The notes under the pieces were generated by a model, which saw only the letters and a program-made list of their open reading frames with translations, searched no databases and had not been told where the DNA came from. The position numbers and the translations under genes were made by a program. A stretch of DNA of 64,000 nt, from assembly GCA_017398355.1 (NCBI GenBank), contig JAFQGD010000064.1, positions 1 through 64,000 of the forward strand, read 5' to 3'. The DNA is from Akkermansia sp. (GTDB taxonomy: Bacteria; Verrucomicrobiota; Verrucomicrobiia; Verrucomicrobiales; Akkermansiaceae). Shown here in pieces: positions 1 through 64,000 of the stretch (position 1 is its first letter; the number at the start of each line of letters is the position of its first letter).

Positions 1-320
1 CGGCTGCCGGGGTCGAGGCCGATTCGCTGAGCAACCTGCGTGCAGAAGTGGGTGTGGGAGCCACCTACGCCGCCACGGCCAAGACGAGCGTGTACGGCGA
101 AGTGAGCTTCATTGGCGACACGGTGCGCGACAACCCTGCCACCCACCTGGGCGGCACATGCCGAGGCGGAGCGAACCCCGGCCGCGCAGGGATGAACCTG
201 AGCGTGGGAGCCACCCACGCCCTCAATGAAAGCTGGAGCGTGAACGCAGGCTACACCATGGAACTGGTGCCCCATGCCAACAGCCACAGCGCCAACATCG
301 GCGCTACCTATCGCTTCTAA
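1..320 (+). CDS. Autotransporter outer-membrane beta-barrel, C-terminal end (partial)
   Basis: The reading frame is already open at base 3 and runs to a TAA at 318-320, so only about the last 105 residues are present. They alternate polar and hydrophobic residues in short beta strands with Gly-rich turns (VGVGATYAA, NLSVGATHAL, ANIGATYRF) and end in a C-terminal Phe. This is the usual last strand of an autotransporter or porin-like barrel recognised by the BAM machinery. The passenger domain lies outside the window, so the substrate or role of the protein cannot be given. Confidence 0.8.
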   Translation, partial: AAGVEADSLSNLRAEVGVGATYAATAKTSVYGEVSFIGDTVRDNPATHLGGTCRGGANPGRAGMNLSVGATHALNESWSVNAGYTMELVPHANSHSANIGATYRF

Positions 321-343
321 AGCACATCCACACAGGACATACC

Positions 344-376
344 GGGGCGTGGCATGAAAGCATCATGCCACGCCCC
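344..376 (+). terminator. Strong hairpin after the autotransporter gene
   Basis: A perfect 14-bp inverted repeat (344-357 with 363-376, loop AAGCA) lies 24 bases after the stop codon. There is no T-run behind it, so it may act as an mRNA 3'-end stabiliser or an atypical terminator. Confidence 0.55.
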
Positions 377-528
377 AACTATTGAGCCACCGATTCTGTC
401 ACCCTGCGCTACCGACAACTCGGAACGATTGCAGCAAAGGAAAGATTCTTTGATTCGCCCCACATGTAAACAACATGTAGAAGCATTTTTTTGCAAAAAA
501 GGGCAACCACAAGATATTGTACCACCTT

Positions 529-557
529 TTCACAAACCATGCAACATACTTTAATAC
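529..557 (+). promoter_or_regulatory. Possible promoter of the MarR gene
   Basis: TTCACA at 529-534 and TAATAC at 552-557 are separated by 17 bp, upstream of the MarR-family gene. A second, weaker pair (TTGCAA 491-496, TATTGT 515-520) is also present. The surrounding 321-600 gap is AT-rich and I see no other gene in it. Confidence 0.4.
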
Positions 558-600
558 TACCATTTTATCCCTCAAAAGGAGCGTGAAGAGTCAAAATTTT

Positions 601-1128
601 ATGCTTGCAAAATGTCAGCAAAGCCGTAATATCGGAACATCCGAAGCACTTTTACTTATGAAAGAGCGACTCTCCCACATACCTTCCAAGTTGACCGCAG
701 ACGAAGCCCAGCACCTTGCAGATTTCGTGTTATTTTCCCAGCGGAACTGCATTCTCAAGCTCTCGCCGGAGCTGAACCAAGGGCGTGTATCTTACCCGCA
801 ATTTTTTCTTTTGACGTATCTGGCAGAAGAGGAATGCTTGTCCATGAGCAGTATTGCCCGCATGATGGGTCACTCCACAGCCGCCGCAACAGGCATGGTG
901 GACAAACTGCAAGAGCTGGGGTACCTGAAGCGCTACACCGCAGCTGCAGACCGCCGCAAAATCATGGTACGCATCACCGAACAAGGGCAGGAACTCATCG
1001 AGCGTATGCGTGGCAACATCGCACGCGACTTGGCAAGCCTCATGGCTCAAGGCGATATGCCGGTGCGTACATCCAAAGCACGCACCATCATTGCCCGCCA
1101 CAGCACGTCCAAAAACTCCATTTCCTGA
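601..1128 (+). CDS. MarR-family transcriptional regulator
   Basis: A winged-helix DNA-binding protein of about 175 residues, the usual MarR length. The core reads LSMSSIARMMGHSTAAATGMVDKL (quoted here only as the recognition-helix region, first part LSMSSIARMMGH), followed by the wing with DRRK and then ITEQGQELIERM, the standard end of a MarR HTH. Such proteins are dimers that repress nearby or distant genes and respond to small ligands. The ATG at 601 is chosen by default: an in-frame GTG at 583 and an ATG at 658 (MKERLSH) are also possible, and an AAAAGGAG at 574-581 does not sit at a good distance from any of them. The target genes cannot be told from the context; the YfiH-family gene follows 29 bases downstream. 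Confidence 0.85.
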   Translation: MLAKCQQSRNIGTSEALLLMKERLSHIPSKLTADEAQHLADFVLFSQRNCILKLSPELNQGRVSYPQFFLLTYLAEEECLSMSSIARMMGHSTAAATGMVDKLQELGYLKRYTAAADRRKIMVRITEQGQELIERMRGNIARDLASLMAQGDMPVRTSKARTIIARHSTSKNSIS

Positions 1129-1157
1129 TTTAGCCTCCCCCCCTATCCCAGCATATT

Positions 1158-1838
1158 ATGTCAGATTTCAAGCCAGCATACCTTGACCGACTGAACGCCG
1201 TACCGGAAAACTTTGCACGTTTCATCACACGCATTCCGGGCGTTCCCACCACCACCGACCGCGCCACCGTCATCGCCGCCCTCACGCCCACACATGAAGC
1301 AGTGTTGCGAGAAGGCGGCATAGAGCCCAAGATGCTCCGCCGCGCTCAACAAGTACACGGCAACAAGGTGGCTTTGGTGGGAGATATCGGTTGCCACTAT
1401 CCCGTTGAAGGGGTGGATGGCCTCATCTGCGGAGCCAAGGCTGACTGTTGCTTGGGTATTTATGTGGCAGATTGTGCCGCGATTTGGATATATGATGCAG
1501 GGACAGGGTGCCGTGCGTTGCTGCATTCCGGGAAACTGGGTACCCAACAAAATATAGCAGAAGAAGCCATCCACAAAATGCACAAGATTTTTGGCACAGT
1601 GCCCTCCAACTGCATTGCGGTGATTTCCCCCTGCATACGCCCCCCTCACTACGAGGTGGATATTCCCACGGCTATCAAAGAACAACTTTTGGAGCTGGGC
1701 TTGCTGCCCGAAAACATCATCGATAGCGAGCTGGATACAGCCGCAGATTTGGAGACTTTCTACTCCTACCGCATCGAAAAGGGCAATACGGGACGCATGC
1801 TCGCTCTCTTTGGACGCATGCCTGAAACGGACGAATGA
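1158..1838 (+). CDS. YfiH/PgeF-family (laccase-domain) protein
   Basis: A 226-residue member of the Cu-oxidase_4 family (YfiH), known as a purine nucleoside phosphorylase/adenosine deaminase-like enzyme that in E. coli (PgeF) also edits wrongly built peptidoglycan precursors. The three usual metal ligands are visible: His in QQVHGN, Cys in VADCAA and His in LLHSGK. The normal HAGWRGT stretch is changed to HSGKLGT here, so the active-site surroundings differ from typical members. The stop overlaps the next start as ATGA, so it is co-translated with the folate cyclo-ligase gene. The function of this divergent copy is inferred from family membership only. Confidence 0.8.
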   Translation: MSDFKPAYLDRLNAVPENFARFITRIPGVPTTTDRATVIAALTPTHEAVLREGGIEPKMLRRAQQVHGNKVALVGDIGCHYPVEGVDGLICGAKADCCLGIYVADCAAIWIYDAGTGCRALLHSGKLGTQQNIAEEAIHKMHKIFGTVPSNCIAVISPCIRPPHYEVDIPTAIKEQLLELGLLPENIIDSELDTAADLETFYSYRIEKGNTGRMLALFGRMPETDE

Positions 1839-2380
1839 CCCCCGGCGAACAAAAGAAAATTCAACGGCAGGCGGCGCTCGCTCGTTTGCGAGCCATACCG
1901 CCCAGCACCCGAGAGGAGTACTCTGCACAACTGCGGGGGCTCCTCTCACTGCATCTGGCCGGCAGAGGCCAAACCATTGCGCTCTACTATCCCCTGCCCC
2001 ACGAAGTCAACTTATTGCCTCTACCACAGAATTACCCGCAGCATCGCTTTGCATTCCCGCGCTGCATGCCCGGTCGTAAGCTGCAATTTCACCACATCAC
2101 CGAGCCGGCAACCCAAATGGAACCCGGAGCTATGGGTATACCGGCTCCGGCCCCGCACCGCCCCATCATCGATGCCCGGGAATTCGACATTGTGATAGTA
2201 CCCGGGGTGGCATTCACCCGAGCCGGAGCCCGCTTGGGATACGGGGGGGGATACTACGACCGCTACCTGCCCCGCTGCAGCCGCGCCAAAATCCTAGCGC
2301 TCGCTTTTCCGGAGCAGATCGTAGAGCATCTTGCCACAGAAGCACACGATTTGCGCCTTCCCCTCATTATCACGCCCTGA
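1835..2380 (+). CDS. 5-formyltetrahydrofolate cyclo-ligase family protein
   Basis: A 181-residue protein with the YgfA/MTHFS signature near the C-terminus: PGVAFTRAGARLGYGGGYYD followed by RYL. This family uses ATP to turn 5-formyl-THF into 5,10-methenyl-THF in the cytosol, recycling an inhibitory folate. The N-terminus has the expected basic helix (KKIQRQAALARLRA). It starts inside the stop codon of the YfiH-family gene (ATGA), showing translational coupling, and is followed by a terminator hairpin at 2385-2427. Confidence 0.92.
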   Translation: MTPGEQKKIQRQAALARLRAIPPSTREEYSAQLRGLLSLHLAGRGQTIALYYPLPHEVNLLPLPQNYPQHRFAFPRCMPGRKLQFHHITEPATQMEPGAMGIPAPAPHRPIIDAREFDIVIVPGVAFTRAGARLGYGGGYYDRYLPRCSRAKILALAFPEQIVEHLATEAHDLRLPLIITP

Positions 2381-2384
2381 ACAC

Positions 2385-2427
2385 ACACGCGCTCACCCCA
2401 TCAGCAGGATAAGCGCGTGTTTCTTTT
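2385..2427 (+). terminator. Rho-independent terminator
   Basis: Perfect 9-bp stem ACACGCGCT (2385-2393) with AGCGCGTGT (2412-2420), 18-base loop, followed by TTCTTTT. It ends the two-gene operon in front of the convergent metG. Confidence 0.75.
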
Positions 2428-2449
2428 GTGTTTGTGATGTTTGGCCGTA

Positions 2450-4075
2450 TCAGCCTTGCTGAGCCGCCTTGCGAGCCGCTTTTGCTGCGGCTTTAGCGGC
2501 TTTCTCTGCCATCTTCTGCTTCTCTTCTTCAGACAAAATTCGGGGGAACACCGGACTGGGAGCCTGTACCGTATGCCCATCTTTCAACAGGCCCCAAGCA
2601 AGAGTTTGCGGGGTGAGGCCGGCTGCATCTACCTGCAACTGGGAAAGGATGCGCTCGGAGGCATCCGGGAGGACGCAAGCAAGCAGGTATCCCACGTGGG
2701 CGCAGCATTCCAGCAAGTGAGCCAGAACACGCTGCAACTCCGGCAGCTTGCTTTCATCCTTGGCCAAGGCCCAAGGCTGTTTCTGCTCAATGTAGCTATT
2801 GCACAAACCTACATGGGCATTCAACGCCGCAAAAGCATCTGCCGTGTTATCTGCCTTCATGCACGCAGAGAAGGTCTGCACCGTATCAGCCATGCTCTTG
2901 CGCAGGGCGGCAGAAAGTTCATCATCCCCATCCGCCACCGTCACAACACCGTTGCAGTAGCGGGTACACATATTGAGGGAACGGTTGGTGAGGTTGCCTA
3001 TATCGTTGGCAAGCTCTGTATTGTAAATCATTTTCAGGCGCTCCGGGTCATAGTCGCTGTCATAGCCGGTCTTGGTATCACGCACAAGATAGTAGCGCAC
3101 CGCCTCGGCGCCAAATACATCGCACAGGTCATTCGGGTCAACGATATTACCCAAGGATTTTGACATCTTCTCGCCCTTGATATTGAGCCACCCATGAACC
3201 AGCAAACGCGGCATGGCTTCATCCGGGAAACCCATGGCATGCAACATGCACAACCAATAAATGCCATGCGCAGGCACCAAGATATCCTTACCGATAACCT
3301 CACACGCAGCAGGCCAAAGCTTGTTGAAATCCGGCATGCCTGCCCCTTCTTCTGCCAAGTACCCGGCAAAGGAAATGTAGTTCACGAGCGCGTCAAACCA
3401 CACATAGGTCACGAAATCCGGGTCAAAGGGCAGCGGGATTCCCCATGAGAGGCGTTCCTTGGGGCGGGAAATACACAAGTCTACCCCAAAGGAGCGTTCG
3501 ATGGCGTTGAGCAGATTCTGACGGCGGAACTCCGGCTCGCACACCGTGGGGTGGTTTGTCACGTAGTCCTTGAGCCACTGCACATGCTGGCTGAGGTTGA
3601 AATACCAGTTTTCCTCCTCCAGTTCGATGACTTCACCCCACTCCGGGCCGAATACGCCTTCTTCGTTGCGTTCCTTGTCTGTCAGGAACTGCTCCTGACG
3701 CACAGAGTAGAAGCCCTTGTAGGCTTTCTTGTACAAGCAGCCGTTTTCTTTCAAATTGGTCAAGATGCGTTGTACACAAGCCTCATGGCGGGGGTCGGTC
3801 GTAGCAGCCCAGCCATCATAGCTGATACCCAAGCGCTTCCAGAGAGCAATGAACTTCTCCGTCACCATATCAGCATATTCCTGGGGCTGCATACCGGCAG
3901 CTTCTGCCTTTTGCTGCACTTTCTGCCCATGCTGGTCTACCCCGGTCAGGAAGAACACTTCCTCGCCACACATTCGGTGCCAGCGAGCCAAGACGTCTGC
4001 CAGTACCTTTTCGTACGCATGCCCGATGTGGGGCGCACCATTCGTGTAGTCAATTGCTGTGGTGATATAATACAT
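2450..4075 (-). CDS. metG: Methionyl-tRNA synthetase
   Basis: A 541-residue class I synthetase that charges tRNA-Met. The N-terminus carries the HIGH motif as HIGHAYEK after TTAIDYTNGAP, and the KMSKS loop is present as GEKMSKSLGN. The region after TGVDQHGQKV lacks the Cys-rich zinc knuckle of the E. coli enzyme, as in the shorter bacterial form, and there is no EMAP-like tRNA-binding tail. The last 30 residues are an Ala/Lys-rich helix. It is transcribed alone from a promoter (4085-4113) whose -10 box ends 9 bases before the ATG, so the mRNA is probably leaderless. Confidence 0.97.
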   Translation of the reverse strand: MYYITTAIDYTNGAPHIGHAYEKVLADVLARWHRMCGEEVFFLTGVDQHGQKVQQKAEAAGMQPQEYADMVTEKFIALWKRLGISYDGWAATTDPRHEACVQRILTNLKENGCLYKKAYKGFYSVRQEQFLTDKERNEEGVFGPEWGEVIELEEENWYFNLSQHVQWLKDYVTNHPTVCEPEFRRQNLLNAIERSFGVDLCISRPKERLSWGIPLPFDPDFVTYVWFDALVNYISFAGYLAEEGAGMPDFNKLWPAACEVIGKDILVPAHGIYWLCMLHAMGFPDEAMPRLLVHGWLNIKGEKMSKSLGNIVDPNDLCDVFGAEAVRYYLVRDTKTGYDSDYDPERLKMIYNTELANDIGNLTNRSLNMCTRYCNGVVTVADGDDELSAALRKSMADTVQTFSACMKADNTADAFAALNAHVGLCNSYIEQKQPWALAKDESKLPELQRVLAHLLECCAHVGYLLACVLPDASERILSQLQVDAAGLTPQTLAWGLLKDGHTVQAPSPVFPRILSEEEKQKMAEKAAKAAAKAARKAAQQG

Positions 4076-4084
4076 AGCGCGGGG

Positions 4085-4113
4085 ATTCTACCACGCCACC
4101 CCGCGCAAAGCAA
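4085..4113 (-). promoter_or_regulatory. metG promoter with overlapping inverted repeat
   Basis: On the minus strand TTGCTT (4113-4108), a 17-bp spacer, then TAGAAT (4090-4085). An 8-bp perfect inverted repeat GCGCGGGG (4077-4084) / CCCCGCGC (4099-4106) brackets the -10 box and the expected start site, so it could be an operator or a coincidence. Confidence 0.6.
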
Positions 4114-4165
4114 GGGCAATGCAAGAAGAAATCCGGCCTTTTTTATGCCATACAGGGCATTCTGC

Positions 4166-4194
4166 TTGAATCGACCGAGTCTAAAGTGTAAAAT
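4166..4194 (+). promoter_or_regulatory. Promoter of the AI-2E permease-lysA operon
   Basis: TTGAAT at 4166-4171, 17-bp spacer, TAAAAT at 4189-4194. The first ATG (4205) is only 10 bases past the -10 box. Confidence 0.65.
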
Positions 4195-4204
4195 TGACGC
4201 GCTT

Positions 4205-5320
4205 ATGCAGGATATGGAGCCAAATAATCAACAAGAAAGTGGCACATTAAAGCGCGGTAGCTTAGGAGATGGAGCGAGGGCTCTTCTCACCGCCGCGGCA
4301 GCAATCATCGTGCTATTTGGTTTGCGAGAGTCCAGAGATTTGCTCGTCCCCATCATGATGGCTTGTTTCTTGGCAATCATCAGCTATCCTCTCACGGATT
4401 TATTGCGTAGATTTCTGCGTTTCCCTCATTGGTTGGCCGTCACTTTTACCGTTGTGGTAGACTGCGGCGTTATTTTCGGCATCATTAGCCTCATCAAGTT
4501 CTTGGCTGCCGACATGCGCAGCACCCTACAGGGAGACTTAGTCACGCGTTTTGCAGAAAAGTTCAACCAAGTCATGACTTGGCTGGATCAAATGGGCATG
4601 GGCGAAGATGCGCGCAAGCTGGTAGAATCCCCGCAGGATATTTTGAATCCACAGCAATTGCTTTCCATTTCGCAAGCCATTACCAGCCAAGTTCTCTCCT
4701 TCATGTCCGTGTGTACGCTTGTGCTGATTCTCATGACTTTCCTTTTGGGAGAAGCTCCGCTTTTCCGCCGCAATTTCCGCACTCTTCCCAATAGCATTCA
4801 GGGCAAAAACGAAGTCATCTCCGCGCTGCGAGGCGTGCAACGCTACCTTTTCATCAAAACAATTGCAAGCGCCTGCACCGGTCTGTTAGCTTGGAGCCTC
4901 TGCGCAGCCATGGATGTGCCCTTTGCTTTCCTCTGGGGCTTTGTTGCCTATGTTCTCAACTACATTCCTACCATCGGTTCCATCGTAGCCGCCATACCGC
5001 CCATTCTCATGGCGTTACTTCTGGGTAGTTGGGGGGATGCATTCGTTGTGACCGGTGGCTATATTGCCATCAATTTTGCCATAGGCAACGGTATTGAGCC
5101 ATTGTTTCTCGGGCGCCAATTCGGTATTGCTACTTCAGTTGTGCTTCTTTCCGTATTGCTTTGGGGCTGGGTATGGGGTCCCATGGGTATGTTGATAGCA
5201 GTGCCCATCACCGTATTGATTAAGTTGGCACTCAAGAACTCACCGGACCTCTCGTGGGTGGCACTCATCATTGATGACACCCCGACGGACAACGATTCTC
5301 AAAACACCAAATTAAACTGA
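4205..5320 (+). CDS. AI-2E family transporter (PerM/YdiK type)
   Basis: A 371-residue inner-membrane protein of the UPF0118/AI-2E exporter family. It has a hydrophobic N-terminal pair (AAAAIIVLFGL and LLVPIMMACFLAIISYPLTD), an extra-membrane segment around residues 115-180, and a C-terminal bundle with the family motif ALLWGFVAYVLNYIPTIGS in the form FAFLWGFVAYVLNYIPTIGS. Members are proposed exporters or Na+/H+ antiporters, so the substrate is not known here. The frame stays open far upstream across metG, but the promoter position supports a start at 4205 or 4214. lysA follows 4 bases downstream. Confidence 0.88.
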   Translation: MQDMEPNNQQESGTLKRGSLGDGARALLTAAAAIIVLFGLRESRDLLVPIMMACFLAIISYPLTDLLRRFLRFPHWLAVTFTVVVDCGVIFGIISLIKFLAADMRSTLQGDLVTRFAEKFNQVMTWLDQMGMGEDARKLVESPQDILNPQQLLSISQAITSQVLSFMSVCTLVLILMTFLLGEAPLFRRNFRTLPNSIQGKNEVISALRGVQRYLFIKTIASACTGLLAWSLCAAMDVPFAFLWGFVAYVLNYIPTIGSIVAAIPPILMALLLGSWGDAFVVTGGYIAINFAIGNGIEPLFLGRQFGIATSVVLLSVLLWGWVWGPMGMLIAVPITVLIKLALKNSPDLSWVALIIDDTPTDNDSQNTKLN

Positions 5321-5324
5321 TTCT

Positions 5325-6611
5325 ATGCACGCATTTGCCTACAAAGACGGGGCTCTCTGCTGCGAGGGGGTAAAGCTCGCAAACATAGCAGAGGCCGTTG
5401 GCACACCCACCTTTGTTTACAGCAAGAAAACAATTTTGGATGATGTGGCGGAGCTACAAGAAGCCTTAGCCCCCTTGGGGGCACACGTGGCTTACGCTGT
5501 AAAAGCCTGCTCCAACAAAGCGATCTTGAATATGATGGCAAAAATGGGTGTCGGCTTTGACATCGTATCCGGAGGGGAGCTCTGGAGGGTCATCAATGCC
5601 GGGGGAAATCCCACGTTGTGTACCTATGCCGGTGTAGCCAAGACGGAACCGGAGATTCGCTACGCTTTGGAGCATGGTATCTACTGCATCAATTGCGAGA
5701 GCGAGAATGAGTTGCGAGAAATCAACCGCATAGCCGGAGAAATGGGCATCAAGGCACCCGTGGCGGTCCGTGTGAATCCTCATGTGGATGCTCACACGCA
5801 CAAATACATCACCACCGGAACAAATGAAAACAAATTCGGTGTAGATATCACGCGCATTGAAGAGCTTTATGCCACCATTGCAGCGGAAATGCCCAATCTG
5901 CACATCAAAGGTCTGCAAATGCACATCGGCTCGCAGCTGACGGAGGTGGAACCCTTTGTCAAAGCCATTCAAAAGGTGAGCCCGATTGCCGCCAAGTTTA
6001 AAGAACTGTACCATATCGAGTTCTGGAGCATTGGCGGGGGAATCGGTATCGTATACGATGGTTGCTTGGCCTCCGGGCAGCCGGAATGGTGGGCTGCACG
6101 CCCCGAACAAATTACCATCCGCAGCTATGCAGAGGCTATCATCCCCCTCTTGAAGCCGCTGGGGCTCAAAATACTCATCGAGCCGGGGCGGCGCATCGTG
6201 GGCAATGCCGCCGTCTTGCTCACCCGCTGTGTCTACGAAAAGAAGGGGGAAGCCAAGACCTTCAAAATGATAGATGCAGGCATGAACGACATCATTCGCC
6301 CGGCCCTCTACGAAGGTTACCACGAGATTTGGCCGGTTGCCGAGCATAAGGGAGACACCATTACAGCCGATATCGTGGGTCCCATCTGTGAATCCGGTGA
6401 TTTTCAGGCCCAGAACCGAGAAATTGCGGATGTGAAACCCGGTGAGTTGCTGGCAGAGATGAGCGCCGGGGCCTATGGCTTCAGCATGGCCTCCACCTAC
6501 AACTCCCGCCCCCTTGCCGCCGAGGTACTGGTAGATGGCGACAAATGGCACATCATCCGCCACCGCCAAACGCTGGAGCAAATGGTGCAAGGCGAATGCC
6601 TGCCGGAGTAA
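5325..6611 (+). CDS. lysA: Diaminopimelate decarboxylase
   Basis: A 428-residue PLP enzyme that removes CO2 from meso-diaminopimelate to give L-lysine. The PLP lysine is in HVAYAVKACSN near residue 60, the Gly-rich phosphate-binding stretch is SIGGGIGIVYDG, and the C-terminal active-site motifs ESGD (GPICESGDFQ) and GAYGFSMASTYNSRP are present. Length fits LysA. It is the second gene of an operon with the AI-2E permease; a 16-bp hairpin terminator follows at 6631. Confidence 0.97.
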   Translation: MHAFAYKDGALCCEGVKLANIAEAVGTPTFVYSKKTILDDVAELQEALAPLGAHVAYAVKACSNKAILNMMAKMGVGFDIVSGGELWRVINAGGNPTLCTYAGVAKTEPEIRYALEHGIYCINCESENELREINRIAGEMGIKAPVAVRVNPHVDAHTHKYITTGTNENKFGVDITRIEELYATIAAEMPNLHIKGLQMHIGSQLTEVEPFVKAIQKVSPIAAKFKELYHIEFWSIGGGIGIVYDGCLASGQPEWWAARPEQITIRSYAEAIIPLLKPLGLKILIEPGRRIVGNAAVLLTRCVYEKKGEAKTFKMIDAGMNDIIRPALYEGYHEIWPVAEHKGDTITADIVGPICESGDFQAQNREIADVKPGELLAEMSAGAYGFSMASTYNSRPLAAEVLVDGDKWHIIRHRQTLEQMVQGECLPE

Positions 6612-6630
6612 AAATTTCTCTACTCATTGA

Positions 6631-6680
6631 TAAAACAAGAGAGCTCGCGAATACGTGAGCTCTCTTGTTTTATCTTTTTT
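6631..6680. terminator. Bidirectional terminator
   Basis: Perfect 16-bp stem (6631-6646 with 6657-6672), 10-base loop, then TCTTTTTT on the plus strand and A-rich sequence in front that gives T-rich output on the minus strand. It separates lysA from the convergent aldehyde dehydrogenase gene. Confidence 0.9.
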
Positions 6681-6696
6681 GGGGGGAAACGACTCG

Positions 6697-8061
6697 TCAA
6701 CGCAGGAAGAATCTCAGCAACTTTTCACCCAAGGTATTGTAGGGATGGTAGCGGAAGGGCAAATCAAGCCAATTGGCTTTTTTGAGGATGGATTTGTAAT
6801 GGGTAAAGGTATCAAACCCGGCTTTACCGTGGTATGAGCCCATACCGCTATCCCCAATCCCCCCGAAAGGTAATCCATGCACAGCCAAGTGAATGATGGT
6901 ATCATTCACACAGCCACCACCAAACGAAAGGTGCTGCACAAAACGCTTCTCCGTGCTCGAATTGGTCGTAAAGAGGTAGGATGCCAACGGGCGCGGGCGA
7001 GAGAGAACAAAATGCTCCACCTCTTCCCACTTCCCATATGTAAGCAAGGGAAGAATAGGGCCGAAAATTTCTTGCTGCATGACAGGTGAGGCCGATGTCA
7101 CATCCACCAAAAGAGTGGGTTCTATGCGCAGCGTTTCTACATCCCCCTTCCCCCCGATGATGGGTGTAACGCCCTCCATCAAGCCCATCAAGCGCTCAAA
7201 ATGGCGCTTGTTGACAATATGGGTAAACTCCGTGTTCTGCAAGGGAGCCTCCCCCAACATACGCTTGACTTCCGCACGATAAGCCTCAATGAATTCCTGC
7301 TTGCGACTGTGGTGTATGAGCAGATAATCCGGGGCCACACAGGTCTGCCCGGCATTGAGAATCTTGCCGAACGCAATGCGGCGGGCTGCCACGCCGATAT
7401 CAGCCGTTTCATCCACAATGCAGGGGCTCTTGCCGCCCAGCTCCAAGGTAACCGGCGTGAGATGACGGGCTGCCGCCTCCATGACGACATGCCCCACTAC
7501 CGGGCTACCGGTGAAAAAGATGTAGTCAAACTTCTGCTCCAGCAAAGCCCCAATTGATTCACGCCCCCCCAACACCGTCGTAACAAACTCCGGCGGGTAA
7601 AGGCTGCTCAACATGGCTGCTATGACCTCGGAAGTAGCCGGTGTCATGGAGGAAGGCTTCACCACGCAGCAGTTGCCGGCAGATATAGCGGCAGCCAGCG
7701 GGTCCAAGCACAGCAGAATGGGATAATTCCAGGGGCTCATGATGAGAGTCACCCCGTATGGTTCCGGCTCCACCCGGCAGGTGGAAGGAAATTGGGCCAG
7801 CGGTGCAGCTACCCGCTTAGGGCGACTCCAGCGGCGTAAGTGGCTAAGCGTCTCGCGCAAGCCGGCACGCACCATACCAATTTCACTCATGTAGGTTTCA
7901 GTAGCGCATTTGCCCAAGTCTTGCTGCAAAGCTGCGCAAATACGCTCTTCCCACTCCACGAGAGCTCGCTGTAATTTTTTGAGGGCATGGCGGCGGAAGC
8001 GGACATCGCGGGTAGTATGAGTCAGATAAAACTTCCGTTGTTTGGCAACTATATCTTGCAT
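6697..8061 (-). CDS. Aldehyde dehydrogenase (ALDH3-like)
   Basis: A 454-residue NAD(P)-dependent aldehyde dehydrogenase. Visible motifs are SPWNYPILL, the cofactor segment GNCCVVKPSSMTP, VTLELGGKSPCIVD with the catalytic Glu, and the catalytic Cys in NAGQTCVAPDYLL. The shorter length and the C-terminal FGGIGDSGMGSYHGKAGFD region match the class 3/fatty or coniferyl aldehyde group. It is the last gene of an operon, one base after the iron alcohol dehydrogenase, so the pair probably interconverts an alcohol, its aldehyde and the acid. The substrate is not known. Confidence 0.93.
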   Translation of the reverse strand: MQDIVAKQRKFYLTHTTRDVRFRRHALKKLQRALVEWEERICAALQQDLGKCATETYMSEIGMVRAGLRETLSHLRRWSRPKRVAAPLAQFPSTCRVEPEPYGVTLIMSPWNYPILLCLDPLAAAISAGNCCVVKPSSMTPATSEVIAAMLSSLYPPEFVTTVLGGRESIGALLEQKFDYIFFTGSPVVGHVVMEAAARHLTPVTLELGGKSPCIVDETADIGVAARRIAFGKILNAGQTCVAPDYLLIHHSRKQEFIEAYRAEVKRMLGEAPLQNTEFTHIVNKRHFERLMGLMEGVTPIIGGKGDVETLRIEPTLLVDVTSASPVMQQEIFGPILPLLTYGKWEEVEHFVLSRPRPLASYLFTTNSSTEKRFVQHLSFGGGCVNDTIIHLAVHGLPFGGIGDSGMGSYHGKAGFDTFTHYKSILKKANWLDLPFRYHPYNTLGEKLLRFFLR

Positions 8062-8062
8062 A

Positions 8063-9244
8063 TCAATAAGCAGCGTTAAGAATTTCTACTACCTGTTCTT
8101 CTGAAGCAGCACGAGGGTTGACAATGAGTGCACCGTCATTTACCGCAAACTCCGCAACCTTGGCAAAGGATTCTTTCTCTACCCCGGCCTCGCGCAGCGT
8201 TAGTGGTAAGCCGCAAATTTTATTGAGGCGAGCGCCTAATTCCTCGACAAAAGCAATAGCTGCCTCAGCGCGTTTCTCTTTCGGTGTATCAAGTGCGGTA
8301 TCTAGTCCGGCCAACCAAGGCAAGAGTGCTGCATAGGCCTCCGCGCAATGGCTCAGGTTATAACGCATCACATGTGGCAGCAAAATTGTCATCGCCACAG
8401 CATGGGGTACATGGCACACACCACCCAGAGCATGCCCAATCGCATGCACCGCGCCGACCATGGAATTAGAGAAAGCAATACCCGCCATGGTGGATGCCAG
8501 AGCCATGGAAAAGCGGGCTTTTTTGTTGCTGCCATTCCGGGTGGCTTCTTCCACATTTTCTGCAATCATACGGATGGCCGCAGTACCATAAGCGGTGCTC
8601 AGGGGATTGGCTTGCTGGCAGGTGCAAGCCTCAATCGCATGCACCAAGGCATCCATGCCGGTGCTGGCCGTTGCTTTTGGCGGCAAGCCCATAGTCATGC
8701 GGGGGTCAATGACTGCTATATCCGGCTCTACAAAGGGAGAGAGGAACTCCATTTTCACGCCATTGGCATCGTTGCGGATGACCGCCACCCCGGTGCATTC
8801 CGAGCCGGTACCGGCCGTTGTGGGAACCACGACAAAGGGGATGTGCTTGCCGCGGGTCAGATTCTCCACCCCGCTGATGGAGAGAATGTCATCCGTATCC
8901 TGAGAGAGCACCAACCGCACCCCCTTGGCCGTATCAATGACAGAGCCACCCCCCACAGACACGATGGAATCGCAGCCCTGCTCACGATAATAAGCAGCAA
9001 TCTTGTTCACCACAGCCAAGGAGGAATCCACGGGTATATCCGTAAAAGCAGCACCGGCGGTGATTCCCTCCGACTGCATAGCTTCCGTCACCTGCTCCAA
9101 GGTGCCAATTTTGTTCAGCACAGCATCGGAAAGCACCAACGGGCGGGATGCGCCCAGATGCTCCAGCTCAATGGAGATACGCTCAAGCGAAAATTCGCCG
9201 CAGAGCAACTTTACAGCATTCTGAAATTCAAAGTAAGGTGCCAT
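8063..9244 (-). CDS. Iron-containing alcohol dehydrogenase
   Basis: A 393-residue group III alcohol dehydrogenase. The NAD-binding GGGS motif is in SIVSVGGGSVIDTAKGV, and the metal-binding region includes MDALVHAIEACTC and GAVHAIGHALGGVCHVPHA with the iron-liganding histidines. Length is normal. It lies 9 bases after the SCP2-like gene and one base before the aldehyde dehydrogenase gene, all read leftward. Role is inferred as reduction or oxidation of an alcohol/aldehyde pair. Confidence 0.93.
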   Translation of the reverse strand: MAPYFEFQNAVKLLCGEFSLERISIELEHLGASRPLVLSDAVLNKIGTLEQVTEAMQSEGITAGAAFTDIPVDSSLAVVNKIAAYYREQGCDSIVSVGGGSVIDTAKGVRLVLSQDTDDILSISGVENLTRGKHIPFVVVPTTAGTGSECTGVAVIRNDANGVKMEFLSPFVEPDIAVIDPRMTMGLPPKATASTGMDALVHAIEACTCQQANPLSTAYGTAAIRMIAENVEEATRNGSNKKARFSMALASTMAGIAFSNSMVGAVHAIGHALGGVCHVPHAVAMTILLPHVMRYNLSHCAEAYAALLPWLAGLDTALDTPKEKRAEAAIAFVEELGARLNKICGLPLTLREAGVEKESFAKVAEFAVNDGALIVNPRAASEEQVVEILNAAY

Positions 9245-9253
9245 AGCTACAAT

Positions 9254-9757
9254 TTATTGGGAAATTTTATATTTGCACGTCAGGAATCCCCATGCGATGC
9301 GAGCATACGCACGCAAGAAGCACACCTCAGTCTCCGGCACATCGGTCATGATACGCCGAGTCATGATTTTCGGGAAGAGATATGCCTCCACCAAATTGAC
9401 AAGGCGGGCAAGTCGCATCACATCTGCCACCTCTCCGGCCATGGTGAACGCATGGCGAGCATAAGCTTGGGCCATCCCCATCTGCCCGGTAAACAGTTGA
9501 AAAGAGAGCGGCATACTTTTGATGCGCAAGCAGCACACGGGAGACGGCAAGTTTTCTACGCGCTTTAGCTTACCATCCTGCCACAGCACATGTAGGGTCG
9601 GTCCCTCAAACCCGGTGCGAATGGAATAGCTCAGCCCCTCCGGGAAACGCTCGAATTCCTTTGCCACGCGGCTGTCAAGCGTACGCAGCTCTATCAGCGC
9701 CGCATGCACCACACGCAATACGATGGATACCGTCAGAATCTTAATATCGGCCCACAT
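9254..9757 (-). CDS. SCP2-like (sterol carrier) domain protein
   Basis: A 167-residue protein with a hydrophobic N-terminal helix (MWADIKILTVSIVLRVVHAAL). Its middle, from about residue 55 to 125 (VLWQDGKLKRVENLPSP, SFQLFTGQMGMAQAYARHAF, MAGEVADVMRLARLVNLVEAY), resembles SCP2 lipid-binding folds found beside alcohol and aldehyde dehydrogenases. The match is from memory of the family pattern, so it is tentative. Context: it starts 6 bases after the threonylcarbamoyl-AMP synthase gene and precedes the two dehydrogenases. If the call is right it could present a lipid-like alcohol or aldehyde to those enzymes. Confidence 0.5.
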   Translation of the reverse strand: MWADIKILTVSIVLRVVHAALIELRTLDSRVAKEFERFPEGLSYSIRTGFEGPTLHVLWQDGKLKRVENLPSPVCCLRIKSMPLSFQLFTGQMGMAQAYARHAFTMAGEVADVMRLARLVNLVEAYLFPKIMTRRIMTDVPETEVCFLRAYARIAWGFLTCKYKISQ

Positions 9758-9763
9758 CTTTTC

Positions 9764-10810
9764 TTATTCATCTCGGTTGGCCGCAGCGCGGCGCAGGCGA
9801 TCCATCATGGCGCAACCCAAGCCGGTTTCCGGCAGTTCTTCCGCCACAATCACTTGCACTTCCTCATGCTCATCCATGGCACGCATCACGGCAAACAAGC
9901 GCACAGCAGCCTCTGCCAGTCGCCCGCTGCCGGGGGAAAGAGGCATGACCTCCGCCCAACAATCCTGCGATGCCAAGGGACTATCCCCTTGGTAGGTGAT
10001 GAGCCCATACGTCACGCCTTCTTCCGGTTCAAAAGGCTCACGCGGATTATGCAGTACCAACTTTTTGGCCGGAGCATAGTGACTCTTAAGCTGTCCGGGT
10101 GCTGTGGGGGCTGCGGCGGCATCCACCGCTTTGTTTTTTCCGGGACGAATCACGCGGCAAATGCCACGCAGTTTTTCGCGGGTAATGGGACCTTCTCGCA
10201 GCAAGCGCACAGCAGGATTCCCTTTCTCATCAATGCAGGGAGCCAAGATGGTACTCTCCAGCCCCTCGGCACAAGCTCCGGCATCCAACACCATGGGGAT
10301 GCGCCCCCCCAATTCCTTCATTACGGCACCCGCGCTCGTGGGGGAAATGTGACCAAATCTGTTTGCACTGGGTGCGGCGATAGGATGACCCAATGCACGC
10401 ACCACTCCGCGCATAACTTCATGGCTCGGCACACGGCAAGCCACTGTGGGTAAGCCGCTCGTCACTATATCCGGCACACATTCGCGGCGTGGCAGCACCA
10501 GCGTCATCGGGCCCGGCCAGAACTCATGCGCCAATTTATCCACCAACGCTTGCAGCTCAGCAGGAACATTTGCTATATCCTTGAGCCCCTTGGCATGCGC
10601 CAAATGGCAAATGAGCGGGTCGAATGCCGGGCGCTCTTTCACGGCAAACACCTGTGCTACGGCCTCCGTATTGAAAGCATCCGCCCCCAGGCCATACACC
10701 GTCTCTGTCGGCAGGGCGACCAATCCGCCCTCTGCCAACACGGCCGCAGCTTCTTTGTACACAGCTCGGCAATCATCCAACAAATCCACCTCAATCACGC
10801 GGGTTTCCAT
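9764..10810 (-). CDS. L-threonylcarbamoyladenylate synthase (Sua5 type)
   Basis: A protein of about 348 residues that makes threonylcarbamoyl-AMP from Thr, bicarbonate and ATP for t6A37 tRNA modification. The YrdC/Sua5 core is clear: LVALPTETVYGLGADAFN, KERPAFDPLICHL, FWPGPMTLVLPR and APSANRFGHISPT. The extra C-terminal part (after residue 215, with ALKSHYAP-like QLKSHYAPAKKLVL) makes it the longer Sua5 type, not the short TsaC. Start placed at METRVIEV (10810); an upstream ATG at 10846 would add 12 residues of unlikely sequence. Confidence 0.95.
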   Translation of the reverse strand: METRVIEVDLLDDCRAVYKEAAAVLAEGGLVALPTETVYGLGADAFNTEAVAQVFAVKERPAFDPLICHLAHAKGLKDIANVPAELQALVDKLAHEFWPGPMTLVLPRRECVPDIVTSGLPTVACRVPSHEVMRGVVRALGHPIAAPSANRFGHISPTSAGAVMKELGGRIPMVLDAGACAEGLESTILAPCIDEKGNPAVRLLREGPITREKLRGICRVIRPGKNKAVDAAAAPTAPGQLKSHYAPAKKLVLHNPREPFEPEEGVTYGLITYQGDSPLASQDCWAEVMPLSPGSGRLAEAAVRLFAVMRAMDEHEEVQVIVAEELPETGLGCAMMDRLRRAAANRDE

Positions 10811-10915
10811 GCACCGCATCATACACGTGCGCGCGCAAATTGTCAAGGCGCAAGCTCAAGTAAACTCAAGCTTTCAGTTTACAATGGACTAAAACGTCTA
10901 CTACTTCTCCGCTTT

Positions 10916-11680
10916 TTATTGCACCAGCGCAGCCATATCTGCCGGCAAAGGTGCTTGCACATGCACCATACGCCCCCGCCACGGAAAGGTGAGTTCCGAG
11001 GCATGCAGAGCGTGGCGGTGAAAATGCAGGCGGGTTGCCAAATCATCCGTCCACCCATGCGCGATAAAATCTAAATAACAGGTTTCATCCCTGCCATATA
11101 TTTTATCTCCCAGCAAGGGATACCCCAACCACGCCAGATGCACGCGAATCTGATGCATGCGCCCCGTGCGGGGGCTGCATTGCACCAAAGCAAGCGGTGG
11201 CACCGCCCCCTGCCCCGGCACGCGTTTGAGTACGCGGAAATGAGTCTCGCACGCGCGCCCGCCGGCATGGCAACTTTGGCGCACGTATATGCGGGTGGGG
11301 GCCACTTCTGCCATGCGCCCGATAGGTTCGGCGCAGCAAGCGCTTTCCCACAGGGGCCAGCCCTGAACCACAGCCAAATACTCTTTCTGCATGAGTCTGT
11401 TCTGCATGGCTAAGCCCAGTTCACGTGCGGCTTCCGGAGTTTTCGCGATAAGCACCACTCCGCTCGTCTCGCGGTCGAGCCGATTCACCAGCGAGACCTG
11501 CCCCCCACATGCCAACTCATAGGCCAGCAACTCCTGCACACCATGCAGGAGTGTCGGCTCATTTTTCTCCCCCGTGGGGTGCATCAAAAGCGGCGCAGCC
11601 TTCCCCACAGCCAGCACACCGTCATCCTCCCAGAGTACAGAAAAATCTGCCTCCACCGCTATGGGCATGTCAAAACTCAT
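10916..11680 (-). CDS. RluA-family pseudouridine synthase
   Basis: About 254 residues; the catalytic motif is VSLVNRLDRETSGVVLIAKT with Asp in RLDRETSG, and SPRTGRMHQIRVHLAWLGYP is the second conserved block. It has no S4 domain, which fits the single-domain TruC/RluA types. It isomerises uridine in rRNA or tRNA; which site is not clear. The start at 11680 overlaps the stop of the upstream RsuA-type gene by ATGA, so two pseudouridine synthases are translationally coupled. Confidence 0.92.
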   Translation of the reverse strand: MSFDMPIAVEADFSVLWEDDGVLAVGKAAPLLMHPTGEKNEPTLLHGVQELLAYELACGGQVSLVNRLDRETSGVVLIAKTPEAARELGLAMQNRLMQKEYLAVVQGWPLWESACCAEPIGRMAEVAPTRIYVRQSCHAGGRACETHFRVLKRVPGQGAVPPLALVQCSPRTGRMHQIRVHLAWLGYPLLGDKIYGRDETCYLDFIAHGWTDDLATRLHFHRHALHASELTFPWRGRMVHVQAPLPADMAALVQ

Positions 11681-12399
11681 CGAAACATGGCGGGGTCTAT
11701 GGCAACCCACTCGCCCGGTTGTAGGTTCAAATCCTCCAATCGCAACGCGCCAATAGCCGCGCGGTGCAACCGCACCACAGGAGCCCCCACTGCCGCCAAC
11801 ATGCGGCGTACTTGGTGATAGCGCCCCTCATGCAACACGAGGCGACCGTGGCAATTATCTTCAATCGTCAATTCCGCCGGGGCACAGGGTGTTTTCTCGC
11901 CCTTCAGCATGAGTGTACCTTCCGCAAAAAGAGGCACGGCTTCTACCGGAATGGGGTGTTCCGTTTCAAATTCATACTCTTTTGACACGTGTCGCTTGGG
12001 ACTACTGAGAGCATGTAGAAATGATCCATCATCCGTTATCAGCAACAAACCACTCGTCTCCTTATCCAGTCGTCCTACCGTATTCACACCATCGCCCCTA
12101 TTCAACCACTGAGCTGGCAACAAATCATAGACTAAATCGCCTTCTTCATCATGACTACAGGTATAACCTACCGGCTTATGAAGAGCCACATACAAACCAT
12201 CCACAAACGGTATTGGGACTCCATCTACCAGCGTCTCGTGTGGCTCTACTTTCCCATTCACACTCTTGACAACTGCGCCACCACTTACCACCCGACCGCG
12301 GCTCACCCAAGCCCGGGCCTCCCGCCTTGAGCAATACCCATAGCGACTCAACATTGCATCCACACGCATCATGAGCCCATTCTGCCATGTTTTTTTCAA
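11677..12399 (-). CDS. RsuA-family pseudouridine synthase
   Basis: An N-terminal S4 RNA-binding domain (MLSRYGYCSRREARAWVSRGRV) is followed by the catalytic domain with NTVGRLDKETSGLLLITDDG and the block GRYHQVRRMLAAVGAPVVRLHR. This is the RsuA/RluE/RluB group that modifies rRNA. The annotated start at 12399 gives 240 residues; ATGs at 12372 and 12369 (MRVDAML) fit the family N-terminus better. It is the first gene of a two-gene operon with the RluA-type enzyme. Confidence 0.92.
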   Translation of the reverse strand: MKKTWQNGLMMRVDAMLSRYGYCSRREARAWVSRGRVVSGGAVVKSVNGKVEPHETLVDGVPIPFVDGLYVALHKPVGYTCSHDEEGDLVYDLLPAQWLNRGDGVNTVGRLDKETSGLLLITDDGSFLHALSSPKRHVSKEYEFETEHPIPVEAVPLFAEGTLMLKGEKTPCAPAELTIEDNCHGRLVLHEGRYHQVRRMLAAVGAPVVRLHRAAIGALRLEDLNLQPGEWVAIDPAMFR

Positions 12400-12509
12400 A
12401 AAACAAGGTTGAATTCTCAGCTTATTTGTGATAGTAGTATGGGAAACACCTTACACATGCACTCTCTACGTGCCTGTGGCGTATCATTTTTCTTACACCC
12501 TCCCCATAT

Positions 12510-13880
12510 ATGATTACCATCATTACTGACAGACAGCTTCCTCAGGCTGAGTTAGGCCTCTGGATTAAAGCTCAACAAGCTGTGGATGCAAAAAACTATA
12601 AATACGCCGTCAGCATCCTGCGTACTCTCATTAAAAAAGCTCCAGGTTTCTTGGACGGGCGCAAAGCACTGCGTCGCTGCGAGGTGAAGGTAACCCCCGA
12701 TGCAGGGCGTCGCTCCTCCCTCTTCAGTGGGGTGCGTCTTACCACCACCCGTAAAGACCCGGAAGCAGTCCTTGTCTCCATTGAGGATGAGCTGGAGCGC
12801 GATCCTTACTCTATCTCAGCAAACGAAACACTCTACGCTGCAGCCTGTGACCTGAACCTGCCGGATATGGCGGCCTTTGCTTTGGAGACCATCTGCCAAG
12901 GCCAGCCCAACCCGAAAAAGCATCTGCACCAGCTGGCCAATCACTACATCAAGCATGAACAATTTGCCGAAGCCGCAGAAACGTACCGCCGCGTGCTTCA
13001 GATTGACCGCACCGACCCCATCGCCATGCGTGGCGAAAAGGACTGCGCAGCCCGCGCTTCCATGAAGCAAGGCAACTGGGAAGGCTCCGGCGACTTCCGC
13101 ACCAAGATGAAAAACAAGAATGCCACGGCCGACCTTGAAAGCGCCGATAAGGTGGGGCTTACCCGTGCGGAAATGGAAATGCGACTGGCTCAACTTTCGG
13201 AGCAGTATGCCGCAGACAACACCAACCTACAAGTAGTCAAGGACATTGCCTCCATCTACGAGCAGATGGAAGACTACGGCAACTCCTACTCTTTCTATGC
13301 ATACGCTTACCAACTGAGTGGCGAAACGGATCTCTCTATCAATGATAAAGCCATGGAGGTTCACGAAAAAGCCATGCAAGCAGAACTTGCATACTACGAG
13401 CAGGTACTTGCTGCAGACCCCACCAACGCCGAAGCCGCCGCCAATCTGGCAGCTCGCAAGAAAGAAATTGCACTTACCGTGGTAGCAGGTGCCAAGGCTC
13501 GCGTGGAAGCCAACCCTACAGATGCCCAGCTGCAGTTCAAGTATGGACAGGCACTTTTCGATGCCGAGGAATACACCGAAGCCATCCCCGCCCTCCAGCG
13601 CGCCCGCAACAACCCCAACCTGCGCATCAAGGCGATGCTCATGCTCGGCAAGTGCTATGCTTCTAAGAACATGACTGACATGGCCATCCGCCAATTGGAG
13701 GAAGCCAACAACGAGCTACTCTCCATGGATGAAACCAAGAAGGAAATTCTCTACATGATTGGCGGGCTCTGCGAAAAGACCGGCAACAAAGACAAAGCTC
13801 TCGAGAACTACAAGGCTATTTACGAAGTGGACTACGGCTACCGCGATGTGGCTCACAAGGTGGAATCCGCCTACTCGTAA
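12510..13880 (+). CDS. Tetratricopeptide-repeat protein
   Basis: A 456-residue, all-helical protein with no signal peptide. TPR-like units are visible (HQLANHYIKHEQFAEAAETY, RRVLQIDRTDP; LQFKYGQALFDAEEYTEAIP; YMIGGLCEKTGNKDKALENY). It probably works as a cytosolic scaffold. The first 60 residues (ELGLWIKAQQAVDAKNYKYA) also form a repeat. Codon use is strongly biased to C-ending codons in the second half, which suggests good expression. Function beyond protein binding is not known. It is a single gene, followed by a hairpin terminator. Confidence 0.85.
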   Translation: MITIITDRQLPQAELGLWIKAQQAVDAKNYKYAVSILRTLIKKAPGFLDGRKALRRCEVKVTPDAGRRSSLFSGVRLTTTRKDPEAVLVSIEDELERDPYSISANETLYAAACDLNLPDMAAFALETICQGQPNPKKHLHQLANHYIKHEQFAEAAETYRRVLQIDRTDPIAMRGEKDCAARASMKQGNWEGSGDFRTKMKNKNATADLESADKVGLTRAEMEMRLAQLSEQYAADNTNLQVVKDIASIYEQMEDYGNSYSFYAYAYQLSGETDLSINDKAMEVHEKAMQAELAYYEQVLAADPTNAEAAANLAARKKEIALTVVAGAKARVEANPTDAQLQFKYGQALFDAEEYTEAIPALQRARNNPNLRIKAMLMLGKCYASKNMTDMAIRQLEEANNELLSMDETKKEILYMIGGLCEKTGNKDKALENYKAIYEVDYGYRDVAHKVESAYS

Positions 13881-13916
13881 AACACCAAGCACAGCACCTC
13901 TCTTTCTCTCTCACCA

Positions 13917-13950
13917 ACCATCGGCAGTTTACCTGCCGGTGGTTCTTTAT
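13917..13950 (+). terminator. Terminator of the TPR gene
   Basis: An 11-bp stem with one wobble (13917-13927 with 13933-13943, loop TTTAC) followed by TCTTTATT. Confidence 0.75.
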
Positions 13951-13957
13951 TCACCCA

Positions 13958-13985
13958 TAAAAAACACCCGCCATCCGGCGGGTGT
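13958..13985 (-). terminator. Terminator of trpS
   Basis: Perfect 9-bp stem ACACCCGCC (13964-13972) / GGCGGGTGT (13977-13985), loop ATCC. Read on the minus strand it is followed by a run of Ts, so it ends trpS. Confidence 0.85.
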
Positions 13986-14014
13986 AAAATAAACATATTG
14001 TCCGGGTGCTAAGA

Positions 14015-14989
14015 TCACAACCAGCCAAGCCCCACAGCTTTGCGAAGGCGGGTGAGGGTAATGGCGGCTTCTTCTCGAGCACGGGCTGCGCCATTGTTGA
14101 GCGTTTCATCCACGTATGCAGGATTGGCAAGCAACCACTCGCGGCGCTCACGCGGGGCGCGGAAATACTCCCAGTACGCCTCGAACAAATCTTTTTTGAA
14201 CTGGCCGTAGCCCACGCCGCCACGGTTGTGAGCATCAATCATCTCTTGGTATTGCTCGGGGGTAGCAAAAAGTTTGTAGAGCTGCAGCAAGATGGAGCCC
14301 TCCGTAGGCTTCGGCTCTTCCAAGGGGGTAGCATCGGTAATGATTTTTTTGTTGATGAGCTTGCGAATCGGCTTTTCTTCCCCGAAGATAGGCAGGGTGT
14401 TGCCGTAGCTCTTGCTCATTTTCTGTCCGTCCAACCCGGGCACCACAGCAGTCACCTCGTTGATGATAGGTTCCGGCAGTTTGAAAATATCTTCTCCAAA
14501 TGTATCATTGATTTTGCCTGCTAGGTCGCGGGTGACTTCCAAATGCTGTTTTTGGTCTTTACCCACAGGCACGGCATCTGCATTGTAGAGCAAAATATCA
14601 GCCGCCATCAGCGCAGGATACGCAAAAAGCGCATGACTGGCTGCGATACCACGCGCCATTTTCTCTTTGTAAGAGTGGCAACGCTCCAAAAGCCCCATGG
14701 GGCACACGGTAGAAAGAATCCATGCCAATTCATTCACTTCCGGCACGGCAGATTGAGCAAAGAAAACGGATTTTTGCGGATCAAGACCACAGGCAAGAAA
14801 ATCAATAGCCAAGCCACGGGTATTTTCCAATAGTGCTTGCGCACTTTCCATGGTGGTCATGGCATGATAATTGGCGATAAAATAAAAGCCTTCTCCCTGC
14901 TCTTGCAAACGCACGGCGGGTTCGATGGCGCCAAAATAATTGCCGATGTGAAGCTTGCCACTGGGCTGTAAACCTGTGAGAAAACGCAT
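14015..14989 (-). CDS. trpS: Tryptophanyl-tRNA synthetase
   Basis: A 324-residue class I synthetase that charges tRNA-Trp. The N-terminus reads FLTGLQPSGKLHIGNYFGAI with the HIGN form of the HIGH motif, and the KMSKS loop is GQKMSKSYGNTLPIF. The specificity region with VGKDQKQHLEVTRDLA is standard. Length is normal. It lies 40 bases downstream of the thioredoxin-like lipoprotein gene on the same strand. Confidence 0.97.
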   Translation of the reverse strand: MRFLTGLQPSGKLHIGNYFGAIEPAVRLQEQGEGFYFIANYHAMTTMESAQALLENTRGLAIDFLACGLDPQKSVFFAQSAVPEVNELAWILSTVCPMGLLERCHSYKEKMARGIAASHALFAYPALMAADILLYNADAVPVGKDQKQHLEVTRDLAGKINDTFGEDIFKLPEPIINEVTAVVPGLDGQKMSKSYGNTLPIFGEEKPIRKLINKKIITDATPLEEPKPTEGSILLQLYKLFATPEQYQEMIDAHNRGGVGYGQFKKDLFEAYWEYFRAPRERREWLLANPAYVDETLNNGAARAREEAAITLTRLRKAVGLGWL

Positions 14990-15029
14990 AATGATGTTGA
15001 TTTAGGATGTAATGATTAACAGAAAAAAC

Positions 15030-15608
15030 TTATTGGGGCGTGATAGCATCCTGCGAAAGAACGCTGCGGATGTAGTTGCGCAAACTGCCGGCGCTGTATG
15101 CTCCCTCGATGGTGCGCAGCTTGACCCCCTCTGTGTACAGGATAGTGGTCGGCACCTTAGTGATGCTGAATTTCTCCGCCACGGCGGGATACTCATCTGC
15201 ATTGATTTCCACAACCTGTACCGTTCCTTTCTCACTCTCTGCCAAGCTTTGCAACTCCTTGCGCATGTTCGTGCTATGGGAACACCATGGTGCCGTAAAA
15301 CACAGCAACAAACTGCGTCCGCTCACACCCGTTACCTGCTTCATATCCTCTCCCTTGTACTCACTAAAAGGCTCAAAGCGAGGGGCGCCCGGCAAATTGG
15401 ACGGCATGTTGTGCTGGCGACGCACCAATGCACCCAGTGATTCACGCTGAGGATTTGGTGCCGGCTTGGTGGCCGTTGTAAATTGCTCTGCCTGTGCCGC
15501 TCGGGCTGCTTTTTCTTCGTCAGAATCCCCACAACCTACCACCAACAGTGGAAGACCAACCATAAGGACAAGAGAGACTAACGACTTCTTCACTCCGCTA
15601 TTTTCCAT
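15030..15608 (-). CDS. Thioredoxin-fold lipoprotein with a CxxS active site
   Basis: A 192-residue exported lipoprotein. The signal peptide ends in the lipobox LLVVGC, giving a lipidated Cys at residue 26. After a linker of about 70 residues comes a thioredoxin fold: LLLCFTAPWCSHSTNMRKEL, and the cis-Pro loop TKVPTTILYTEG. The active site is W-C-S-H-S, so the second redox Cys is replaced by Ser. Such CxxS proteins can form mixed disulphides or act as isomerase/holdase, not as simple disulphide reductases. Likely periplasmic, in the membrane. Substrate unknown. Confidence 0.85.
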   Translation of the reverse strand: MENSGVKKSLVSLVLMVGLPLLVVGCGDSDEEKAARAAQAEQFTTATKPAPNPQRESLGALVRRQHNMPSNLPGAPRFEPFSEYKGEDMKQVTGVSGRSLLLCFTAPWCSHSTNMRKELQSLAESEKGTVQVVEINADEYPAVAEKFSITKVPTTILYTEGVKLRTIEGAYSAGSLRNYIRSVLSQDAITPQ

Positions 15609-15674
15609 TTTTAAGCTCCTTTGAAAAGTTTATTTTGTGTCCTACATTGCATACATTTGCAGACTTATTGCAAA

Positions 15675-15941
15675 TCACCCCTTGTATCGGCTCGGGGTAA
15701 AGCGCAGTTCCTGCCTCTTGGAAAGCAACATCTCCTCTCCTGTCCTCGGATTCTTTAAACGGCGTGGCTGGCAAGTGCGCAAACGAAATGTGCCAAATTT
15801 TGCCAAACGCACCTCGCCATCCTCCGCCAACCCATCCTGAATGGCGCGAACGACAGCATCTAATGCCAATTCGGCAGCGCTCTGTGTCGCTGTACCACCG
15901 AGCGCCGCACGCACCATCTGTAGCAGCTCTCGCCGATGCAT
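15675..15941 (-). CDS. HU/IHF-family DNA-binding protein
   Basis: An 88-residue protein of HU size. It begins MHRRELLQMVRAALGG, has the helix QSAAELALDAVVRAIQDGL, and carries the HU motif LAKFGTFRLRTCQPRRLKNPRTGEE around the DNA-binding arm, followed by FTPSRYKG. It bends and packs DNA as a dimer. The ATG at 15941 overlaps the stop of the upstream peptidase gene by one base (TGATG), so the two are co-translated. The longer upstream extension in this frame lies inside the peptidase gene and is not real. Confidence 0.9.
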   Translation of the reverse strand: MHRRELLQMVRAALGGTATQSAAELALDAVVRAIQDGLAEDGEVRLAKFGTFRLRTCQPRRLKNPRTGEEMLLSKRQELRFTPSRYKG

Positions 15942-16750
15942 CAGTCTCGCCTGCCGCTCGTACGGCTCAATATGATGAGTGCATAATATGCCAGCATCGC
16001 AATGGACGATAAGGCCGCCGCCACATACGTCATTGCCGCCCAGCGCAAAGCTGTACCGGCTTGCCCATGCATCGCCCGCGATGCCAAGCCCGATGACTCC
16101 AACCAAGCCAACGCCCTGCGAGAAGCATCAAACTCTACCGGCAAAGTCACCAGTGCAAAAAGCGTCGTCGTTGCAAAAAGCGCCAAACCTATCCATGCAA
16201 CGGTTGTGCCACTGCCAAAGCCCAACATAATCAGCCCCACCATCAGCACAATCTGCCCCAAACGTGAGCCCAAGTTGACCAAAGGCACCATTTCCGAACG
16301 CAACTTTATCCACGGGTACGCTTGCGCATGCTGCACCGCATGTCCACACTCATGCGCAGCTACTGCCATGGCAGCCACGCTTGCTTCCGAATACACACTA
16401 TCACTCAAATTGACTGTCTTATTGACCGGGTTGAAATGATCCGTCAGCTGCCCCGGAGTGTGCGTCACCCTCACATCGTTGATGCCGTATGCTGCCAACA
16501 TTCGCTGTGCCACCTCTGCCCCGGTCATCGGTGCAGGCGTGGTGGAAAAACGCTTCATACTGGCCATCATGCGGTTCTGTACTATCCAGCCTATGAGGCC
16601 GGTAATCACCAGCAGAGCCAGACCTATCATCGTTACTCCACTGTACATCCCGCCCTGCCCCATACCACTACCGTAGTATGAGCCATACTCTGCATAATCA
16701 GGCACATACTGCGCCCACATTGTCAACATTGCTACCATATCTGCATTCAT
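15941..16750 (-). CDS. YugP-type zinc metallopeptidase, membrane-bound
   Basis: About 269 residues with an N-terminal membrane helix (MIGLALLVITGLIGWIV), the zinc-site motif HECGH in VAAHECGHAVQHAQAYPW, and two more hydrophobic helices (GQIVLMVGLIMLGFGSGTTV, AWIGLALFATTTLFALVTLP). This is the Zn_peptidase_2 family (YugP). The downstream FDASRRALAWLESSGL segment carries the conserved family Glu/Asp region. The start at 16750 (MNADMVAML) is chosen over 16777. It shares a one-base overlap with the HU-like gene. Substrate unknown; a role in membrane-protein turnover is a guess. Confidence 0.87.
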   Translation of the reverse strand: MNADMVAMLTMWAQYVPDYAEYGSYYGSGMGQGGMYSGVTMIGLALLVITGLIGWIVQNRMMASMKRFSTTPAPMTGAEVAQRMLAAYGINDVRVTHTPGQLTDHFNPVNKTVNLSDSVYSEASVAAMAVAAHECGHAVQHAQAYPWIKLRSEMVPLVNLGSRLGQIVLMVGLIMLGFGSGTTVAWIGLALFATTTLFALVTLPVEFDASRRALAWLESSGLASRAMHGQAGTALRWAAMTYVAAALSSIAMLAYYALIILSRTSGRRD

Positions 16751-16865
16751 TCTATCATTTCGACCACCCTTTGGCAAGTTGTGTTCATTTTTTCACTTGA
16801 GAAGCGTACCTATTATTACAAATCCCAATCAACCAAGCACAATCTGCTACTGTCAGCATTAAGGC

Positions 16866-16893
16866 TTGCGTACTGGGGGACAGGAGGTATACT
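16866..16893 (+). promoter_or_regulatory. Promoter of the LolC/E-like gene
   Basis: TTGCGT at 16866-16871, 16-bp spacer, TATACT at 16888-16893; the ATG follows 14 bases later. Confidence 0.5.
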
Positions 16894-16907
16894 TTGGGTG
16901 AGGAAAT

Positions 16908-18659
16908 ATGAAGATACTGAGACGCAACTTGAGTCTGATGCTGGCGGTAAGATACCTGAACCCGCTGCGTACGATGTTTTCAGTCATCACGCTGATATGC
17001 CTTGGTGGCGTAGCCTTAGGTGTGATGGTGTTGATAGTGGTATTGTCCGTCATGTCGGGGTTACAGACCACGATGGAGGAGCGGGTATTGGCCTTTACAC
17101 CTCATTATTCAGTGGCGCTGACAGATGGCTTTGGGCGGTCAGCTATTAGCGACCAAGAGTGCAACTGGGCGGAAACGATAGACAAGATAAAGGCGGTACC
17201 GGGGGTGGTGAGCGTATACCCTCAATTAGAGAATGATGGTTTTGCCCAAACATCCCATGGTCGTATGACGGTGCATTTCAACGCCATACAGCCGCACAAC
17301 TATGAGCAATGGCTGCCACTGCGAGAAATGCTCAAGGAGCAAGATGAGTGGTTGGCCGGAGAACAAGCACGCCTACAAGCAGGAGAGCAGGATTTTGGGT
17401 TTGGAGAAGGCTTGAACCAAGAGTGCATTATCTCTGCTCCCACGGCTACAAGCTTAGGATTAAGCGTAGGCGACACCCTGCACTTAACCCCGGTAGGCAG
17501 CTTGGATGAGGTAGCCTCCATATACGCCATGATTCAAAGCCCGCTGCAAACGCAGGAAAACAAAGAATTCATGGAAGGGATAGCGACCGTATTTGAAGGC
17601 GCAGCAGAGGCCAATGGAGGTCTTACCGTATCTGCCGAAAAGTTGGACCAGATTCTCCAAACCATCCAGAAGTTTGACCACAAGAAGCTGCGAGACAGCG
17701 AGAAAGACGCATGCGATACGCTATACATGCTGGCAGCCGACCACATGGGGGGTGTTCCATTCACCGCTGAAGAGCAACAAAAATGGAAAGATACAGCCGC
17801 CGCAGTGGCAGCCTTGGATCGCGACAAAGAAGACGGAAAGGCAGTCAAAAGCATCAACGAAATGGTTATGCCGGTAGATTTGAAAGTCATCGGCATCTAC
17901 CAAGCACCGGAAAACATGCCGGGGCCCAATATCTACTTACCGCTCACCATTGCACAAGATGTGATGGGATATTCCGCCACAGCTTCTGAAGCAGCAGCTG
18001 ATGAGATGCCCCCCACAGAGGACATACCGGGCCGCAGTGGGCAAATCATGGGCATTTGCGTGCGCGTGGCAGACCCGAACAATCCCGGGAATATTGAGAT
18101 GCGCATTATGGAAGTACTGCCGGACATGAGCGCGCCTACGCAAGCACGCCCCTTGGGTATGGGATGGCATATTTCCCCTTGGACCAAGAGTTTCGAACAG
18201 TGGTACAAACTCATTGCCAATGAACGCATCATGATGAGTTTTGTCCTCTCCATCATTTCCCTGATAGCCAGTTTCTGTATCATGGCGGTGATGTTTACCA
18301 TGTCCATGCAGCGCAAGCGTGAAATTGCCGTACTGCAGGCATTGGGTGCAACACCGGGCAAAATCATGGGCATCTTTGCATGGCAAGGTGTCATCATCGG
18401 TTTTGTGGGTGCTGTATTGGGCGTTGTACTGGCGCTGTTGGTACTCTATTTCCGACTGGAGATACAGGCCGCTTTGGCAAGCATAGGGATGGACCCCTTC
18501 CCCATGCAGGCGCATGGAATCGAACTGCCTGCGGAATACGATGCAGCCATGTTTGCGCGCCAGGCCATACAGGCCTTCATCATGGTGACAATAGCCTCCA
18601 TCATTCCGGCCTTCATCGTATCCCGCCAAGACCCGGCCAAGGCGCTGCGAGCCAATTAA
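16908..18659 (+). CDS. LolC/LolE-like ABC transporter permease (FtsX fold)
   Basis: A 583-residue inner-membrane permease. Its first membrane helix (MFSVITLICLGGVALGVMVLIVVLSVMSG) and the motif LNPLRTMFSVI are typical of LolC/E and MacB-like proteins. Three more helices lie near residues 440-470, 485-515 and 545-570, the second with ALGATPGKIMGIFAWQGVIIG. The periplasmic part between helix 1 and helix 2 is about 390 residues, well above the LolC/E norm. Family role is extraction of lipoproteins from the inner membrane together with an ATPase LolD, which is not seen next to it. The RDD protein follows 17 bases downstream. Confidence 0.85.
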   Translation: MKILRRNLSLMLAVRYLNPLRTMFSVITLICLGGVALGVMVLIVVLSVMSGLQTTMEERVLAFTPHYSVALTDGFGRSAISDQECNWAETIDKIKAVPGVVSVYPQLENDGFAQTSHGRMTVHFNAIQPHNYEQWLPLREMLKEQDEWLAGEQARLQAGEQDFGFGEGLNQECIISAPTATSLGLSVGDTLHLTPVGSLDEVASIYAMIQSPLQTQENKEFMEGIATVFEGAAEANGGLTVSAEKLDQILQTIQKFDHKKLRDSEKDACDTLYMLAADHMGGVPFTAEEQQKWKDTAAAVAALDRDKEDGKAVKSINEMVMPVDLKVIGIYQAPENMPGPNIYLPLTIAQDVMGYSATASEAAADEMPPTEDIPGRSGQIMGICVRVADPNNPGNIEMRIMEVLPDMSAPTQARPLGMGWHISPWTKSFEQWYKLIANERIMMSFVLSIISLIASFCIMAVMFTMSMQRKREIAVLQALGATPGKIMGIFAWQGVIIGFVGAVLGVVLALLVLYFRLEIQAALASIGMDPFPMQAHGIELPAEYDAAMFARQAIQAFIMVTIASIIPAFIVSRQDPAKALRAN

Positions 18660-18676
18660 TCCCCCCCTGAGAAGCC

Positions 18677-19639
18677 ATGGATATATACTGGATAGAGAAC
18701 GGCAAACGCAAAGGCCCGGTCACAGTGCCGGACATTATCTCCCTAGTGCAGATGGGAGAACTGACACCCGACACAAAGGGATGGCATGCCGGCTGCCAGC
18801 AATGGATGCCTTTGCGAGAACTCCCCGCCCTGGCAGACTTCTTGGGTAACCTGGAGAACCGCAGCAAAGCAAACCAACAAGAAGAAGCCACACCATCTGA
18901 AGAAGGGGCAGATGCAAAAGAAACCCCGACTAGCGGCCTTCCCCCGGTTCCTCCGACACCATTCCCTCGGCATACAGGAACTCAAGCAGCACCGCAAATT
19001 GTTGAAGTTTTCCCGGCTACCGCCTCTGCCCGATTGACGGCAAGACTTGTTGATTCTGCTCTCTATGCAGCCTTGGCCTTAGGTGTCGCCTACATGCTGG
19101 GGGTGGAATACAACAGCTACTACACCCCCAGCAGCCCGGCATTCTGGCTGCCGATGGTTGTGCTGGAAGCTTTCTGCCTGAGTCGTTTTGGCACGACCCC
19201 GGGTAAGTTGCTCATGAGGATTCGGCTGGCCTCCCTCATAGGTATGCCACGCATCAGCTTTGGGCGAGCCTTGCTGCGCTCTGCTCTGGTATTCTTCTTA
19301 GGCATGGGGCTCATGATGTTCCCGGTGGGGCTGGTGATGATGCTATTCTCATACTGGAATCTTCGTTCGCGTGGCATCTGCCTGTGGGATGCTCGCGCCA
19401 CCACCATCCCCGTACAGCCGGCAAAAAGCGGAGCCGGACGTTTCGTGGGAGCCATCATTACCATCTACCTGGCTCTTACTGCAGCTGGGCTATTCATGCA
19501 GCCGTGGCTACCTACCATGCTGGATGAAATAGAACAGCAATCCCCCGATGCGGCACGCCAGCTGCGTGACTTGATGCAATACCACCTCCCCGCTGCCGAG
19601 CAAAATGATGCTGCCACCATCCCGCAACCTAAAGAATAG
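18677..19639 (+). CDS. GYF_2 and RDD domain membrane protein
   Basis: A 320-residue protein. The first 55 residues form a GYF_2 domain (YWIENGKRKGPVTVPDI, WMPLRELPALADFL), followed by a Pro/Glu-rich linker and an RDD membrane domain: ARLVDSALYAALALGVAYML, then FGTTPGKLLMRIRLASLIG and two further helices. GYF_2 domains bind Pro-rich peptides and RDD proteins are often transporter-like or stress-related, but the job here is not known. It is second in an operon with the LolC/E-like permease. Confidence 0.82.
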   Translation: MDIYWIENGKRKGPVTVPDIISLVQMGELTPDTKGWHAGCQQWMPLRELPALADFLGNLENRSKANQQEEATPSEEGADAKETPTSGLPPVPPTPFPRHTGTQAAPQIVEVFPATASARLTARLVDSALYAALALGVAYMLGVEYNSYYTPSSPAFWLPMVVLEAFCLSRFGTTPGKLLMRIRLASLIGMPRISFGRALLRSALVFFLGMGLMMFPVGLVMMLFSYWNLRSRGICLWDARATTIPVQPAKSGAGRFVGAIITIYLALTAAGLFMQPWLPTMLDEIEQQSPDAARQLRDLMQYHLPAAEQNDAATIPQPKE

Positions 19640-19681
19640 GAGCTTTTCCCTTTAGAATTGAATCTTTAGCAGATTTTAGGC

Positions 19682-19710
19682 TTGCCAAGCGTGAACAAAA
19701 CGTATAGAAT
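19682..19710 (+). promoter_or_regulatory. Promoter of the PPi-phosphofructokinase gene
   Basis: TTGCCA at 19682-19687, 17-bp spacer, TAGAAT at 19705-19710; the ATG is 67 bases further on, a long leader for this window. Confidence 0.65.
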
Positions 19711-19776
19711 AGCGCGCCCGCTATCAGAATCCTGATATTTTGTGGGTCAAGCTAACCATACCACCGTATCTGAAAT

Positions 19777-21033
19777 ATGAAAGAACTTAAAGGTGCATGC
19801 ATCATCGGCCAGTCCGGCGGTCCTACCGCTGTGATTAACGCCAGCGTTCTCGGCGCTGTGCAGACGGCTCTCAACACCCCCCAGATTACTCGCGTACTCG
19901 GCGCTGCCCACGGCATCACCGGCGTGCTCAACGAACAGCTTTATGACATGGGCATGGAAGACCCGGCAGAGCTCGAACTCCTCAAGTTCACCCCCTCCTC
20001 CGCTCTGGGTACTTGCCGCTACAAGATGAAGGACCCCGATGTGGACCCCACCGACTACGAGAAAATTCTTGAAACCTTCAAGAAGTTCGATGTGCGTTAC
20101 TTCTTCTACAACGGTGGTAACGACTCCATGGATACCTGCAACAAGATTTCCAAGTTCATGCAGAAGAGTGGTTACGAATGCCGCGTAATGGGCATTCCCA
20201 AGACCATCGACAACGACTTGTACGGCACCGATCACTGCCCCGGCTTTGCTTCCGCTGCCAAGTACATCGCTACCTCCTGCATGGAAGTGCAGCACGATGC
20301 TTCTTGCTACGACACCGGTATGGTGACCATCATCGAAGTGATGGGCCGCCACGCTGGTTGGCTTACCGCCGCTGCAGCTCTGGCCAACTACGCCGGCGCC
20401 GGCCCCGACCTTATCTACCTGCCCGAGGTTGACTTCAACATGGAAAGCTTCCTCAACGATGTAGAGAAGCGCTACAACGCTACCGGCAAGTGCTTGGTGG
20501 TAGTGTCCGAAGGTATCCACGACGAATACGGCAAGTTCATCTCCGAAGCCAAGACCAATGGCAACGACGGTTTCGGCCACGCCCAGTTGGGTGGCCTGGC
20601 CAACAAGTTGGCTGAGGTGGTGCGCGAACGCGTTCCCTCCGCCAAGGTGCGTGCCATCGAGCCTTCCTTGCTGCAGCGCTGCGCCACTCACTTGGCCTCC
20701 ACCACGGACGCTATGGAAGCCTACCTCGCCGGCAAGACCGCTGTGCAGGCAGCCGTAAACGGCGACACCGACAAGATGGTGGCCTTCGAGCGCAACGACC
20801 TGTACGGCCAGTATGTGTGCAACACCAAGCTTCTGCCGCTGGAGAGCGTTGCCAACTTCGAGCGCAAGGTTCCCCGCGAGTGGATCAACGCTGCCGGCAA
20901 CGGCATCGAGCGCGCCTTCATCGACTATGCCCTTCCCCTCATTCAGGGCGAGACCGGCATGAAGACGGTACAGGCTCTGCCCCGCTTTGCCCGCCTGCGC
21001 AAGGTGCTGGCCAAGCCGGTATGTGAGCTGTAA
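19777..21033 (+). CDS. Diphosphate-fructose-6-phosphate 1-phosphotransferase
   Basis: A 418-residue phosphofructokinase. The N-terminal IIGQSGGPTAVINASVLGAV binds the phosphoryl donor, YNGGNDSMDTCNKI carries the GGND that replaces the GGDG of ATP enzymes, and GIPKTIDNDLYGTD has Lys in the PKTIDND motif. Asp and Lys at these two places are the known marks of PPi dependence. It interconverts fructose-6-phosphate and fructose-1,6-bisphosphate reversibly in glycolysis. Codons are heavily biased to C endings, unlike most neighbours, which suggests very high expression. It is a single gene with its own promoter and terminator. Confidence 0.93.
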   Translation: MKELKGACIIGQSGGPTAVINASVLGAVQTALNTPQITRVLGAAHGITGVLNEQLYDMGMEDPAELELLKFTPSSALGTCRYKMKDPDVDPTDYEKILETFKKFDVRYFFYNGGNDSMDTCNKISKFMQKSGYECRVMGIPKTIDNDLYGTDHCPGFASAAKYIATSCMEVQHDASCYDTGMVTIIEVMGRHAGWLTAAAALANYAGAGPDLIYLPEVDFNMESFLNDVEKRYNATGKCLVVVSEGIHDEYGKFISEAKTNGNDGFGHAQLGGLANKLAEVVRERVPSAKVRAIEPSLLQRCATHLASTTDAMEAYLAGKTAVQAAVNGDTDKMVAFERNDLYGQYVCNTKLLPLESVANFERKVPREWINAAGNGIERAFIDYALPLIQGETGMKTVQALPRFARLRKVLAKPVCEL

Positions 21034-21059
21034 TACAGCCAAGCGCGACATTTTTTTCG

Positions 21060-21095
21060 CAGGGGTGATGCCGCAGCATCACCCCTGTGTTTTTC
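21060..21095 (+). terminator. Terminator of the PPi-phosphofructokinase gene
   Basis: Perfect 12-bp stem CAGGGGTGATGC (21060-21071) / GCATCACCCCTG (21076-21087), loop CGCA, then TGTTTTTC. Confidence 0.9.
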
Positions 21096-21103
21096 ATAAT
21101 AAA

Positions 21104-21133
21104 CTTGCTATATAGCAAGCGTTATGTTAGCAT
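21104..21133 (+). promoter_or_regulatory. Promoter with palindrome upstream of rnd
   Basis: TTGCTA (21105-21110), 17-bp spacer, TAGCAT (21128-21133), 12 bases before the ATG. A perfect 16-bp palindrome CTTGCTATATAGCAAG (21104-21119) covers the -35 box and could be an operator. Confidence 0.5.
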
Positions 21134-21145
21134 CCCTGCACACGC

Positions 21146-22204
21146 ATGATTACCGACCTTTCGTCCCTCGCTGAATGGAAAACACGAGCCGCTGCCCAAC
21201 CCCAAGGGCGCACCGTGCTTGACCTTGAAGCCGATAGCCTGCACCGCCATCTGGAAAAACTTTGTCTCATACAATATGGTGATGCCGATGGAGTCGATAT
21301 CATTGACCCCCTCGCCATAGAAGACATGCGCCTCTTCGTGCTGTGGATGCAAGGAGCAGATGTATGGATGCACGGAGCTGATTACGATATGAGCCTGCTG
21401 CTGCATGCGTACGGTGAGCTACCGCACCTCATCCTGGATACCCAAATAGCTGCACGACTCCTTGGGCACCGCAAATTTGGCTTAGCTGCGTTGGTAGAAC
21501 ATTTCTACGATGTAAAGCTCAGCAAGAAAAATCAAAAAGCAAACTGGGGGCTGCGCCCCATCCCCCCGGAAATGCAGGAATATGCCCAAGGCGATGTCAA
21601 ATACATGCTGGGAATGGCAGACCAACTGGTGGCACAACTGCAAGATGCGGGCCGCTACGAATGGTTCTTGGAAAGCTGCATCGAAAACATGGCACACGGG
21701 CGCGAGCGCTTCGCCGCCGGTATTCAAGACCCATGGCGCATCAAAGGCAGTGGCAAGCTCACCCGCCGCGGCTTGGCAGCATTGCGCTGCCTGTGGCATT
21801 GGAGAGACCGCGAAGCCGCCCAACAAGACCGCCCGGCATTCATGATTTGCTCCAATGATGATTTACTGCGTTGGAGTTTCTCCCTGCAAGAATTCCGATC
21901 CATACACCCCTCCTCTCATTTCTATGCACACCGGGCGGCGCGTTTCCGCAAAGCTGTGGAAGCCTTCCAACTTCTGGACGAAGATGACTACCCGGAACTC
22001 CCCAAACACGAGCGCCACATGAGTGACCCGCATTTCGAAACCCGCTTGGAATACTGGCAAGCCAAGAGAAACGCCATTGCAGAGCAGCTCGACATTGAAA
22101 ACATGCTCATCGCCTCCCGCAGCGAGCTCGAAAGCATCGCCAATAACGAAGAACGAGGCCTCTCCCGCCTCATGAATTGGCAACGAGACCTCCTTCTTAG
22201 CTAA
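21146..22204 (+). CDS. rnd: Ribonuclease D
   Basis: A 352-residue DEDD-type 3'-5' exonuclease that trims tRNA precursors. The first acidic motif is TVLDLEADSLHRH, the second is WMHGADYDMSLLLHAYG, and the third is YAQGDVKYMLGMADQL with the catalytic Asp and Tyr. The target-recognition part DTQIAARLLGHRKFGLAALV matches RNase D. The C-terminal half (TRRGLAALRCLWHWRDREA, DLLRWSF) is an HRDC-like helical domain. Its TAA stop (22202-22204) is in the same frame as the next gene, a GT2 protein with no proper start codon. Confidence 0.93.
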   Translation: MITDLSSLAEWKTRAAAQPQGRTVLDLEADSLHRHLEKLCLIQYGDADGVDIIDPLAIEDMRLFVLWMQGADVWMHGADYDMSLLLHAYGELPHLILDTQIAARLLGHRKFGLAALVEHFYDVKLSKKNQKANWGLRPIPPEMQEYAQGDVKYMLGMADQLVAQLQDAGRYEWFLESCIENMAHGRERFAAGIQDPWRIKGSGKLTRRGLAALRCLWHWRDREAAQQDRPAFMICSNDDLLRWSFSLQEFRSIHPSSHFYAHRAARFRKAVEAFQLLDEDDYPELPKHERHMSDPHFETRLEYWQAKRNAIAEQLDIENMLIASRSELESIANNEERGLSRLMNWQRDLLLS

Positions 22205-23158
22205 CTTTTCCAACATTCACCCGTCCTTTGCATCGTCGTTCCCTGTTACAACGAAGAAGAAACCCTGCGTACTTCTGCAGCAGCGCTCAAAACGGTATTA
22301 GATACCCTTGTTGCCACCAACAAAATTGCTGAGAATAGCTATATCTGCTTCGTCAACGACGGGAGCCATGATGCTACATGGAGTATTGTCTGTGAACTCC
22401 AAACGAAATCTCCCATGTACCGCGGCATCACCCTCTCCCGCAACTTTGGGCATCAGGGTGCCGTACTCGCCGGGCTCTACACCGCTCAAGCAGATATTTA
22501 TGTGAGTATTGATGCAGATTTGCAGGATGATGAGACAAAAATCATCGACATGGTAGATTTGTACTTAGAGGGGAACCAGATTGTATACGGTTGCCGCGGC
22601 AACCGCGACTCCGATACATGGTTCAAACGCACCACCGCAGAACTCTTCTACAAACTGCGCGCTCTACTGGGCTGCCACACCATCCCTAACCATGCCGACT
22701 ACCGCCTAATGAGTGCAAGAACGGTGCAGGAGCTCAAAAACTTCCCCGAAGTCAACCTCTTCCTCCGCGGCATGATTCCCATGTTGGGATTCCGCTCGGC
22801 AAAAGTCTTCTACAAGCGCAAGAACAGAGAACTGGGCGAATCGAAATACCCGCTGCGAAAGATGATTGCTCTGGCATGGAACGGCATCATCAACTTCTCG
22901 GAGGCTCCGCTCATCCTCATGATTTGGTTCGGCGCATTGGGCATCCTTGCCAGCACCATATTGATGGGGTGGATTATCTATTGCTGGAGCATAGGACAAA
23001 CCCTTCCGGGATGGACCTCCACCGTCCTCATTGTTGCTGCCTTTGGTAGCATGCAATTCCTCTTCACGGGCATCATCGGTCTGTATTTGGGTAAAATTTT
23101 CCTCGAAACTAAGCACCGCCCGCTCTTCATCGTGGATGAAGACTGCACAAAAAGCTGA
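22205..23158 (+). CDS. GT2 glycosyltransferase of the GtrB/DPM1 type, start codon unclear
   Basis: Translation from the codon after the rnd stop gives a normal GT2 N-terminus (LCIVVPCYNEEETLRTSAA), the FVNDGSHDATW block, LSRNFGHQGAVLAGL, and the catalytic IDADLQDD. Two C-terminal membrane helices (LILMIWFGALGILASTILMGWII and STVLIVAAFGSMQFLFTGIIG) fit the polyisoprenyl-phosphate sugar synthase group (GtrB, ArnC, dolichol-phosphate mannose synthase). There is no in-frame ATG, GTG or TTG before 22415, and starting there would lose the N-terminal catalytic half. A non-standard start (for example ATC at 22232) or a sequence error is therefore needed. The gene is in the rnd operon. Confidence 0.75.
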   Translation, partial: LFQHSPVLCIVVPCYNEEETLRTSAAALKTVLDTLVATNKIAENSYICFVNDGSHDATWSIVCELQTKSPMYRGITLSRNFGHQGAVLAGLYTAQADIYVSIDADLQDDETKIIDMVDLYLEGNQIVYGCRGNRDSDTWFKRTTAELFYKLRALLGCHTIPNHADYRLMSARTVQELKNFPEVNLFLRGMIPMLGFRSAKVFYKRKNRELGESKYPLRKMIALAWNGIINFSEAPLILMIWFGALGILASTILMGWIIYCWSIGQTLPGWTSTVLIVAAFGSMQFLFTGIIGLYLGKIFLETKHRPLFIVDEDCTKS

Positions 23159-23196
23159 TAAATCGACCCGACTCTCATAAAAGACCCGTTTTTCAC

Positions 23197-23225
23197 TTGA
23201 AAAGGGGCGGTGGAATCGGTATGAT
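23197..23225 (+). promoter_or_regulatory. nagA promoter
   Basis: TTGAAA at 23197-23202, 17-bp spacer, TATGAT at 23220-23225; the ATG lies 46 bases downstream. Confidence 0.65.
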
Positions 23226-23271
23226 AGGGGCAAGAAGAAAGGGGACCCCCTTTCCACCTCGTTATATCGTC

Positions 23272-24414
23272 ATGAAAACACTCATAACCAATGCTCGCGT
23301 CATTTCCCCCGGTATTGATATTGCCGGAGGCTCCGTACTCATCGAAGGAACCCGCATTGCCGCAGTGCTGATGCCCGGCGAGACAGCCGAGGCGGACAAG
23401 GTCATAGATGCCAAAGGCAACATGCTCATGCCCGGCTTCATTGATGTGCACTCCCACGGCGCAGGTGGTTGCGATACCTGCGACTGCAAAGTCGAAAGCA
23501 TCCGCACCATTGCAGATTGCAAGATGAAAGAAGGCGTGACCACATGGCTGCCCACCACCCTGACTCTTGGCACTAAGACCTTGGCAGACGTGTGCACCGT
23601 GGTGAAGGAATACGCCGCAGCCCCCACCGGCTCCAAAACTCCCGGCGTACACTTGGAAGGGCCCTACATCAACCCCAAGCAGTGCGGTGCCCAGAACCCC
23701 GCTTTCGTGCGCCCTGCGGATTATGAGGAAGTGGCCATGCTCAATGACATTTACCCCGTACTCTACATTTCCCTGGCCCCGGAAATGCCCGGTGCAATCG
23801 ACTTTATTGCAAAGGCCAGCGCCGCCGGCATCACCTGCTCTGCCGGTCACTCCGCTGCCACCTATGCAGACTTCAAGAAGGCAAAAGCAGCCGGACTCAA
23901 GCACCTGACCCACTTCTGTAACCAAATGAGCCCCCAGCACCACCGCGAAATCGGTTTGGTCGGCTCCGGCATGCTGGACAAGGACATCAAGATTGAAATC
24001 ATCTGCGATAAGATTCACCTTTGCCCGGATATGCTCAACCTCACCTTCACCAATAAGGATATCTCCCAGATGGTGATGATTACAGACTCCTTGGCCTGCT
24101 CGTGGATGCCCGATGGCCCCGGTCAGCTGGGTGGGCTTCCCATCATCGTGAAGGATGGCGTTGCCCGCTTGGAAGCCGGCAACTTGGCAGGTTCCACCCT
24201 GCGCTTTGCCAAAGGGCTCAAGAATGTGCAGGAAATCACCGGCAAGCCGCTCAGCGAGCTGGTGAAGGCCACCTCTTGGAATGCTGCACAGTCCTTGGGG
24301 CTGTATGATTTGGGCAAGGTAGCCCCCGGCTACACTGCTGACTTAGTGATGCTGGATGCAGAGTACGACACCGTGATGACTATCATCGATGGCGAAGTGC
24401 GCTACGAAGCATAA
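23272..24414 (+). CDS. nagA: N-acetylglucosamine-6-phosphate deacetylase
   Basis: A 380-residue amidohydrolase that removes acetate from GlcNAc-6-P, feeding amino sugar use or cell-wall recycling. It has the metal site GFIDVHSHGAGGCDTCD, the family block VHLEGPYINPKQCGAQN, AGHSAATYADF and HLTHFCNQMSP with the zinc-binding His, and the C-terminal catalytic Asp in MVMITDSLACSW. The C-terminal GKVAPGYTADLVMLD is typical. The ATG at 23272 fits the family start (MKTLITNARVISP). It is a single gene with its own promoter and terminator; no sugar transporter is next to it. Confidence 0.93.
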   Translation: MKTLITNARVISPGIDIAGGSVLIEGTRIAAVLMPGETAEADKVIDAKGNMLMPGFIDVHSHGAGGCDTCDCKVESIRTIADCKMKEGVTTWLPTTLTLGTKTLADVCTVVKEYAAAPTGSKTPGVHLEGPYINPKQCGAQNPAFVRPADYEEVAMLNDIYPVLYISLAPEMPGAIDFIAKASAAGITCSAGHSAATYADFKKAKAAGLKHLTHFCNQMSPQHHREIGLVGSGMLDKDIKIEIICDKIHLCPDMLNLTFTNKDISQMVMITDSLACSWMPDGPGQLGGLPIIVKDGVARLEAGNLAGSTLRFAKGLKNVQEITGKPLSELVKATSWNAAQSLGLYDLGKVAPGYTADLVMLDAEYDTVMTIIDGEVRYEA

Positions 24415-24447
24415 ACACTACTCAAAACACACCTTAACCCCTTACTC

Positions 24448-24489
24448 CGCGCGGGGACGGCATTCCTCGGTCGTCCCCGCGCGTTTTTC
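24448..24489 (+). terminator. nagA terminator
   Basis: Perfect 12-bp GC-rich stem (24448-24459 with 24472-24483), 12-base loop, then TTTTTC. Confidence 0.9.
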
Positions 24490-24496
24490 ACAAAAC

Positions 24497-25255
24497 ATGC
24501 TCATTTCTCCCCTCGCAAGAAAGCTCTGCACCGCTAAAGGTATTGACCCCACCACCTTGCGTGGCACGGGACCGCGTGGGCGTATCATGGCGGCAGATGT
24601 CATCGAACCCAAAGCCGCCCCCCAAAAGCGCGGAGGCACAGCCATTGCAGACTTCTCCATTCAACCGACACGCCCGGAGAAAGACGGCTACTATGTCTAT
24701 GATGACGAGGTGAATATGCAAGCTTTGGCAGATATCAGCCTGCCCATTGCCGTGCAATGCGAGAAGCTGCTGGAAAACCGCTACTCCCTGTTCGACTATA
24801 TCGTGCGCGCCGTTGTCAAAGCCTGTTGCGCCTACCCCTCGTGGCAAGATGCCGGGGGCAAGATAAACGTACTGCTCTTTGAAAGCGAGGGAGAAAAAAA
24901 ATGCTGCATTAGTGATGCAGCAAAGAAATCCATTTTCCGTATTGCGCGTGAAACAGCCAACCCCACTTCCCCGGAATCGGATTTCTCCCCCCACATCGTC
25001 ATCTGCGATACCCATACCACCCGAGAACAAGTAGCTGCCACCCTGCAAGCGGACAAACGCCCGGGCTTTGCACTTGTTGTACGCGGAAACACCCCCAAAG
25101 ATGGTATTCGCGCCGGGCGTGACCACATCGATGATATGAACTTAGGGTACACGTTCTACGCCGCCACCACCATCAGCGCGGCAGAAGCGAACCGCATAGC
25201 CGCACACTTGCGTGCTCTGCTATACAATCCCGTACGTTTGCTGCTGCTGAATTAA
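24497..25255 (+). CDS. E2-like acyltransferase-fold protein, probably non-catalytic
   Basis: A 252-residue protein. The first 45 residues are a peripheral subunit-binding (E3-binding) domain: ISPLARKLCTAKGIDPTTLRG and GPRGRIMAADV. The rest follows the outline of a 2-oxoacid dehydrogenase E2 catalytic domain and ends like one (IAAHLRALLYNPVRLLLL). The usual HxxxDG active site, expected just before that, is replaced by ATTISAAEAN, so the catalytic His and Asp are missing. There is no lipoyl domain either. It could be a scaffold or a decayed E2; no E1 or E3 gene is near. It sits 82 bases after nagA, past a terminator. Confidence 0.75.
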   Translation: MLISPLARKLCTAKGIDPTTLRGTGPRGRIMAADVIEPKAAPQKRGGTAIADFSIQPTRPEKDGYYVYDDEVNMQALADISLPIAVQCEKLLENRYSLFDYIVRAVVKACCAYPSWQDAGGKINVLLFESEGEKKCCISDAAKKSIFRIARETANPTSPESDFSPHIVICDTHTTREQVAATLQADKRPGFALVVRGNTPKDGIRAGRDHIDDMNLGYTFYAATTISAAEANRIAAHLRALLYNPVRLLLLN

Positions 25256-25272
25256 ATTTTTCTTTCATAAAT

Positions 25273-25319
25273 AACGATAAGAGCCACGCCGAAACGACCT
25301 CGGGGTGGCTTTTATCGTT
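25273..25319. terminator. Bidirectional terminator between convergent genes
   Basis: AACGATAAGAGCCAC (25273-25287) pairs with GTGGCTTTTATCGTT (25305-25319) with one wobble, 17-base loop. The T/A-rich stem base can serve both directions. Confidence 0.75.
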
Positions 25320-25342
25320 TGGTAGCGCAAAAGAAGCAACGT

Positions 25343-26839
25343 TTACTTATCTTGAGCTTTCTCCCAACTGAAAGGTTCAAACTCTTTCTTGGCAGCCGGA
25401 TCAGCCCACGCGGGACGCCGCATAGCGTAGATAAGGAACGGTATCGCAGTAAACACTACACACCCTATCACTAAAATCCCTACATACAGCGCCGGGCTAC
25501 CCACGGGTATCTGCCCCGGGGGAATGAAGCTGAACACAAAGGCAAGAAAGCTCCCCAACAAGCCCAAACCTCCTACCAACCACATACCCAAAGTCTTACC
25601 GCCGGGAATACGGAATGTCCGCGGAGTATCTGGCTCACGATAGCGCAGATATATGGCAGCAGCAAACATCAGCATGTACATAATCAAATAAAGGATAATC
25701 GTCAGCTGCGATATGATTTGATAGGCCGTTTGAACGGTGGGCAATATCACAAAGAAAATGGACAGCAGAGTCACAACACCACCTTGAATCAACAGAATAC
25801 CCACCTGCACTCCATTCTTATTCGTATATTGCATGAAGCGTGGCAAATACCCGGCGCGGCCTACTTCCAGCAAACCCTTGGATGGGCCCCCTACCCAAGC
25901 CACCACTTGTGCCAGCACGCCAAAGGTCAAGCAAAGCGCCATCACCGGGCCCAGCCAGCTGACACCAAAATACGCAAACAACTTATCATACGCCACCAGT
26001 AAGCTCTGCACCAAGTTTATCTGACTCTGCGGAATGATGAAGCCAATAGCCAATGTGCCGAACACAAAAATCATCACAGTAATGACAGAGGCCATACCTA
26101 TGGCAAGCGGATAATTGTGCCCGGGGTTTTCCACATCTTTCACATGCACGGCGCTCATCTCCATACCGGCATAGAAAAGAAAGATACTGGCCGCCAGCAC
26201 AATGTTATTGAAATTGCTCAAATCCGGCACAAAATCACTCGCCTGCATGCTGATATCTATGGGGTTACCCATTCCCCAGTAAATCATACCCATGAGAACC
26301 AGTAGACCTGCCGGTATTACTGTGCCAAGCAATGAGCCCCACTTGGTGATACTTCCACTCGTGCGCATCCCCCTAAAATTGAGAAAGGTGGCCAACCAAT
26401 AAACAAGAAGCACCAAGCATAAGACATATTCACTATTGGAGGACAACGCTGCATCCCAACTCTGATTCGGCCCCATAAAGGCGATTGATACGGCGGCAAA
26501 CGTCAGCACCGTGGGAAACCAAATCGTGCTTTCTATCCACTGCAGCCATATCGCCAAAAAGCCCACCCTCGCACCAAAGGCTTCCCCAACCCAGCGGAAA
26601 ACACCTCCTTTCTCCGGCCAGCCCGTTGTCAGCTCTGCTGCCACCAATGATACCGGTATCAGAAAAAATATGGCGGCAAATATGTAATAAAATGCCGAAC
26701 TGAGGCCATACGTACTCTCAGCCGGTAGACCGCGCAGGCTCACAATGGCCGACACATTAATCATAGCCAGCGTAAAAACTCCCATTCGCAGAGCTTTGCG
26801 ACCGGCCGGAACTGCTGATTTATCTTGTAATTTATTCAT
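25343..26839 (-). CDS. APC-family amino acid antiporter (GadC-like)
   Basis: About 498 residues with 12 hydrophobic segments, starting LRMGVFTLAMINVSAIVSLRGLP and continuing with FYYIFAAIFFLIPVSLVAAELTTGW, which is the pattern of glutamate/GABA or related antiporters (GadC group). The C-terminus is a charged cytosolic tail (KKEFEPFSWEKAQDK). It takes up an amino acid in exchange for a decarboxylated product in acid-resistance systems, but no decarboxylase is adjacent. The start at 26839 overlaps the stop of a small upstream frame by ATGA. Substrate unassigned. Confidence 0.87.
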   Translation of the reverse strand: MNKLQDKSAVPAGRKALRMGVFTLAMINVSAIVSLRGLPAESTYGLSSAFYYIFAAIFFLIPVSLVAAELTTGWPEKGGVFRWVGEAFGARVGFLAIWLQWIESTIWFPTVLTFAAVSIAFMGPNQSWDAALSSNSEYVLCLVLLVYWLATFLNFRGMRTSGSITKWGSLLGTVIPAGLLVLMGMIYWGMGNPIDISMQASDFVPDLSNFNNIVLAASIFLFYAGMEMSAVHVKDVENPGHNYPLAIGMASVITVMIFVFGTLAIGFIIPQSQINLVQSLLVAYDKLFAYFGVSWLGPVMALCLTFGVLAQVVAWVGGPSKGLLEVGRAGYLPRFMQYTNKNGVQVGILLIQGGVVTLLSIFFVILPTVQTAYQIISQLTIILYLIMYMLMFAAAIYLRYREPDTPRTFRIPGGKTLGMWLVGGLGLLGSFLAFVFSFIPPGQIPVGSPALYVGILVIGCVVFTAIPFLIYAMRRPAWADPAAKKEFEPFSWEKAQDK

Positions 26840-27024
26840 AATTCTGTTTGCTTGGCGTGCGGCGCAGCGTTCTCCATATCGGGTAAAGGCCATTCGTTCG
26901 CACTGGATTCATAATAGAGAGAAACCATCCGATTGAGCGGATATACCGCCCCGAACAAGTCCTCGGCACCCGTTGACGAGAGCCGTAAAGCCCCGTTCGC
27001 TTCCTGTTCATCTTGATTCTCCAT
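26836..27024 (-). CDS. Small hypothetical protein coupled to the GadC-like gene
   Basis: A 62-residue frame beginning MENQDEQEANGALRL. Its TGA overlaps the ATG of the permease (ATGA), the usual sign of translational coupling. No membrane segment and no recognised domain; the middle has GAEDLFGAVYPLNRMVSLYY. An upstream start would add 27 Cys/Lys-rich residues. It may be a short accessory protein or a coupling leader. Confidence is modest because a protein this small cannot be checked by family. Confidence 0.45.
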   Translation of the reverse strand: MENQDEQEANGALRLSSTGAEDLFGAVYPLNRMVSLYYESSANEWPLPDMENAAPHAKQTEL

Positions 27025-27122
27025 ACTCAGAAATGATGCACACAAGCCCCCCTTTTGTTCTATATATGGTGGAGCTTTCTTGCACGAAATTGAAAAATTA
27101 CACAAAAAGTACTAAATAATGC

Positions 27123-27151
27123 TTGACTTTCTTCCCTGAATGATGTACATA
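27123..27151 (+). promoter_or_regulatory. rpsN promoter
   Basis: TTGACT at 27123-27128, 17-bp spacer, TACATA at 27146-27151, 16 bases before the rpsN start. Confidence 0.6.
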
Positions 27152-27167
27152 ACGCCCCCACAAAGTT

Positions 27168-27437
27168 ATGGCTAAGAAAAGCTGGATAGAAAGAAACAAA
27201 AAGAAGGCAGCTGTCGCGGCTCGCTATGCAGACCTCCGCGCCAAGCTGAAGGCTGAGGGCGACTATATTGGTCTTACAATGCTTCCGCGCAATGCTTCCC
27301 CTGTTCGCCAGGTGAACCGCTGCGAGCTGACGGGGCGTCGTCACGCATTCCTGCGTCGCTTCCATCTCTCTCGTATCGCTTTCCGCGAACTTGCTAATGC
27401 CGGTATGATTCCTGGCGTGACGAAGTCCAGCTGGTAA
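27168..27437 (+). CDS. rpsN: 30S ribosomal protein S14
   Basis: An 89-residue basic protein starting [20 protein letters not shown] with the S14 signature [19 protein letters not shown] and [20 protein letters not shown]. It has only one Cys, so it is the long zinc-free (C-minus) type. It is not in the usual large ribosomal-protein operon but stands alone with its own promoter; the FmdB-like gene follows after 65 bases. Confidence 0.97.
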
Positions 27438-27465
27438 GCCCGATACAATACTTGACATTTTTCCT

Positions 27466-27496
27466 GCGCGGGTTATTCTATATGAGTAACCCGCGC
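27466..27496 (+). promoter_or_regulatory. Hairpin between rpsN and the FmdB-like gene
   Basis: Perfect 10-bp inverted repeat GCGCGGGTTA (27466-27475) / TAACCCGCGC (27487-27496), 11-base loop, ending 6 bases before the ATG at 27503. No T-run follows, so it may attenuate rpsN read-through or hinder initiation of the next gene. Confidence 0.5.
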
Positions 27497-27502
27497 TTGC
27501 AT

Positions 27503-27763
27503 ATGCCAATTTACGAATACATCTCTGAGAACCCGGATGACCCAACAAAATCGTGCCGGGTGTGTCGCAAAGGTTTTGAACTGATGCGAGCGGTGGATCG
27601 TGAACCACTGACGCGGTGTTTGTATTGCAAGAATCCCATCCGCAAAAAGATAGGCCGCGTCAATGTGCCAAAAATTACGGCGCCCATCTCCATATCTGAT
27701 GCCAAGAAAGCCGGTTTCACCGTCATGGAAAAGCGAGATACCGGCGTATATGAAAAGCTCTGA
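27503..27763 (+). CDS. FmdB-like zinc-ribbon protein
   Basis: An 86-residue protein starting MPIYEYISEN, the typical FmdB/CxxC_CxxC_SSSS N-terminus. It has two CxxC pairs, CRVC (SCRVCRKGFELMR) and CLYC (RCLYCKNPIRK), which should bind one zinc. An in-frame ATG at 27482 would add 7 residues lying inside the hairpin. Members are common next to housekeeping genes and their job is not known; some act in regulation. It is read with rpsN. Confidence 0.8.
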   Translation: MPIYEYISENPDDPTKSCRVCRKGFELMRAVDREPLTRCLYCKNPIRKKIGRVNVPKITAPISISDAKKAGFTVMEKRDTGVYEKL

Positions 27764-27808
27764 CTCTCTCCTCCCCCCCCTTCTTCCTATACTATCACCT
27801 CACTCTAA

Positions 27809-29206
27809 ATGGACATATTCCTAACACCTGAACAAGTTTCCGCATTGCAATGGGATTACCCGAGCATAGGAGCCATCCTGCTCTTCATCATCGGTATTGC
27901 CTTTTTCTTGTTTCTCAACGCCTTTTTCGTAGCAAATGAGTTTGCAAGCGCCCGCGTGCGCGAAAGCCAGTTGGCTGAAAACGACGAGGACAGCAAAGCC
28001 CAAGCCAAACGCCGCAAAACAGCACGGCATATCGTACGCCATCTGGATACCTACCTCTCGGCCAACCAAGTAGGCATCACCATCGCCTCTCTGGCATTGG
28101 GTGCCATGGGTGAGCCCTTCATCAGCAGCCTGATTGCCCCTCTTCTGACATACTTCCTTCACCTGTCGGAAACGGTGGTACACGTCATTTCCTACACCTT
28201 GGCATACGCCCTGTTCACCTTTGCTCACGTGGTCCTGGGTGAGCTCGTACCCAAGAGCTTGGCCATACGACACCCGTTAGAAATATCAATGGGCACAGCC
28301 GTGTGGATGAAGCGTTTTGCCACCGCCACTTCATGGATTATTCACATCTTCAACAACACGGCAAATGCCATCGCTCACCGTGTCTTCGGGGTAGACCCGC
28401 ACTATGAACCTCAATCCTCTCACAGCGCAGAAGAAATTGCCCTCATCGTAGAACAAAGTGGCCGCAGCAATGAGGTGACGAAAACGGAAGCGGAAATCTC
28501 CATGAATGCCTTGGAGCTCAACGACCGCGCCGTACGCGATATCTTTGTCCCCCGCAACAGTGTTGAAGTGCTGGATATCAACGATGATTTTCAATACAAC
28601 CTTGAGCGCGTATGCACCAGCCGCCACAGCCGATTCACCTTGGTAGATGGCAGTCTGGACGATGTGAAAGGCTGGATACATGTAAAAGACATGCTCAAGC
28701 TGGTGCAAACCCCCGACCCGCAAATCATGAGTATGCGCCGCGAGCTCAAGCTGGTACCGGAGACAATGAAACTGGATACTCTGCTCAACTTTTTTTCCAA
28801 GGAGCGTACTCACTGCGCCCTAGTGGTAGACGAATACGGGGTGGCTCTGGGCTTGGTATACTTGGATGACCTGCTGGAAGAAATCGTAGGCAACGATATT
28901 CAAGACGAATTCGAGGCAGAAGACCCCAGCGAGTTCATGACCATCGCCAACGGGCAATATATAGCCAACGGTGCGCTCACCCTCTTTGATTTGGAGGAAG
29001 AGCTGCCCGGTATTGGCGAGATTGAAAGTGACAGTGGTGTTTCCACCATCGGTGGGTACATCACCGATCAACTTGGCCACCTCCCGGAAGTCAATGAGCA
29101 ACTCCGAATCAAAGACTACATGGTAACGGTGACCGGTACAGATGGCCGCCGAGTCACCCAGCTGAAGCTGGAGCACGATCCCCTCCCGGAACCGGAGGAG
29201 GCCTAA
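27809..29206 (+). CDS. CNNM/CorC hemolysin-type membrane protein
   Basis: A 465-residue protein: an N-terminal DUF21 (CNNM) membrane domain with about four helices (AILLFIIGIAFFLFLNAFF, YLSANQVGITIASLALGAMGEP, VLGELVPKSLAIRHP), then paired CBS domains (VRDIFVPRNSVEVLDI, RTHCALVVDEYGVALGLVYLDDLLEEIVG), then a CorC_HlyC domain with IGEIESDSGVSTIGGYI. The family is linked to Mg2+/Co2+ export; the old hemolysin name is not meant literally. Its TAA overlaps the next ATG by one base (TAATG). Confidence 0.92.
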   Translation: MDIFLTPEQVSALQWDYPSIGAILLFIIGIAFFLFLNAFFVANEFASARVRESQLAENDEDSKAQAKRRKTARHIVRHLDTYLSANQVGITIASLALGAMGEPFISSLIAPLLTYFLHLSETVVHVISYTLAYALFTFAHVVLGELVPKSLAIRHPLEISMGTAVWMKRFATATSWIIHIFNNTANAIAHRVFGVDPHYEPQSSHSAEEIALIVEQSGRSNEVTKTEAEISMNALELNDRAVRDIFVPRNSVEVLDINDDFQYNLERVCTSRHSRFTLVDGSLDDVKGWIHVKDMLKLVQTPDPQIMSMRRELKLVPETMKLDTLLNFFSKERTHCALVVDEYGVALGLVYLDDLLEEIVGNDIQDEFEAEDPSEFMTIANGQYIANGALTLFDLEEELPGIGEIESDSGVSTIGGYITDQLGHLPEVNEQLRIKDYMVTVTGTDGRRVTQLKLEHDPLPEPEEA

Positions 29207-29661
29207 TGCAGCAAAACTTGCTCACCATGCTGCGTAACTTCTTCATCGCCGCCGGCATCAGCTCTGCCATCTGCGCGGCCATCTTTATCCCGGACTGGTG
29301 GGAAGACCCACGCGAAATAGCCATCGGGGAATGGAAAGAAGTAGGACGGAGAAGCTTAGCGGCTGAGGTTGATGCCTCCGGTATCAGCTGGCGAGGCTAC
29401 GGGCGCCACGGCAAACTCACCTATGAATGGTTGCAGACAGAGGAAGAACCCTACCGCGTCCGCATCCGAAAAGAGCAAACCATTGTAGATGCCAACATCA
29501 CCTTCAACGGAAAAGACGAAGCCATCCTCGAACCGGAAATCTACGACAAATTACCGGATATAGCACGCAGCTATATCCGCAGCCAAAATAAACGCAACAA
29601 ACGGCCGGAAAAAGAAATAATTTTCATGTTCCGCCGCGTAGAGCCCAAGGAAGCCCACTAA
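29206..29661 (+). CDS. Hypothetical membrane-anchored protein
   Basis: 151 residues with one N-terminal hydrophobic segment (FFIAAGISSAICAAIFIP) and a soluble, mixed-charge body with Trp-rich WWEDPREIAIGEWKEVG and YEWLQTEEEPYRVRIRKEQ. I do not recognise the family. Its start overlaps the stop of the CNNM/CorC gene (TAATG), so it is co-translated with it and may be an accessory subunit, but this is inference. Confidence 0.7.
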   Translation: MQQNLLTMLRNFFIAAGISSAICAAIFIPDWWEDPREIAIGEWKEVGRRSLAAEVDASGISWRGYGRHGKLTYEWLQTEEEPYRVRIRKEQTIVDANITFNGKDEAILEPEIYDKLPDIARSYIRSQNKRNKRPEKEIIFMFRRVEPKEAH

Positions 29662-29687
29662 AGCCCTCCTGAAGCCACAATTCTCAT

Positions 29688-29716
29688 TTGACATCAACCG
29701 ACCGCTTGGGTACAAT
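29688..29716 (+). promoter_or_regulatory. trmB promoter, leaderless type
   Basis: A near-consensus TTGACA (29688-29693), 17-bp spacer, TACAAT (29711-29716). The ATG at 29725 is 9 bases from the -10 box, where transcription would start, so the message should have no leader. Confidence 0.75.
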
Positions 29717-29724
29717 GCTGGCAG

Positions 29725-30312
29725 ATGAGCACGGCTTTTGTACCAGAGGACTATTTCCGCCAATACGGAGTACCAGAAATCTTCGGCGAGGGTGAAACCT
29801 GCGAGGTTGATTTAGGGTGCGGAGATGGCGGGTTCCTGCTGGCAATGGCTGCCCACTACCCGGAGCGCCGCTTTTTGGGGGTGGAACGCCTGCTGGGGCG
29901 CATCCGCAAGGTATGCAGCGAAAGCGCTCGCCGAGGGCTCACCAATGTGCGCGGGCTACGAGTAGAGAGCCGCTACTTTTTAGAATGGCTGATAGCCCCC
30001 GGCAGCATCAGCCGCCTTCACTACCTCTTCCCCGACCCCTGGCCCAAAGAAAAACACCACAAGAACCGCTTGGTGCAGGATTCTTTCATCCCCGTATTAC
30101 ACCGGGCTTTGGCACCCGGTGGCGAGGTTCTCTTCAAAACTGACCACGAGGATTATTTCATCTGGGTATGTGAAAAGATGGAAGCCTCCCCCCTGTTCAC
30201 CCGCTGCGACTGGGTGGATGATTTCTACCCCAAGACCGACTTCCAACAACAGTGGGAAGCCATGGGTAAATCCATCTATGCAGCCAGATTCATCCGCAAC
30301 AATGGCATTTGA
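29725..30312 (+). CDS. trmB: tRNA (guanine-N7)-methyltransferase
   Basis: A 195-residue Rossmann-fold methyltransferase that makes m7G46 in tRNA. The SAM-binding motif is VDLGCGDGGFLLAMA with RRFLGVERLLGRI, and the TrmB signature LHYLFPDPWPKEKHHKNRLV is present. Its end overlaps the start of tgt by 11 bases, so trmB, tgt and yajC form one operon. Confidence 0.96.
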   Translation: MSTAFVPEDYFRQYGVPEIFGEGETCEVDLGCGDGGFLLAMAAHYPERRFLGVERLLGRIRKVCSESARRGLTNVRGLRVESRYFLEWLIAPGSISRLHYLFPDPWPKEKHHKNRLVQDSFIPVLHRALAPGGEVLFKTDHEDYFIWVCEKMEASPLFTRCDWVDDFYPKTDFQQQWEAMGKSIYAARFIRNNGI

Positions 30313-31432
30313 GCTTCTCACAACGGACCCCTCGGGGGCACGCCGAGGCGTGCTGCACCTACCGCATGGTGATGTGCAGACCCCCATTTTCATGCCCGTA
30401 GGCACACAAGGCACCGTTAAAACCCTGCACCCGGAAGATTTGGAAGCACTGGAGGCTCAAATCATCTTGGGCAATACATACCATCTGTGCCTGCGCCCGG
30501 GAGACGAGGCCATCCGCGATCTTGGCGGGCTTCACACCCTTTCAGGCTGGCGAAAACCCATTCTTACAGACTCCGGCGGCTTCCAAGTATGGAGCTTGGC
30601 ACGGTTGCGAAAAATCACAGAGGAGGGAGTGCGCTTCTGCAACCATATAGATGGGGCGTACATGATGCTCTCCCCCGAGCGCAGCATGGAAATACAAGCC
30701 AACCTCGGCAGCGACATCGCCATGCTCTTCGATGAATGCCCCCCCTACCCTTGCGACCGCAAATACGCCGAAAAATCCCTTGGCTACACCCTGCGCTGGG
30801 CCAAGCGGTGCAAAGCTTGGATTGATGAACACCAACCCATGAGCGGCAACGGCAAACAGCAACACTTCGGCATTGTCCAAGGCTCTGTATACGCAGACTT
30901 GCGTCGCCGCTGCGCGGAAGAACTCGCAGCCATGGATTTCGATGGCTATGCCATTGGTGGCGTTTCCGTGGGTGAACCGGAAGAGGAAATGCTGCGGGCC
31001 ATTGACAACACAGCGCCGTGGCTTCCGCAAAACAAAGCACGCTACGCCATGGGGCTAGGCACCCCCATTCAGCTACTGGAGATGATAGAGCGCGGGGTAG
31101 ACATGTTCGATTGTGTGATGCCCACGCGCTTGGCGCGCCACGGCGTAGCCCTCACTCCGGATGGTCCCATCCACATCAAAAACGAACGCTGGAAGAATGA
31201 CTCCAAGCCCCTTGATGCCGAGGGGCATCCCCACGTCACCCGCTTCTCCCGCGCAGCCATTCGCCACTTCTTCCGCGCCGGGGAAATGCTGGCTCTGCGT
31301 CTACTCTCATTCCAAAATCTTCATTTCTACCTCCGGCTCATGGCGCAAGCGAGAAGCGCCATCGAAACCGGGCAATTCGCTGCCTTCAAAAGCAGCTTCA
31401 TCTCGCGATACCTAGCCAAAGACATATCATGA
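30302..31432 (+). CDS. tgt: tRNA-guanine transglycosylase
   Basis: About 376 residues. It swaps the wobble guanine of GUN tRNAs for preQ1 on the way to queuosine. TPIFMPVGTQGTVKTL, ILTDSGGFQVWSL (active-site Asp), and GYAIGGVSVGEPEEEM match. A change worth noting is VMPTRLARHGVAL, again the family form. The usual C-terminal zinc-binding Cys cluster is not evident: the tail lacks the CxCxxC motif. The start at 30302 (MAFELLTTDP) lies inside the end of trmB; a longer frame upstream is a trmB shadow. Confidence 0.93.
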   Translation: MAFELLTTDPSGARRGVLHLPHGDVQTPIFMPVGTQGTVKTLHPEDLEALEAQIILGNTYHLCLRPGDEAIRDLGGLHTLSGWRKPILTDSGGFQVWSLARLRKITEEGVRFCNHIDGAYMMLSPERSMEIQANLGSDIAMLFDECPPYPCDRKYAEKSLGYTLRWAKRCKAWIDEHQPMSGNGKQQHFGIVQGSVYADLRRRCAEELAAMDFDGYAIGGVSVGEPEEEMLRAIDNTAPWLPQNKARYAMGLGTPIQLLEMIERGVDMFDCVMPTRLARHGVALTPDGPIHIKNERWKNDSKPLDAEGHPHVTRFSRAAIRHFFRAGEMLALRLLSFQNLHFYLRLMAQARSAIETGQFAAFKSSFISRYLAKDIS

Positions 31433-31830
31433 ACTACATTACCATCCTCGCACAGTCTACACCGGCTGCCCCCGCAGAAGCAAACGCTACCACCACCCAG
31501 CCCGCCAACACACCGGCCGGTGCCGAGGCTCCCGCCCAAGAAGGCAGCCCCCTGAGCATGCTTACCACATTCCTGCTCATCGGTGTCATCTTCTACTTCC
31601 TGCTCATCCGCCCGCAACAAAAGCAGCAAAAGGAACTCAAGGCTCGCCAAGAAAGCCTTAAGCCGGGAGATAAAGTCATCAGCGCCGGTGGCATCTACGG
31701 TATCATCCGCGAGGTGCAGCAAAATGCCGTCAAACTGGAAATTGCCCCCAACGTCATCATCAAGATTGATAAAACCAGCATTGTGCGCAATGTTTCCAAG
31801 GACGGCTCTGCCGAACCGGAAAAGAAGTAA
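31429..31830 (+). CDS. yajC: Preprotein translocase subunit YajC
   Basis: A 133-residue single-span protein. After an Ala/Pro/Thr-rich N-terminal stretch of about 35 residues comes the membrane helix LTTFLLIGVIFYFLLIRPQQ with the RPQQKQQKE motif, then the cytosolic small domain (KPGDKVISAGGIYGIIREV). YajC works with SecDF. The ATG overlaps the tgt stop (ATGA), the classic tgt-yajC order. secD is not downstream. Confidence 0.93.
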   Translation: MNYITILAQSTPAAPAEANATTTQPANTPAGAEAPAQEGSPLSMLTTFLLIGVIFYFLLIRPQQKQQKELKARQESLKPGDKVISAGGIYGIIREVQQNAVKLEIAPNVIIKIDKTSIVRNVSKDGSAEPEKK

Positions 31831-31878
31831 AGCGGGCATCCCGCGAAACTTTAGGCAACAAACGGGGTTATACCGAGC

Positions 31879-32721
31879 ATGAAAACTTGGTTCACAGCAG
31901 CAGTTCTTCTCAGCTGTACCCCCTTTGTTGCCCAAGCGGAAACACCACAAGAGCCGCTTCCCCCTGCCCACCACCGCACATTCTCCGGCAAAGCACCGCG
32001 CGCACACACACCCGAACAAATCGCTCTGCGTATGTTGGTTCGCAGTCTCCTCGTCCGCCATTATGATGCGGACAATAATGGGAAGCTGGATCGCAGCGAG
32101 CGAGAAGCCATGCAGCAAGAAGCACGCGAAGCCCTACGCCAGCAAGCCAAAGCTGTAGCCACTCGCTTTGACCACGACCATGACGGTATGCTCTCCCCCG
32201 AAGAACGCGAGGAAATGAGAAAATCTTTCCGCGCTCACAACAAGAAACACACCGGAGCACATCGCCACCACCACGCAACGCCCATCACACAAAAAGCAGG
32301 CAACGAACACAGCGAAGCGGCACCACCCAAAGCACACCGTCACCACCGCCGCATGGGTAAGATGGCACGCGAAATGGCCTATATCTCGCACAGACTCATG
32401 CTGCAGGCCTACGATAGCGATTCCAGCGGCCAGCTGAATGAGCACGAGATGGCCACCTGCCGCCAAGATGCCTTGAAACTGTATGAAAAGCGCAAGGCTG
32501 AACTCCTTTCCCGATTTGATACAGACCAAGACGGCACGCTCTCCGAAGCGGAGTACCAAAACGCCTGCGCCGGCCTACTGCCCCCTCCCCCGGCCGAGCA
32601 TGAAGGCCCCCACCAACACAAAGGCAAACGCCGGCGCGGCCACTTTGACCCACAACTCGCGGAGGATTGGTCTATCCTGCGCACACTCTCCCACCCGGCA
32701 TGCAACAAGTCTACCAACTAA
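31879..32721 (+). CDS. Secreted EF-hand protein
   Basis: A 280-residue exported protein: a signal peptide (MKTWFTAAVLLSCTPFVAQA, cut near residue 20) and four EF-hand loops at about 63-74 (DADNNGKLDRSE), 98-109 (DHDHDGMLSPEE), 179-190 (DSDSSGQLNEHE) and 214-225 (DTDQDGTLSEAE). Between the pairs lies a His-rich linker (HRHHHATP, HRHHRR) that may bind another metal. It probably binds calcium in the periplasm or outside. Its last 22 bases overlap the aroE start. Confidence 0.85.
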   Translation: MKTWFTAAVLLSCTPFVAQAETPQEPLPPAHHRTFSGKAPRAHTPEQIALRMLVRSLLVRHYDADNNGKLDRSEREAMQQEAREALRQQAKAVATRFDHDHDGMLSPEEREEMRKSFRAHNKKHTGAHRHHHATPITQKAGNEHSEAAPPKAHRHHRRMGKMAREMAYISHRLMLQAYDSDSSGQLNEHEMATCRQDALKLYEKRKAELLSRFDTDQDGTLSEAEYQNACAGLLPPPPAEHEGPHQHKGKRRRGHFDPQLAEDWSILRTLSHPACNKSTN

Positions 32722-33596
32722 GCGACCTCCTGCCGGCAAACCTGCAATACGGCAACAACACCGTGAAACTGGGCGTACTGGGAAACCCCATTGCGCACTC
32801 AAAATCCCCCCAAATGCAGCAAGCTGCGCTCGATGCAGCCCAACTACCGCATTCCTATATCCGCATCTACGCGGAGACAGAGAACTCTGCCTTTGAAAAC
32901 ACCGTGCAACACCTGCGCACTCTCGGTTTCATCGGTGCCAACGTCACCATACCTTTCAAAAAAAGAGCCCTGTACCTGGCAGATTCGGCGGATGCACTCT
33001 CCACACTCTGCGGCGCTGCAAATACCCTCATCTTCCGAGGGGGTCTATGCCATGCGGCCAATACAGATGGCCCCGGCTTTGCGAGAGCCATCTTTGAAAT
33101 GAGCGCACGCCACCTTCATGAGCTCCGAATTGTCATTCTGGGAGCCTGTGGTGGTGCGGGTTCTGCCTTAGCGGCACAATGTGCCCTCTCTGCTTGCCCC
33201 CAAATTTGCTTGGTAAACCGCCCCCGCCCCGAGCTGCAGCACCTTTGTGATACATTGGCTCCTCACTCAACAGGAAGGGTAGATACCTGCACCTTTGATG
33301 AGACCTCCTTGCTGCAACAAGTCATTCAGGAAGCTGACCTCATCGTCAACGCTACCGCCTTAGGCCTGCACCCCGGCGACCCTATGCCTCTCCCCGCAGA
33401 ATGGCTCCGCCCCGGCCAATTCGTCTACGACATCGTCACGCACGATACACCCTTCCGCCACCAAGCAGCCACTCGTGGCTGCACTACGGCCAATGGACTC
33501 AGCATGCTCCTTTGGCAAGGCGCCTACGCCTTTGAACACTGGTTCGGTTTTCTCCCGGACATTGAGGCCATGCGAGAGGCTCTTCTTCATTGCTAA
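32700..33596 (+). CDS. aroE: Shikimate dehydrogenase
   Basis: About 298 residues. It reduces 3-dehydroshikimate with NADPH in aromatic amino acid synthesis. The substrate motif GVLGNPIAHSKSPQMQQ, the catalytic Lys in NVTIPFKKRAL, the AANTDGPGFARAI block, the nucleotide-binding ILGACGGAGSALAAQC and NATALGLHPGDPMPL are all visible. The ATG at 32700 (MQQVYQLSDLL) overlaps the EF-hand gene end; a start at 32667 is less likely. Confidence 0.95.
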   Translation: MQQVYQLSDLLPANLQYGNNTVKLGVLGNPIAHSKSPQMQQAALDAAQLPHSYIRIYAETENSAFENTVQHLRTLGFIGANVTIPFKKRALYLADSADALSTLCGAANTLIFRGGLCHAANTDGPGFARAIFEMSARHLHELRIVILGACGGAGSALAAQCALSACPQICLVNRPRPELQHLCDTLAPHSTGRVDTCTFDETSLLQQVIQEADLIVNATALGLHPGDPMPLPAEWLRPGQFVYDIVTHDTPFRHQAATRGCTTANGLSMLLWQGAYAFEHWFGFLPDIEAMREALLHC

Positions 33597-33640
33597 AAAA
33601 AGGCAGCCCAATGCCTGCTTATTCTTCATTTTCCCTTGAA

Positions 33641-33681
33641 AGAGAAAAAGCCGAAAAGCGGTCCTCGTAAATGAGAACCGC
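33641..33681 (-). terminator. rpsF terminator
   Basis: On the minus strand a 9-bp stem with one wobble (33681-33673 with 33666-33658), loop ATTTAC, followed by TTTTCGGCTTTTTC. Confidence 0.75.
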
Positions 33682-33725
33682 CAACGGCAGAAATACACAA
33701 ATGGGTCAGAGACCCGCGGCGTTAA

Positions 33726-34004
33726 TTACTTAACGCGGTAGTACTGGTAGTGAACACGCTCGTCGATGGCGAGAGCCTCGCGCACGGTGCGAATCACAGT
33801 GGGTTCCGCGTCGAACGAGAAGAGCATGTACTGACCGAACTTGAGGTGGTCAGACTCATAAGCAAACTCACGGCGGCCGATGTTCTTGGTCTCCGTCACT
33901 TTGGCGCCAGCCTCCGTCAGCTTCTCCGTCATCGCGGCGGTCAGCTCATCGAGCGTGGCAGATCCCTTCATGTTCAGGACGATCAGTGCTTCGTACTTTC
34001 TCAT
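33726..34004 (-). CDS. rpsF: 30S ribosomal protein S6
   Basis: A 92-residue protein starting MRKYEALIVLNMKGSATLDEL with the S6 pattern NIGRREFAYESDHLKFGQYMLFSFDAEPT and ending in RVHYQYYRVK. It binds S18 in the 30S platform. There is no ssb or rpsR gene next to it, so the usual S6 operon is broken. No clear promoter or SD was found in front of it. Confidence 0.96.
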   Translation of the reverse strand: MRKYEALIVLNMKGSATLDELTAAMTEKLTEAGAKVTETKNIGRREFAYESDHLKFGQYMLFSFDAEPTVIRTVREALAIDERVHYQYYRVK

Positions 34005-34132
34005 AATAATGTTTTTGTAAGGTGTCTAGCAGTCTGCGTGTAAAAACGCGCTGCGCAAGGATGCACCTTTTTTGAACAGAATGCAAGCCTAAAATGTGTT
34101 TCTAGCTAATTTTTCTGTGTATGCGTGAAAAA

Positions 34133-35122
34133 TCAGATGAGTTTGAGGCGCACCAAGTCCTGAGTATCGATAAGGCCCACGGGCTTATTTGCCGCATCAA
34201 GCACCACAAGGTCATCGATACGGCGGTCGCGCAGGGTCTTCACCGCAACAATGGCAAGCTTATCAGCCTCCACATAGACGGGGTTCTTGGTCATGACAGC
34301 GGCTACGGGCTGCTCACCGCAAGCGGCATTGCTCTGGTATGCACGGGCAAAGTCACCATGAGTGAACACACCGGCCAGTGTGCCATCGGGGTGCGTGAGT
34401 ACGCAAGCACCTGCACGGGCTGCAGTCATCGCCACAATGCAGTCCATGATGGATGCACTCTCCGGCTGCGTAGCGAACTCTTTGCGCATGATATCACTAA
34501 TACGGGTAAGCAATGCGCGCCCAAGAGACCCACCGGGATGACTGCGGGCAAAATCTTCCTTGGTAAAGTTGCGAGCCTCCAGCAGAGCCATGGCAAGGGC
34601 ATCACCCATCACCAGCATGGCGGTGGAGGAAGAAGTGGGCGCCAAGTTCAGCGGGTCGGCCTCGCGCTCCACAGCGGTATCAAGCACCACGTCCGATTCC
34701 ACCGCCAGGGTGGATTGCAACTTGCCGGTCATGGCAATAATGGGCATATCGAAACGCTTCAGGAAAGGCAAAAGGGTGAGAAGCTCGGCGGTCTCACCGG
34801 AAAAAGACATGGCAATGCAAGCATCCCCATCCTGCACAATGCCCAAATCACCGTGCATGGCATTCATCGAATCCAACACCACAGAGGGCGCTCCGGTGGA
34901 TGTGAGGGTGGCTGCAATCTTATTGCCCACCAATCCACTCTTACCCACACCAACCACAATAATCTTGTGGCCGGTCTCTACAGCCTTGCGCATGGCATTC
35001 ACAGCCTGCACAAAGGGGTCTCCCAACCTATCAGAAATGGCCTTCAGGGCAGCGATTTCATCTTCAAATACCTGTTTACCGCGAATTGTATGGTCTGTGG
35101 TCATAACTTTGTATTGCTCCAT
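34133..35122 (-). CDS. kdsD: D-arabinose 5-phosphate isomerase (KpsF/GutQ type)
   Basis: A 329-residue protein: an SIS domain (VVGVGKSGLVGNKIAATLTS, SMNAMHGDLGIV, AMSFSGETAELL) and two C-terminal CBS domains (IMDCIVAMTAARAGACVLTH, MTKNPVYVEADKLAIVAVKTL). It makes arabinose-5-phosphate, the first step to Kdo for LPS or capsule. It may serve the polysaccharide genes downstream. The start is 35122; 35104 (MTTDHTI) is an alternative. Transcribed away from the metal-binding-like gene by overlapping promoters. Confidence 0.92.
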   Translation of the reverse strand: MEQYKVMTTDHTIRGKQVFEDEIAALKAISDRLGDPFVQAVNAMRKAVETGHKIIVVGVGKSGLVGNKIAATLTSTGAPSVVLDSMNAMHGDLGIVQDGDACIAMSFSGETAELLTLLPFLKRFDMPIIAMTGKLQSTLAVESDVVLDTAVEREADPLNLAPTSSSTAMLVMGDALAMALLEARNFTKEDFARSHPGGSLGRALLTRISDIMRKEFATQPESASIMDCIVAMTAARAGACVLTHPDGTLAGVFTHGDFARAYQSNAACGEQPVAAVMTKNPVYVEADKLAIVAVKTLRDRRIDDLVVLDAANKPVGLIDTQDLVRLKLI

Positions 35123-35135
35123 TTAAGCTTATCAA

Positions 35136-35164
35136 AATCTACCATATGGACTTGATTTCTGCAA
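35136..35164 (-). promoter_or_regulatory. kdsD promoter
   Basis: On the minus strand TTGCAG (35164-35159), 17-bp spacer, TAGATT (35141-35136), 13 bases before the ATG. Its -35 box lies in the spacer of the rightward promoter. Confidence 0.65.
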
Positions 35165-35180
35165 TGAAAAAAGCTAGACT
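35152..35180 (+). promoter_or_regulatory. Promoter of the Cys/Met/His-rich gene
   Basis: TTGATT (35152-35157), 17-bp spacer, TAGACT (35175-35180), giving a leader of about 105 bases. It overlaps the divergent kdsD promoter, so the two probably compete. Confidence 0.6.
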
Positions 35181-35291
35181 AGCGGAGATAAAGTGATTTT
35201 TTTTGCAACTTTCTTCCGGTGGCGGTGTTCGAATAATCAAAGAGCCCCACTCGGAGGTTCATACAAGAAATACACAAACGAAACAAGAATC

Positions 35292-35834
35292 ATGATGAAA
35301 TCCGCACTGTTCGCACTCGCATTCGCCGTTGTTCCCGTGCTTGCACAGGATGCTGCGCCCGCCCCGGCTCCCGCTCCTGAGGCTCCCGCTCCCGTGGCTG
35401 CACCTGCTGCTGCCCCCGAAGCACCTGCCGCAAAGCCCGGTTGCCCCATGAAGAAAGACATGAAACCCGGTTGCTGCAAGAAGGATGGCAAGAAGCCCGG
35501 TTGCAAAGGCCCCCGCCGCCCCGGTATGATGAACCCCTTCGCCATCTCCTTTGGCCGCGGCTATGAAAAAGGCTATGAGGACGGCTTCGAAGCCGGCATG
35601 CGCATGGCTCGCAAGATGCAGCACAAGCACCACCACGGCAAGCATGGTTTCAAGGGCCACTGCCCCGGTATGAAACCCGGCTGCCCCATGAAAGGCAAGA
35701 TGATGAAGCCCGGTTGCCCCATGCCTCCCGCTCCGGCTCCGCAGGCTGCACCCGCTCCGGCTCCCGCTCCGGCTGCACCGGCCCCGGCTCCCGCTCCGGC
35801 TGCACCGGCCCCGGCTCCCGCTCCGCAGGCCTAA
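35292..35834 (+). CDS. Secreted Cys/Met/His-rich protein, possible metal binder
   Basis: A 180-residue protein with a signal peptide (MMKSALFALAFAVVPVLAQ). Residues 21-47 and 145-180 are Ala/Pro-rich. Between them KPGC occurs five times (residues 48, 58, 68, 128, 139), mostly in KPGCPMK form, with seven Cys in all and a His patch (HKHHHGKHG, residues 111-119). A central FGRGYEKGYEDGFEAGMRMA segment is helical and glycine-rich. I do not recognise a family; the composition suggests copper, zinc or other metal binding outside the membrane. A decayed copy lies at about 42.1 kb. Confidence 0.7.
   Translation: MMKSALFALAFAVVPVLAQDAAPAPAPAPEAPAPVAAPAAAPEAPAAKPGCPMKKDMKPGCCKKDGKKPGCKGPRRPGMMNPFAISFGRGYEKGYEDGFEAGMRMARKMQHKHHHGKHGFKGHCPGMKPGCPMKGKMMKPGCPMPPAPAPQAAPAPAPAPAAPAPAPAPAAPAPAPAPQA
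35745..35825 (+). repeat. Three tandem 27-bp repeats coding AAPAPAPAP
   Basis: Unit starts at 35745, 35772 and 35799, each coding nine residues. The last two units are identical and the first differs slightly. They lie in the tail of the Cys/Met/His-rich protein, so its tail length can change by slippage. Confidence 0.8.
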
Positions 35835-35894
35835 GCCGGCATTATTCATCAAATCAAGCATAATTTGAGCAAAGAGTTTTTTGCAAAAATTATT

Positions 35895-35940
35895 ATAAGG
35901 AAACAGCATTGCCCAATCTTGGGCAATGCTGTTTCCTTAT
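35895..35940 (+). terminator. Long perfect hairpin after the Cys/Met/His-rich gene
   Basis: A 22-bp perfect stem (35895-35916 with 35919-35940) around CAGCATTGCCCAA, with A-rich left and TTTCCTTAT right arm. It acts as a terminator with the U-tract inside the stem. The rest of the 35835-36056 gap holds nothing I can name. Confidence 0.75.
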
Positions 35941-36056
35941 TAGGGAGAGGGGGCCTGTTTGCTGCAAGCGTTTCAATAAATCCATGTAGGGCTCATCACC
36001 CACATTGGAATAATTTCAATATAACAAAAGAAGCTACTCCTAGTAATGGTCAGTAA

Positions 36057-36989
36057 TTAATTCCCATATTTGTCAATGAAGTAATTGACTCTTGCATCGA
36101 AGGACGTGTTTTTAACCACATCTTCCAGATGCTGATGCCAATACCCCACAGATGAAGGATAGCTCATATAGTCACCATACATATCAGCCAACCATGTGCG
36201 CGACATATTCGGTGCAGTAAAAGAGTGACCACAAAAATCAACCTCTTTTAGAGGAAATACTTTTTCATAAGGAACTACCACATGCTTTGTGAATACAGCC
36301 ATGGGTGATAAGAACAACATAGGATTTTTCTCCTCCGGCAAAGATGCCTTCTCCAGCAGAATATCACGCTTGATTTTTTTCTGCAGCTCCTCATCCGTAC
36401 AGCTCATGTATGTTCCCATGCTAATTTCCTTCTTACGCAATTTATTCATCGCTGCAACAGCCCGCCGTTTTGACTCCTCCGAAAACGATTCATAATAAGT
36501 ATGATACGGCGTAATATCAAGATTCATTGGAGTTCCGTCAAACCCTAATTGAATGAAGGCATGGCTACACCAGCGAAAACCTTCTTCTCTTGGGAACATC
36601 ACGGGCAAAAGATTCAACAACTTCTCATAATCATCCCGCAGCATGCTCACATCCAAATCATCATCCCATGGAATGAATCCCTTATGTCTCACTGCACCTA
36701 GTAAGGTGCCAAAGTCTAACCAATATCGCAAACCATATTCCTGACACTTACGCGCAAAGAATGATAAAAGAGCAACGTTGCCATCCTGCATTAAACGCAA
36801 CCGGCCACGAGCCCTAGGCACCTCATCTATTGGCATATTAAAAGTCAATATGTTGCGGATATCATCCAAACGAGCTTCCAAGCTATTTGCTTTTTTAGCC
36901 CTTCTGCTTGCTTTGAATTTAAAAATCAACTCCCGCATCCAGTATGGCATGAAGCACGCTATTTGAAATTTAATCTTATTTTTATCCAT
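36057..36989 (-). CDS. LicD-family phosphotransferase
   Basis: A 310-residue protein with the LicD nucleotidyltransferase-like motif LDFGTLLGAVRHKGFIPWDD followed by DLDVSM and DYEKLL. LicD proteins move phosphocholine or another CDP-linked group onto a glycan. It is the last gene of the operon that starts at 41821 and lies 52 bases after the cytidylyltransferase fusion, which could supply the activated donor. The transferred group is not known. AT-rich compared with the neighbours. Confidence 0.82.
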   Translation of the reverse strand: MDKNKIKFQIACFMPYWMRELIFKFKASRRAKKANSLEARLDDIRNILTFNMPIDEVPRARGRLRLMQDGNVALLSFFARKCQEYGLRYWLDFGTLLGAVRHKGFIPWDDDLDVSMLRDDYEKLLNLLPVMFPREEGFRWCSHAFIQLGFDGTPMNLDITPYHTYYESFSEESKRRAVAAMNKLRKKEISMGTYMSCTDEELQKKIKRDILLEKASLPEEKNPMLFLSPMAVFTKHVVVPYEKVFPLKEVDFCGHSFTAPNMSRTWLADMYGDYMSYPSSVGYWHQHLEDVVKNTSFDARVNYFIDKYGN

Positions 36990-37040
36990 ATAAAGAAATT
37001 TGTTCCAAGTTTTAGTGTTAGTTCCAATGGCTAAATGCCG

Positions 37041-38387
37041 TTAGTTGTCCAGAGATAAACAATCTTTTCGTTGTACAAACGCCTCCATAATCTGCACAAT
37101 TCCCTCAGATATATTAGAAGCGATGTTATGGTGCTGTTTCTTATCAATGGCTCTTGCAAATGCTAGAATTTCATAGCGGATTCCTTCGCCGTCCAACTGG
37201 TAAAAATAGCGACGGTTTTCCTGAGGATTCTCATAGCGCAGCTCAAAATACTCTGTTTTCCACCAAGGTGCGGGAACATAGATATATCCCTTCGTGCCGG
37301 AGATAATCAGGTGGCCTTCGCTTTTGATTCCCTTGCCAACAAGCACCGAAGCTGTAGCCGTGGGGTAGATGAAATGCAGTCTGCTGAATTTATCAAAGCG
37401 CATTTCTTCATTTCCGATTTTCGAAATAATCTGCTTGCTAGTATACTGGGTTCCCAGAAGCTGGAACACCGGCAACAGAGCCGTAGGCGCCCAAGCGGTC
37501 ATGCTGTTCCATGTATGCTCCAGCGATTTGGAGTCAGAGTAATCAATATCCTGCAAACTGGTACAAACAGCTTCCACGGAGAGGATATCGCCAATCTTAC
37601 CGCTTTTGGCCAGTAGAATGAGACGGTTATAGGCAATCGAATAGGCTGTCTTGATACCCTCACTTAACACGCAATCCTGAGTCCTGCTCAAGGTCTGTAA
37701 TTCCTTACAATGCGCAAGGCTGAGAGCCATGGGAGATTCATACAATACATGGATTTTCTTTTCCAGCGCAGCTTTGATATGTCGGTAATGCTTGCTCGGG
37801 TGCGAAAGGATGTAGACCGCATCAACATGTTCCAGAAGTTCCGGATAGCTGGCCGTGACAAGGGGTAACTTTAAGAGTGCGGCATTCAGATTTTCCGGGG
37901 CTTTTGTGCATACTCCCACAATGCGAATTCCGTTGATATATTGACTCTCATGAGCAAACTTGTTGATGACCCGGGATTCTCCGACCAGCCCGATGCGTAT
38001 TTCATGTTGTCGGCTGCGCAGCTCAGTACTGGACACCCCCTGGGTGCGCTCTAGGTAAACGACTTTGCAGAACTCGTTGAGATAATCGAACTGCCCCACC
38101 CAGTCGCTGCCAACAGTAAAAATATCGACCTCGAATCGTTTGATGTCATCTATCTTCTGGCCTTCGTATTCCTCAACGATAATTTCATCCGCTAGGCCGG
38201 TGGCTCGCACAGCCTCTATGCGCTCTATGAGGGTCTGCTGCACATTCAGTTTGCCGCGTTTGCGATCGAAGTCATCCGCAGTCACTCCCACGATGAGATA
38301 ATCGCCTAGCGCTTTCGCGCGCTCCAGCAATTTGATGTGCCCATAGTGCAGCAGGTCGTAGGTGCCGTATGTGATAACTTTAGTCAT
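37041..38387 (-). CDS. TagD-like cytidylyltransferase fused to a Gfo/Idh-like domain
   Basis: About 448 residues. Residues 1-125 are a glycerol-3-phosphate cytidylyltransferase-type domain: VITYGTYDLLHYGHIKLLER with HYGH at 14-17, and the C-terminal block RTQGVSSTEL at 114-123. From about 128 a Gfo/Idh/MocA oxidoreductase-like domain begins (IRIGLVGES). In it the usual catalytic EKP is ESP (VLYESPMALS, 217-219), so the Lys is missing and redox activity is uncertain. The CDP product may be CDP-glycerol or a related alcohol; the Gfo/Idh-like part may modify it or bind it. Start chosen at MTKVITYG (38387), one base after the aminotransferase stop. Confidence 0.85.
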   Translation of the reverse strand: MTKVITYGTYDLLHYGHIKLLERAKALGDYLIVGVTADDFDRKRGKLNVQQTLIERIEAVRATGLADEIIVEEYEGQKIDDIKRFEVDIFTVGSDWVGQFDYLNEFCKVVYLERTQGVSSTELRSRQHEIRIGLVGESRVINKFAHESQYINGIRIVGVCTKAPENLNAALLKLPLVTASYPELLEHVDAVYILSHPSKHYRHIKAALEKKIHVLYESPMALSLAHCKELQTLSRTQDCVLSEGIKTAYSIAYNRLILLAKSGKIGDILSVEAVCTSLQDIDYSDSKSLEHTWNSMTAWAPTALLPVFQLLGTQYTSKQIISKIGNEEMRFDKFSRLHFIYPTATASVLVGKGIKSEGHLIISGTKGYIYVPAPWWKTEYFELRYENPQENRRYFYQLDGEGIRYEILAFARAIDKKQHHNIASNISEGIVQIMEAFVQRKDCLSLDN

Positions 38388-38388
38388 A

Positions 38389-39462
38389 TCAGATGATACC
38401 TCTCTTCTGTAAATCTTTGAATGCATTTACCAAGGTAGTGTTATCCTGTGTGGTAAGAGCACCTATGTGGCCTACTCTGAATACTTTTGAGCTGAGCTCA
38501 CCACCGTTGGGGCACACCCATATACCATATTCATCTTTGAGGATGGTGAAGATATCGTATGCTGAAGCAGTTGTAGGATGAAGCGGAGTTACCGCGTTGG
38601 ACATACTTTCTGAACATACCTCAAATGGCAATCCCTGTATCTTGCGGCGAAAATCCTCGGCTATCGCGGCAATCCTGGCAGTTTCCACCTTCACTCCACC
38701 CTGGTTCTTGATTTCCCGAAGTCGGCAATGAATCTGTCGCAAGATTCCCACTGCCGGCGTGAAGGGCGTCTGGCCGCGTTCGCCATTTTTCAACGCTGAT
38801 TTCAAATCCAGGTACATGGATTTGACAGAGGACGCATTCACTCGTTCCAAAGCAGCCGGTGACATCACGATCACAGAAATGCCGGGGGGGCAAGCCAAGG
38901 CCTTCTGCGAGCCGGTAATCATGACGTCTACCCCCCATGTTCCCATATCGAACGAATCGGCCAAGAACGAGCTGATGGCATCTACAGCAAGGAACAGGTT
39001 GTTTCGTTTGCAGAAATCTGCAATCAAGCGCATGTCATAATGCACACCGGTGGAAGTCTCATGCACGTTCACAAGAAAGGCCGTGTAGCCTTTCCCTTCG
39101 TACTGAGACAGGTGCTCTGCCGCCAGAGCCTTGCCATATTCCATGCGGATTTCGGTATGCGGCACTTCATGCAGCTCCAGCATATCTGCGAAACGCTGCC
39201 CGAAGCTACCGCCATTCACCACCAGTACCTTATCCTGCCGGGTGAACATGTTCATCACCACGGCCTCCATGCCGGCCGTGCCGGAACCGGTCAGGAATAC
39301 GGTCCTGGAGCCGGAAGGGGCATGGGTGAACTCCAGCATCAGCTCCTCATTCTCTTTCATCATGGCTGAGAACTCGGGGGTGCGGAAGTAAGGAACCTGC
39401 TCTGCACCGATTGCACATACAGTTTCACTTGCCTGTACGGGACCTACGGTAAAATTAATCAT
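38389..39462 (-). CDS. Class V PLP aminotransferase
   Basis: About 357 residues, starting [15 protein letters not shown], close in shape to alanine-glyoxylate/serine-pyruvate and 2-aminoethylphosphonate aminotransferases. The PLP Lys is in [16 protein letters not shown], and the substrate block [18 protein letters not shown] and ARG-type [11 protein letters not shown] are present. The ATG at 39462 overlaps the stop of the previous gene (ATGA). In this operon it may add an amino group to the small molecule that is activated by the CTP transferase; serinol- or aminoethyl-type products are only guesses. Confidence 0.85.
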
Positions 39463-40715
39463 TTTCCTGATGTAAAAGTATTTTTTAAACGCTGAGTGAG
39501 GTTCCAGAGCCAGATTTTCTGTCTGTTTCCCCAGACATACTTCTGCCACAAGAGTCTGGCAGTCGGTCTCTTTGCCCACTTTTTATTGATTTCAAGATAA
39601 TTGCAGTTCTGCAAATCAGCCATGCATTCCGCCCGGAGTTCGTTCGGTGCAATATGGCCACGCATGGGGCCCTGGTATTTCAATGCTGTCGGGAAATCCA
39701 GTTCTCGTCCGAACATGTGCTCTTGTGCCTTTTTCCACGCAGTGCGTCCCTGCCGGCTGTTGCACACAATGAGGGAGGAACCACCATTCCGACCGTACAG
39801 ATCGGGGCAATATAAATGCACTCCCCACAAGTCGCCGAGCGTCACATCGGCATTGCGCTCTACGCTTGCAAACGGGCATTCGTAACAGGAGGGGCGGCTC
39901 ATCAGGTGGTTTAACCAGACTGACCAGAAGGGGTTAAACCACCTGTCCTTCTTGATTTCTTTGCCGTTTTCCAATACCAACCGCATGACCTGAAAATCCC
40001 ATTTACCCGGGGTGGTGGTCTCAGGTGAGGAAATGGGGGCAGAGTCGGTGTAACGATAATCAATCCCGCACAGGCGGGAACCATGCGTCTCCCGGATGTA
40101 ATCGGCAAATTTCCTGATATACAGGGGGGAGGGTACGCCTTCGCACACCACTTCAACCGTCAGCAGGTTTTCGTATTCCTTGCCGCGCAGATATGATTTC
40201 AGTCCGGCTATGTGGCAGGGAGTTCCGGAAAATAAAACGTTCTTCCCTTGTTTCAGAAAGCGTTTGGCATCGGCATAGGCACTGCCCATCCGGCTCTGTG
40301 AATATTTGGATTTTCTGAACAGGGCCAGTTCTTTCTTGTCTTCAATGTAAGTGTGGTATACTTCAAGTCCATCGGCAACGGCCCCGAAAATGACGTAATT
40401 TTCATCGCACCAGCTTTCCACAATGGCAGAAAATGCTCCGCCTGAGGTGCTGGCATCCCGTATCACTGCATTTTTGTGATACCCGCCATATACTAGTTTC
40501 TCATCTATATGCCTTACAGGTGGATTCACAAATGGGCAGGATTTGCGGCAGAGGCCGCAATTGATGCATAAAGAATCATCTATGACAGGATAGCGAAAAC
40601 CCTCGCTGTCTTCTTCCATACGTATGGCTCCCTTTGCGCAGGCCTGCACGCAGGCCTCGCAGCCATAGCAATGGACGGGGTTGTGAGAATCCAGATAACA
40701 AGCTGCCATAATCAT
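39459..40715 (-). CDS. Coenzyme F420 hydrogenase beta-subunit-like Fe-S protein
   Basis: A 418-residue protein. Two ferredoxin-like clusters lie at the N-terminus: [14 protein letters not shown] and [12 protein letters not shown]. After them come the FrhB-family segments ([71 protein letters not shown]). This type sits in polysaccharide loci beside polysaccharide pyruvyl transferases; its reaction there is not known, and no F420 genes are visible. The start overlaps the pyruvyl transferase stop (ATGA). A second member starts at 63174. Confidence 0.85.
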
Positions 40716-41821
40716 TTGGAGGTGAAGGTTAACTCTTGTGCCAGAAACTGCAATGAATGAGGTCTTGCCGCGGAGGTTCGGTTATGCACGAGCTTGTAGT
40801 CAATGTCTGCCGCCAATGTTTCTTCTCCGCTTACCAGCTTCCGGTCGGTGAGACCGAGGAGGCTCAGCACTTCATCAATCTTGGTATCGCACTGCTCTCG
40901 CGAAAAGATGACGAAGGGCCGCTGGTAATGCACAGCCACAATCATTCCATGGAAGGAATTGGTCACGACCAGCTCGGCGTGGTGAACCAAGGAAAGGAAC
41001 TCCTCCACCCCGGCCTCATAGAACATGCGGTGTTTGTCGGCATTGGTGGCGCGGAGACTGATATCAATGACCTTGCACCCCAGCTCCTTCGCTTTCTTAT
41101 CCGCATATTCAAACATCTTCTTGTTGTACCGGCGGGCATAAAGGAGGATGTAGCGCTCGTTCTCCAGCCGCGGAGCTTCAATGCGCCTGAAATCTTCTAC
41201 CTTGAGCAGGAGGGTGGGATCGAGCACTTTCTCCACTCTCACGCTAACTTGTTGGCGAACGTAGGGGAGCATGCTGCTCTCGCGAATGCCAATTGCCTTG
41301 AAGTTTTGAAGTCGCTCGTTGAGCAGTGCGTAGGTTTCCGGCGTAAAGTGAGAATCCCCGAAGCTGGCGGCGTAGGAAATGGTATGGCCATTTTTCATGC
41401 ACGCGTAGTTGGCGTAGTAACCATCATCTATCCCGAACTCATCCACGCAGAATATAGTATCGCTGCCGCAAACAAAAGCATCAATACCCTCATCCTCCAC
41501 AACGGCATTGAAATTGTGTGAGTAGTACTTCTTGGCAGACCGATTGAAACGGGTTGAATAGAAGCGCTCAAACTTCTCATAGTTAACCCTTATTGCCGGC
41601 AGGCTCAGCTCACACTGGCGGCGAGCCTCTGCATCCGTATCCCACATGTTTTTCATGGGATTGAGCGGGTCTTTATCCCGCAGAATATCGGGGCAATAAT
41701 CTATCAGCACCGGGGTGTGCCCCAATTTTTGCAGCGTTTCACTAAGAGCCCAAGATTGCAGCGCTGAGCCATAATTCGTAAAATTACAATTAATATTGTA
41801 GCTGACTATCCCTATGCGCAT
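40712..41821 (-). CDS. Polysaccharide pyruvyl transferase family protein
   Basis: A 369-residue protein that starts MRIGIVSYNINCNFTNYGSA, has FVCGSDTIFCVDEFG in the middle and LVVTNSFHGMIVAVHYQRPFVIF near the C-terminus, the usual marks of the CsaB-like pyruvyl transferase fold. It should add a pyruvate ketal from PEP to a glycan sugar. First gene of the leftward operon; promoter at 41846-41874. Confidence 0.9.
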   Translation of the reverse strand: MRIGIVSYNINCNFTNYGSALQSWALSETLQKLGHTPVLIDYCPDILRDKDPLNPMKNMWDTDAEARRQCELSLPAIRVNYEKFERFYSTRFNRSAKKYYSHNFNAVVEDEGIDAFVCGSDTIFCVDEFGIDDGYYANYACMKNGHTISYAASFGDSHFTPETYALLNERLQNFKAIGIRESSMLPYVRQQVSVRVEKVLDPTLLLKVEDFRRIEAPRLENERYILLYARRYNKKMFEYADKKAKELGCKVIDISLRATNADKHRMFYEAGVEEFLSLVHHAELVVTNSFHGMIVAVHYQRPFVIFSREQCDTKIDEVLSLLGLTDRKLVSGEETLAADIDYKLVHNRTSAARPHSLQFLAQELTFTSK

Positions 41822-41845
41822 GCCTTACAAATCTCTTCCTAAGGC

Positions 41846-41874
41846 ATAGTACCATCTTCCATCTATTTTGTCAA
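41846..41874 (-). promoter_or_regulatory. Promoter of the pyruvyl transferase-LicD operon
   Basis: On the minus strand a perfect TTGACA (41874-41869), 17-bp spacer and TACTAT (41851-41846), 24 bases before the ATG. An 8-bp inverted repeat ATGCCTTA (41820-41827) / TAAGGCAT (41840-41847) links the -10 region to the start codon. Confidence 0.75.
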
Positions 41875-42049
41875 CATCCAATAGGATACATTCATGGCAA
41901 ACGTATTAGATAAAAATTACAAAAACAGGAGCAACTATAATAGCCCCGAAATTCAGGACTCCGGTTTATACCCCCTTATAACTTATGTAGAACAGCAGGC
42001 ACGTGTATAGTAAAACCAACACACGTAATATGCAAAGCGAAAGAAGCGC

Positions 42050-42180
42050 CGGAAATAAAAAAGCCATCTAAAAGCTCGATGAAGAAGATGCAACCTTGAT
42101 CCGACGGTGCATGGCTCGCAAGATGAAGTCCGGCTGCACCGGCTCCGCAGGCCTAAGCCACCAATCGAAACAGCATTTTT
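42050..42180 (+). pseudogene. Decayed copy of the Cys/Met/His-rich gene
   Basis: The 41822-42326 gap has no gene but does hold this remnant. GCATGGCTCGCAAGATG (42110-42126) is identical to the coding region of the 35292 gene (its MARKM stretch), and GCTCCGCAGGCCTAAGCC (42142-42159) is identical to its stop codon region. Between them the sequence is much shortened (12 bp of the 27-bp repeat and the central part are missing) and shifted out of frame. Its edges are approximate. Confidence 0.7.
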
Positions 42181-42326
42181 ACACCCCACAGCCCCCGCAT
42201 TGCGCGCAGCAGTGAGGGGACTTTTTGCATCATAAAAAAATGCTTGGATGCAACGCCGCTACAATTTACCGCCAAATGGCATGCTGCGCACTTGCGCGGG
42301 GAGGCCTCCTGTGGCATACTGCCCCC

Positions 42327-44837
42327 ATGAAACATGTGCTACACACCTGTCCCAACGGTCTTACCCTGCTGATAGCCCCGGAATTTGCACACCCGGTTGC
42401 ATCCTTTCAGGTGTGGGTAGGTACAGGCTCTGCCTGCGAGGGGGAACACGCAGGCAGTGGCATCTCCCACCTGCTGGAGCACATGGTATTCAAAGGAGCC
42501 GGGGAATACAACGCCGCCGCACTCAACGAAGAAGTTTCCCGCCTGGGTGGGCAGTGGAACGCCTACACCAGCACGGATCGCACCGTTTTTCACATAGACG
42601 GCCCCTCTGCCCACTGGCAAGCATTCCTGCACATTCTGCTGCAGCTTACCCTGCACCCCACCTTCCCGGAAGATGAGTTTGAAAGAGAGCGCGAAGTCAT
42701 ACGCCGCGAAATGGCCATGTACCAAGATGACCCACAAGACGCAGCCTACCGCGCCCTGATAGAAACGCTCTACAAAGTTCACCCCCGCCGCTTACCGGTC
42801 ATTGGCTACAAAAACCGCTTCGATGCCCTCACCTACACCGACATGGTGCAGTACCACCGGCAACACTATGTGCCGGGCAAAATGTTCCTGTGCATTGCCG
42901 GAGATGTGCAGCCCGAACAAATCATCGCCGCAGTAGAGGCAGAAACCGCCCCCCTGCCGGCCACCCCCATCCCCGCAGCAGCTACCCCATGCGAGCCCCG
43001 CCAGTGGGGCACCCGCACCCACCGCCAAGAGTTTGCCCAGCCCACCAGCACCCTCATGCTGGCATGGCGCATCCCCCATGCCTCCCATCCCGATGCAGCA
43101 GCACTCACCCTGCTATCCTCCATTTTGGGAGAAGGCCGCGCGGCGTGGCTCTATAAGCATTTCCATGATGAGCGAGCCATCGCGCATGATGTATCCACCA
43201 TGCTTCTGCCTGCCCGCATGGGAGAAGGCGAAGGGGCCTTCATCATCGAGGCAGATGTGGAGCGAGACCTGCGAGATTCCCTGCGGGATGCCATCCTGCA
43301 ATATGTACACACCCTTCCCCAAGCAGATTTCTCTGAAGGCCGCAAGCGCATTTGTCGCCAGCTCAGAGCCAAGCATCTGCGCCAGCTCTCCACCGTGCAG
43401 GGTATCGCCGCCGCGTTGGGTACCTCCTGGCATTTATCCCGCAACCCCGACAGCATGCACGAATGGGCGCAGGCTCTCAACAATGTCACCGATGCAGATT
43501 TAGCACGCGTTGCCACCACCTATTTCACCCCGGAGCGCTTGGTAGAAGTCAGCACCGACCCCATCGGCACCAACACGGCTGAGAAAACGCAGCAAAGCAC
43601 CGGAGCCCTCCCCCCGGCAGAAGAATACACCCTCCCCAATGGCTTGCGCCTCGTCACCAGAGTCGATTCCCGCGTACCCCAAGTATACGCCACCCTTGCC
43701 TTGCGCGCCGGCTGCCCGGCCACCACAGCCGAAACCGCCGGCATCAATTCCCTCCTGGCAGAATGCCTCCTCAAAGGCACCCACACCCGCTCCGCCGCCC
43801 AAGTGGCAGATGCTCTGGAAAACCTGGGCGGCTCCCTCTCCGCCGAGGCCGGCAACAACACCCTGACCCTGCAAGCCCGCGTACTGAGTGAGGACACCGA
43901 CACCATGCTCGAACTACTGGCAGATATTCTGCTACACCCCGCCCTGCCACAAGAGGCTATCAACACCGAAAAAGAAGCCATCATCGCAGACATTTTGGAG
44001 CAGATGGAAGACCCCGCATCCCTCGCATTCCGCCAGTTGCGCACACTCTGCTTTGGCTCCCTCTCATACGGCAACCACCCCGACGGCACCACCGAGAGCA
44101 TCCGCGCCCTCACCCGCGAGCAACTCCTGGCACACCACACACGCATTGCCTGCGGTGCCAATGCCGTGCTCGCCATCGTGGGGGATATTGACCCCGCCAC
44201 CATACGCTCCCGCGTAGAAACTCTCTTTGCCCCCCTACCCGCCGGCACACCGCTCAGTGGCATCCCCACCCCCGCACAGCAAGCGGCAGATTGCCACCTC
44301 TCTTGCGATAAAGAGCAAGCCGTGCTCGCCCTAGCCATCCCCGGCTGCACCGTTGCGTCCCCGGAATTGCCCCTTCAGCTTCTCTTTGATGAATGGTGCC
44401 ACGATATGGCCGGCCCCATCTTCTCTGAAATCCGCGAAAAACGCGGCCTGGCCTACTACGCCTCTTCCGCCTCCCTGCTCGGTGTAGACACCGGCTGCAT
44501 GTACTTCTACCTCGGCACCGCACCCGAACGCGCCGCCGAAGCTCGCGAAGCCCTGCAGCTCACCCTCCGCCAACTTGCCACCCTCGGCATGCCGGCAGAT
44601 GCCCTCGAACGGGCTCGCGCCACCGTCCTCTCCGCACGCCTGCTTGCTCGCCAATCCTGCCGCAAACTCTGCTCCGGCATGGCCGTAGACACCCTCCTTG
44701 GCCTAGGCCCGGACTACGCAGACCGCCTCCCCGACCGGCTCGCTGCCATCACCCCCCAGGCCATGCAGCATTTCATCGCGGCTCTCCTCTCTCCCTCCCG
44801 GCCACACACCTGGTGTACCGTGTGCCCGAAGGGATGA
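42327..44837 (+). CDS. M16-family (insulinase-type) peptidase, two-domain fused
   Basis: About 836 residues. The N-terminal M16 domain has the zinc site HLLEH (GISHLLEHMVFKGAGEY) and the downstream Glu in FEREREVIRREMAMYQDD. The second half repeats the fold without HxxEH (INSLLAECLLKGTHTRSAAQ) and carries the Arg/Tyr pair in FSEIREKRGLAYYASS. This is the single-chain arrangement of an active plus inactive half as in PqqL-like proteases. There is no clear signal peptide, so a cytosolic or unusual export is likely. Start at MKHVLHTCPNG (42327). IS66 begins 4 bases past its stop. Confidence 0.9.
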   Translation: MKHVLHTCPNGLTLLIAPEFAHPVASFQVWVGTGSACEGEHAGSGISHLLEHMVFKGAGEYNAAALNEEVSRLGGQWNAYTSTDRTVFHIDGPSAHWQAFLHILLQLTLHPTFPEDEFEREREVIRREMAMYQDDPQDAAYRALIETLYKVHPRRLPVIGYKNRFDALTYTDMVQYHRQHYVPGKMFLCIAGDVQPEQIIAAVEAETAPLPATPIPAAATPCEPRQWGTRTHRQEFAQPTSTLMLAWRIPHASHPDAAALTLLSSILGEGRAAWLYKHFHDERAIAHDVSTMLLPARMGEGEGAFIIEADVERDLRDSLRDAILQYVHTLPQADFSEGRKRICRQLRAKHLRQLSTVQGIAAALGTSWHLSRNPDSMHEWAQALNNVTDADLARVATTYFTPERLVEVSTDPIGTNTAEKTQQSTGALPPAEEYTLPNGLRLVTRVDSRVPQVYATLALRAGCPATTAETAGINSLLAECLLKGTHTRSAAQVADALENLGGSLSAEAGNNTLTLQARVLSEDTDTMLELLADILLHPALPQEAINTEKEAIIADILEQMEDPASLAFRQLRTLCFGSLSYGNHPDGTTESIRALTREQLLAHHTRIACGANAVLAIVGDIDPATIRSRVETLFAPLPAGTPLSGIPTPAQQAADCHLSCDKEQAVLALAIPGCTVASPELPLQLLFDEWCHDMAGPIFSEIREKRGLAYYASSASLLGVDTGCMYFYLGTAPERAAEAREALQLTLRQLATLGMPADALERARATVLSARLLARQSCRKLCSGMAVDTLLGLGPDYADRLPDRLAAITPQAMQHFIAALLSPSRPHTWCTVCPKG

Positions 44838-44876
44838 AAAGTAAGCACTCAACCAAAAGCCATGTTGACACCCAGC

Positions 44877-46472
44877 TCAAAGCGTGACATTTCGTCGAGA
44901 CTGAGCAGGTGACTCAAGTTTCAGCATTCCGGGAAGCAGGTTCAGATATCCGTCTGAAACGCGGTAAGTCGGCAGCTTTCGCAGTACTTCCGTGAGCCAG
45001 AGATAAAAATCTGTTCCTGTGCGTTTGCATTCCTCCACCATGGAATAGATGATAGCCGCTCTCTGACCAGCTCCCGGGGCGCCTATAAACAAACAGTTCT
45101 TTCTCCCTACCGTAACGGGACGAATGGCTCGCTCAACCTAGTTGTTGTCGATAGGCAGATATGGATTCTTCAGCCTGCTGCTCAGTTGTTGCTGTCTTGT
45201 GATGGCATAGTCTATCGCATCCTTCAACTTGTTGCGTGGAGGATTCTGGGTATCCCGATTACGTTTGGTTAGCTCTTTGAAGAATTCTTCTACGATGGGG
45301 CGGGATTGCTCTTCGCGTTTCTTCTTTACCTCTTCCGGTGGTGCTTTGCTGTCTCTTAATGCCCTTTCGATGTCGTAGAGAGGTCTGATGAGTTCTACCA
45401 TTTTTCTGCTCCAGGCCGGGTCATTGCTGCTGCATGACGCTTCTACAAACTTGCGCCGCACATGTGCCCAGCACACTTGCCATTGTGGTTTCTGATCTAC
45501 CGGCAGATTTTTCATCCAGCTTTCATATCCGCCATAACCATCGCTCAGAATGGCTCCCTCATAAACGCTTCCGCTTTTCTGCATACCATGGCGCAGCATG
45601 TGGTCAAGCACTTCTCCACTGCGGCTGTTCTGCCAATAGTAGAGCGTTGCCCCTGTATCTGCACTGCTCATGGCCCACATATAGCCATTGGTCTTATCTG
45701 ATTTGAGGCAGCGGATGGGCGTTTCGTCTATATGCAAGGCGGCTGCGTCAAGCATGAGCTCATGCTGTGCTTTCCAGACGGGTTCCAGCGCATCTGCGGC
45801 GGCCCGCACCCAGTTGCAGAGAACTCCTTCGCTTACACCTTGCAGCCCGATGCGTTCAAGCTCTTTTATCTGGCGGTAGAGGGGGAGGTGCAAGCTGTAT
45901 TTATTGTGAAGAGCCAAAGCAATAATGCTTGCCCCCATATTAGAGCCCGGAAGTATCCCCTGCGGCGCGGCTGCGTAAATGGGAGCATCCTTCCCGGCTT
46001 TGCTCCGCTTTCCCTTTTTGACGAAGCTGGGCATGCGGTAAATGTGCAACTCGAAATGACCTGGCACATATTCCAGACGACGGGAAACGCGGTCGCTACT
46101 TTCCGGCAGGCGTGTATAGGCAAGCGGGTTCTGCAGCACTTCATCTGGAATGACGAGATGCTCTATCTCTTTGGTTACGGTTGCAGAGAGTCGTCGTTTT
46201 CTTTTCGGTTGTGCAGAACTCAGGGCTTTTGTCTGGTCTGTAGCCGGTAATTCTGCGGTTGCCTTATCTTGTCCTTCCGGTTCCTCCAGAGCAATCTTTT
46301 CGAGAATCAGCTTCTCGCTTTTTTTACCGAAGAGCATGCGCCGCATCATGGCTACCTCTTCTCTCAACGCCTCATTTTCCTCCTCCAGATGGCGGTTGGA
46401 ATCCACGAGCATCTGAACCTTGTCTGCTTGAGAGAAGGGCAATTCTATCTGCTGGAGTTCGGTTGCGCTCAC
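44877..46472 (-). pseudogene. IS66 transposase, disrupted by an amber codon
   Basis: The frame codes 531 sense codons of IS66 transposase: an N-terminal leucine-zipper/HTH part (ELQQIELPFSQADKVQML), a zinc-finger-like and catalytic DDE part (AALHIDETPIRCL, ILSDGYGGYESWM, WQVCWAHVRRKFVEA), and the end PIDNN*VERAIRPVTVGRKNC. TAG at 45140-45138 sits where the family has Leu, Ala or a similar residue before VER. That Glu is the third catalytic residue, so the truncated protein cannot act unless amber is suppressed. Both parts (45138-46472 and 44877-45137) are in one frame. Confidence 0.9.
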
Positions 46473-46513
46473 GCGCGCGATTGTATCACAAAAACTCTTT
46501 ATTTTCCAACATA

Positions 46514-46867
46514 TTATGCTTCATACCATGCTTTTCTCATGCAACTTTTCAGCTCTATTCCATCCAGCAGAAGCGCTAATGCCGAAGGCTGAATCTGCAG
46601 CCACTTTTCCTGATCAATTATAGCCGATTGAGGCCAGCTAAACTGCCCTTGCTCAGGACGTTTGCTGAACAGACAAAGCCCTGTTCCATCAAACCAGACA
46701 GCTTTAAGCAAAGTATGTGGTTTGTTGATGAATAAAAAGAAGCTGCCTCTGACCATGGGCTGACTGAGTTGTTCTGCAATGACACCCTGTAGCCGAAACA
46801 TCCCCAGACGCATGTCGATGGTTTCTTTGTAGAGATAAGCTATAGTATTGTGCGGTAATGTGAACAT
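46514..46867 (-). CDS. tnpB: IS66 Orf2 family protein (TnpB)
   Basis: A 117-residue small IS66 accessory protein. IAYLYKETIDMRLGMFRLQG and FFLFINKPHTLLKAVWFDGTG, followed by FSKRPEQGQFSWP, follow the Orf2 pattern (RVYLYRGPTDMRKGFDGL type). It is needed with the transposase for moving the element. ATG at 46867 is chosen over a TTG at 46897. It is 41 bases upstream of the transposase. Confidence 0.9.
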   Translation of the reverse strand: MFTLPHNTIAYLYKETIDMRLGMFRLQGVIAEQLSQPMVRGSFFLFINKPHTLLKAVWFDGTGLCLFSKRPEQGQFSWPQSAIIDQEKWLQIQPSALALLLDGIELKSCMRKAWYEA

Positions 46868-47166
46868 AGATTCACAATATCGCACAGTCTGATACAAGGC
46901 TATTGGTTGAGTGCTTACGTTTCAAACACTTTTTCACCCTGATGAAAGGGGCACTTTGGGCGAAGCGAACAGTTCATTGTCAGCAGATATGGGACAACAG
47001 GAGAATCACCACCAGAGAGGCACACCCAGTTGCCCCCTGATTTGCCGGGAATCAACTGGGCTACGGTTTTATGATGTGGGACAGCAGCGTGCCCATCCAC
47101 CATCAAACGGTCATAGTTTCTAAACCTTTTTTAAACAAAATCACCCATAACCCCAGTAATCATGCA

Positions 47167-47196
47167 CCACAGAGGCGTAGCTTTATGCCCCTGTGG
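47167..47196 (-). terminator. Possible hairpin after the leftward GT operon
   Basis: CCACAGAGGC (47167-47176) pairs with GCCCCTGTGG (47187-47196), 10-base loop, one wobble. It lies just past the end of the leftward operon but has no T-run. The 46919-47210 gap otherwise holds nothing I can name. Confidence 0.35.
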
Positions 47197-47210
47197 GATG
47201 GTAATAAGAT

Positions 47211-48395
47211 TCATATTTCTGCTTCTTTTCGAATTTGGCGACAACGAGTTAATAAATCATGATAATACTTTTTCTTCTCTTTGTATTTTCTCCGCTTTTC
47301 TCCCCACACCAGTTTGCTTAATAAGCTAAATTGGCGATTTCTTTTCAATATGTAATCTTCATTCGCCAATAAAAGCAGATTACGCTTTAGTTCTGAATTT
47401 TCTTGTTCTCTCAGCCTATTCATCTTTATCATTTCGTGAATCATGGGACGAACATACGGTGGGAGATGGTAATAAAAAGCAAGGTCCAAAAACTCAGGTA
47501 AGCGAGACCCTAACTTATAATGGTCTACCAATTCGCATATACAGGCCCAAGCTTCATGTTGATACTCACGAGCACCCCACCAATGGATACAATTTTTAAT
47601 GTTCGTTATAAGCTCAATTTCTAAAAAGGAAGGCGTTTCTGCCGAATAACCAAACCTTTCTCTTATATTCCTTTCTTTCCAGAAATCCAAACAAAACTCG
47701 GCAATCTTAACATAATCAAAAATTCGCCTTCCTCCCTGCTTATTTTTGTGCTTCCCCATAATGCTATCTTCTCTATAACGGTACGAATATAGCTTATCAC
47801 GAAGGAAATACACGTTTTTGGCCAAAGATAAACAACAACGCGAAAATGCTAAATCTTCCATGTGAAGTCCTACGGGAAATAAAACTCCGCATCGATCTAA
47901 AAAACTTTTCTTCCATAATTTATCCCATACGCCCGCATAAATACTCGTAATGAGCTTTTCGGTAACTGCTTGTTTTCCCTCAAACTTCATTTCTAGTCCT
48001 GGTGCAATTTTGTCACCATTTTCATCAAACATTCGCACCCCAAATTGAATAACATCTACATCTATGTCACAGCAGGAAATAGCTTTTTCAATTGCTTGAA
48101 CGTCAAAATAATCATCACTATCAAGCATGGCGATCCATTCTCCTGTCGCATAACTAAGCGCCGTATTTCGTGCAGCTGAAAGCCCCGCATTTTCTTGCTT
48201 TATGATAATGATTCTTGCATCTTCTTCTGCATACTTCCTCAAAATAGCAGAACTACCATCTGTAGAGCCGTCATCCACACAAATAATTTCTATATTTGTA
48301 TAGGTTTGGTTACATGCGGATTTCATGCACTCACTTAAGTACTTTTCTACATTGTATACAGGTACAATAATTGAAACTTTTGGAAAATATTTCAT
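47211..48395 (-). CDS. GT2 glycosyltransferase
   Basis: A 394-residue GT2 enzyme for polysaccharide synthesis: VSIIVPVYNVEKYLSECMKS, ICVDDGSTDGSSAIL, the catalytic MLDSDDYFDVQAIEK and HMEDLAFSRCCLSLAKNVYF. No membrane helix. Its C-terminus carries the tail KLVWGEKRRKYKEKKKYYHD, found in three paralogs upstream. It is the last gene of the leftward operon. AT-rich. Confidence 0.92.
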   Translation of the reverse strand: MKYFPKVSIIVPVYNVEKYLSECMKSACNQTYTNIEIICVDDGSTDGSSAILRKYAEEDARIIIIKQENAGLSAARNTALSYATGEWIAMLDSDDYFDVQAIEKAISCCDIDVDVIQFGVRMFDENGDKIAPGLEMKFEGKQAVTEKLITSIYAGVWDKLWKKSFLDRCGVLFPVGLHMEDLAFSRCCLSLAKNVYFLRDKLYSYRYREDSIMGKHKNKQGGRRIFDYVKIAEFCLDFWKERNIRERFGYSAETPSFLEIELITNIKNCIHWWGAREYQHEAWACICELVDHYKLGSRLPEFLDLAFYYHLPPYVRPMIHEMIKMNRLREQENSELKRNLLLLANEDYILKRNRQFSLLSKLVWGEKRRKYKEKKKYYHDLLTRCRQIRKEAEI

Positions 48396-48409
48396 AAGAC
48401 AACATTTAC

Positions 48410-49600
48410 TTATATTTTAAATAGCTCTTTACCTTCTTTGCGTAATTTCCGACAAACGCGCATTTTTTCTTTACATGCACTCTTGATTTTGTCGTACTTT
48501 TTTCGTGTATCACCCCATGTCAAGAATGTCAAAAACTGTGCTTTTTTGTATTTCCAATAAATATCACGAGAGTTAGCAAGTAGTAACATATCTTTTCGCA
48601 ATTCAGGCGCTTGCCTGAATTCTTCTTTATGAGCCTTAATCATTTCATGTATCATAGGCCGAGTATATGGAGGGATATAGTAATAGAAGGCAACATCCAA
48701 AAACTCGGGCAATCGGTTTCCTAATTCATACTTATCAACCACTCGGCGCATTTCTTTCCACGCATCATGAAGATACTCGTTTGCGGCGAGCCGATTTAGA
48801 TGTTGTACCGTATAGCGAAGACTAAGTAACTCTAGTGTGGATGCATCTTTCTTCCCTAAACGATTCTCTATATGATTTGCTCGCCAGAATGCTATACACA
48901 TATCTGCAATCTTCAAATAGTCTAAAACACCCGCCCCTCCTTTCTTTGCTAAATGAAGATTAAAACTACTGTTTTCTCTTTGTCGATACGCATACAAGCC
49001 CTCTGAAATACCAACTATTTTCCGTGCTACAGAAATACCCATTCTTACAAATGGCAAATCCTCAAATTGAATACCTTCAGGACAACGCACACAATATTTA
49101 TCTAACATTGATCGTCGCCAAAGCTTCGCGCAAAATTCGGTAGGAAAGTTTGATATCACTTCTAGTGATGGAGAGCATTTTCCCTCATATCTAAACTTGC
49201 ATAATTCCTTTTTCTCTACATCCGTTTCTTGAAACTTCAATATATTAAAATACACAAGATCAACATCATCAGAAACTTGAGAAATCGCTTTTTCTATCGC
49301 AGTTACATCCAAATAATCATCACTATCCACACCTGTAACCCACTCTCCTGTGGCTATATTCATGGCAGTATTTCGAGCAACAGCTTGTCCTGAATTTTTC
49401 TGACTTAATACTACTATGCGCTCATCTCGTACCGCATATTCATGTAAAATTTTGAGACTTTCATCAGTCGACCCATCATCTACACAAACAATTTCCAAGT
49501 TTTTGTATGTTTGATTACATAGTGAATCTAAACATTCTCTTAAATACTGTTCAGCATTGTATACGGGGGTGACAATTGAAACTTTTGGGGTAGCTTGCAT
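48410..49600 (-). CDS. GT2 glycosyltransferase
   Basis: A 396-residue paralog of the next gene leftward: VSIVTPVYNAEQYLRECLDS, VDDGSTDESLKIL, catalytic GVDSDDYLDVTAIEK, IQFEDLPFVRMGISVA. The C-terminal half (FLDVAFYYYIPPYTRPMIHE) is close to that of the 47211 gene, so the two are recent duplicates. Its tail is TFLTWGDTRKKYDK. AT-rich, starts 29 bases after the preceding gene. Sugar donor and acceptor unknown. Confidence 0.92.
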   Translation of the reverse strand: MQATPKVSIVTPVYNAEQYLRECLDSLCNQTYKNLEIVCVDDGSTDESLKILHEYAVRDERIVVLSQKNSGQAVARNTAMNIATGEWVTGVDSDDYLDVTAIEKAISQVSDDVDLVYFNILKFQETDVEKKELCKFRYEGKCSPSLEVISNFPTEFCAKLWRRSMLDKYCVRCPEGIQFEDLPFVRMGISVARKIVGISEGLYAYRQRENSSFNLHLAKKGGAGVLDYLKIADMCIAFWRANHIENRLGKKDASTLELLSLRYTVQHLNRLAANEYLHDAWKEMRRVVDKYELGNRLPEFLDVAFYYYIPPYTRPMIHEMIKAHKEEFRQAPELRKDMLLLANSRDIYWKYKKAQFLTFLTWGDTRKKYDKIKSACKEKMRVCRKLRKEGKELFKI

Positions 49601-49629
49601 TTTGAAATAAAATAAGATTATTTTCTAAA

Positions 49630-50886
49630 TTAATTAAATAATTGATACCAAAATTCCATCTTAATGTCTCGGCAGCGGCGAATCATTTTTTTCAGACACG
49701 CTTTCTTCTCTTTGTTCTTTTTGCGATGTTCACCCCATGAAAAAAAAGTTTTAAGCTGAGCCAAACGATAATATCGAAGAAGCCGATTATAAGAGGAAAG
49801 GAGACGTACCTTACTTAACATTTCTATATCAGACTTCATAATCACCGTAGTGGTTGGTGATGTTGTAGTCTTTGGGGCCTCTTTTTTTTCATAAAAATGA
49901 TTCATTGCAGACACTACCGCAGGTGGCATAAAATAATGTTGTGCCGTCCAAGGGTTTTGCAATATCTGAATTCTCAGCGCATGTTTATCTATCATGTTTT
50001 TCCATATAAACCAAGCTTCATCAGCAAGCGCAGGAGGACAGTCGCGCAGCATGCAGCGATAGACGTATTCTACCAACGAGATTTCGGCTTGTGATGGAGT
50101 TTCCATTTCGTATCCAAACCTCTGACGGATATTGTGTCCTTTGTACCACTCTAGGATGAGATCGCAAATAACCAATAAGTTGAGTGTTTTTTTATCTGTA
50201 CGCTTATATACTTGCTCCATGATACTGCCCACGCGGCCTCTTCTGTAATAATAAAGGGCTTTTTCATTATTTTCAAAGTACATGTACTTGCTATGTGACA
50301 TCATACAGTACCAAAAATACAAATCTTCATTGATTAAGCCTAAGGGGAATCTCAACTTGAGAGATTCCAAAAGTGAGCGACGCCACAATTTACCCCAGAA
50401 GCTTACATTCGTTCGTTGTAATAGAGCTTCGGTTACTTTGTATTTACCTGTTGCTATTGGATTGAAATATGCATTACCAAGTCGTTTTTCTGGAAATCCA
50501 TCTGCAAAATCCCACACATTGAAACGGATCATATCAACATCTTCATCTGCCGTGTGAGGTATACAATTTTCAATCGCGTTTACGCTCAAATAATCATCAC
50601 TATCTACTCCTATCACCCACTCACCTACAGCGACGTCCAAAGCTGCATTTCGAGCCGCTGAAAGGCCAGCATTTTTTTGACGAATTATCTTAATTCGCTC
50701 ATCCATTTCTGCATATTTATCGATTATTTTTCCAGAATCATCTGTCGAACCATCATCGACACAAATTATCTCTAGCTTCTTGTAAGTTTGGTTACAAATT
50801 GACGTAAGACAATCATCCAAATACAGTGCAACATTATAAATCGGCACAATCACGGACACCAATGGATTAAAGATTTCTTGTTTCAT
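49630..50886 (-). CDS. GT2 glycosyltransferase
   Basis: 418 residues: SVIVPIYNVALYLDDCLTS, VDDGSTDDSGKIIDKYAEM, catalytic GVDSDDYLSVNAIEN, and GLINEDLYFWYCMMSH. Its C-terminal half differs from the two paralogs downstream, with a Thr-rich linker (TTTSPTTTVIMK) and the tail LKTFFSWGEHRKKNKEKKA. AT-rich. It lies 14 bases after the CDP-glycerol-type gene. Confidence 0.92.
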   Translation of the reverse strand: MKQEIFNPLVSVIVPIYNVALYLDDCLTSICNQTYKKLEIICVDDGSTDDSGKIIDKYAEMDERIKIIRQKNAGLSAARNAALDVAVGEWVIGVDSDDYLSVNAIENCIPHTADEDVDMIRFNVWDFADGFPEKRLGNAYFNPIATGKYKVTEALLQRTNVSFWGKLWRRSLLESLKLRFPLGLINEDLYFWYCMMSHSKYMYFENNEKALYYYRRGRVGSIMEQVYKRTDKKTLNLLVICDLILEWYKGHNIRQRFGYEMETPSQAEISLVEYVYRCMLRDCPPALADEAWFIWKNMIDKHALRIQILQNPWTAQHYFMPPAVVSAMNHFYEKKEAPKTTTSPTTTVIMKSDIEMLSKVRLLSSYNRLLRYYRLAQLKTFFSWGEHRKKNKEKKACLKKMIRRCRDIKMEFWYQLFN

Positions 50887-50900
50887 AATATATAAGATTA

Positions 50901-52244
50901 TTAGGAAAGAGTATCAGCCATTTTCATCAATCTCTCACAATTGCCACCTCGTTGCCAAAAAATCTCATTATTTTTATTAACTAACTCAGTCTCTAATTCA
51001 AAATTGTGGTCAACATAATATTTTACCCGTTCTATAGCAGTATTCAAATCCCTGCACCCATTGTACAATAACTTATCAATTACATCTGCTGCAATCTTAG
51101 TTTTGTCTCGCGGATGTGAATAGTTCAGATCTGTATCAAATCCATAGTAAATAACTGGCACATTACGATACATAAAATCAAAACTTATACTACTAAAGTC
51201 AGTTACGCACAAATCAGCATCTTTAACCATAGTGGATATATTTGTTGTTGGAACAATATTTACATTTTTGAAAATGCTCGCCTTAAAATTACTGTCTTGG
51301 TACATAAGACAATGGTGTGGCGCTAAGTATACTTGAACATCGTTTCGATTTAACAGAATTTCATTTACTTTATCTATAAATGTTTGTATTCGCGCTACAT
51401 ATTCAGGGCGTAAGCTTTTATCCTCCCAAAATGCCGCACGCATCGTGAAAAATATAAAAATCTTTCTTGTTTCTTTATGTTTCTGAGCAGGAGGCAAGAG
51501 ATCCCACCGAGGTATACCAGAACAAATCATTCGTGACTCATCATATCCCAATCTATCGTATAACTCTTTTGTTTTGATGGTAGGGACAACATGTGCGTCA
51601 AAAGATTTATCGTTATAGTAATGCGCAGCCCACTCATTAATCAAGATTACTCCATGCTCAATGAATATGTATTTTGCAAATGGAAGCTGACGAAGTATAC
51701 GACTCAGATCAAATCCAAAACTGCACATTATTAATCTACTCTGCGCAATGATATCGGCATAATCTGTTAGCAACTGCAATTCATTTGCAACCGGTATAAT
51801 ATCTTTTAATTTGTTTGCATCCTTGAGTTTTTGAAATAAAGGATTTTGCCAACGTAAAACATATTTAGAAGGTATGCCTTTTTCCTGTAAATACTGAAAA
51901 AGTGTCCAAGCATCTATTGCTTCTGGATGCGGGGACATCAATGCGTCAAAGCAAAGTACATAGCGTTTCTCTTGTGGCATATCTTTATTGAGTAACCCCA
52001 GTGTAAGAATTTTTTGTTCAGCGGCATAGAGTTTACTTTTCCACTCTATTCTATCTAAAATACTCTCCATGCGCCCATTTGCGTTTGAATCATGTCTAGT
52101 CACTTTCAAATTTTTCTTACCAACACAAATTCCAAACAAATACTTTTTGCGTACGTTGTCTTTTTCACGTTCTTCATATACTTTTGCTCCAGAAACGTAT
52201 ATTCGTTTTCCTTTTTTATCTTTTATTGTACCAAATAATTTCAT
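50901..52244 (-). CDS. CDP-glycerol glycerophosphotransferase-family protein
   Basis: 447 residues of the TagB/TagF type: IFIEHGVILINEWAAHYY (with the conserved HG), SGIPRWDLLPP, YLAPHHCLMYQ and DADLCVTDFSSISFDFMYRN. This family transfers glycerophosphate or ribitol-phosphate from CDP-alditol to a lipid or glycan. In a diderm that suggests a phosphodiester-linked capsule or O-chain. The TagD-like cytidylyltransferase in the 37-38 kb operon could supply the donor. Very AT-rich. Confidence 0.88.
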   Translation of the reverse strand: MKLFGTIKDKKGKRIYVSGAKVYEEREKDNVRKKYLFGICVGKKNLKVTRHDSNANGRMESILDRIEWKSKLYAAEQKILTLGLLNKDMPQEKRYVLCFDALMSPHPEAIDAWTLFQYLQEKGIPSKYVLRWQNPLFQKLKDANKLKDIIPVANELQLLTDYADIIAQSRLIMCSFGFDLSRILRQLPFAKYIFIEHGVILINEWAAHYYNDKSFDAHVVPTIKTKELYDRLGYDESRMICSGIPRWDLLPPAQKHKETRKIFIFFTMRAAFWEDKSLRPEYVARIQTFIDKVNEILLNRNDVQVYLAPHHCLMYQDSNFKASIFKNVNIVPTTNISTMVKDADLCVTDFSSISFDFMYRNVPVIYYGFDTDLNYSHPRDKTKIAADVIDKLLYNGCRDLNTAIERVKYYVDHNFELETELVNKNNEIFWQRGGNCERLMKMADTLS

Positions 52245-52251
52245 TACTATT

Positions 52252-53307
52252 CTAGTGTTTTTTGTTATTGCATGGTAATTTTATTCCAAATATCCGGATA
52301 AATATCCTATCCTCTCTGATTTGAAAAACCAACAGAGGGATTCCCAAAAAGGAGAAGCAAACTTTTTCTGGACGTGCGTAGAAAAAAAGTTTAAATAATT
52401 TTATAGAAGAAATAAGCCAAGCCGTCTCTAAGACATATGAGCGCGTTAAACCTTGTTCTCGAGCTATTTTGTATGAGCGTTTCTTCAAACTTTCATGCAT
52501 ATATTTAGGTGTATACTCTAAAGCACACCAGGCATATGTTTGGAGCAGATAAAGTTCAAACCTAGTAGGAGATGTTTCACCAAAAACAGCGGGAAGGCCT
52601 TTCGTTCGATAAATGTTGAATATGCGCTGCAAAACATCGAGATGTTCGGCACCTCGTTCCGAGATGTCGTGCATAGTACTCTCATCTCTCTGCCAATAGT
52701 AATACAATCGCTCTTTCAAATAATAAATTCCGCGAGCGTAGGGGGCAATAGTGAAATAAAAAAATGCATCTTCATATCTTATTCCTTCTGCAAATTTACC
52801 TCCTAGCGCCATCACAAAACTTTTTCGCCACAATTTTGTCACAAAATAACAGTTTGTCTTTTGAATCAAAGCTGGACAAACTCGCTGCATGCCGGAAAAG
52901 GTAGGATGATGGTATGCACAATCACGGACTAAACCATTTCCGACACTTTCGCATTCGCAGCTAATAATATCCACATCATCTCGCGTGTACGTTAATAATT
53001 TTTCATACATATCAGGCGAAATGTAATCATCACTATCTACACCCGTAATCCATTCTCCACGCGCAATTCTCAAAGCAGCATTTCGCGCAACTCCCTGCCC
53101 TAAATTATTTTGGGTAATGAGAGTGATACGAGAATCCTTTGCTGCATATTTGCGTAAGATATTTGAGCTATCATCAGTCGAACCATCATCAACACAAATG
53201 ATGTCAAGATTCGTATACGTTTGAGAACAAACACTATCCAAACAACGTCGTAAGTATGAATCCGTGTTGTATACGGGTATGATGACTGTTAACAAAGGGG
53301 TGTTCAC
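52252..53307 (-). CDS. GT2 glycosyltransferase
   Basis: 351 residues: LTVIIPVYNTDSYLRRCLDS, VDDGSTDDSSNIL, catalytic GVDSDDYISPDMYEK, GIRYEDAFFYFTIAPYAR. Shorter C-terminal part than its neighbours, ending in a hydrophobic and basic stretch (VCFSFLGIPLLVFQIRED). It starts 14 bases before the previous gene's end region on the same strand and belongs to the leftward operon. AT-rich. Confidence 0.92.
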   Translation of the reverse strand: MNTPLLTVIIPVYNTDSYLRRCLDSVCSQTYTNLDIICVDDGSTDDSSNILRKYAAKDSRITLITQNNLGQGVARNAALRIARGEWITGVDSDDYISPDMYEKLLTYTRDDVDIISCECESVGNGLVRDCAYHHPTFSGMQRVCPALIQKTNCYFVTKLWRKSFVMALGGKFAEGIRYEDAFFYFTIAPYARGIYYLKERLYYYWQRDESTMHDISERGAEHLDVLQRIFNIYRTKGLPAVFGETSPTRFELYLLQTYAWCALEYTPKYMHESLKKRSYKIAREQGLTRSYVLETAWLISSIKLFKLFFYARPEKVCFSFLGIPLLVFQIREDRIFIRIFGIKLPCNNKKH

Positions 53308-53320
53308 TTTATTTCTAAGA

Positions 53321-54493
53321 CTAGTAATAATGCTTTTTCATAAGAGCACGGCAAGCGCGGACTTGTTCGTGCAACATTTTCGTTTGCCGTTGTTTTACAG
53401 CACGGGATTTTCCCCAAGAGAAGAATGTTTTAAGTTTAGCCAAGCGGTATCGGCGCAACAAGTTTGGATATTCAGCATTGGCTTTATCTCTTGCAAGATT
53501 TTCCTGATGAGCCACCCACTCTTTCTCGCTTGGAGTTTCCGCAACGATGCGTAAAGCAACACATCGCTCAGCAGGAGAAAAGTACTTCCATGTAAATGAT
53601 GCATCCTGAAAAAAGGGGCGAAGCTGCAAGCGAAATCCTGCACAGAATTTTTCCTTATATTGTGGCAAGATGCGCACATAGGCCCAGATATTAGCGTTAA
53701 AAAGGTGGAATCCCCATGCTTCTTTGTGTTTAGGTAATAGATGATAACGTTGCATCACTTCATTGGCCAAACAAGACATATCAAGCGTAGCCATCGCTTG
53801 CTTTCCAACAGCACAACCGGACGAGTTTTGGTCAGGCTCAACACGATAATGCAGTAGAGGTTCCTTCACGATGCTTATACGCCGGGCACAAGCTAAAATC
53901 TCCATCATGAAGGGCAAATCCTGATAGGTGGCACCTGCTGTTTCGATGAATGGGACTGCTCGCAACAGCTCGGTCTCATACAAACAACTCCATATACTAG
54001 GCATATGGATAAGAATTGGTTCCCACTCCGTTGCTTTGAATACAGCGTCCGGAGCATCTCGCAAATCAGCTACCGGTTCCGTATAAAGAACATTTCGCTT
54101 CTTGCCCCGCACACACGAATTGTACTTCCAGAACATGCATTTTACCACATCTGCCTTGGCATCAATGGCTCGCTTATAGAGCTTCTCATACATATCCGGC
54201 TCAATCCAGTCATCGGATTCCACGATGCCGATGTAGGGGGCTCGGGCGGCAGCGATGCCGATGTTCACGGCTTTGCCGTAGCCGCCGTTGGGCTGGTGTA
54301 TAGCAACCACGCGCGGGTCTTGAGCGGCGTAGGCATCTACCATGGCGGGGCAGGCATCCGGCGAGCCATCATCCACCAAGATGATTTCGATATCGTCAAG
54401 CGTCTGCGCAATGATGGAATCCACACACTGGCGCAGGTATTTCTCCACCTTGTAGATGGGGACGATTACGCTTACTTTTGGGTGCTCACTCAT
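53321..54493 (-). CDS. GT2 glycosyltransferase
   Basis: About 390 residues. VSVIVPIYKVEKYLRQCVDS, ILVDDGSPDACPAMVDAYAA, and catalytic GIVESDDWIEPDMYEK show GT2. Its first 115 residues are nearly identical in pattern to the rightward gene at 58849 (YAAQDPRVVAIHQPNGGYGKAV). The tail is AKLKTFFSWGKSRAVKQRQT. Start at MSEHPKVS (54493), overlapping the end of the GT32-like gene (ATGA). Higher GC than the genes after it. Confidence 0.92.
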   Translation of the reverse strand: MSEHPKVSVIVPIYKVEKYLRQCVDSIIAQTLDDIEIILVDDGSPDACPAMVDAYAAQDPRVVAIHQPNGGYGKAVNIGIAAARAPYIGIVESDDWIEPDMYEKLYKRAIDAKADVVKCMFWKYNSCVRGKKRNVLYTEPVADLRDAPDAVFKATEWEPILIHMPSIWSCLYETELLRAVPFIETAGATYQDLPFMMEILACARRISIVKEPLLHYRVEPDQNSSGCAVGKQAMATLDMSCLANEVMQRYHLLPKHKEAWGFHLFNANIWAYVRILPQYKEKFCAGFRLQLRPFFQDASFTWKYFSPAERCVALRIVAETPSEKEWVAHQENLARDKANAEYPNLLRRYRLAKLKTFFSWGKSRAVKQRQTKMLHEQVRACRALMKKHYY

Positions 54494-55392
54494 ACTGCCC
54501 TGACTTTCTTTTCTTTCCTTTTCCGAGTAAGTGGTATACACCCTAATAATCTGCCACAATCATTCGAGACAGACAGAAAAGGGATAAAACCAAACAAATA
54601 ATATCGGCTCATCCCTTGTTGTTCTTTTACAGAAAGTAAGCGAATGCCGCCCACACGATATTGCGTAACGCTACGGTTTATTACAGAAGTGCTAAAATCG
54701 TATTCCGGTATGTGTTTGTGATGGAGAAAATAATCAAACTCCGGATTTAACCAACTACCCCCCCACCAATGAATGGCATAGGTGCGGGATGTGATACAAC
54801 CGGGAGAATATTCTGTCTCATAAGCCCATGGATAAAAATAATCAGAAGGGTAGAGTGTAATACCTTGGTGACAGACTGGTTCAGGACTGTATTTATAGGC
54901 TAAACCGAAGCGAGTGCGCAAGACATGCGTGAGGATATCAGGTATTGTGTAGAGGTTTGATTCCCAAATATCATTGTGGTAAAAAGCGAGCATTTCCGCT
55001 AGCAGTTGGTGATGAGCGACAGCACCACAAATACTCATATTGACGACGTGCGGATTTTCCCACCCCAGGAACAATTCAGCCCCTTCTAACAATGGAGAAA
55101 AATCCCGTTCCAAAGTCATATCTGTGTCCAAATACACGCCCCCGTGTGTATGCAACACCTTACAGCGCACATAATCTGCCACAAAAGCCCACATCCCCCG
55201 TTCATATACAGCGCGTAACCATGCACACTCTGACAACTCTTTCTCAAAATCAAACCACGGTGTACGTTCCTTCCCTATGTGTATAATCTCCCAATCCGAT
55301 GCCATCTCGCGCTGCCAGTTGCGCAGACACATCTGCGCACTGGCGGGGATTTTATCCCCAAACCATACATAGAATATGCGGTGTGGTATCAT
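54490..55392 (-). CDS. GT32-like glycosyltransferase (DXD sugar-binding)
   Basis: About 300 residues starting MIPHRIFYVWFGDKIP, the usual GT32/Gly_transf_sug N-terminus. The donor site is GGVYLDTDMTLERDFSPLLE with the DTD motif, and the C-terminal HWWGGSWLNPEFDYF is typical of this capsule group. Start at 55392 overlaps the GT8 stop (ATGA). A hydrophobic C-terminus (YYLFGFIPFLSV) may touch the membrane. Confidence 0.88.
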   Translation of the reverse strand: MIPHRIFYVWFGDKIPASAQMCLRNWQREMASDWEIIHIGKERTPWFDFEKELSECAWLRAVYERGMWAFVADYVRCKVLHTHGGVYLDTDMTLERDFSPLLEGAELFLGWENPHVVNMSICGAVAHHQLLAEMLAFYHNDIWESNLYTIPDILTHVLRTRFGLAYKYSPEPVCHQGITLYPSDYFYPWAYETEYSPGCITSRTYAIHWWGGSWLNPEFDYFLHHKHIPEYDFSTSVINRSVTQYRVGGIRLLSVKEQQGMSRYYLFGFIPFLSVSNDCGRLLGCIPLTRKRKEKKVRAV

Positions 55393-56417
55393 ACGGCCTG
55401 AGAGGGGATGGTTCTTTGCAGTGCTTTTAATTTGCGTACTATATAGCTGTTTTGTTTTCCCTGACCAACAAGCCACAGAACAAGGCGAATGAAGAGGGAA
55501 CGGCGCAGCTTGACGGATGCATCCAGCAGCGTAGCCAAGACCTCTTGCTGATGAGACAATTCATTTTCCAAAAGCCCTCGCTGAAAACGTGCAGCAAAAG
55601 GAGTTTGAGCAATGCAATCCCGGTACGCAGCTGCCCACGGACAACGTACGGAAAGCCATGGGCGCATACGATTTCCCCCGGTAAAATGCAAGATATACGG
55701 TTGCTCAGCGTGTTGTACTCCTAATTGCCAGTCAACATCAACCACAGCATTCCATTTATGCTCCAACGGGCGATAGCCGGAAACACACATCAGGTTCAAT
55801 ACGTCCTGATCCGGGCACTCCAACATCTGCGCCAACTGCTGTGTTTTTTCAAATAGTCGTTGCTCCCAACCGAGTTGTCGCATTGCTTCGCAGTTCAATA
55901 GCAAGACGCCTGCGTTAAAATATGTATGCGTTTGAGGTAATCCCACTTTCTGCTTCAATTGCCTCCCCCATTTCTGCAAAGGCGCGGCACTACCACCCGT
56001 AGGCATGAGCTCATAACGATACGGTACCGCACCCAGCGGGTAATCCCCCAATTCTGTGTCGTATAGTTCCCCTACATCCCCGCATACCAATATATCGCAA
56101 TCCAAATACAACGCTTTTTTCTCGCTTGGATGCAAGCCCGGAATTAGGTATCGGTAATACGTCTTGCGCGAAAAGTGGCCTATATCCGGTAGTCCTTCAA
56201 AGCGAGATTCATCTACCGGCAAAAAGTCCAACACGCTTGAGGGGGCAAGCTTTTGTACCATTTCACAGAGCAAATTCTGTGTCTCTAGCTTTAGCCCCCC
56301 ATCTAATACATAAAAGTGTATGTCCCTAGATGTGTGTTGCAGCACCGAGTGCAATACGCCCGCTAGACAGGTAGCGTATTGTTCGTCTGCTATCAAATAT
56401 ATGGGGATTGTAGTCAT
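55389..56417 (-). CDS. GT8-family glycosyltransferase
   Basis: 342 residues with GT8 marks: IYLIADEQYATCLAGVLHSV at the start, the metal-binding ALYLDCDILVCGDVGELYD with DCD, YFNAGVLLLNCEAMRQ, and CPDQDVLNLMC, then HKWNAVVDVDWQ and the His in YILHFTGGNRMRPW. Retaining enzyme, usually for galactose or glucose. Its start is 24 bases after the previous gene. Confidence 0.92.
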   Translation of the reverse strand: MTTIPIYLIADEQYATCLAGVLHSVLQHTSRDIHFYVLDGGLKLETQNLLCEMVQKLAPSSVLDFLPVDESRFEGLPDIGHFSRKTYYRYLIPGLHPSEKKALYLDCDILVCGDVGELYDTELGDYPLGAVPYRYELMPTGGSAAPLQKWGRQLKQKVGLPQTHTYFNAGVLLLNCEAMRQLGWEQRLFEKTQQLAQMLECPDQDVLNLMCVSGYRPLEHKWNAVVDVDWQLGVQHAEQPYILHFTGGNRMRPWLSVRCPWAAAYRDCIAQTPFAARFQRGLLENELSHQQEVLATLLDASVKLRRSLFIRLVLWLVGQGKQNSYIVRKLKALQRTIPSQAV

Positions 56418-56441
56418 ATAAACACGATTTCTCCATCATTA

Positions 56442-57407
56442 TCAACCGCCACTACGCAACAACTTCATGTAGCGCAACCATCGCGTTATTTTATGCCCTC
56501 GGAATTGCAAGCATCCCAATGCATCTAGCTGCCTGAGTACAGTGGAAAACTCGCGCCAAAGAGGCGGTTGACTTTTTTGTGGGCTACGCCGTATACGATT
56601 TAACACCTGCTTGAGAATGTCCGGGAATATTTCGCGCAGCACATGTTCTCGATCTTCCTCAGGCGCTTCTTTGCACGCATCCCATACATCTGCCAATCCC
56701 AATCCATAGTCCGCAATATGCTCAGGCAAAAAGGGTCTCGTCATAATACTCTCCCGGTTATCGGTATAGTAATACAAAAGCTCTTGCATAATGACCGCCT
56801 TTGGCCTGCGCAAAAGAACTTTCACTATATAAGGGTAATCCTCAAACAAAATAGGGGCAAAACTTAATCCGTCCAACACTTCTCGCTTGTATAACATTGT
56901 GCACGCAGAACACTGTATCGCCCAACGCCCCCGCCGCCGCCTATACTGCAACGGATTTGTTACAACTTTGTGTTTCCACTGGTGATGCTGCACCTCTGCC
57001 AATAGAGGCGGTTCAAAATCCTCTGCAACCTTTTCGTATCTGTATGCTACGACATCAGCATCATGCTGTATTGATAAAGCCCTCGTGGCTTCCAATAATT
57101 GAGGATGAATACTATCATCTGCATCCAAAAAGGATATATACTTCCCGCGCGCATGGGCCATCCCCATATTCCTAGCTCCCGACAACCCTCCGTTGGTTCG
57201 ACGTGAAAGAACGCGTATCCTCTCATCGTTCCCAGCGTATTCCGCTAGTAGCTTCGCGCACCCATCGGGCGAATTATCATCTACACACAGCAGCTCCCAG
57301 TTGCTATATGTCTGCGCGATGACACTATCCACACACCTCCGCAGATACCGTTCTACATTGTAAATCGGTACAATTACGCTTACCTCCGGTGTCATTGGCT
57401 TGGACAT
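56442..57407 (-). CDS. GT2 glycosyltransferase, first gene of the leftward operon
   Basis: 321 residues: VSVIVPIYNVERYLRRCVDS, LLCVDDNSPDGCAKLLAEYA, catalytic FLDADDSIHPQLLEA and ILFEDYPYIVKVLLRRPKAV. It is first in the leftward operon and is driven by the promoter at 57465-57493 with its embedded palindrome. Confidence 0.92.
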   Translation of the reverse strand: MSKPMTPEVSVIVPIYNVERYLRRCVDSVIAQTYSNWELLCVDDNSPDGCAKLLAEYAGNDERIRVLSRRTNGGLSGARNMGMAHARGKYISFLDADDSIHPQLLEATRALSIQHDADVVAYRYEKVAEDFEPPLLAEVQHHQWKHKVVTNPLQYRRRRGRWAIQCSACTMLYKREVLDGLSFAPILFEDYPYIVKVLLRRPKAVIMQELLYYYTDNRESIMTRPFLPEHIADYGLGLADVWDACKEAPEEDREHVLREIFPDILKQVLNRIRRSPQKSQPPLWREFSTVLRQLDALGCLQFRGHKITRWLRYMKLLRSGG

Positions 57408-57464
57408 GAATAATCAGGATGCGTTCTAACCTGCGCTTACCTCTGCGGTAACCCTACGTTGTCC

Positions 57465-57493
57465 AGTATATCGCATTTCAAATGCGATAACAC
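57465..57493 (-). promoter_or_regulatory. Leftward GT-operon promoter with operator site 1
   Basis: On the minus strand TATACT (57470-57465) is the -10 box and TGTGTT lies 17 bp upstream as a weak -35. The spacer holds the palindrome TATCGCATTT-C-AAATGCGATA (57469-57489). Confidence 0.65.
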
Positions 57494-57622
57494 ATTTGGC
57501 TTTCATTTCCAATGAGCTGTGCAATAAACGGTGAAGATTTCTACCCGACTACCCAAAAAAAACACAGTATCGACCAACTCCCTTATTCTCCCAAATTTCT
57601 CAATAAAATTTAACTTTTTTCT

Positions 57623-57651
57623 TGTATATCGCATTTGAAATGCGATATACT
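57623..57651 (+). promoter_or_regulatory. Rightward GT-operon promoter with operator site 2
   Basis: TTGTAT (57623-57628), 17-bp spacer, TATACT (57646-57651). A perfect 27-bp palindrome covers it: arm GTATATCGCATTT (57624-57636), centre G, inverse arm to 57650. The arm matches site 1, with centres 158 bp apart. The rest of the gap 57408-57713 holds nothing else I can name. Confidence 0.75.
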
Positions 57652-57713
57652 CCATCAGTAGTGCGAACCAGAGCTGAAGACAAAAGAGAGACAGCTTATT
57701 ATCGCCAAACGCT

Positions 57714-58796
57714 ATGCCAACCGATACACAGCCTGCGCTCAGCATCATCGTACCCGTGTACAACAGCGGGGCGTATCTGCGCACCTGTATAGAAAGCTTG
57801 AAAGCTCAGGATTGTGGAGAAGAGCTGGAGTTCATCTGCGTGAACGACGGTTCCACCGACAGCTCATCTCGGGAATTGGAAGCTTGGGCAGCATGCGACT
57901 CCCGCGTGCGGGTGCTGCACCAAGCCAATGGGGGCTATGGCAAAGCCATGAATACAGGCTTGGCCGCCGCGCGGGGGGCATACATCGGCATCGTAGAGCC
58001 GGATGATTGGGTAGCCCCCCACATGTACCGCACCCTGCTCAAATGGACGAAACACACGCAGGCAGATATCATCAAAGGGGCCTACAGCGAAGAAGGCTGC
58101 GGCCACAAGCGTGTGGATGCTCGCTTCCGGAGCTTAAAAGATGGCGCCACCTTTGCCCCATTGGATTATCCGGAGTTTTTGTTGGGCTCGCCTTGCATCT
58201 GGACCGCCATCTACCGCAAAGAGATGATTGATGCGGCTCATATCCGTTTCAACGAAACCCCCGGAGCCTCCTACCAGGATTTTGGTTTCTTCATGCGCAC
58301 TTGGGCGGCGGCAAATAGCATCACCATCACCCACAAGATACTCTACCACTACCGCAAAAACAACCCCACTTCCAGCATCCGCCGCCAAGAAGAAGGCGCG
58401 TGGGCGCTTTTGCAGGAAATCGCCGACACGCAGGACCTGTTCGACTCCCTCGCCGATACAGAGGCCAGCAAGCGCTCACTTTTGCTGCGCCGCGTTTTTC
58501 ACTCCATGGTGGCAGATTATAAATCCCGCGTGAATGAAACCCTCATTGGTTGGTTGCGTGAATGCTCACAAATCCTGCGTCGCCTTGCCCCTATCGACAA
58601 GTTGATGCCGCAATACTTCACCCGCCACGAGTGGCACGACCTCGTCATCCTCTACACCCGCCCCGGTAGCTACCCCAAAGCTCGCAAAATGGGCGCCTCT
58701 GTCCTGCAACGCATCTTCTCCATCCGCTCCGAGGCCGGGCGCCGCTATGTGCGCTTCCTTGGCGGCAAGTTCAAAATCGGGAAGAAAAGTTCCTAA
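57714..58796 (+). CDS. GT2 glycosyltransferase, first gene of the rightward operon
   Basis: 360 residues: LSIIVPVYNSGAYLRTCIES, FICVNDGSTDSSSRELEAWA, GGYGKAMNTGLAAARGAYIG, catalytic IVEPDDWVAPHMYRT, and the acceptor region ETPGASYQDFGFFMRTWAAA. A basic tail (KFKIGKKSS) ends it. It is transcribed from the promoter at 57623-57651. Confidence 0.92.
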   Translation: MPTDTQPALSIIVPVYNSGAYLRTCIESLKAQDCGEELEFICVNDGSTDSSSRELEAWAACDSRVRVLHQANGGYGKAMNTGLAAARGAYIGIVEPDDWVAPHMYRTLLKWTKHTQADIIKGAYSEEGCGHKRVDARFRSLKDGATFAPLDYPEFLLGSPCIWTAIYRKEMIDAAHIRFNETPGASYQDFGFFMRTWAAANSITITHKILYHYRKNNPTSSIRRQEEGAWALLQEIADTQDLFDSLADTEASKRSLLLRRVFHSMVADYKSRVNETLIGWLRECSQILRRLAPIDKLMPQYFTRHEWHDLVILYTRPGSYPKARKMGASVLQRIFSIRSEAGRRYVRFLGGKFKIGKKSS

Positions 58797-58848
58797 CCCC
58801 ACCCCGATTCTCCCCCCCCCTCTCTCCACCACGCAACGAAGACACATC

Positions 58849-59841
58849 ATGCCCCACAAGCAAACAGCGCCCCAAGTGAGTGTGGTTGTCCCCATCTACA
58901 AGGTGGAGAAATACCTGCGCCAGTGTGTGGATTCCATCCTCGCGCAAACCCTTGCGGATATTGAAATCATCCTAGTGGATGATGGCTCCCCGGATGCATG
59001 CCCCGCCATCGTAGATGAATACGCTGCCCAAGACCCGCGCATCATCGCCATTCACCAGCCCAACGGTGGCTATGGCAAGGCGGTCAACACCGGAGTGGCC
59101 CGTGCCTCTGCCCCCTATATTGGTATCATTGAATCCGATGATTGGGTGGAGCCGGATATGTATGGAGTGTTGCTGAAAGAGGCGCAGAGGCATGATGCAG
59201 ATATTGCCAAATGCTGGTTCTACGATTTTTTGGACACGCCGAACAAATCACACACAAAGCCCTTTCCGCAGCAGCAGCCCCCACCGGAAGGGGTGGCTTT
59301 CACCATCACAGCATGTCCCCGGTTGCTCTACTATCACCCCAGTATTTGGACGTGTTTGTACAAGGCGGATTTTCTCCGGCAGCATGGCATCCGCATGCAG
59401 GAAATGGCCGGCTCCGGCTGGACGGATAACCCCTTCCAGGTGCAAACCCTCTGCCTCGCACAAAAAATCGTCTTCATCAACAAGCCATATTATCATTGGC
59501 GGCGGGTGAATGAAAGAGAAGCAGATGCTTTGAACGACTACCGCATTCCTTTCGAGCGCTGCGATTTTATTCATGCTTGGCTCAAGCAACAAGGCATACA
59601 AGATGCAAGCATCCTAGCCAATCTGTACGCGCGCGAGCTCAACTATGTGCTCATCGTTTCGCACATGCGCCGTATCGCGGATAAATCAGACTGCTGCAGG
59701 CGCATGAAGGCGCTGTGCCAAAGGATGAAGCCTGAGATTCTGAAACAAGCCCCCCTCAACCGCAAAACCCGCAAGGCATATAGGCTCTGCTCGCTTTCTC
59801 CTGCCTTGTTTCTTTTTACCCGCCGCCTTTCTATGAAGTAA
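58849..59841 (+). CDS. GT2 glycosyltransferase
   Basis: About 330 residues: VSVVVPIYKVEKYLRQCVDS, IILVDDGSPDACPAIVDEYA, catalytic IIESDDWVEPDMYGV. Its first 115 residues closely match the leftward gene at 53321, while the rest differs. Start at MPHKQTAPQVS (58849), 52 bases after the previous stop. Rightward operon. Confidence 0.92.
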   Translation: MPHKQTAPQVSVVVPIYKVEKYLRQCVDSILAQTLADIEIILVDDGSPDACPAIVDEYAAQDPRIIAIHQPNGGYGKAVNTGVARASAPYIGIIESDDWVEPDMYGVLLKEAQRHDADIAKCWFYDFLDTPNKSHTKPFPQQQPPPEGVAFTITACPRLLYYHPSIWTCLYKADFLRQHGIRMQEMAGSGWTDNPFQVQTLCLAQKIVFINKPYYHWRRVNEREADALNDYRIPFERCDFIHAWLKQQGIQDASILANLYARELNYVLIVSHMRRIADKSDCCRRMKALCQRMKPEILKQAPLNRKTRKAYRLCSLSPALFLFTRRLSMK

Positions 59842-59929
59842 CCTCTACCACACATTCCATAAGCATCCCTCATGCTCCGAATTACAAAATAAACAAATCA
59901 ATCAAAACCATTATATCCCCTCAAACGAC

Positions 59930-61339
59930 ATGACCAAAATTCTCTATTACAACTATGTAAATTTCTGGCAGGAAAAAGGTGGCGGCGGTGTATCTATTTA
60001 TCAAAAAAATCTTCTTGACCACTTTTGCAAGAGAGATGATTTCAACGTCAGCTTTCTGAGTGCCGGCACTCGGTACAACCTGACAACAAAAAAAGTATAC
60101 ATCAGGCGTAGTCTGACCCAATACCCCGGATGCAAATGCTACGAACTCATCAATTCACCCGTCATTGCACCTGCTTGGAAAGCATTTAATAATCTGACGA
60201 ATTTCTTCAACAAGGATGATAAGCGTGTACTCAACACTCTTATTGACTTTATCAAAAAGCAAGGTGGATACGATATTCTTCACTTCAACAACATAGAAGG
60301 TCTACCCCTGAATGTGCTGGAAATCAAAAAAGCATTTCCAAACATGAAGATTGTCTTCTCTCTTCACAACTATGTATTCTTCTGCCCAACAGCGCAGTTA
60401 TTCCATAACAGGAGATTCTGCGTATGTGACACTAAAGACAGGTGGAACGACTGCCAGAACTGTTATGTGATGCAACCCATCACCAAAAAAGAGCTTATTA
60501 AAAACTGCGAAGGGATTGTCCCCACTAAACTGCTCTCTTCTATCTTTAAAAAAATATGTAGAACGTTTTTCTATAAGAAAAACCCCATTCCGTATTCACC
60601 CACCATGGTAACCCCCCGTGAGCTCATAGACAACTATCCGCAGCTCATCGTGGAAGAAGCCAATAAATATGTAGATGTTTTCATCTCGGTTTCCCGACGT
60701 GTCAAGGAGATTGCAACATCTTACGGTATCGACGAATCGCGAAATAAAGTGCTCTACATTGGCACCAAGTTTGCAGAAATTCAAGAAGGCAAACAAAAGT
60801 ACGCGCCAAGTAAAGATAAATTAACTGCAGCATACCTTGGTTATGCCCGCATTGATAAGGGATTCTATTTCCTTTTGGAAGGCTTGCGTCAACTCCCTCC
60901 CGAGCAAGCAAGCAAACTTCATATCAAGCTCTGTGCCGCTGGTTTGCCGGCTCATGATGCAGATGAAATCCGCTCCCTCGCACCCAAATTCGCCGGGGTC
61001 GACATTATTAATGGATTCACCCACGAAAATTTACCTGAAGTTCTCAAAGATGTTAATCTCGGCATTGTGCCGGTTGTCTGGGAAGACAACCTCCCGCAAG
61101 TTGCCATTGAAATGGTGTCGCAAGGCATTCCCATTCTGTGTAGTTCGGCAGGTGGTGCTTCTGAACTCAGCACAGCAGAACACTTTAAGTTCATGGCAAA
61201 CTCCATCCCTGATTTCCTTGATAAATTCAAGTATTTCCTCGATCATCCCGATACTGTCTACTCTTATTGGGAAGGCCACGATAAACTGAAAACAATGAAG
61301 GAACATGCGCAAGAATTGCTTGATGTCTATAAATCTTAA
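59930..61339 (+). CDS. GT4-family glycosyltransferase
   Basis: 469 residues of the GT-B fold: an N-terminal half with KILYYNYVNFWQEKGGGGVS and FSLHNYVFFCPTAQLFHNRR, including a Cys-rich insert (FCVCDTKDRWNDCQNC), and a C-terminal half with YLGYARIDKGFYFLLEGL and EVLKDVNLGIVPVVWEDN, ending with the donor-binding EMVSQGIPILCSSAGGASEL. A retaining transferase for the same glycan. AT-richer than the gene before it. Confidence 0.92.
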   Translation: MTKILYYNYVNFWQEKGGGGVSIYQKNLLDHFCKRDDFNVSFLSAGTRYNLTTKKVYIRRSLTQYPGCKCYELINSPVIAPAWKAFNNLTNFFNKDDKRVLNTLIDFIKKQGGYDILHFNNIEGLPLNVLEIKKAFPNMKIVFSLHNYVFFCPTAQLFHNRRFCVCDTKDRWNDCQNCYVMQPITKKELIKNCEGIVPTKLLSSIFKKICRTFFYKKNPIPYSPTMVTPRELIDNYPQLIVEEANKYVDVFISVSRRVKEIATSYGIDESRNKVLYIGTKFAEIQEGKQKYAPSKDKLTAAYLGYARIDKGFYFLLEGLRQLPPEQASKLHIKLCAAGLPAHDADEIRSLAPKFAGVDIINGFTHENLPEVLKDVNLGIVPVVWEDNLPQVAIEMVSQGIPILCSSAGGASELSTAEHFKFMANSIPDFLDKFKYFLDHPDTVYSYWEGHDKLKTMKEHAQELLDVYKS

Positions 61340-61404
61340 CTTCTGACATTTCTATAGATTCAAGTTCCCGCCACTCAACAACCATTTAAACAAAGCTTAC
61401 TACT

Positions 61405-63162
61405 ATGTTATACCCATTAGCCAACGTCATATTCCCTGAGGAAAAACACAGACCTTATGGCTCACTCTTCTACACTCATTTTGCTAACAAAATGTATTTC
61501 AACACGTGGATGAATGCATTTGCGGCAAAAAAATACAATTATTACTGCGAATTGGGCACGCTTCACTTAAAGATTGAAGCTGTCGGCTCCTATCGTTTGG
61601 AAGTCGTTGGCAACAATCGACAAGAGGGACGCCCCAATGAAGACCATGTGCTTTTTTCCCAAGAGGTTCATGATAACGCATGCATTGCCATTCCCGGAGC
61701 CGAGCGTTACGATGCAGTCTTCCTTACTATCATCCAAAATTCAGAAAATCCGGCCATCATCAAAGGCGGAGCATGGTGTACAGATGCCAAGCCCTTGCGC
61801 CAAAATAAAATGGCAGTCGTTTCCTGCACGTTCAAGCGAGAAGAATTTATCACTAACAACGTGGCCCTGTTTGAAAAGTTCCTTAAAGAAAGGGAGGACA
61901 TGCAAGGGCGCATCAAGCTTGTTGTGGTGGACAACGGTCAAACTCTTCCCGACTCCATTGTTTCCGACAATGTTGAGCTGCACCCCAACATGAATACCGG
62001 CGGTGCCGGTGGCTTTACCCGTGGCCTCATCGAGGTCATGCAAAAGGATGCGGGATTCACCCACGTCTTGTTTATGGATGATGATGTGGAAATGATTACC
62101 GAATCGTTCTACCGCACATTGGCCATTTCAGATCATCTCAAGGAAGAATTTAAAGATTCTTTCGTAGGTGGGGCGATGTTGGATATTGAAAATCGCACCA
62201 ACCAGTATGAAGGACTCGCCATCCATGACGGTTTCTTTGTAAGGGGGCTCGTTCAAAATCTTGATATCAACCACTACGAGAACGTCATGTATTCCAATCG
62301 CTTTAATCCCGACATGTTTAAAGCGGATGCCCCCTACCTGAGCCAAGGGTGGTGGTACTGCATGTTCCCTCTCTCGTTCGCTGAAAAAACCGGGCTTCCC
62401 ATGCCCTTCTTCCTGAGAGCGGATGATGTAGAATGGAGCTGGCGTGCTAGTGCACTTGGTACTCATTTCATCACGCTGAATGGCATTTTCATCTGGCATG
62501 CGGCATTCATGTGGCGTGTATCCAAAGTCACGGACTACTACTACCTGCAGCGCAACGCCTTTTTCATGCAGGTCATTCACAACCCGCACTTCGCCTCATT
62601 CTTCAAGATTCATTTCCACCATACAAAAGAATATCTTTTGTCCACCTACGATTATCCGGCCATTGAAATTTACATCAAGGCTCTTCAGGATATCCTGAGA
62701 GGCTCTGCCATCTTCCGTGAGAATCCGCAAATCCACTGCAAGATTCTGGCCGAATTGAACAGCAAAAATCAATGGATTGATTGCCCGAATGAAGAAGAAT
62801 TGCGAATTGCTGCCGAGCGCCAAACGCGCCCCAAAAATTGGCGTAAGCGTATTTATAAATGGAGCAAAAAAGGCAAATATGCCCCCAATTTCCTTCGCAA
62901 GAAACGCGCCATAGCACTCGACTGGTTCCCGGATCCGCAAACATTCCAAATGACGCGTTCTGTCAAAGTCTATCATCTTGGCACTAAGAAATTCTGTATT
63001 CGCCACTACGATAAAAACCTGCTCAAGCAATACAGAAAGCAGATGGATGATTTGATTAATCAAATTGATGCGCGTTATGATGAATTGAGCAAAGATATCC
63101 ACCAGGCATACGATGAATTCAGAACGCTGGACTTCTGGAAAAAATATCTCAACATACAATAA
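61405..63162 (+). CDS. GlfT2-like galactofuranosyltransferase
   Basis: 585 residues. An N-terminal beta-rich domain (LYPLANVIFPEEKHRPYGSL, TLHLKIEAVGSYRLEVV) precedes a GT2 core with VVSCTFKREEFITNNVA, TGGAGGFTRGLIEVMQKD, the catalytic LFMDDDVEMITESFYR and the acceptor block PFFLRADDVEWSWRA with HAAFMWRVSKVTDYYYLQRN. This order is that of mycobacterial GlfT2 and bacterial galactofuranosyltransferases. UDP-Galf must come from a mutase (glf) outside the window. Confidence 0.9.
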   Translation: MLYPLANVIFPEEKHRPYGSLFYTHFANKMYFNTWMNAFAAKKYNYYCELGTLHLKIEAVGSYRLEVVGNNRQEGRPNEDHVLFSQEVHDNACIAIPGAERYDAVFLTIIQNSENPAIIKGGAWCTDAKPLRQNKMAVVSCTFKREEFITNNVALFEKFLKEREDMQGRIKLVVVDNGQTLPDSIVSDNVELHPNMNTGGAGGFTRGLIEVMQKDAGFTHVLFMDDDVEMITESFYRTLAISDHLKEEFKDSFVGGAMLDIENRTNQYEGLAIHDGFFVRGLVQNLDINHYENVMYSNRFNPDMFKADAPYLSQGWWYCMFPLSFAEKTGLPMPFFLRADDVEWSWRASALGTHFITLNGIFIWHAAFMWRVSKVTDYYYLQRNAFFMQVIHNPHFASFFKIHFHHTKEYLLSTYDYPAIEIYIKALQDILRGSAIFRENPQIHCKILAELNSKNQWIDCPNEEELRIAAERQTRPKNWRKRIYKWSKKGKYAPNFLRKKRAIALDWFPDPQTFQMTRSVKVYHLGTKKFCIRHYDKNLLKQYRKQMDDLINQIDARYDELSKDIHQAYDEFRTLDFWKKYLNIQ

Positions 63163-63173
63163 AGTATTTTTAT

Positions 63174-64000
63174 ATGAAAAACGTTTCCAATCAAGTACCT
63201 TATGCCATCTGTTGCGGTTGTGGAGCATGCGCCAACACATGCTCCAAGGGTGCCATCCGTATGGTAGAAAACCGGGAAGGATTTCTTGTCCCGCAGGTTG
63301 ATGAAGCGCTCTGCGTAGACTGCGGGCTCTGCCTTAAAGCATGCCCCGCCCTGCAAGATAAACGGGAAAATGACCACAAACCGGATTGCTATGCTTCCCA
63401 AGCGCCCGACAACATCCGTGCCATTAGCTCCAGCGGCGGTGTATTCACCCCTCTTGCAGAAGCTATCCTGAATCGCGGAGGTTTTGTTTGTGGCGCTGCT
63501 TTCCGAAATGACTGGACCGTCCACCACATTATCATCGATAAAAAAGAAGACTTAGATAAACTGCGCCGCTCTAAGTATGTGCAAAGCGACACGGAAGACT
63601 GTTTCAAACGCATCAAAGCACTCTTGAGAGATGGCAAGTGGGTCCTCTTCTCCGGCACACCCTGCCAAGTGGCAGGCCTGTATACCTACCTTGGCAAGGA
63701 ATATGATACCCTGCTCACAGTAGATATATTCTGCCATGGTGCCCCCTCCCCCGGCGTATGGAAACGCTACCTGAAAGAAAACTACAAACCCGGCACCATA
63801 GCCGATGTCAATTTCCGCGATAAAAAAGCTATCGGCTGGTCCTGTTCTCATGTTGCCATTACCTTAAAAAATGGGAAAAAAGAAGTTAGCGACAACTACA
63901 CAAAATGGTTCCACAGCTCTGTCATCCTCCGCCCGTCTTGCGAAGATTGCAAGTACTCCAAAATCCCCAGACCTGCTGATATTTCGCTAGGAGACTGGTG
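63174..64000 (+). CDS. Coenzyme F420 hydrogenase beta-subunit-like Fe-S protein (cut by window end)
   Basis: The frame starts at the ATG 63174 and is still open at 64000 (about 275 residues). It has two ferredoxin-like clusters (CCGCGACANTCSKG and CVDCGLCLKACP), then ISSSGGVFTPLAEAILNRGG, LFSGTPCQVAGLYTYLGKEY, VDIFCHGAPSPGVWKRYL and a third Cys motif (CEDCKYSKIPRPADISLGDW). It is a paralog of the 39459 gene. The polysaccharide pyruvyl transferase often paired with it may lie beyond the window. Confidence 0.85.
   Translation, partial: MKNVSNQVPYAICCGCGACANTCSKGAIRMVENREGFLVPQVDEALCVDCGLCLKACPALQDKRENDHKPDCYASQAPDNIRAISSSGGVFTPLAEAILNRGGFVCGAAFRNDWTVHHIIIDKKEDLDKLRRSKYVQSDTEDCFKRIKALLRDGKWVLFSGTPCQVAGLYTYLGKEYDTLLTVDIFCHGAPSPGVWKRYLKENYKPGTIADVNFRDKKAIGWSCSHVAITLKNGKKEVSDNYTKWFHSSVILRPSCEDCKYSKIPRPADISLGDW

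Follow-up and report, generated by a model that had tools for sequence, protein, structure and literature searches.

Gene Content of the Locus

The window analysed here, a stretch of 64,000 nucleotides, belongs to an Akkermansia genome of 2.26 Mb in 67 contigs. Two groups of genes with functions in glycan synthesis diverge from a short intergenic region. The leftward group, a probable operon judging by its gene spacing, comprises nine genes on the minus strand (47211–57407). A preliminary description had counted nine glycosyltransferases here; there are indeed nine genes, but only eight are glycosyltransferase-like (six GT2, one GT8, and one Gly_transf_sug/Caps_synth), and the remaining Glyphos_transf gene is CDP-glycerol glycerophosphotransferase-like.

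The rightward group, also a putative operon, occupies 57714–63162 on the plus strand within the window and encodes two GT2 proteins, a GT1-type (group-1) glycosyltransferase, and a 585-aa protein whose match to galactofuranosyltransferases is far below the cut-off. It seems to continue on the contig to about 68763, where three more proteins are encoded: one that begins like FrhB, one of 515 aa with no family assignment, and a UDP-galactopyranose mutase that scores above the cut-off. Since its genes include this mutase, the right operon may produce a glycan that contains galactofuranose. Among the loci compared, none has both operons in the same arrangement, and a close full-length homologue was found only for the first gene of the right operon.

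An IS66-family transposase gene (45138–46472) is located just downstream of the left operon. Beyond it and an M16 peptidase gene lies a second minus-strand group (36057–41821), which encodes LicD, a nucleotidyltransferase/oxidoreductase fusion, an aminotransferase, an FrhB-like protein, and a polysaccharide pyruvyl transferase.

Paired Palindromes between the Operons

The intergenic region contains two palindromes at the positions first described: TATCGCATTTCAAATGCGATA at 57469–57489, and TATCGCATTTGAAATGCGATA at 57627–57647, within a perfect 27-bp palindrome (57624–57650). The spacing of 158 bp between their centres was also confirmed. The two copies had been called identical, which is true of the arms; the centre base, however, is C in the left copy and G in the right copy, and the sites therefore form an inverted pair. 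The predicted left recombination site (57469–57489) has its core 19-mer, ATCGCATTTCAAATGCGAT, at 57470–57488, as an exact match and inverted partner of the right site. The core of the predicted right site (57624–57650), ATCGCATTTGAAATGCGAT, is found at 57628–57646. From this inverted arrangement, the segment predicted to invert extends between the two centres (57479–57637).

Viewed as an inverted repeat, the pair consists of 25-nt arms of 100% identity separated by 137 nt and flanked by AGTATA and TATACT. Inverted repeats around a short intergenic segment are the layout of an inverton. No such palindrome is expected by chance in the window (100 shuffles, even with three mismatches allowed), and an Rfam search of the window gave no match.

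Split-Promoter Geometry

The sequence TATACT, which matches TATAAT at five of six positions, adjoins each site on its outer side, facing left at 57465–57470 (minus strand) and right at 57646–57651 (plus strand), as had been noted. A -35-like box had likewise been assigned to each site; the two boxes are unequal. The right inner end of the segment (57614–57628, plus strand) carries a T-tract and a -35 half, CTTTTTTCTTGTAT followed by A, which now faces right and scores +7.0 bits against a -35 profile. The other inner end (57489–57502, minus strand; AAGCCAAATGTGTT read outward) scores -20.4 bits and lacks the -35 half. The profile was built from 63 related elements with the window element left out, and on its scale genuine ends average 9.5 bits (standard deviation 4.9); only 0.28% of random inner 14-mers equal the score of the right end. 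Measured against plain TTGACA at a 17-bp spacer, both ends match at only three of six positions. A simple sigma-70 scanner reported no promoter at the window sites, owing to how little the -35 half resembles TTGACA.

The same geometry is found in the family of related elements. Reading outward, most have a T-tract followed by CTGTAC, CTGGAC or CTTGAC at one inner end, abutting the site, and ATACT is common immediately beyond the site. Written out, the layout is TTGAC, ATCGCATTnnnAATGCGAT, ATACT, which is equivalent to TTGACA, a 17-bp spacer, and TATACT. Across 70 elements, some of them mutual homologues, the mean number of -35 matches (out of six) is 4.2 at the better inner end and 2.3 at the other, against a random baseline of 1.7 per hexamer, or 2.3 when the better of two hexamers is taken. 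In 55 of the 70, exactly one inner end has at least four matches. Among these 55, the -10 half is present on both sides in 16, only on the side opposite the -35 half in 25, and only beside it in 11.

In the window, the assembled orientation would favour the right operon. The predicted transcription starts would lie near 57458 and 57658, about 50–56 nt before the start codons at 57407 and 57714.

Site Pairs across the Genome and the Genus

Further pairs occur in the same genome at C20:20345/20479 and C28:39360/39504 and near C48:27110, along with a degenerate pair at C48:31026; contig C36 has a single site. The C48 pairs are decayed copies. The genes adjoining these other pairs are surface-related wherever a match was obtained: next to the C20 pair, an O-acyltransferase resembling DltB that falls below the family cut-off, and next to those on C48, a POMP-repeat protein and a weak match to PEP-CTERM. 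Between 0 and 43 palindromes are present per genome in 36 genomes of the genus, and 17 of the 20 named stretches that carry the palindrome come from Akkermansia assemblies of goat or roe deer gut origin. Because the palindrome is found mostly in these assemblies and in relatives of the same genus, the species of the window is probably a ruminant-gut Akkermansia. A palindrome widespread as a repeat unrelated to promoters would have counted against the preliminary description; widespread it is, but its sites are tied to promoters.

The centres of the sites are informative. Strand-exchanging recombinases require arms that are common to all their sites, and a centre that is shared only within a pair. 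In 38 pairs picked by their arms alone, the centre triplets match in inverted orientation in 34, compared with a mean of 9.6 and a maximum of 19 in 10000 shufflings of partners. The triplets differ among loci and agree within a pair, as in the target sites of tyrosine recombinases. Common arms with pair-specific centres argue for sites of a strand-exchanging recombinase and not for repressor sites, since the operator of a dimeric repressor would be a symmetric promoter site independent of any partner.

There is at least one exception to inverted pairing: at L080:4713–4875 and L114:1499–1661 the sites are 144 bp apart and both read ATCGCATTTTAAATGCGAT, and hence are direct by their centre base.

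A different arrangement was observed at L218 (G023:C26:39500–51200), where 9.4 kb contain six sites that have one common centre, TCG, and lie in both orientations. With five of the six there is a repeated leader of about 190–210 bp beside paralogous genes for PEP-CTERM-type surface proteins of 203–246 aa. This resembles a shufflon-like cassette cluster; G007:C23:27811–30893 and G007:C57:8316–8817 were noted along with it.

A Candidate Recombinase

The genome of the window encodes six PF00589 proteins (one of them matched twice); no serine resolvase or recombinase was found in it. By inspection, two of the six look like XerC and XerD; the remainder are members of a family that has 2–21 matches per Akkermansia genome. 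The best candidate enzyme, on comparative grounds, is a tyrosine recombinase of 335 aa (C29; G000:C29:4715–5719; PF00589 above the cut-off), encoded between serS and htpG by a gene with no stop codon interrupting it.

One clear orthologue of C29 per genome is present in 41 of 76 genomes, at a threshold of 312 bits or more (the next group scores below 269). At least two sites with CGCATT or CTCWTT-type arms occur in 40 of the 41 genomes with C29 and in three of the 35 without it (Fisher p = 7e-17, a value that overstates the association because the genomes are related). For CGCATT sites alone, the figures are 21 of 41 and three of 35; the CTCWTT arms, which had been met earlier in pairs, were added after this result was seen. 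The exceptions are G012, G018 and G028, which have sites and no C29, and G090, which has C29 and no sites. Mapped onto a tree of 25 C29 proteins, arm type needs two changes, compared with 6.3 in shuffles, a pattern that kinship alone could also give. The recombinase gene lies between serS and htpG in the three genomes examined; those of G089 and G060 are 61–67% identical to C29 at the protein level, while htpG is 93–96% identical, and serS 97% in G060.

Recombinases of the C58/C56/C5 type were rejected as the enzyme. Counting a best match of at least 300 bits as presence, they occur in 29 of 40 genomes, 17 of which have sites, and are absent from 11, nine of which have sites.

In the Akkermansia recombinase family, of which 67 of 73 proteins could be parsed, all 67 have Asp three residues ahead of the Arg in the RHTFA motif; the usual His is found there in XerC from the same genome. 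In addition, inverted repeats whose arms resemble ACAGCATT..AATGCTGT are paired at or just before the start of many Akkermansia tyrosine-recombinase genes (L121, L123, L124, L127, L136, L144, L145, L148, L149, L153, L155, L157, L165, L169, L170 and L173), many of which are thus apparently under invertible promoters. In the genome of the window, at L049:2238–2406 (G000:C56), a separate pair with different arms, TACTCTTT..AAAGAGTA, covers the predicted start of a recombinase gene.

A Probable Inversion Switch between Two Operons

Inverted pairing at a preferred spacing, centres matched within pairs, a -35 half at one end only, and sites at contig ends together point to site-specific DNA inversion. 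A tyrosine recombinase encoded elsewhere in the genome, for which C29 is the best candidate, would exchange strands at the centres of both sites and turn over the segment of about 158 bp between them, a form of phase variation. Each site would also provide the 17-bp spacer within a sigma-70-like promoter, with the -35 half and T-tract inside the segment at one end and the -10 half, TATACT, outside. Because only the -35 half is inside, inversion would detach it from one -10 half and join it to the other, re-orienting a promoter element toward the genes. With TATACT on both outer flanks and divergent glycan operons, the pair would act as an either/or selector: the right operon would be on as assembled, and the left operon would be on after inversion. 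From the sequence comparisons, a probability of about 0.84 is given to this reading as a whole. The preliminary description was thus right to place the palindromes within the divergent promoters of a surface-glycan locus and, probably, to regard them as a switch.

Comparisons of orientation are of two kinds. Among elements with sister arm motifs, and not CGCATT, homologous inner segments were found in opposite orientations relative to their flanks in two recombinase-gene elements of G023 (L156/L157, 89% identity over 159 bp) and in a tandem pair in L076 (71% over 129 bp); opposite orientations were encountered only between such homologous elements. For CGCATT elements, about seven independent homologous comparisons gave the same orientation in every case and no flipped homologue. 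Assemblies tend to keep intact only those elements that have one dominant orientation, so these comparisons are weak evidence against inversion. Sites are also found near left contig ends eight times, compared with 0.45 expected, although two of the eight come from one element. One contig of G009 starts with ATATACTC, 72 bases before a homologue of the right operon's first gene; as its sequence indicates, this contig is broken at the site. A further indirect line in favour of inversion is the published behaviour of the A. muciniphila cps1 element, described below.

A less favoured explanation, which is considered unlikely, is a frozen former inverton, in which the sites persist while this copy no longer inverts, leaving the right operon fixed on and the left operon off. 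The lack of a flipped CGCATT homologue among the comparisons agrees with it, as does the contig, from a metagenome-assembled genome, which is intact across the site and therefore implies one dominant orientation in the assembled population. Against it, the arms and centre in the window are perfect over 25 nt, whereas the C48 pairs are decayed; TATACT is retained on both outer sides, and a candidate recombinase gene with no stop codon is present.

Somewhat less probable again is the original proposal, in which a dimeric repressor binds the palindromes as a pair of operators and shuts off both promoters together, perhaps through a loop. In its favour, perfect palindromes separate the -35-like box from the -10 box in each of the divergent promoters, and their centres are near 15 helical turns apart. 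Across the family, however, spacings range over 132–199 bp, are mostly 142–147 bp and are not restricted to whole helical turns, and pairs at these distances also occur at loci with a single gene direction. A repressor leaves unexplained the centre triplets that vary among loci and yet match in inverted orientation within a pair, the -35 half at only one inner end, the opposite orientations of homologous segments, the contig-end sites, and the phyletic match of the recombinase. Neither silencing of both operons at once nor looping is therefore supported, and the evidence points to site-specific inversion. That the pair is a MITE-like mobile repeat with terminal palindromes, unrelated to regulation, is barely credible: some species do have many copies per genome, but inner segments match almost only between homologous loci and not between different elements of one genome, and neither locus-specific centre triplets nor a fixed promoter geometry would be expected of such a repeat.

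Site-specific inversion in the window would mean that a single flip trades one surface glycan for another, rather than merely turning a capsule on or off. A broader proposal, held at even odds, is that Akkermansia has a genus-wide switch in which the site is the promoter spacer and only the -35 half moves, in which the recombinase between serS and htpG has changed its arms together with tens of targets per genome, and in which other recombinases behind invertible promoters form a layered network. By the split-promoter rule, one could then read from an assembly which state many of these elements are in, and the variation of the arms among species (CGGATT, CGCATT and CTCWTT) would offer a means of following the joint change of a recombinase and dozens of its sites. 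C29 is a testable enzyme; in the available parts of PMC13343947 and PMC11892184, no recombinase of the switch family is named.

Comparison with Known Invertible Elements

The closest known system is the cps1 element of A. muciniphila, for which inversion has been reported to switch the capsule on or off (Gracia et al. 2026, PMC13343947). Both orientations were reported, one of them enriched in capsulated cells, with mixtures in mice and humans (PMC13343947). The inverted-repeat motif in that report, CGGATT..AATCCG, is taken from Jiang et al. 2019. Like the window pair, the cps1 inverton has 6-bp arms around a 3-bp centre, lies beside a polysaccharide locus, and belongs to the same genus. The window arms, CGCATT..AATGCG, share this layout and depart from the published motif by one base per arm. 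A. muciniphila-type genomes have CGGATT..AATCCG pairs of similar length, and no C29 orthologue was found in them at the 312-bit threshold. In 13 of 16 CGGATT elements (from related genomes, with both ends listed), exactly one end carries TTGAC at the equivalent position, and because of this the split-promoter design seems to be genus-wide, with arms that differ by species. The two elements differ in output: cps1 acts as an on/off switch for one locus, while the window pair is flanked by divergent operons, each of which has a -10 half.

Akkermansia inverton group 138 is similar to the window pair in genus, inverted-repeat family and association with intergenic promoters, and a promoter motif has been reported for it (PMC11892184). 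In the available parts of that study, no invertase is assigned to the group and invertases are described as generally not under inverton control, in contrast to the many Akkermansia recombinase genes with an inverted-repeat pair at their start that were found here. The split-promoter design is not stated in the available parts of PMC13343947, PMC11892184 or PMC3090145; the 2019 paper that defined the motif lies outside this comparison.

In Bacteroides fragilis, capsule promoters are reported to be invertible, and the tyrosine recombinase Tsr19 drives one of them (PMC3090145). As in the model for the window, a short segment flipped by a recombinase controls polysaccharide operons, with many sites per genome. 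The phylum and the repeats are different. At the B. fragilis capsule loci the whole promoter is generally described as lying inside the invertible segment, whereas in the model proposed for the window only the -35 half would be carried within it.
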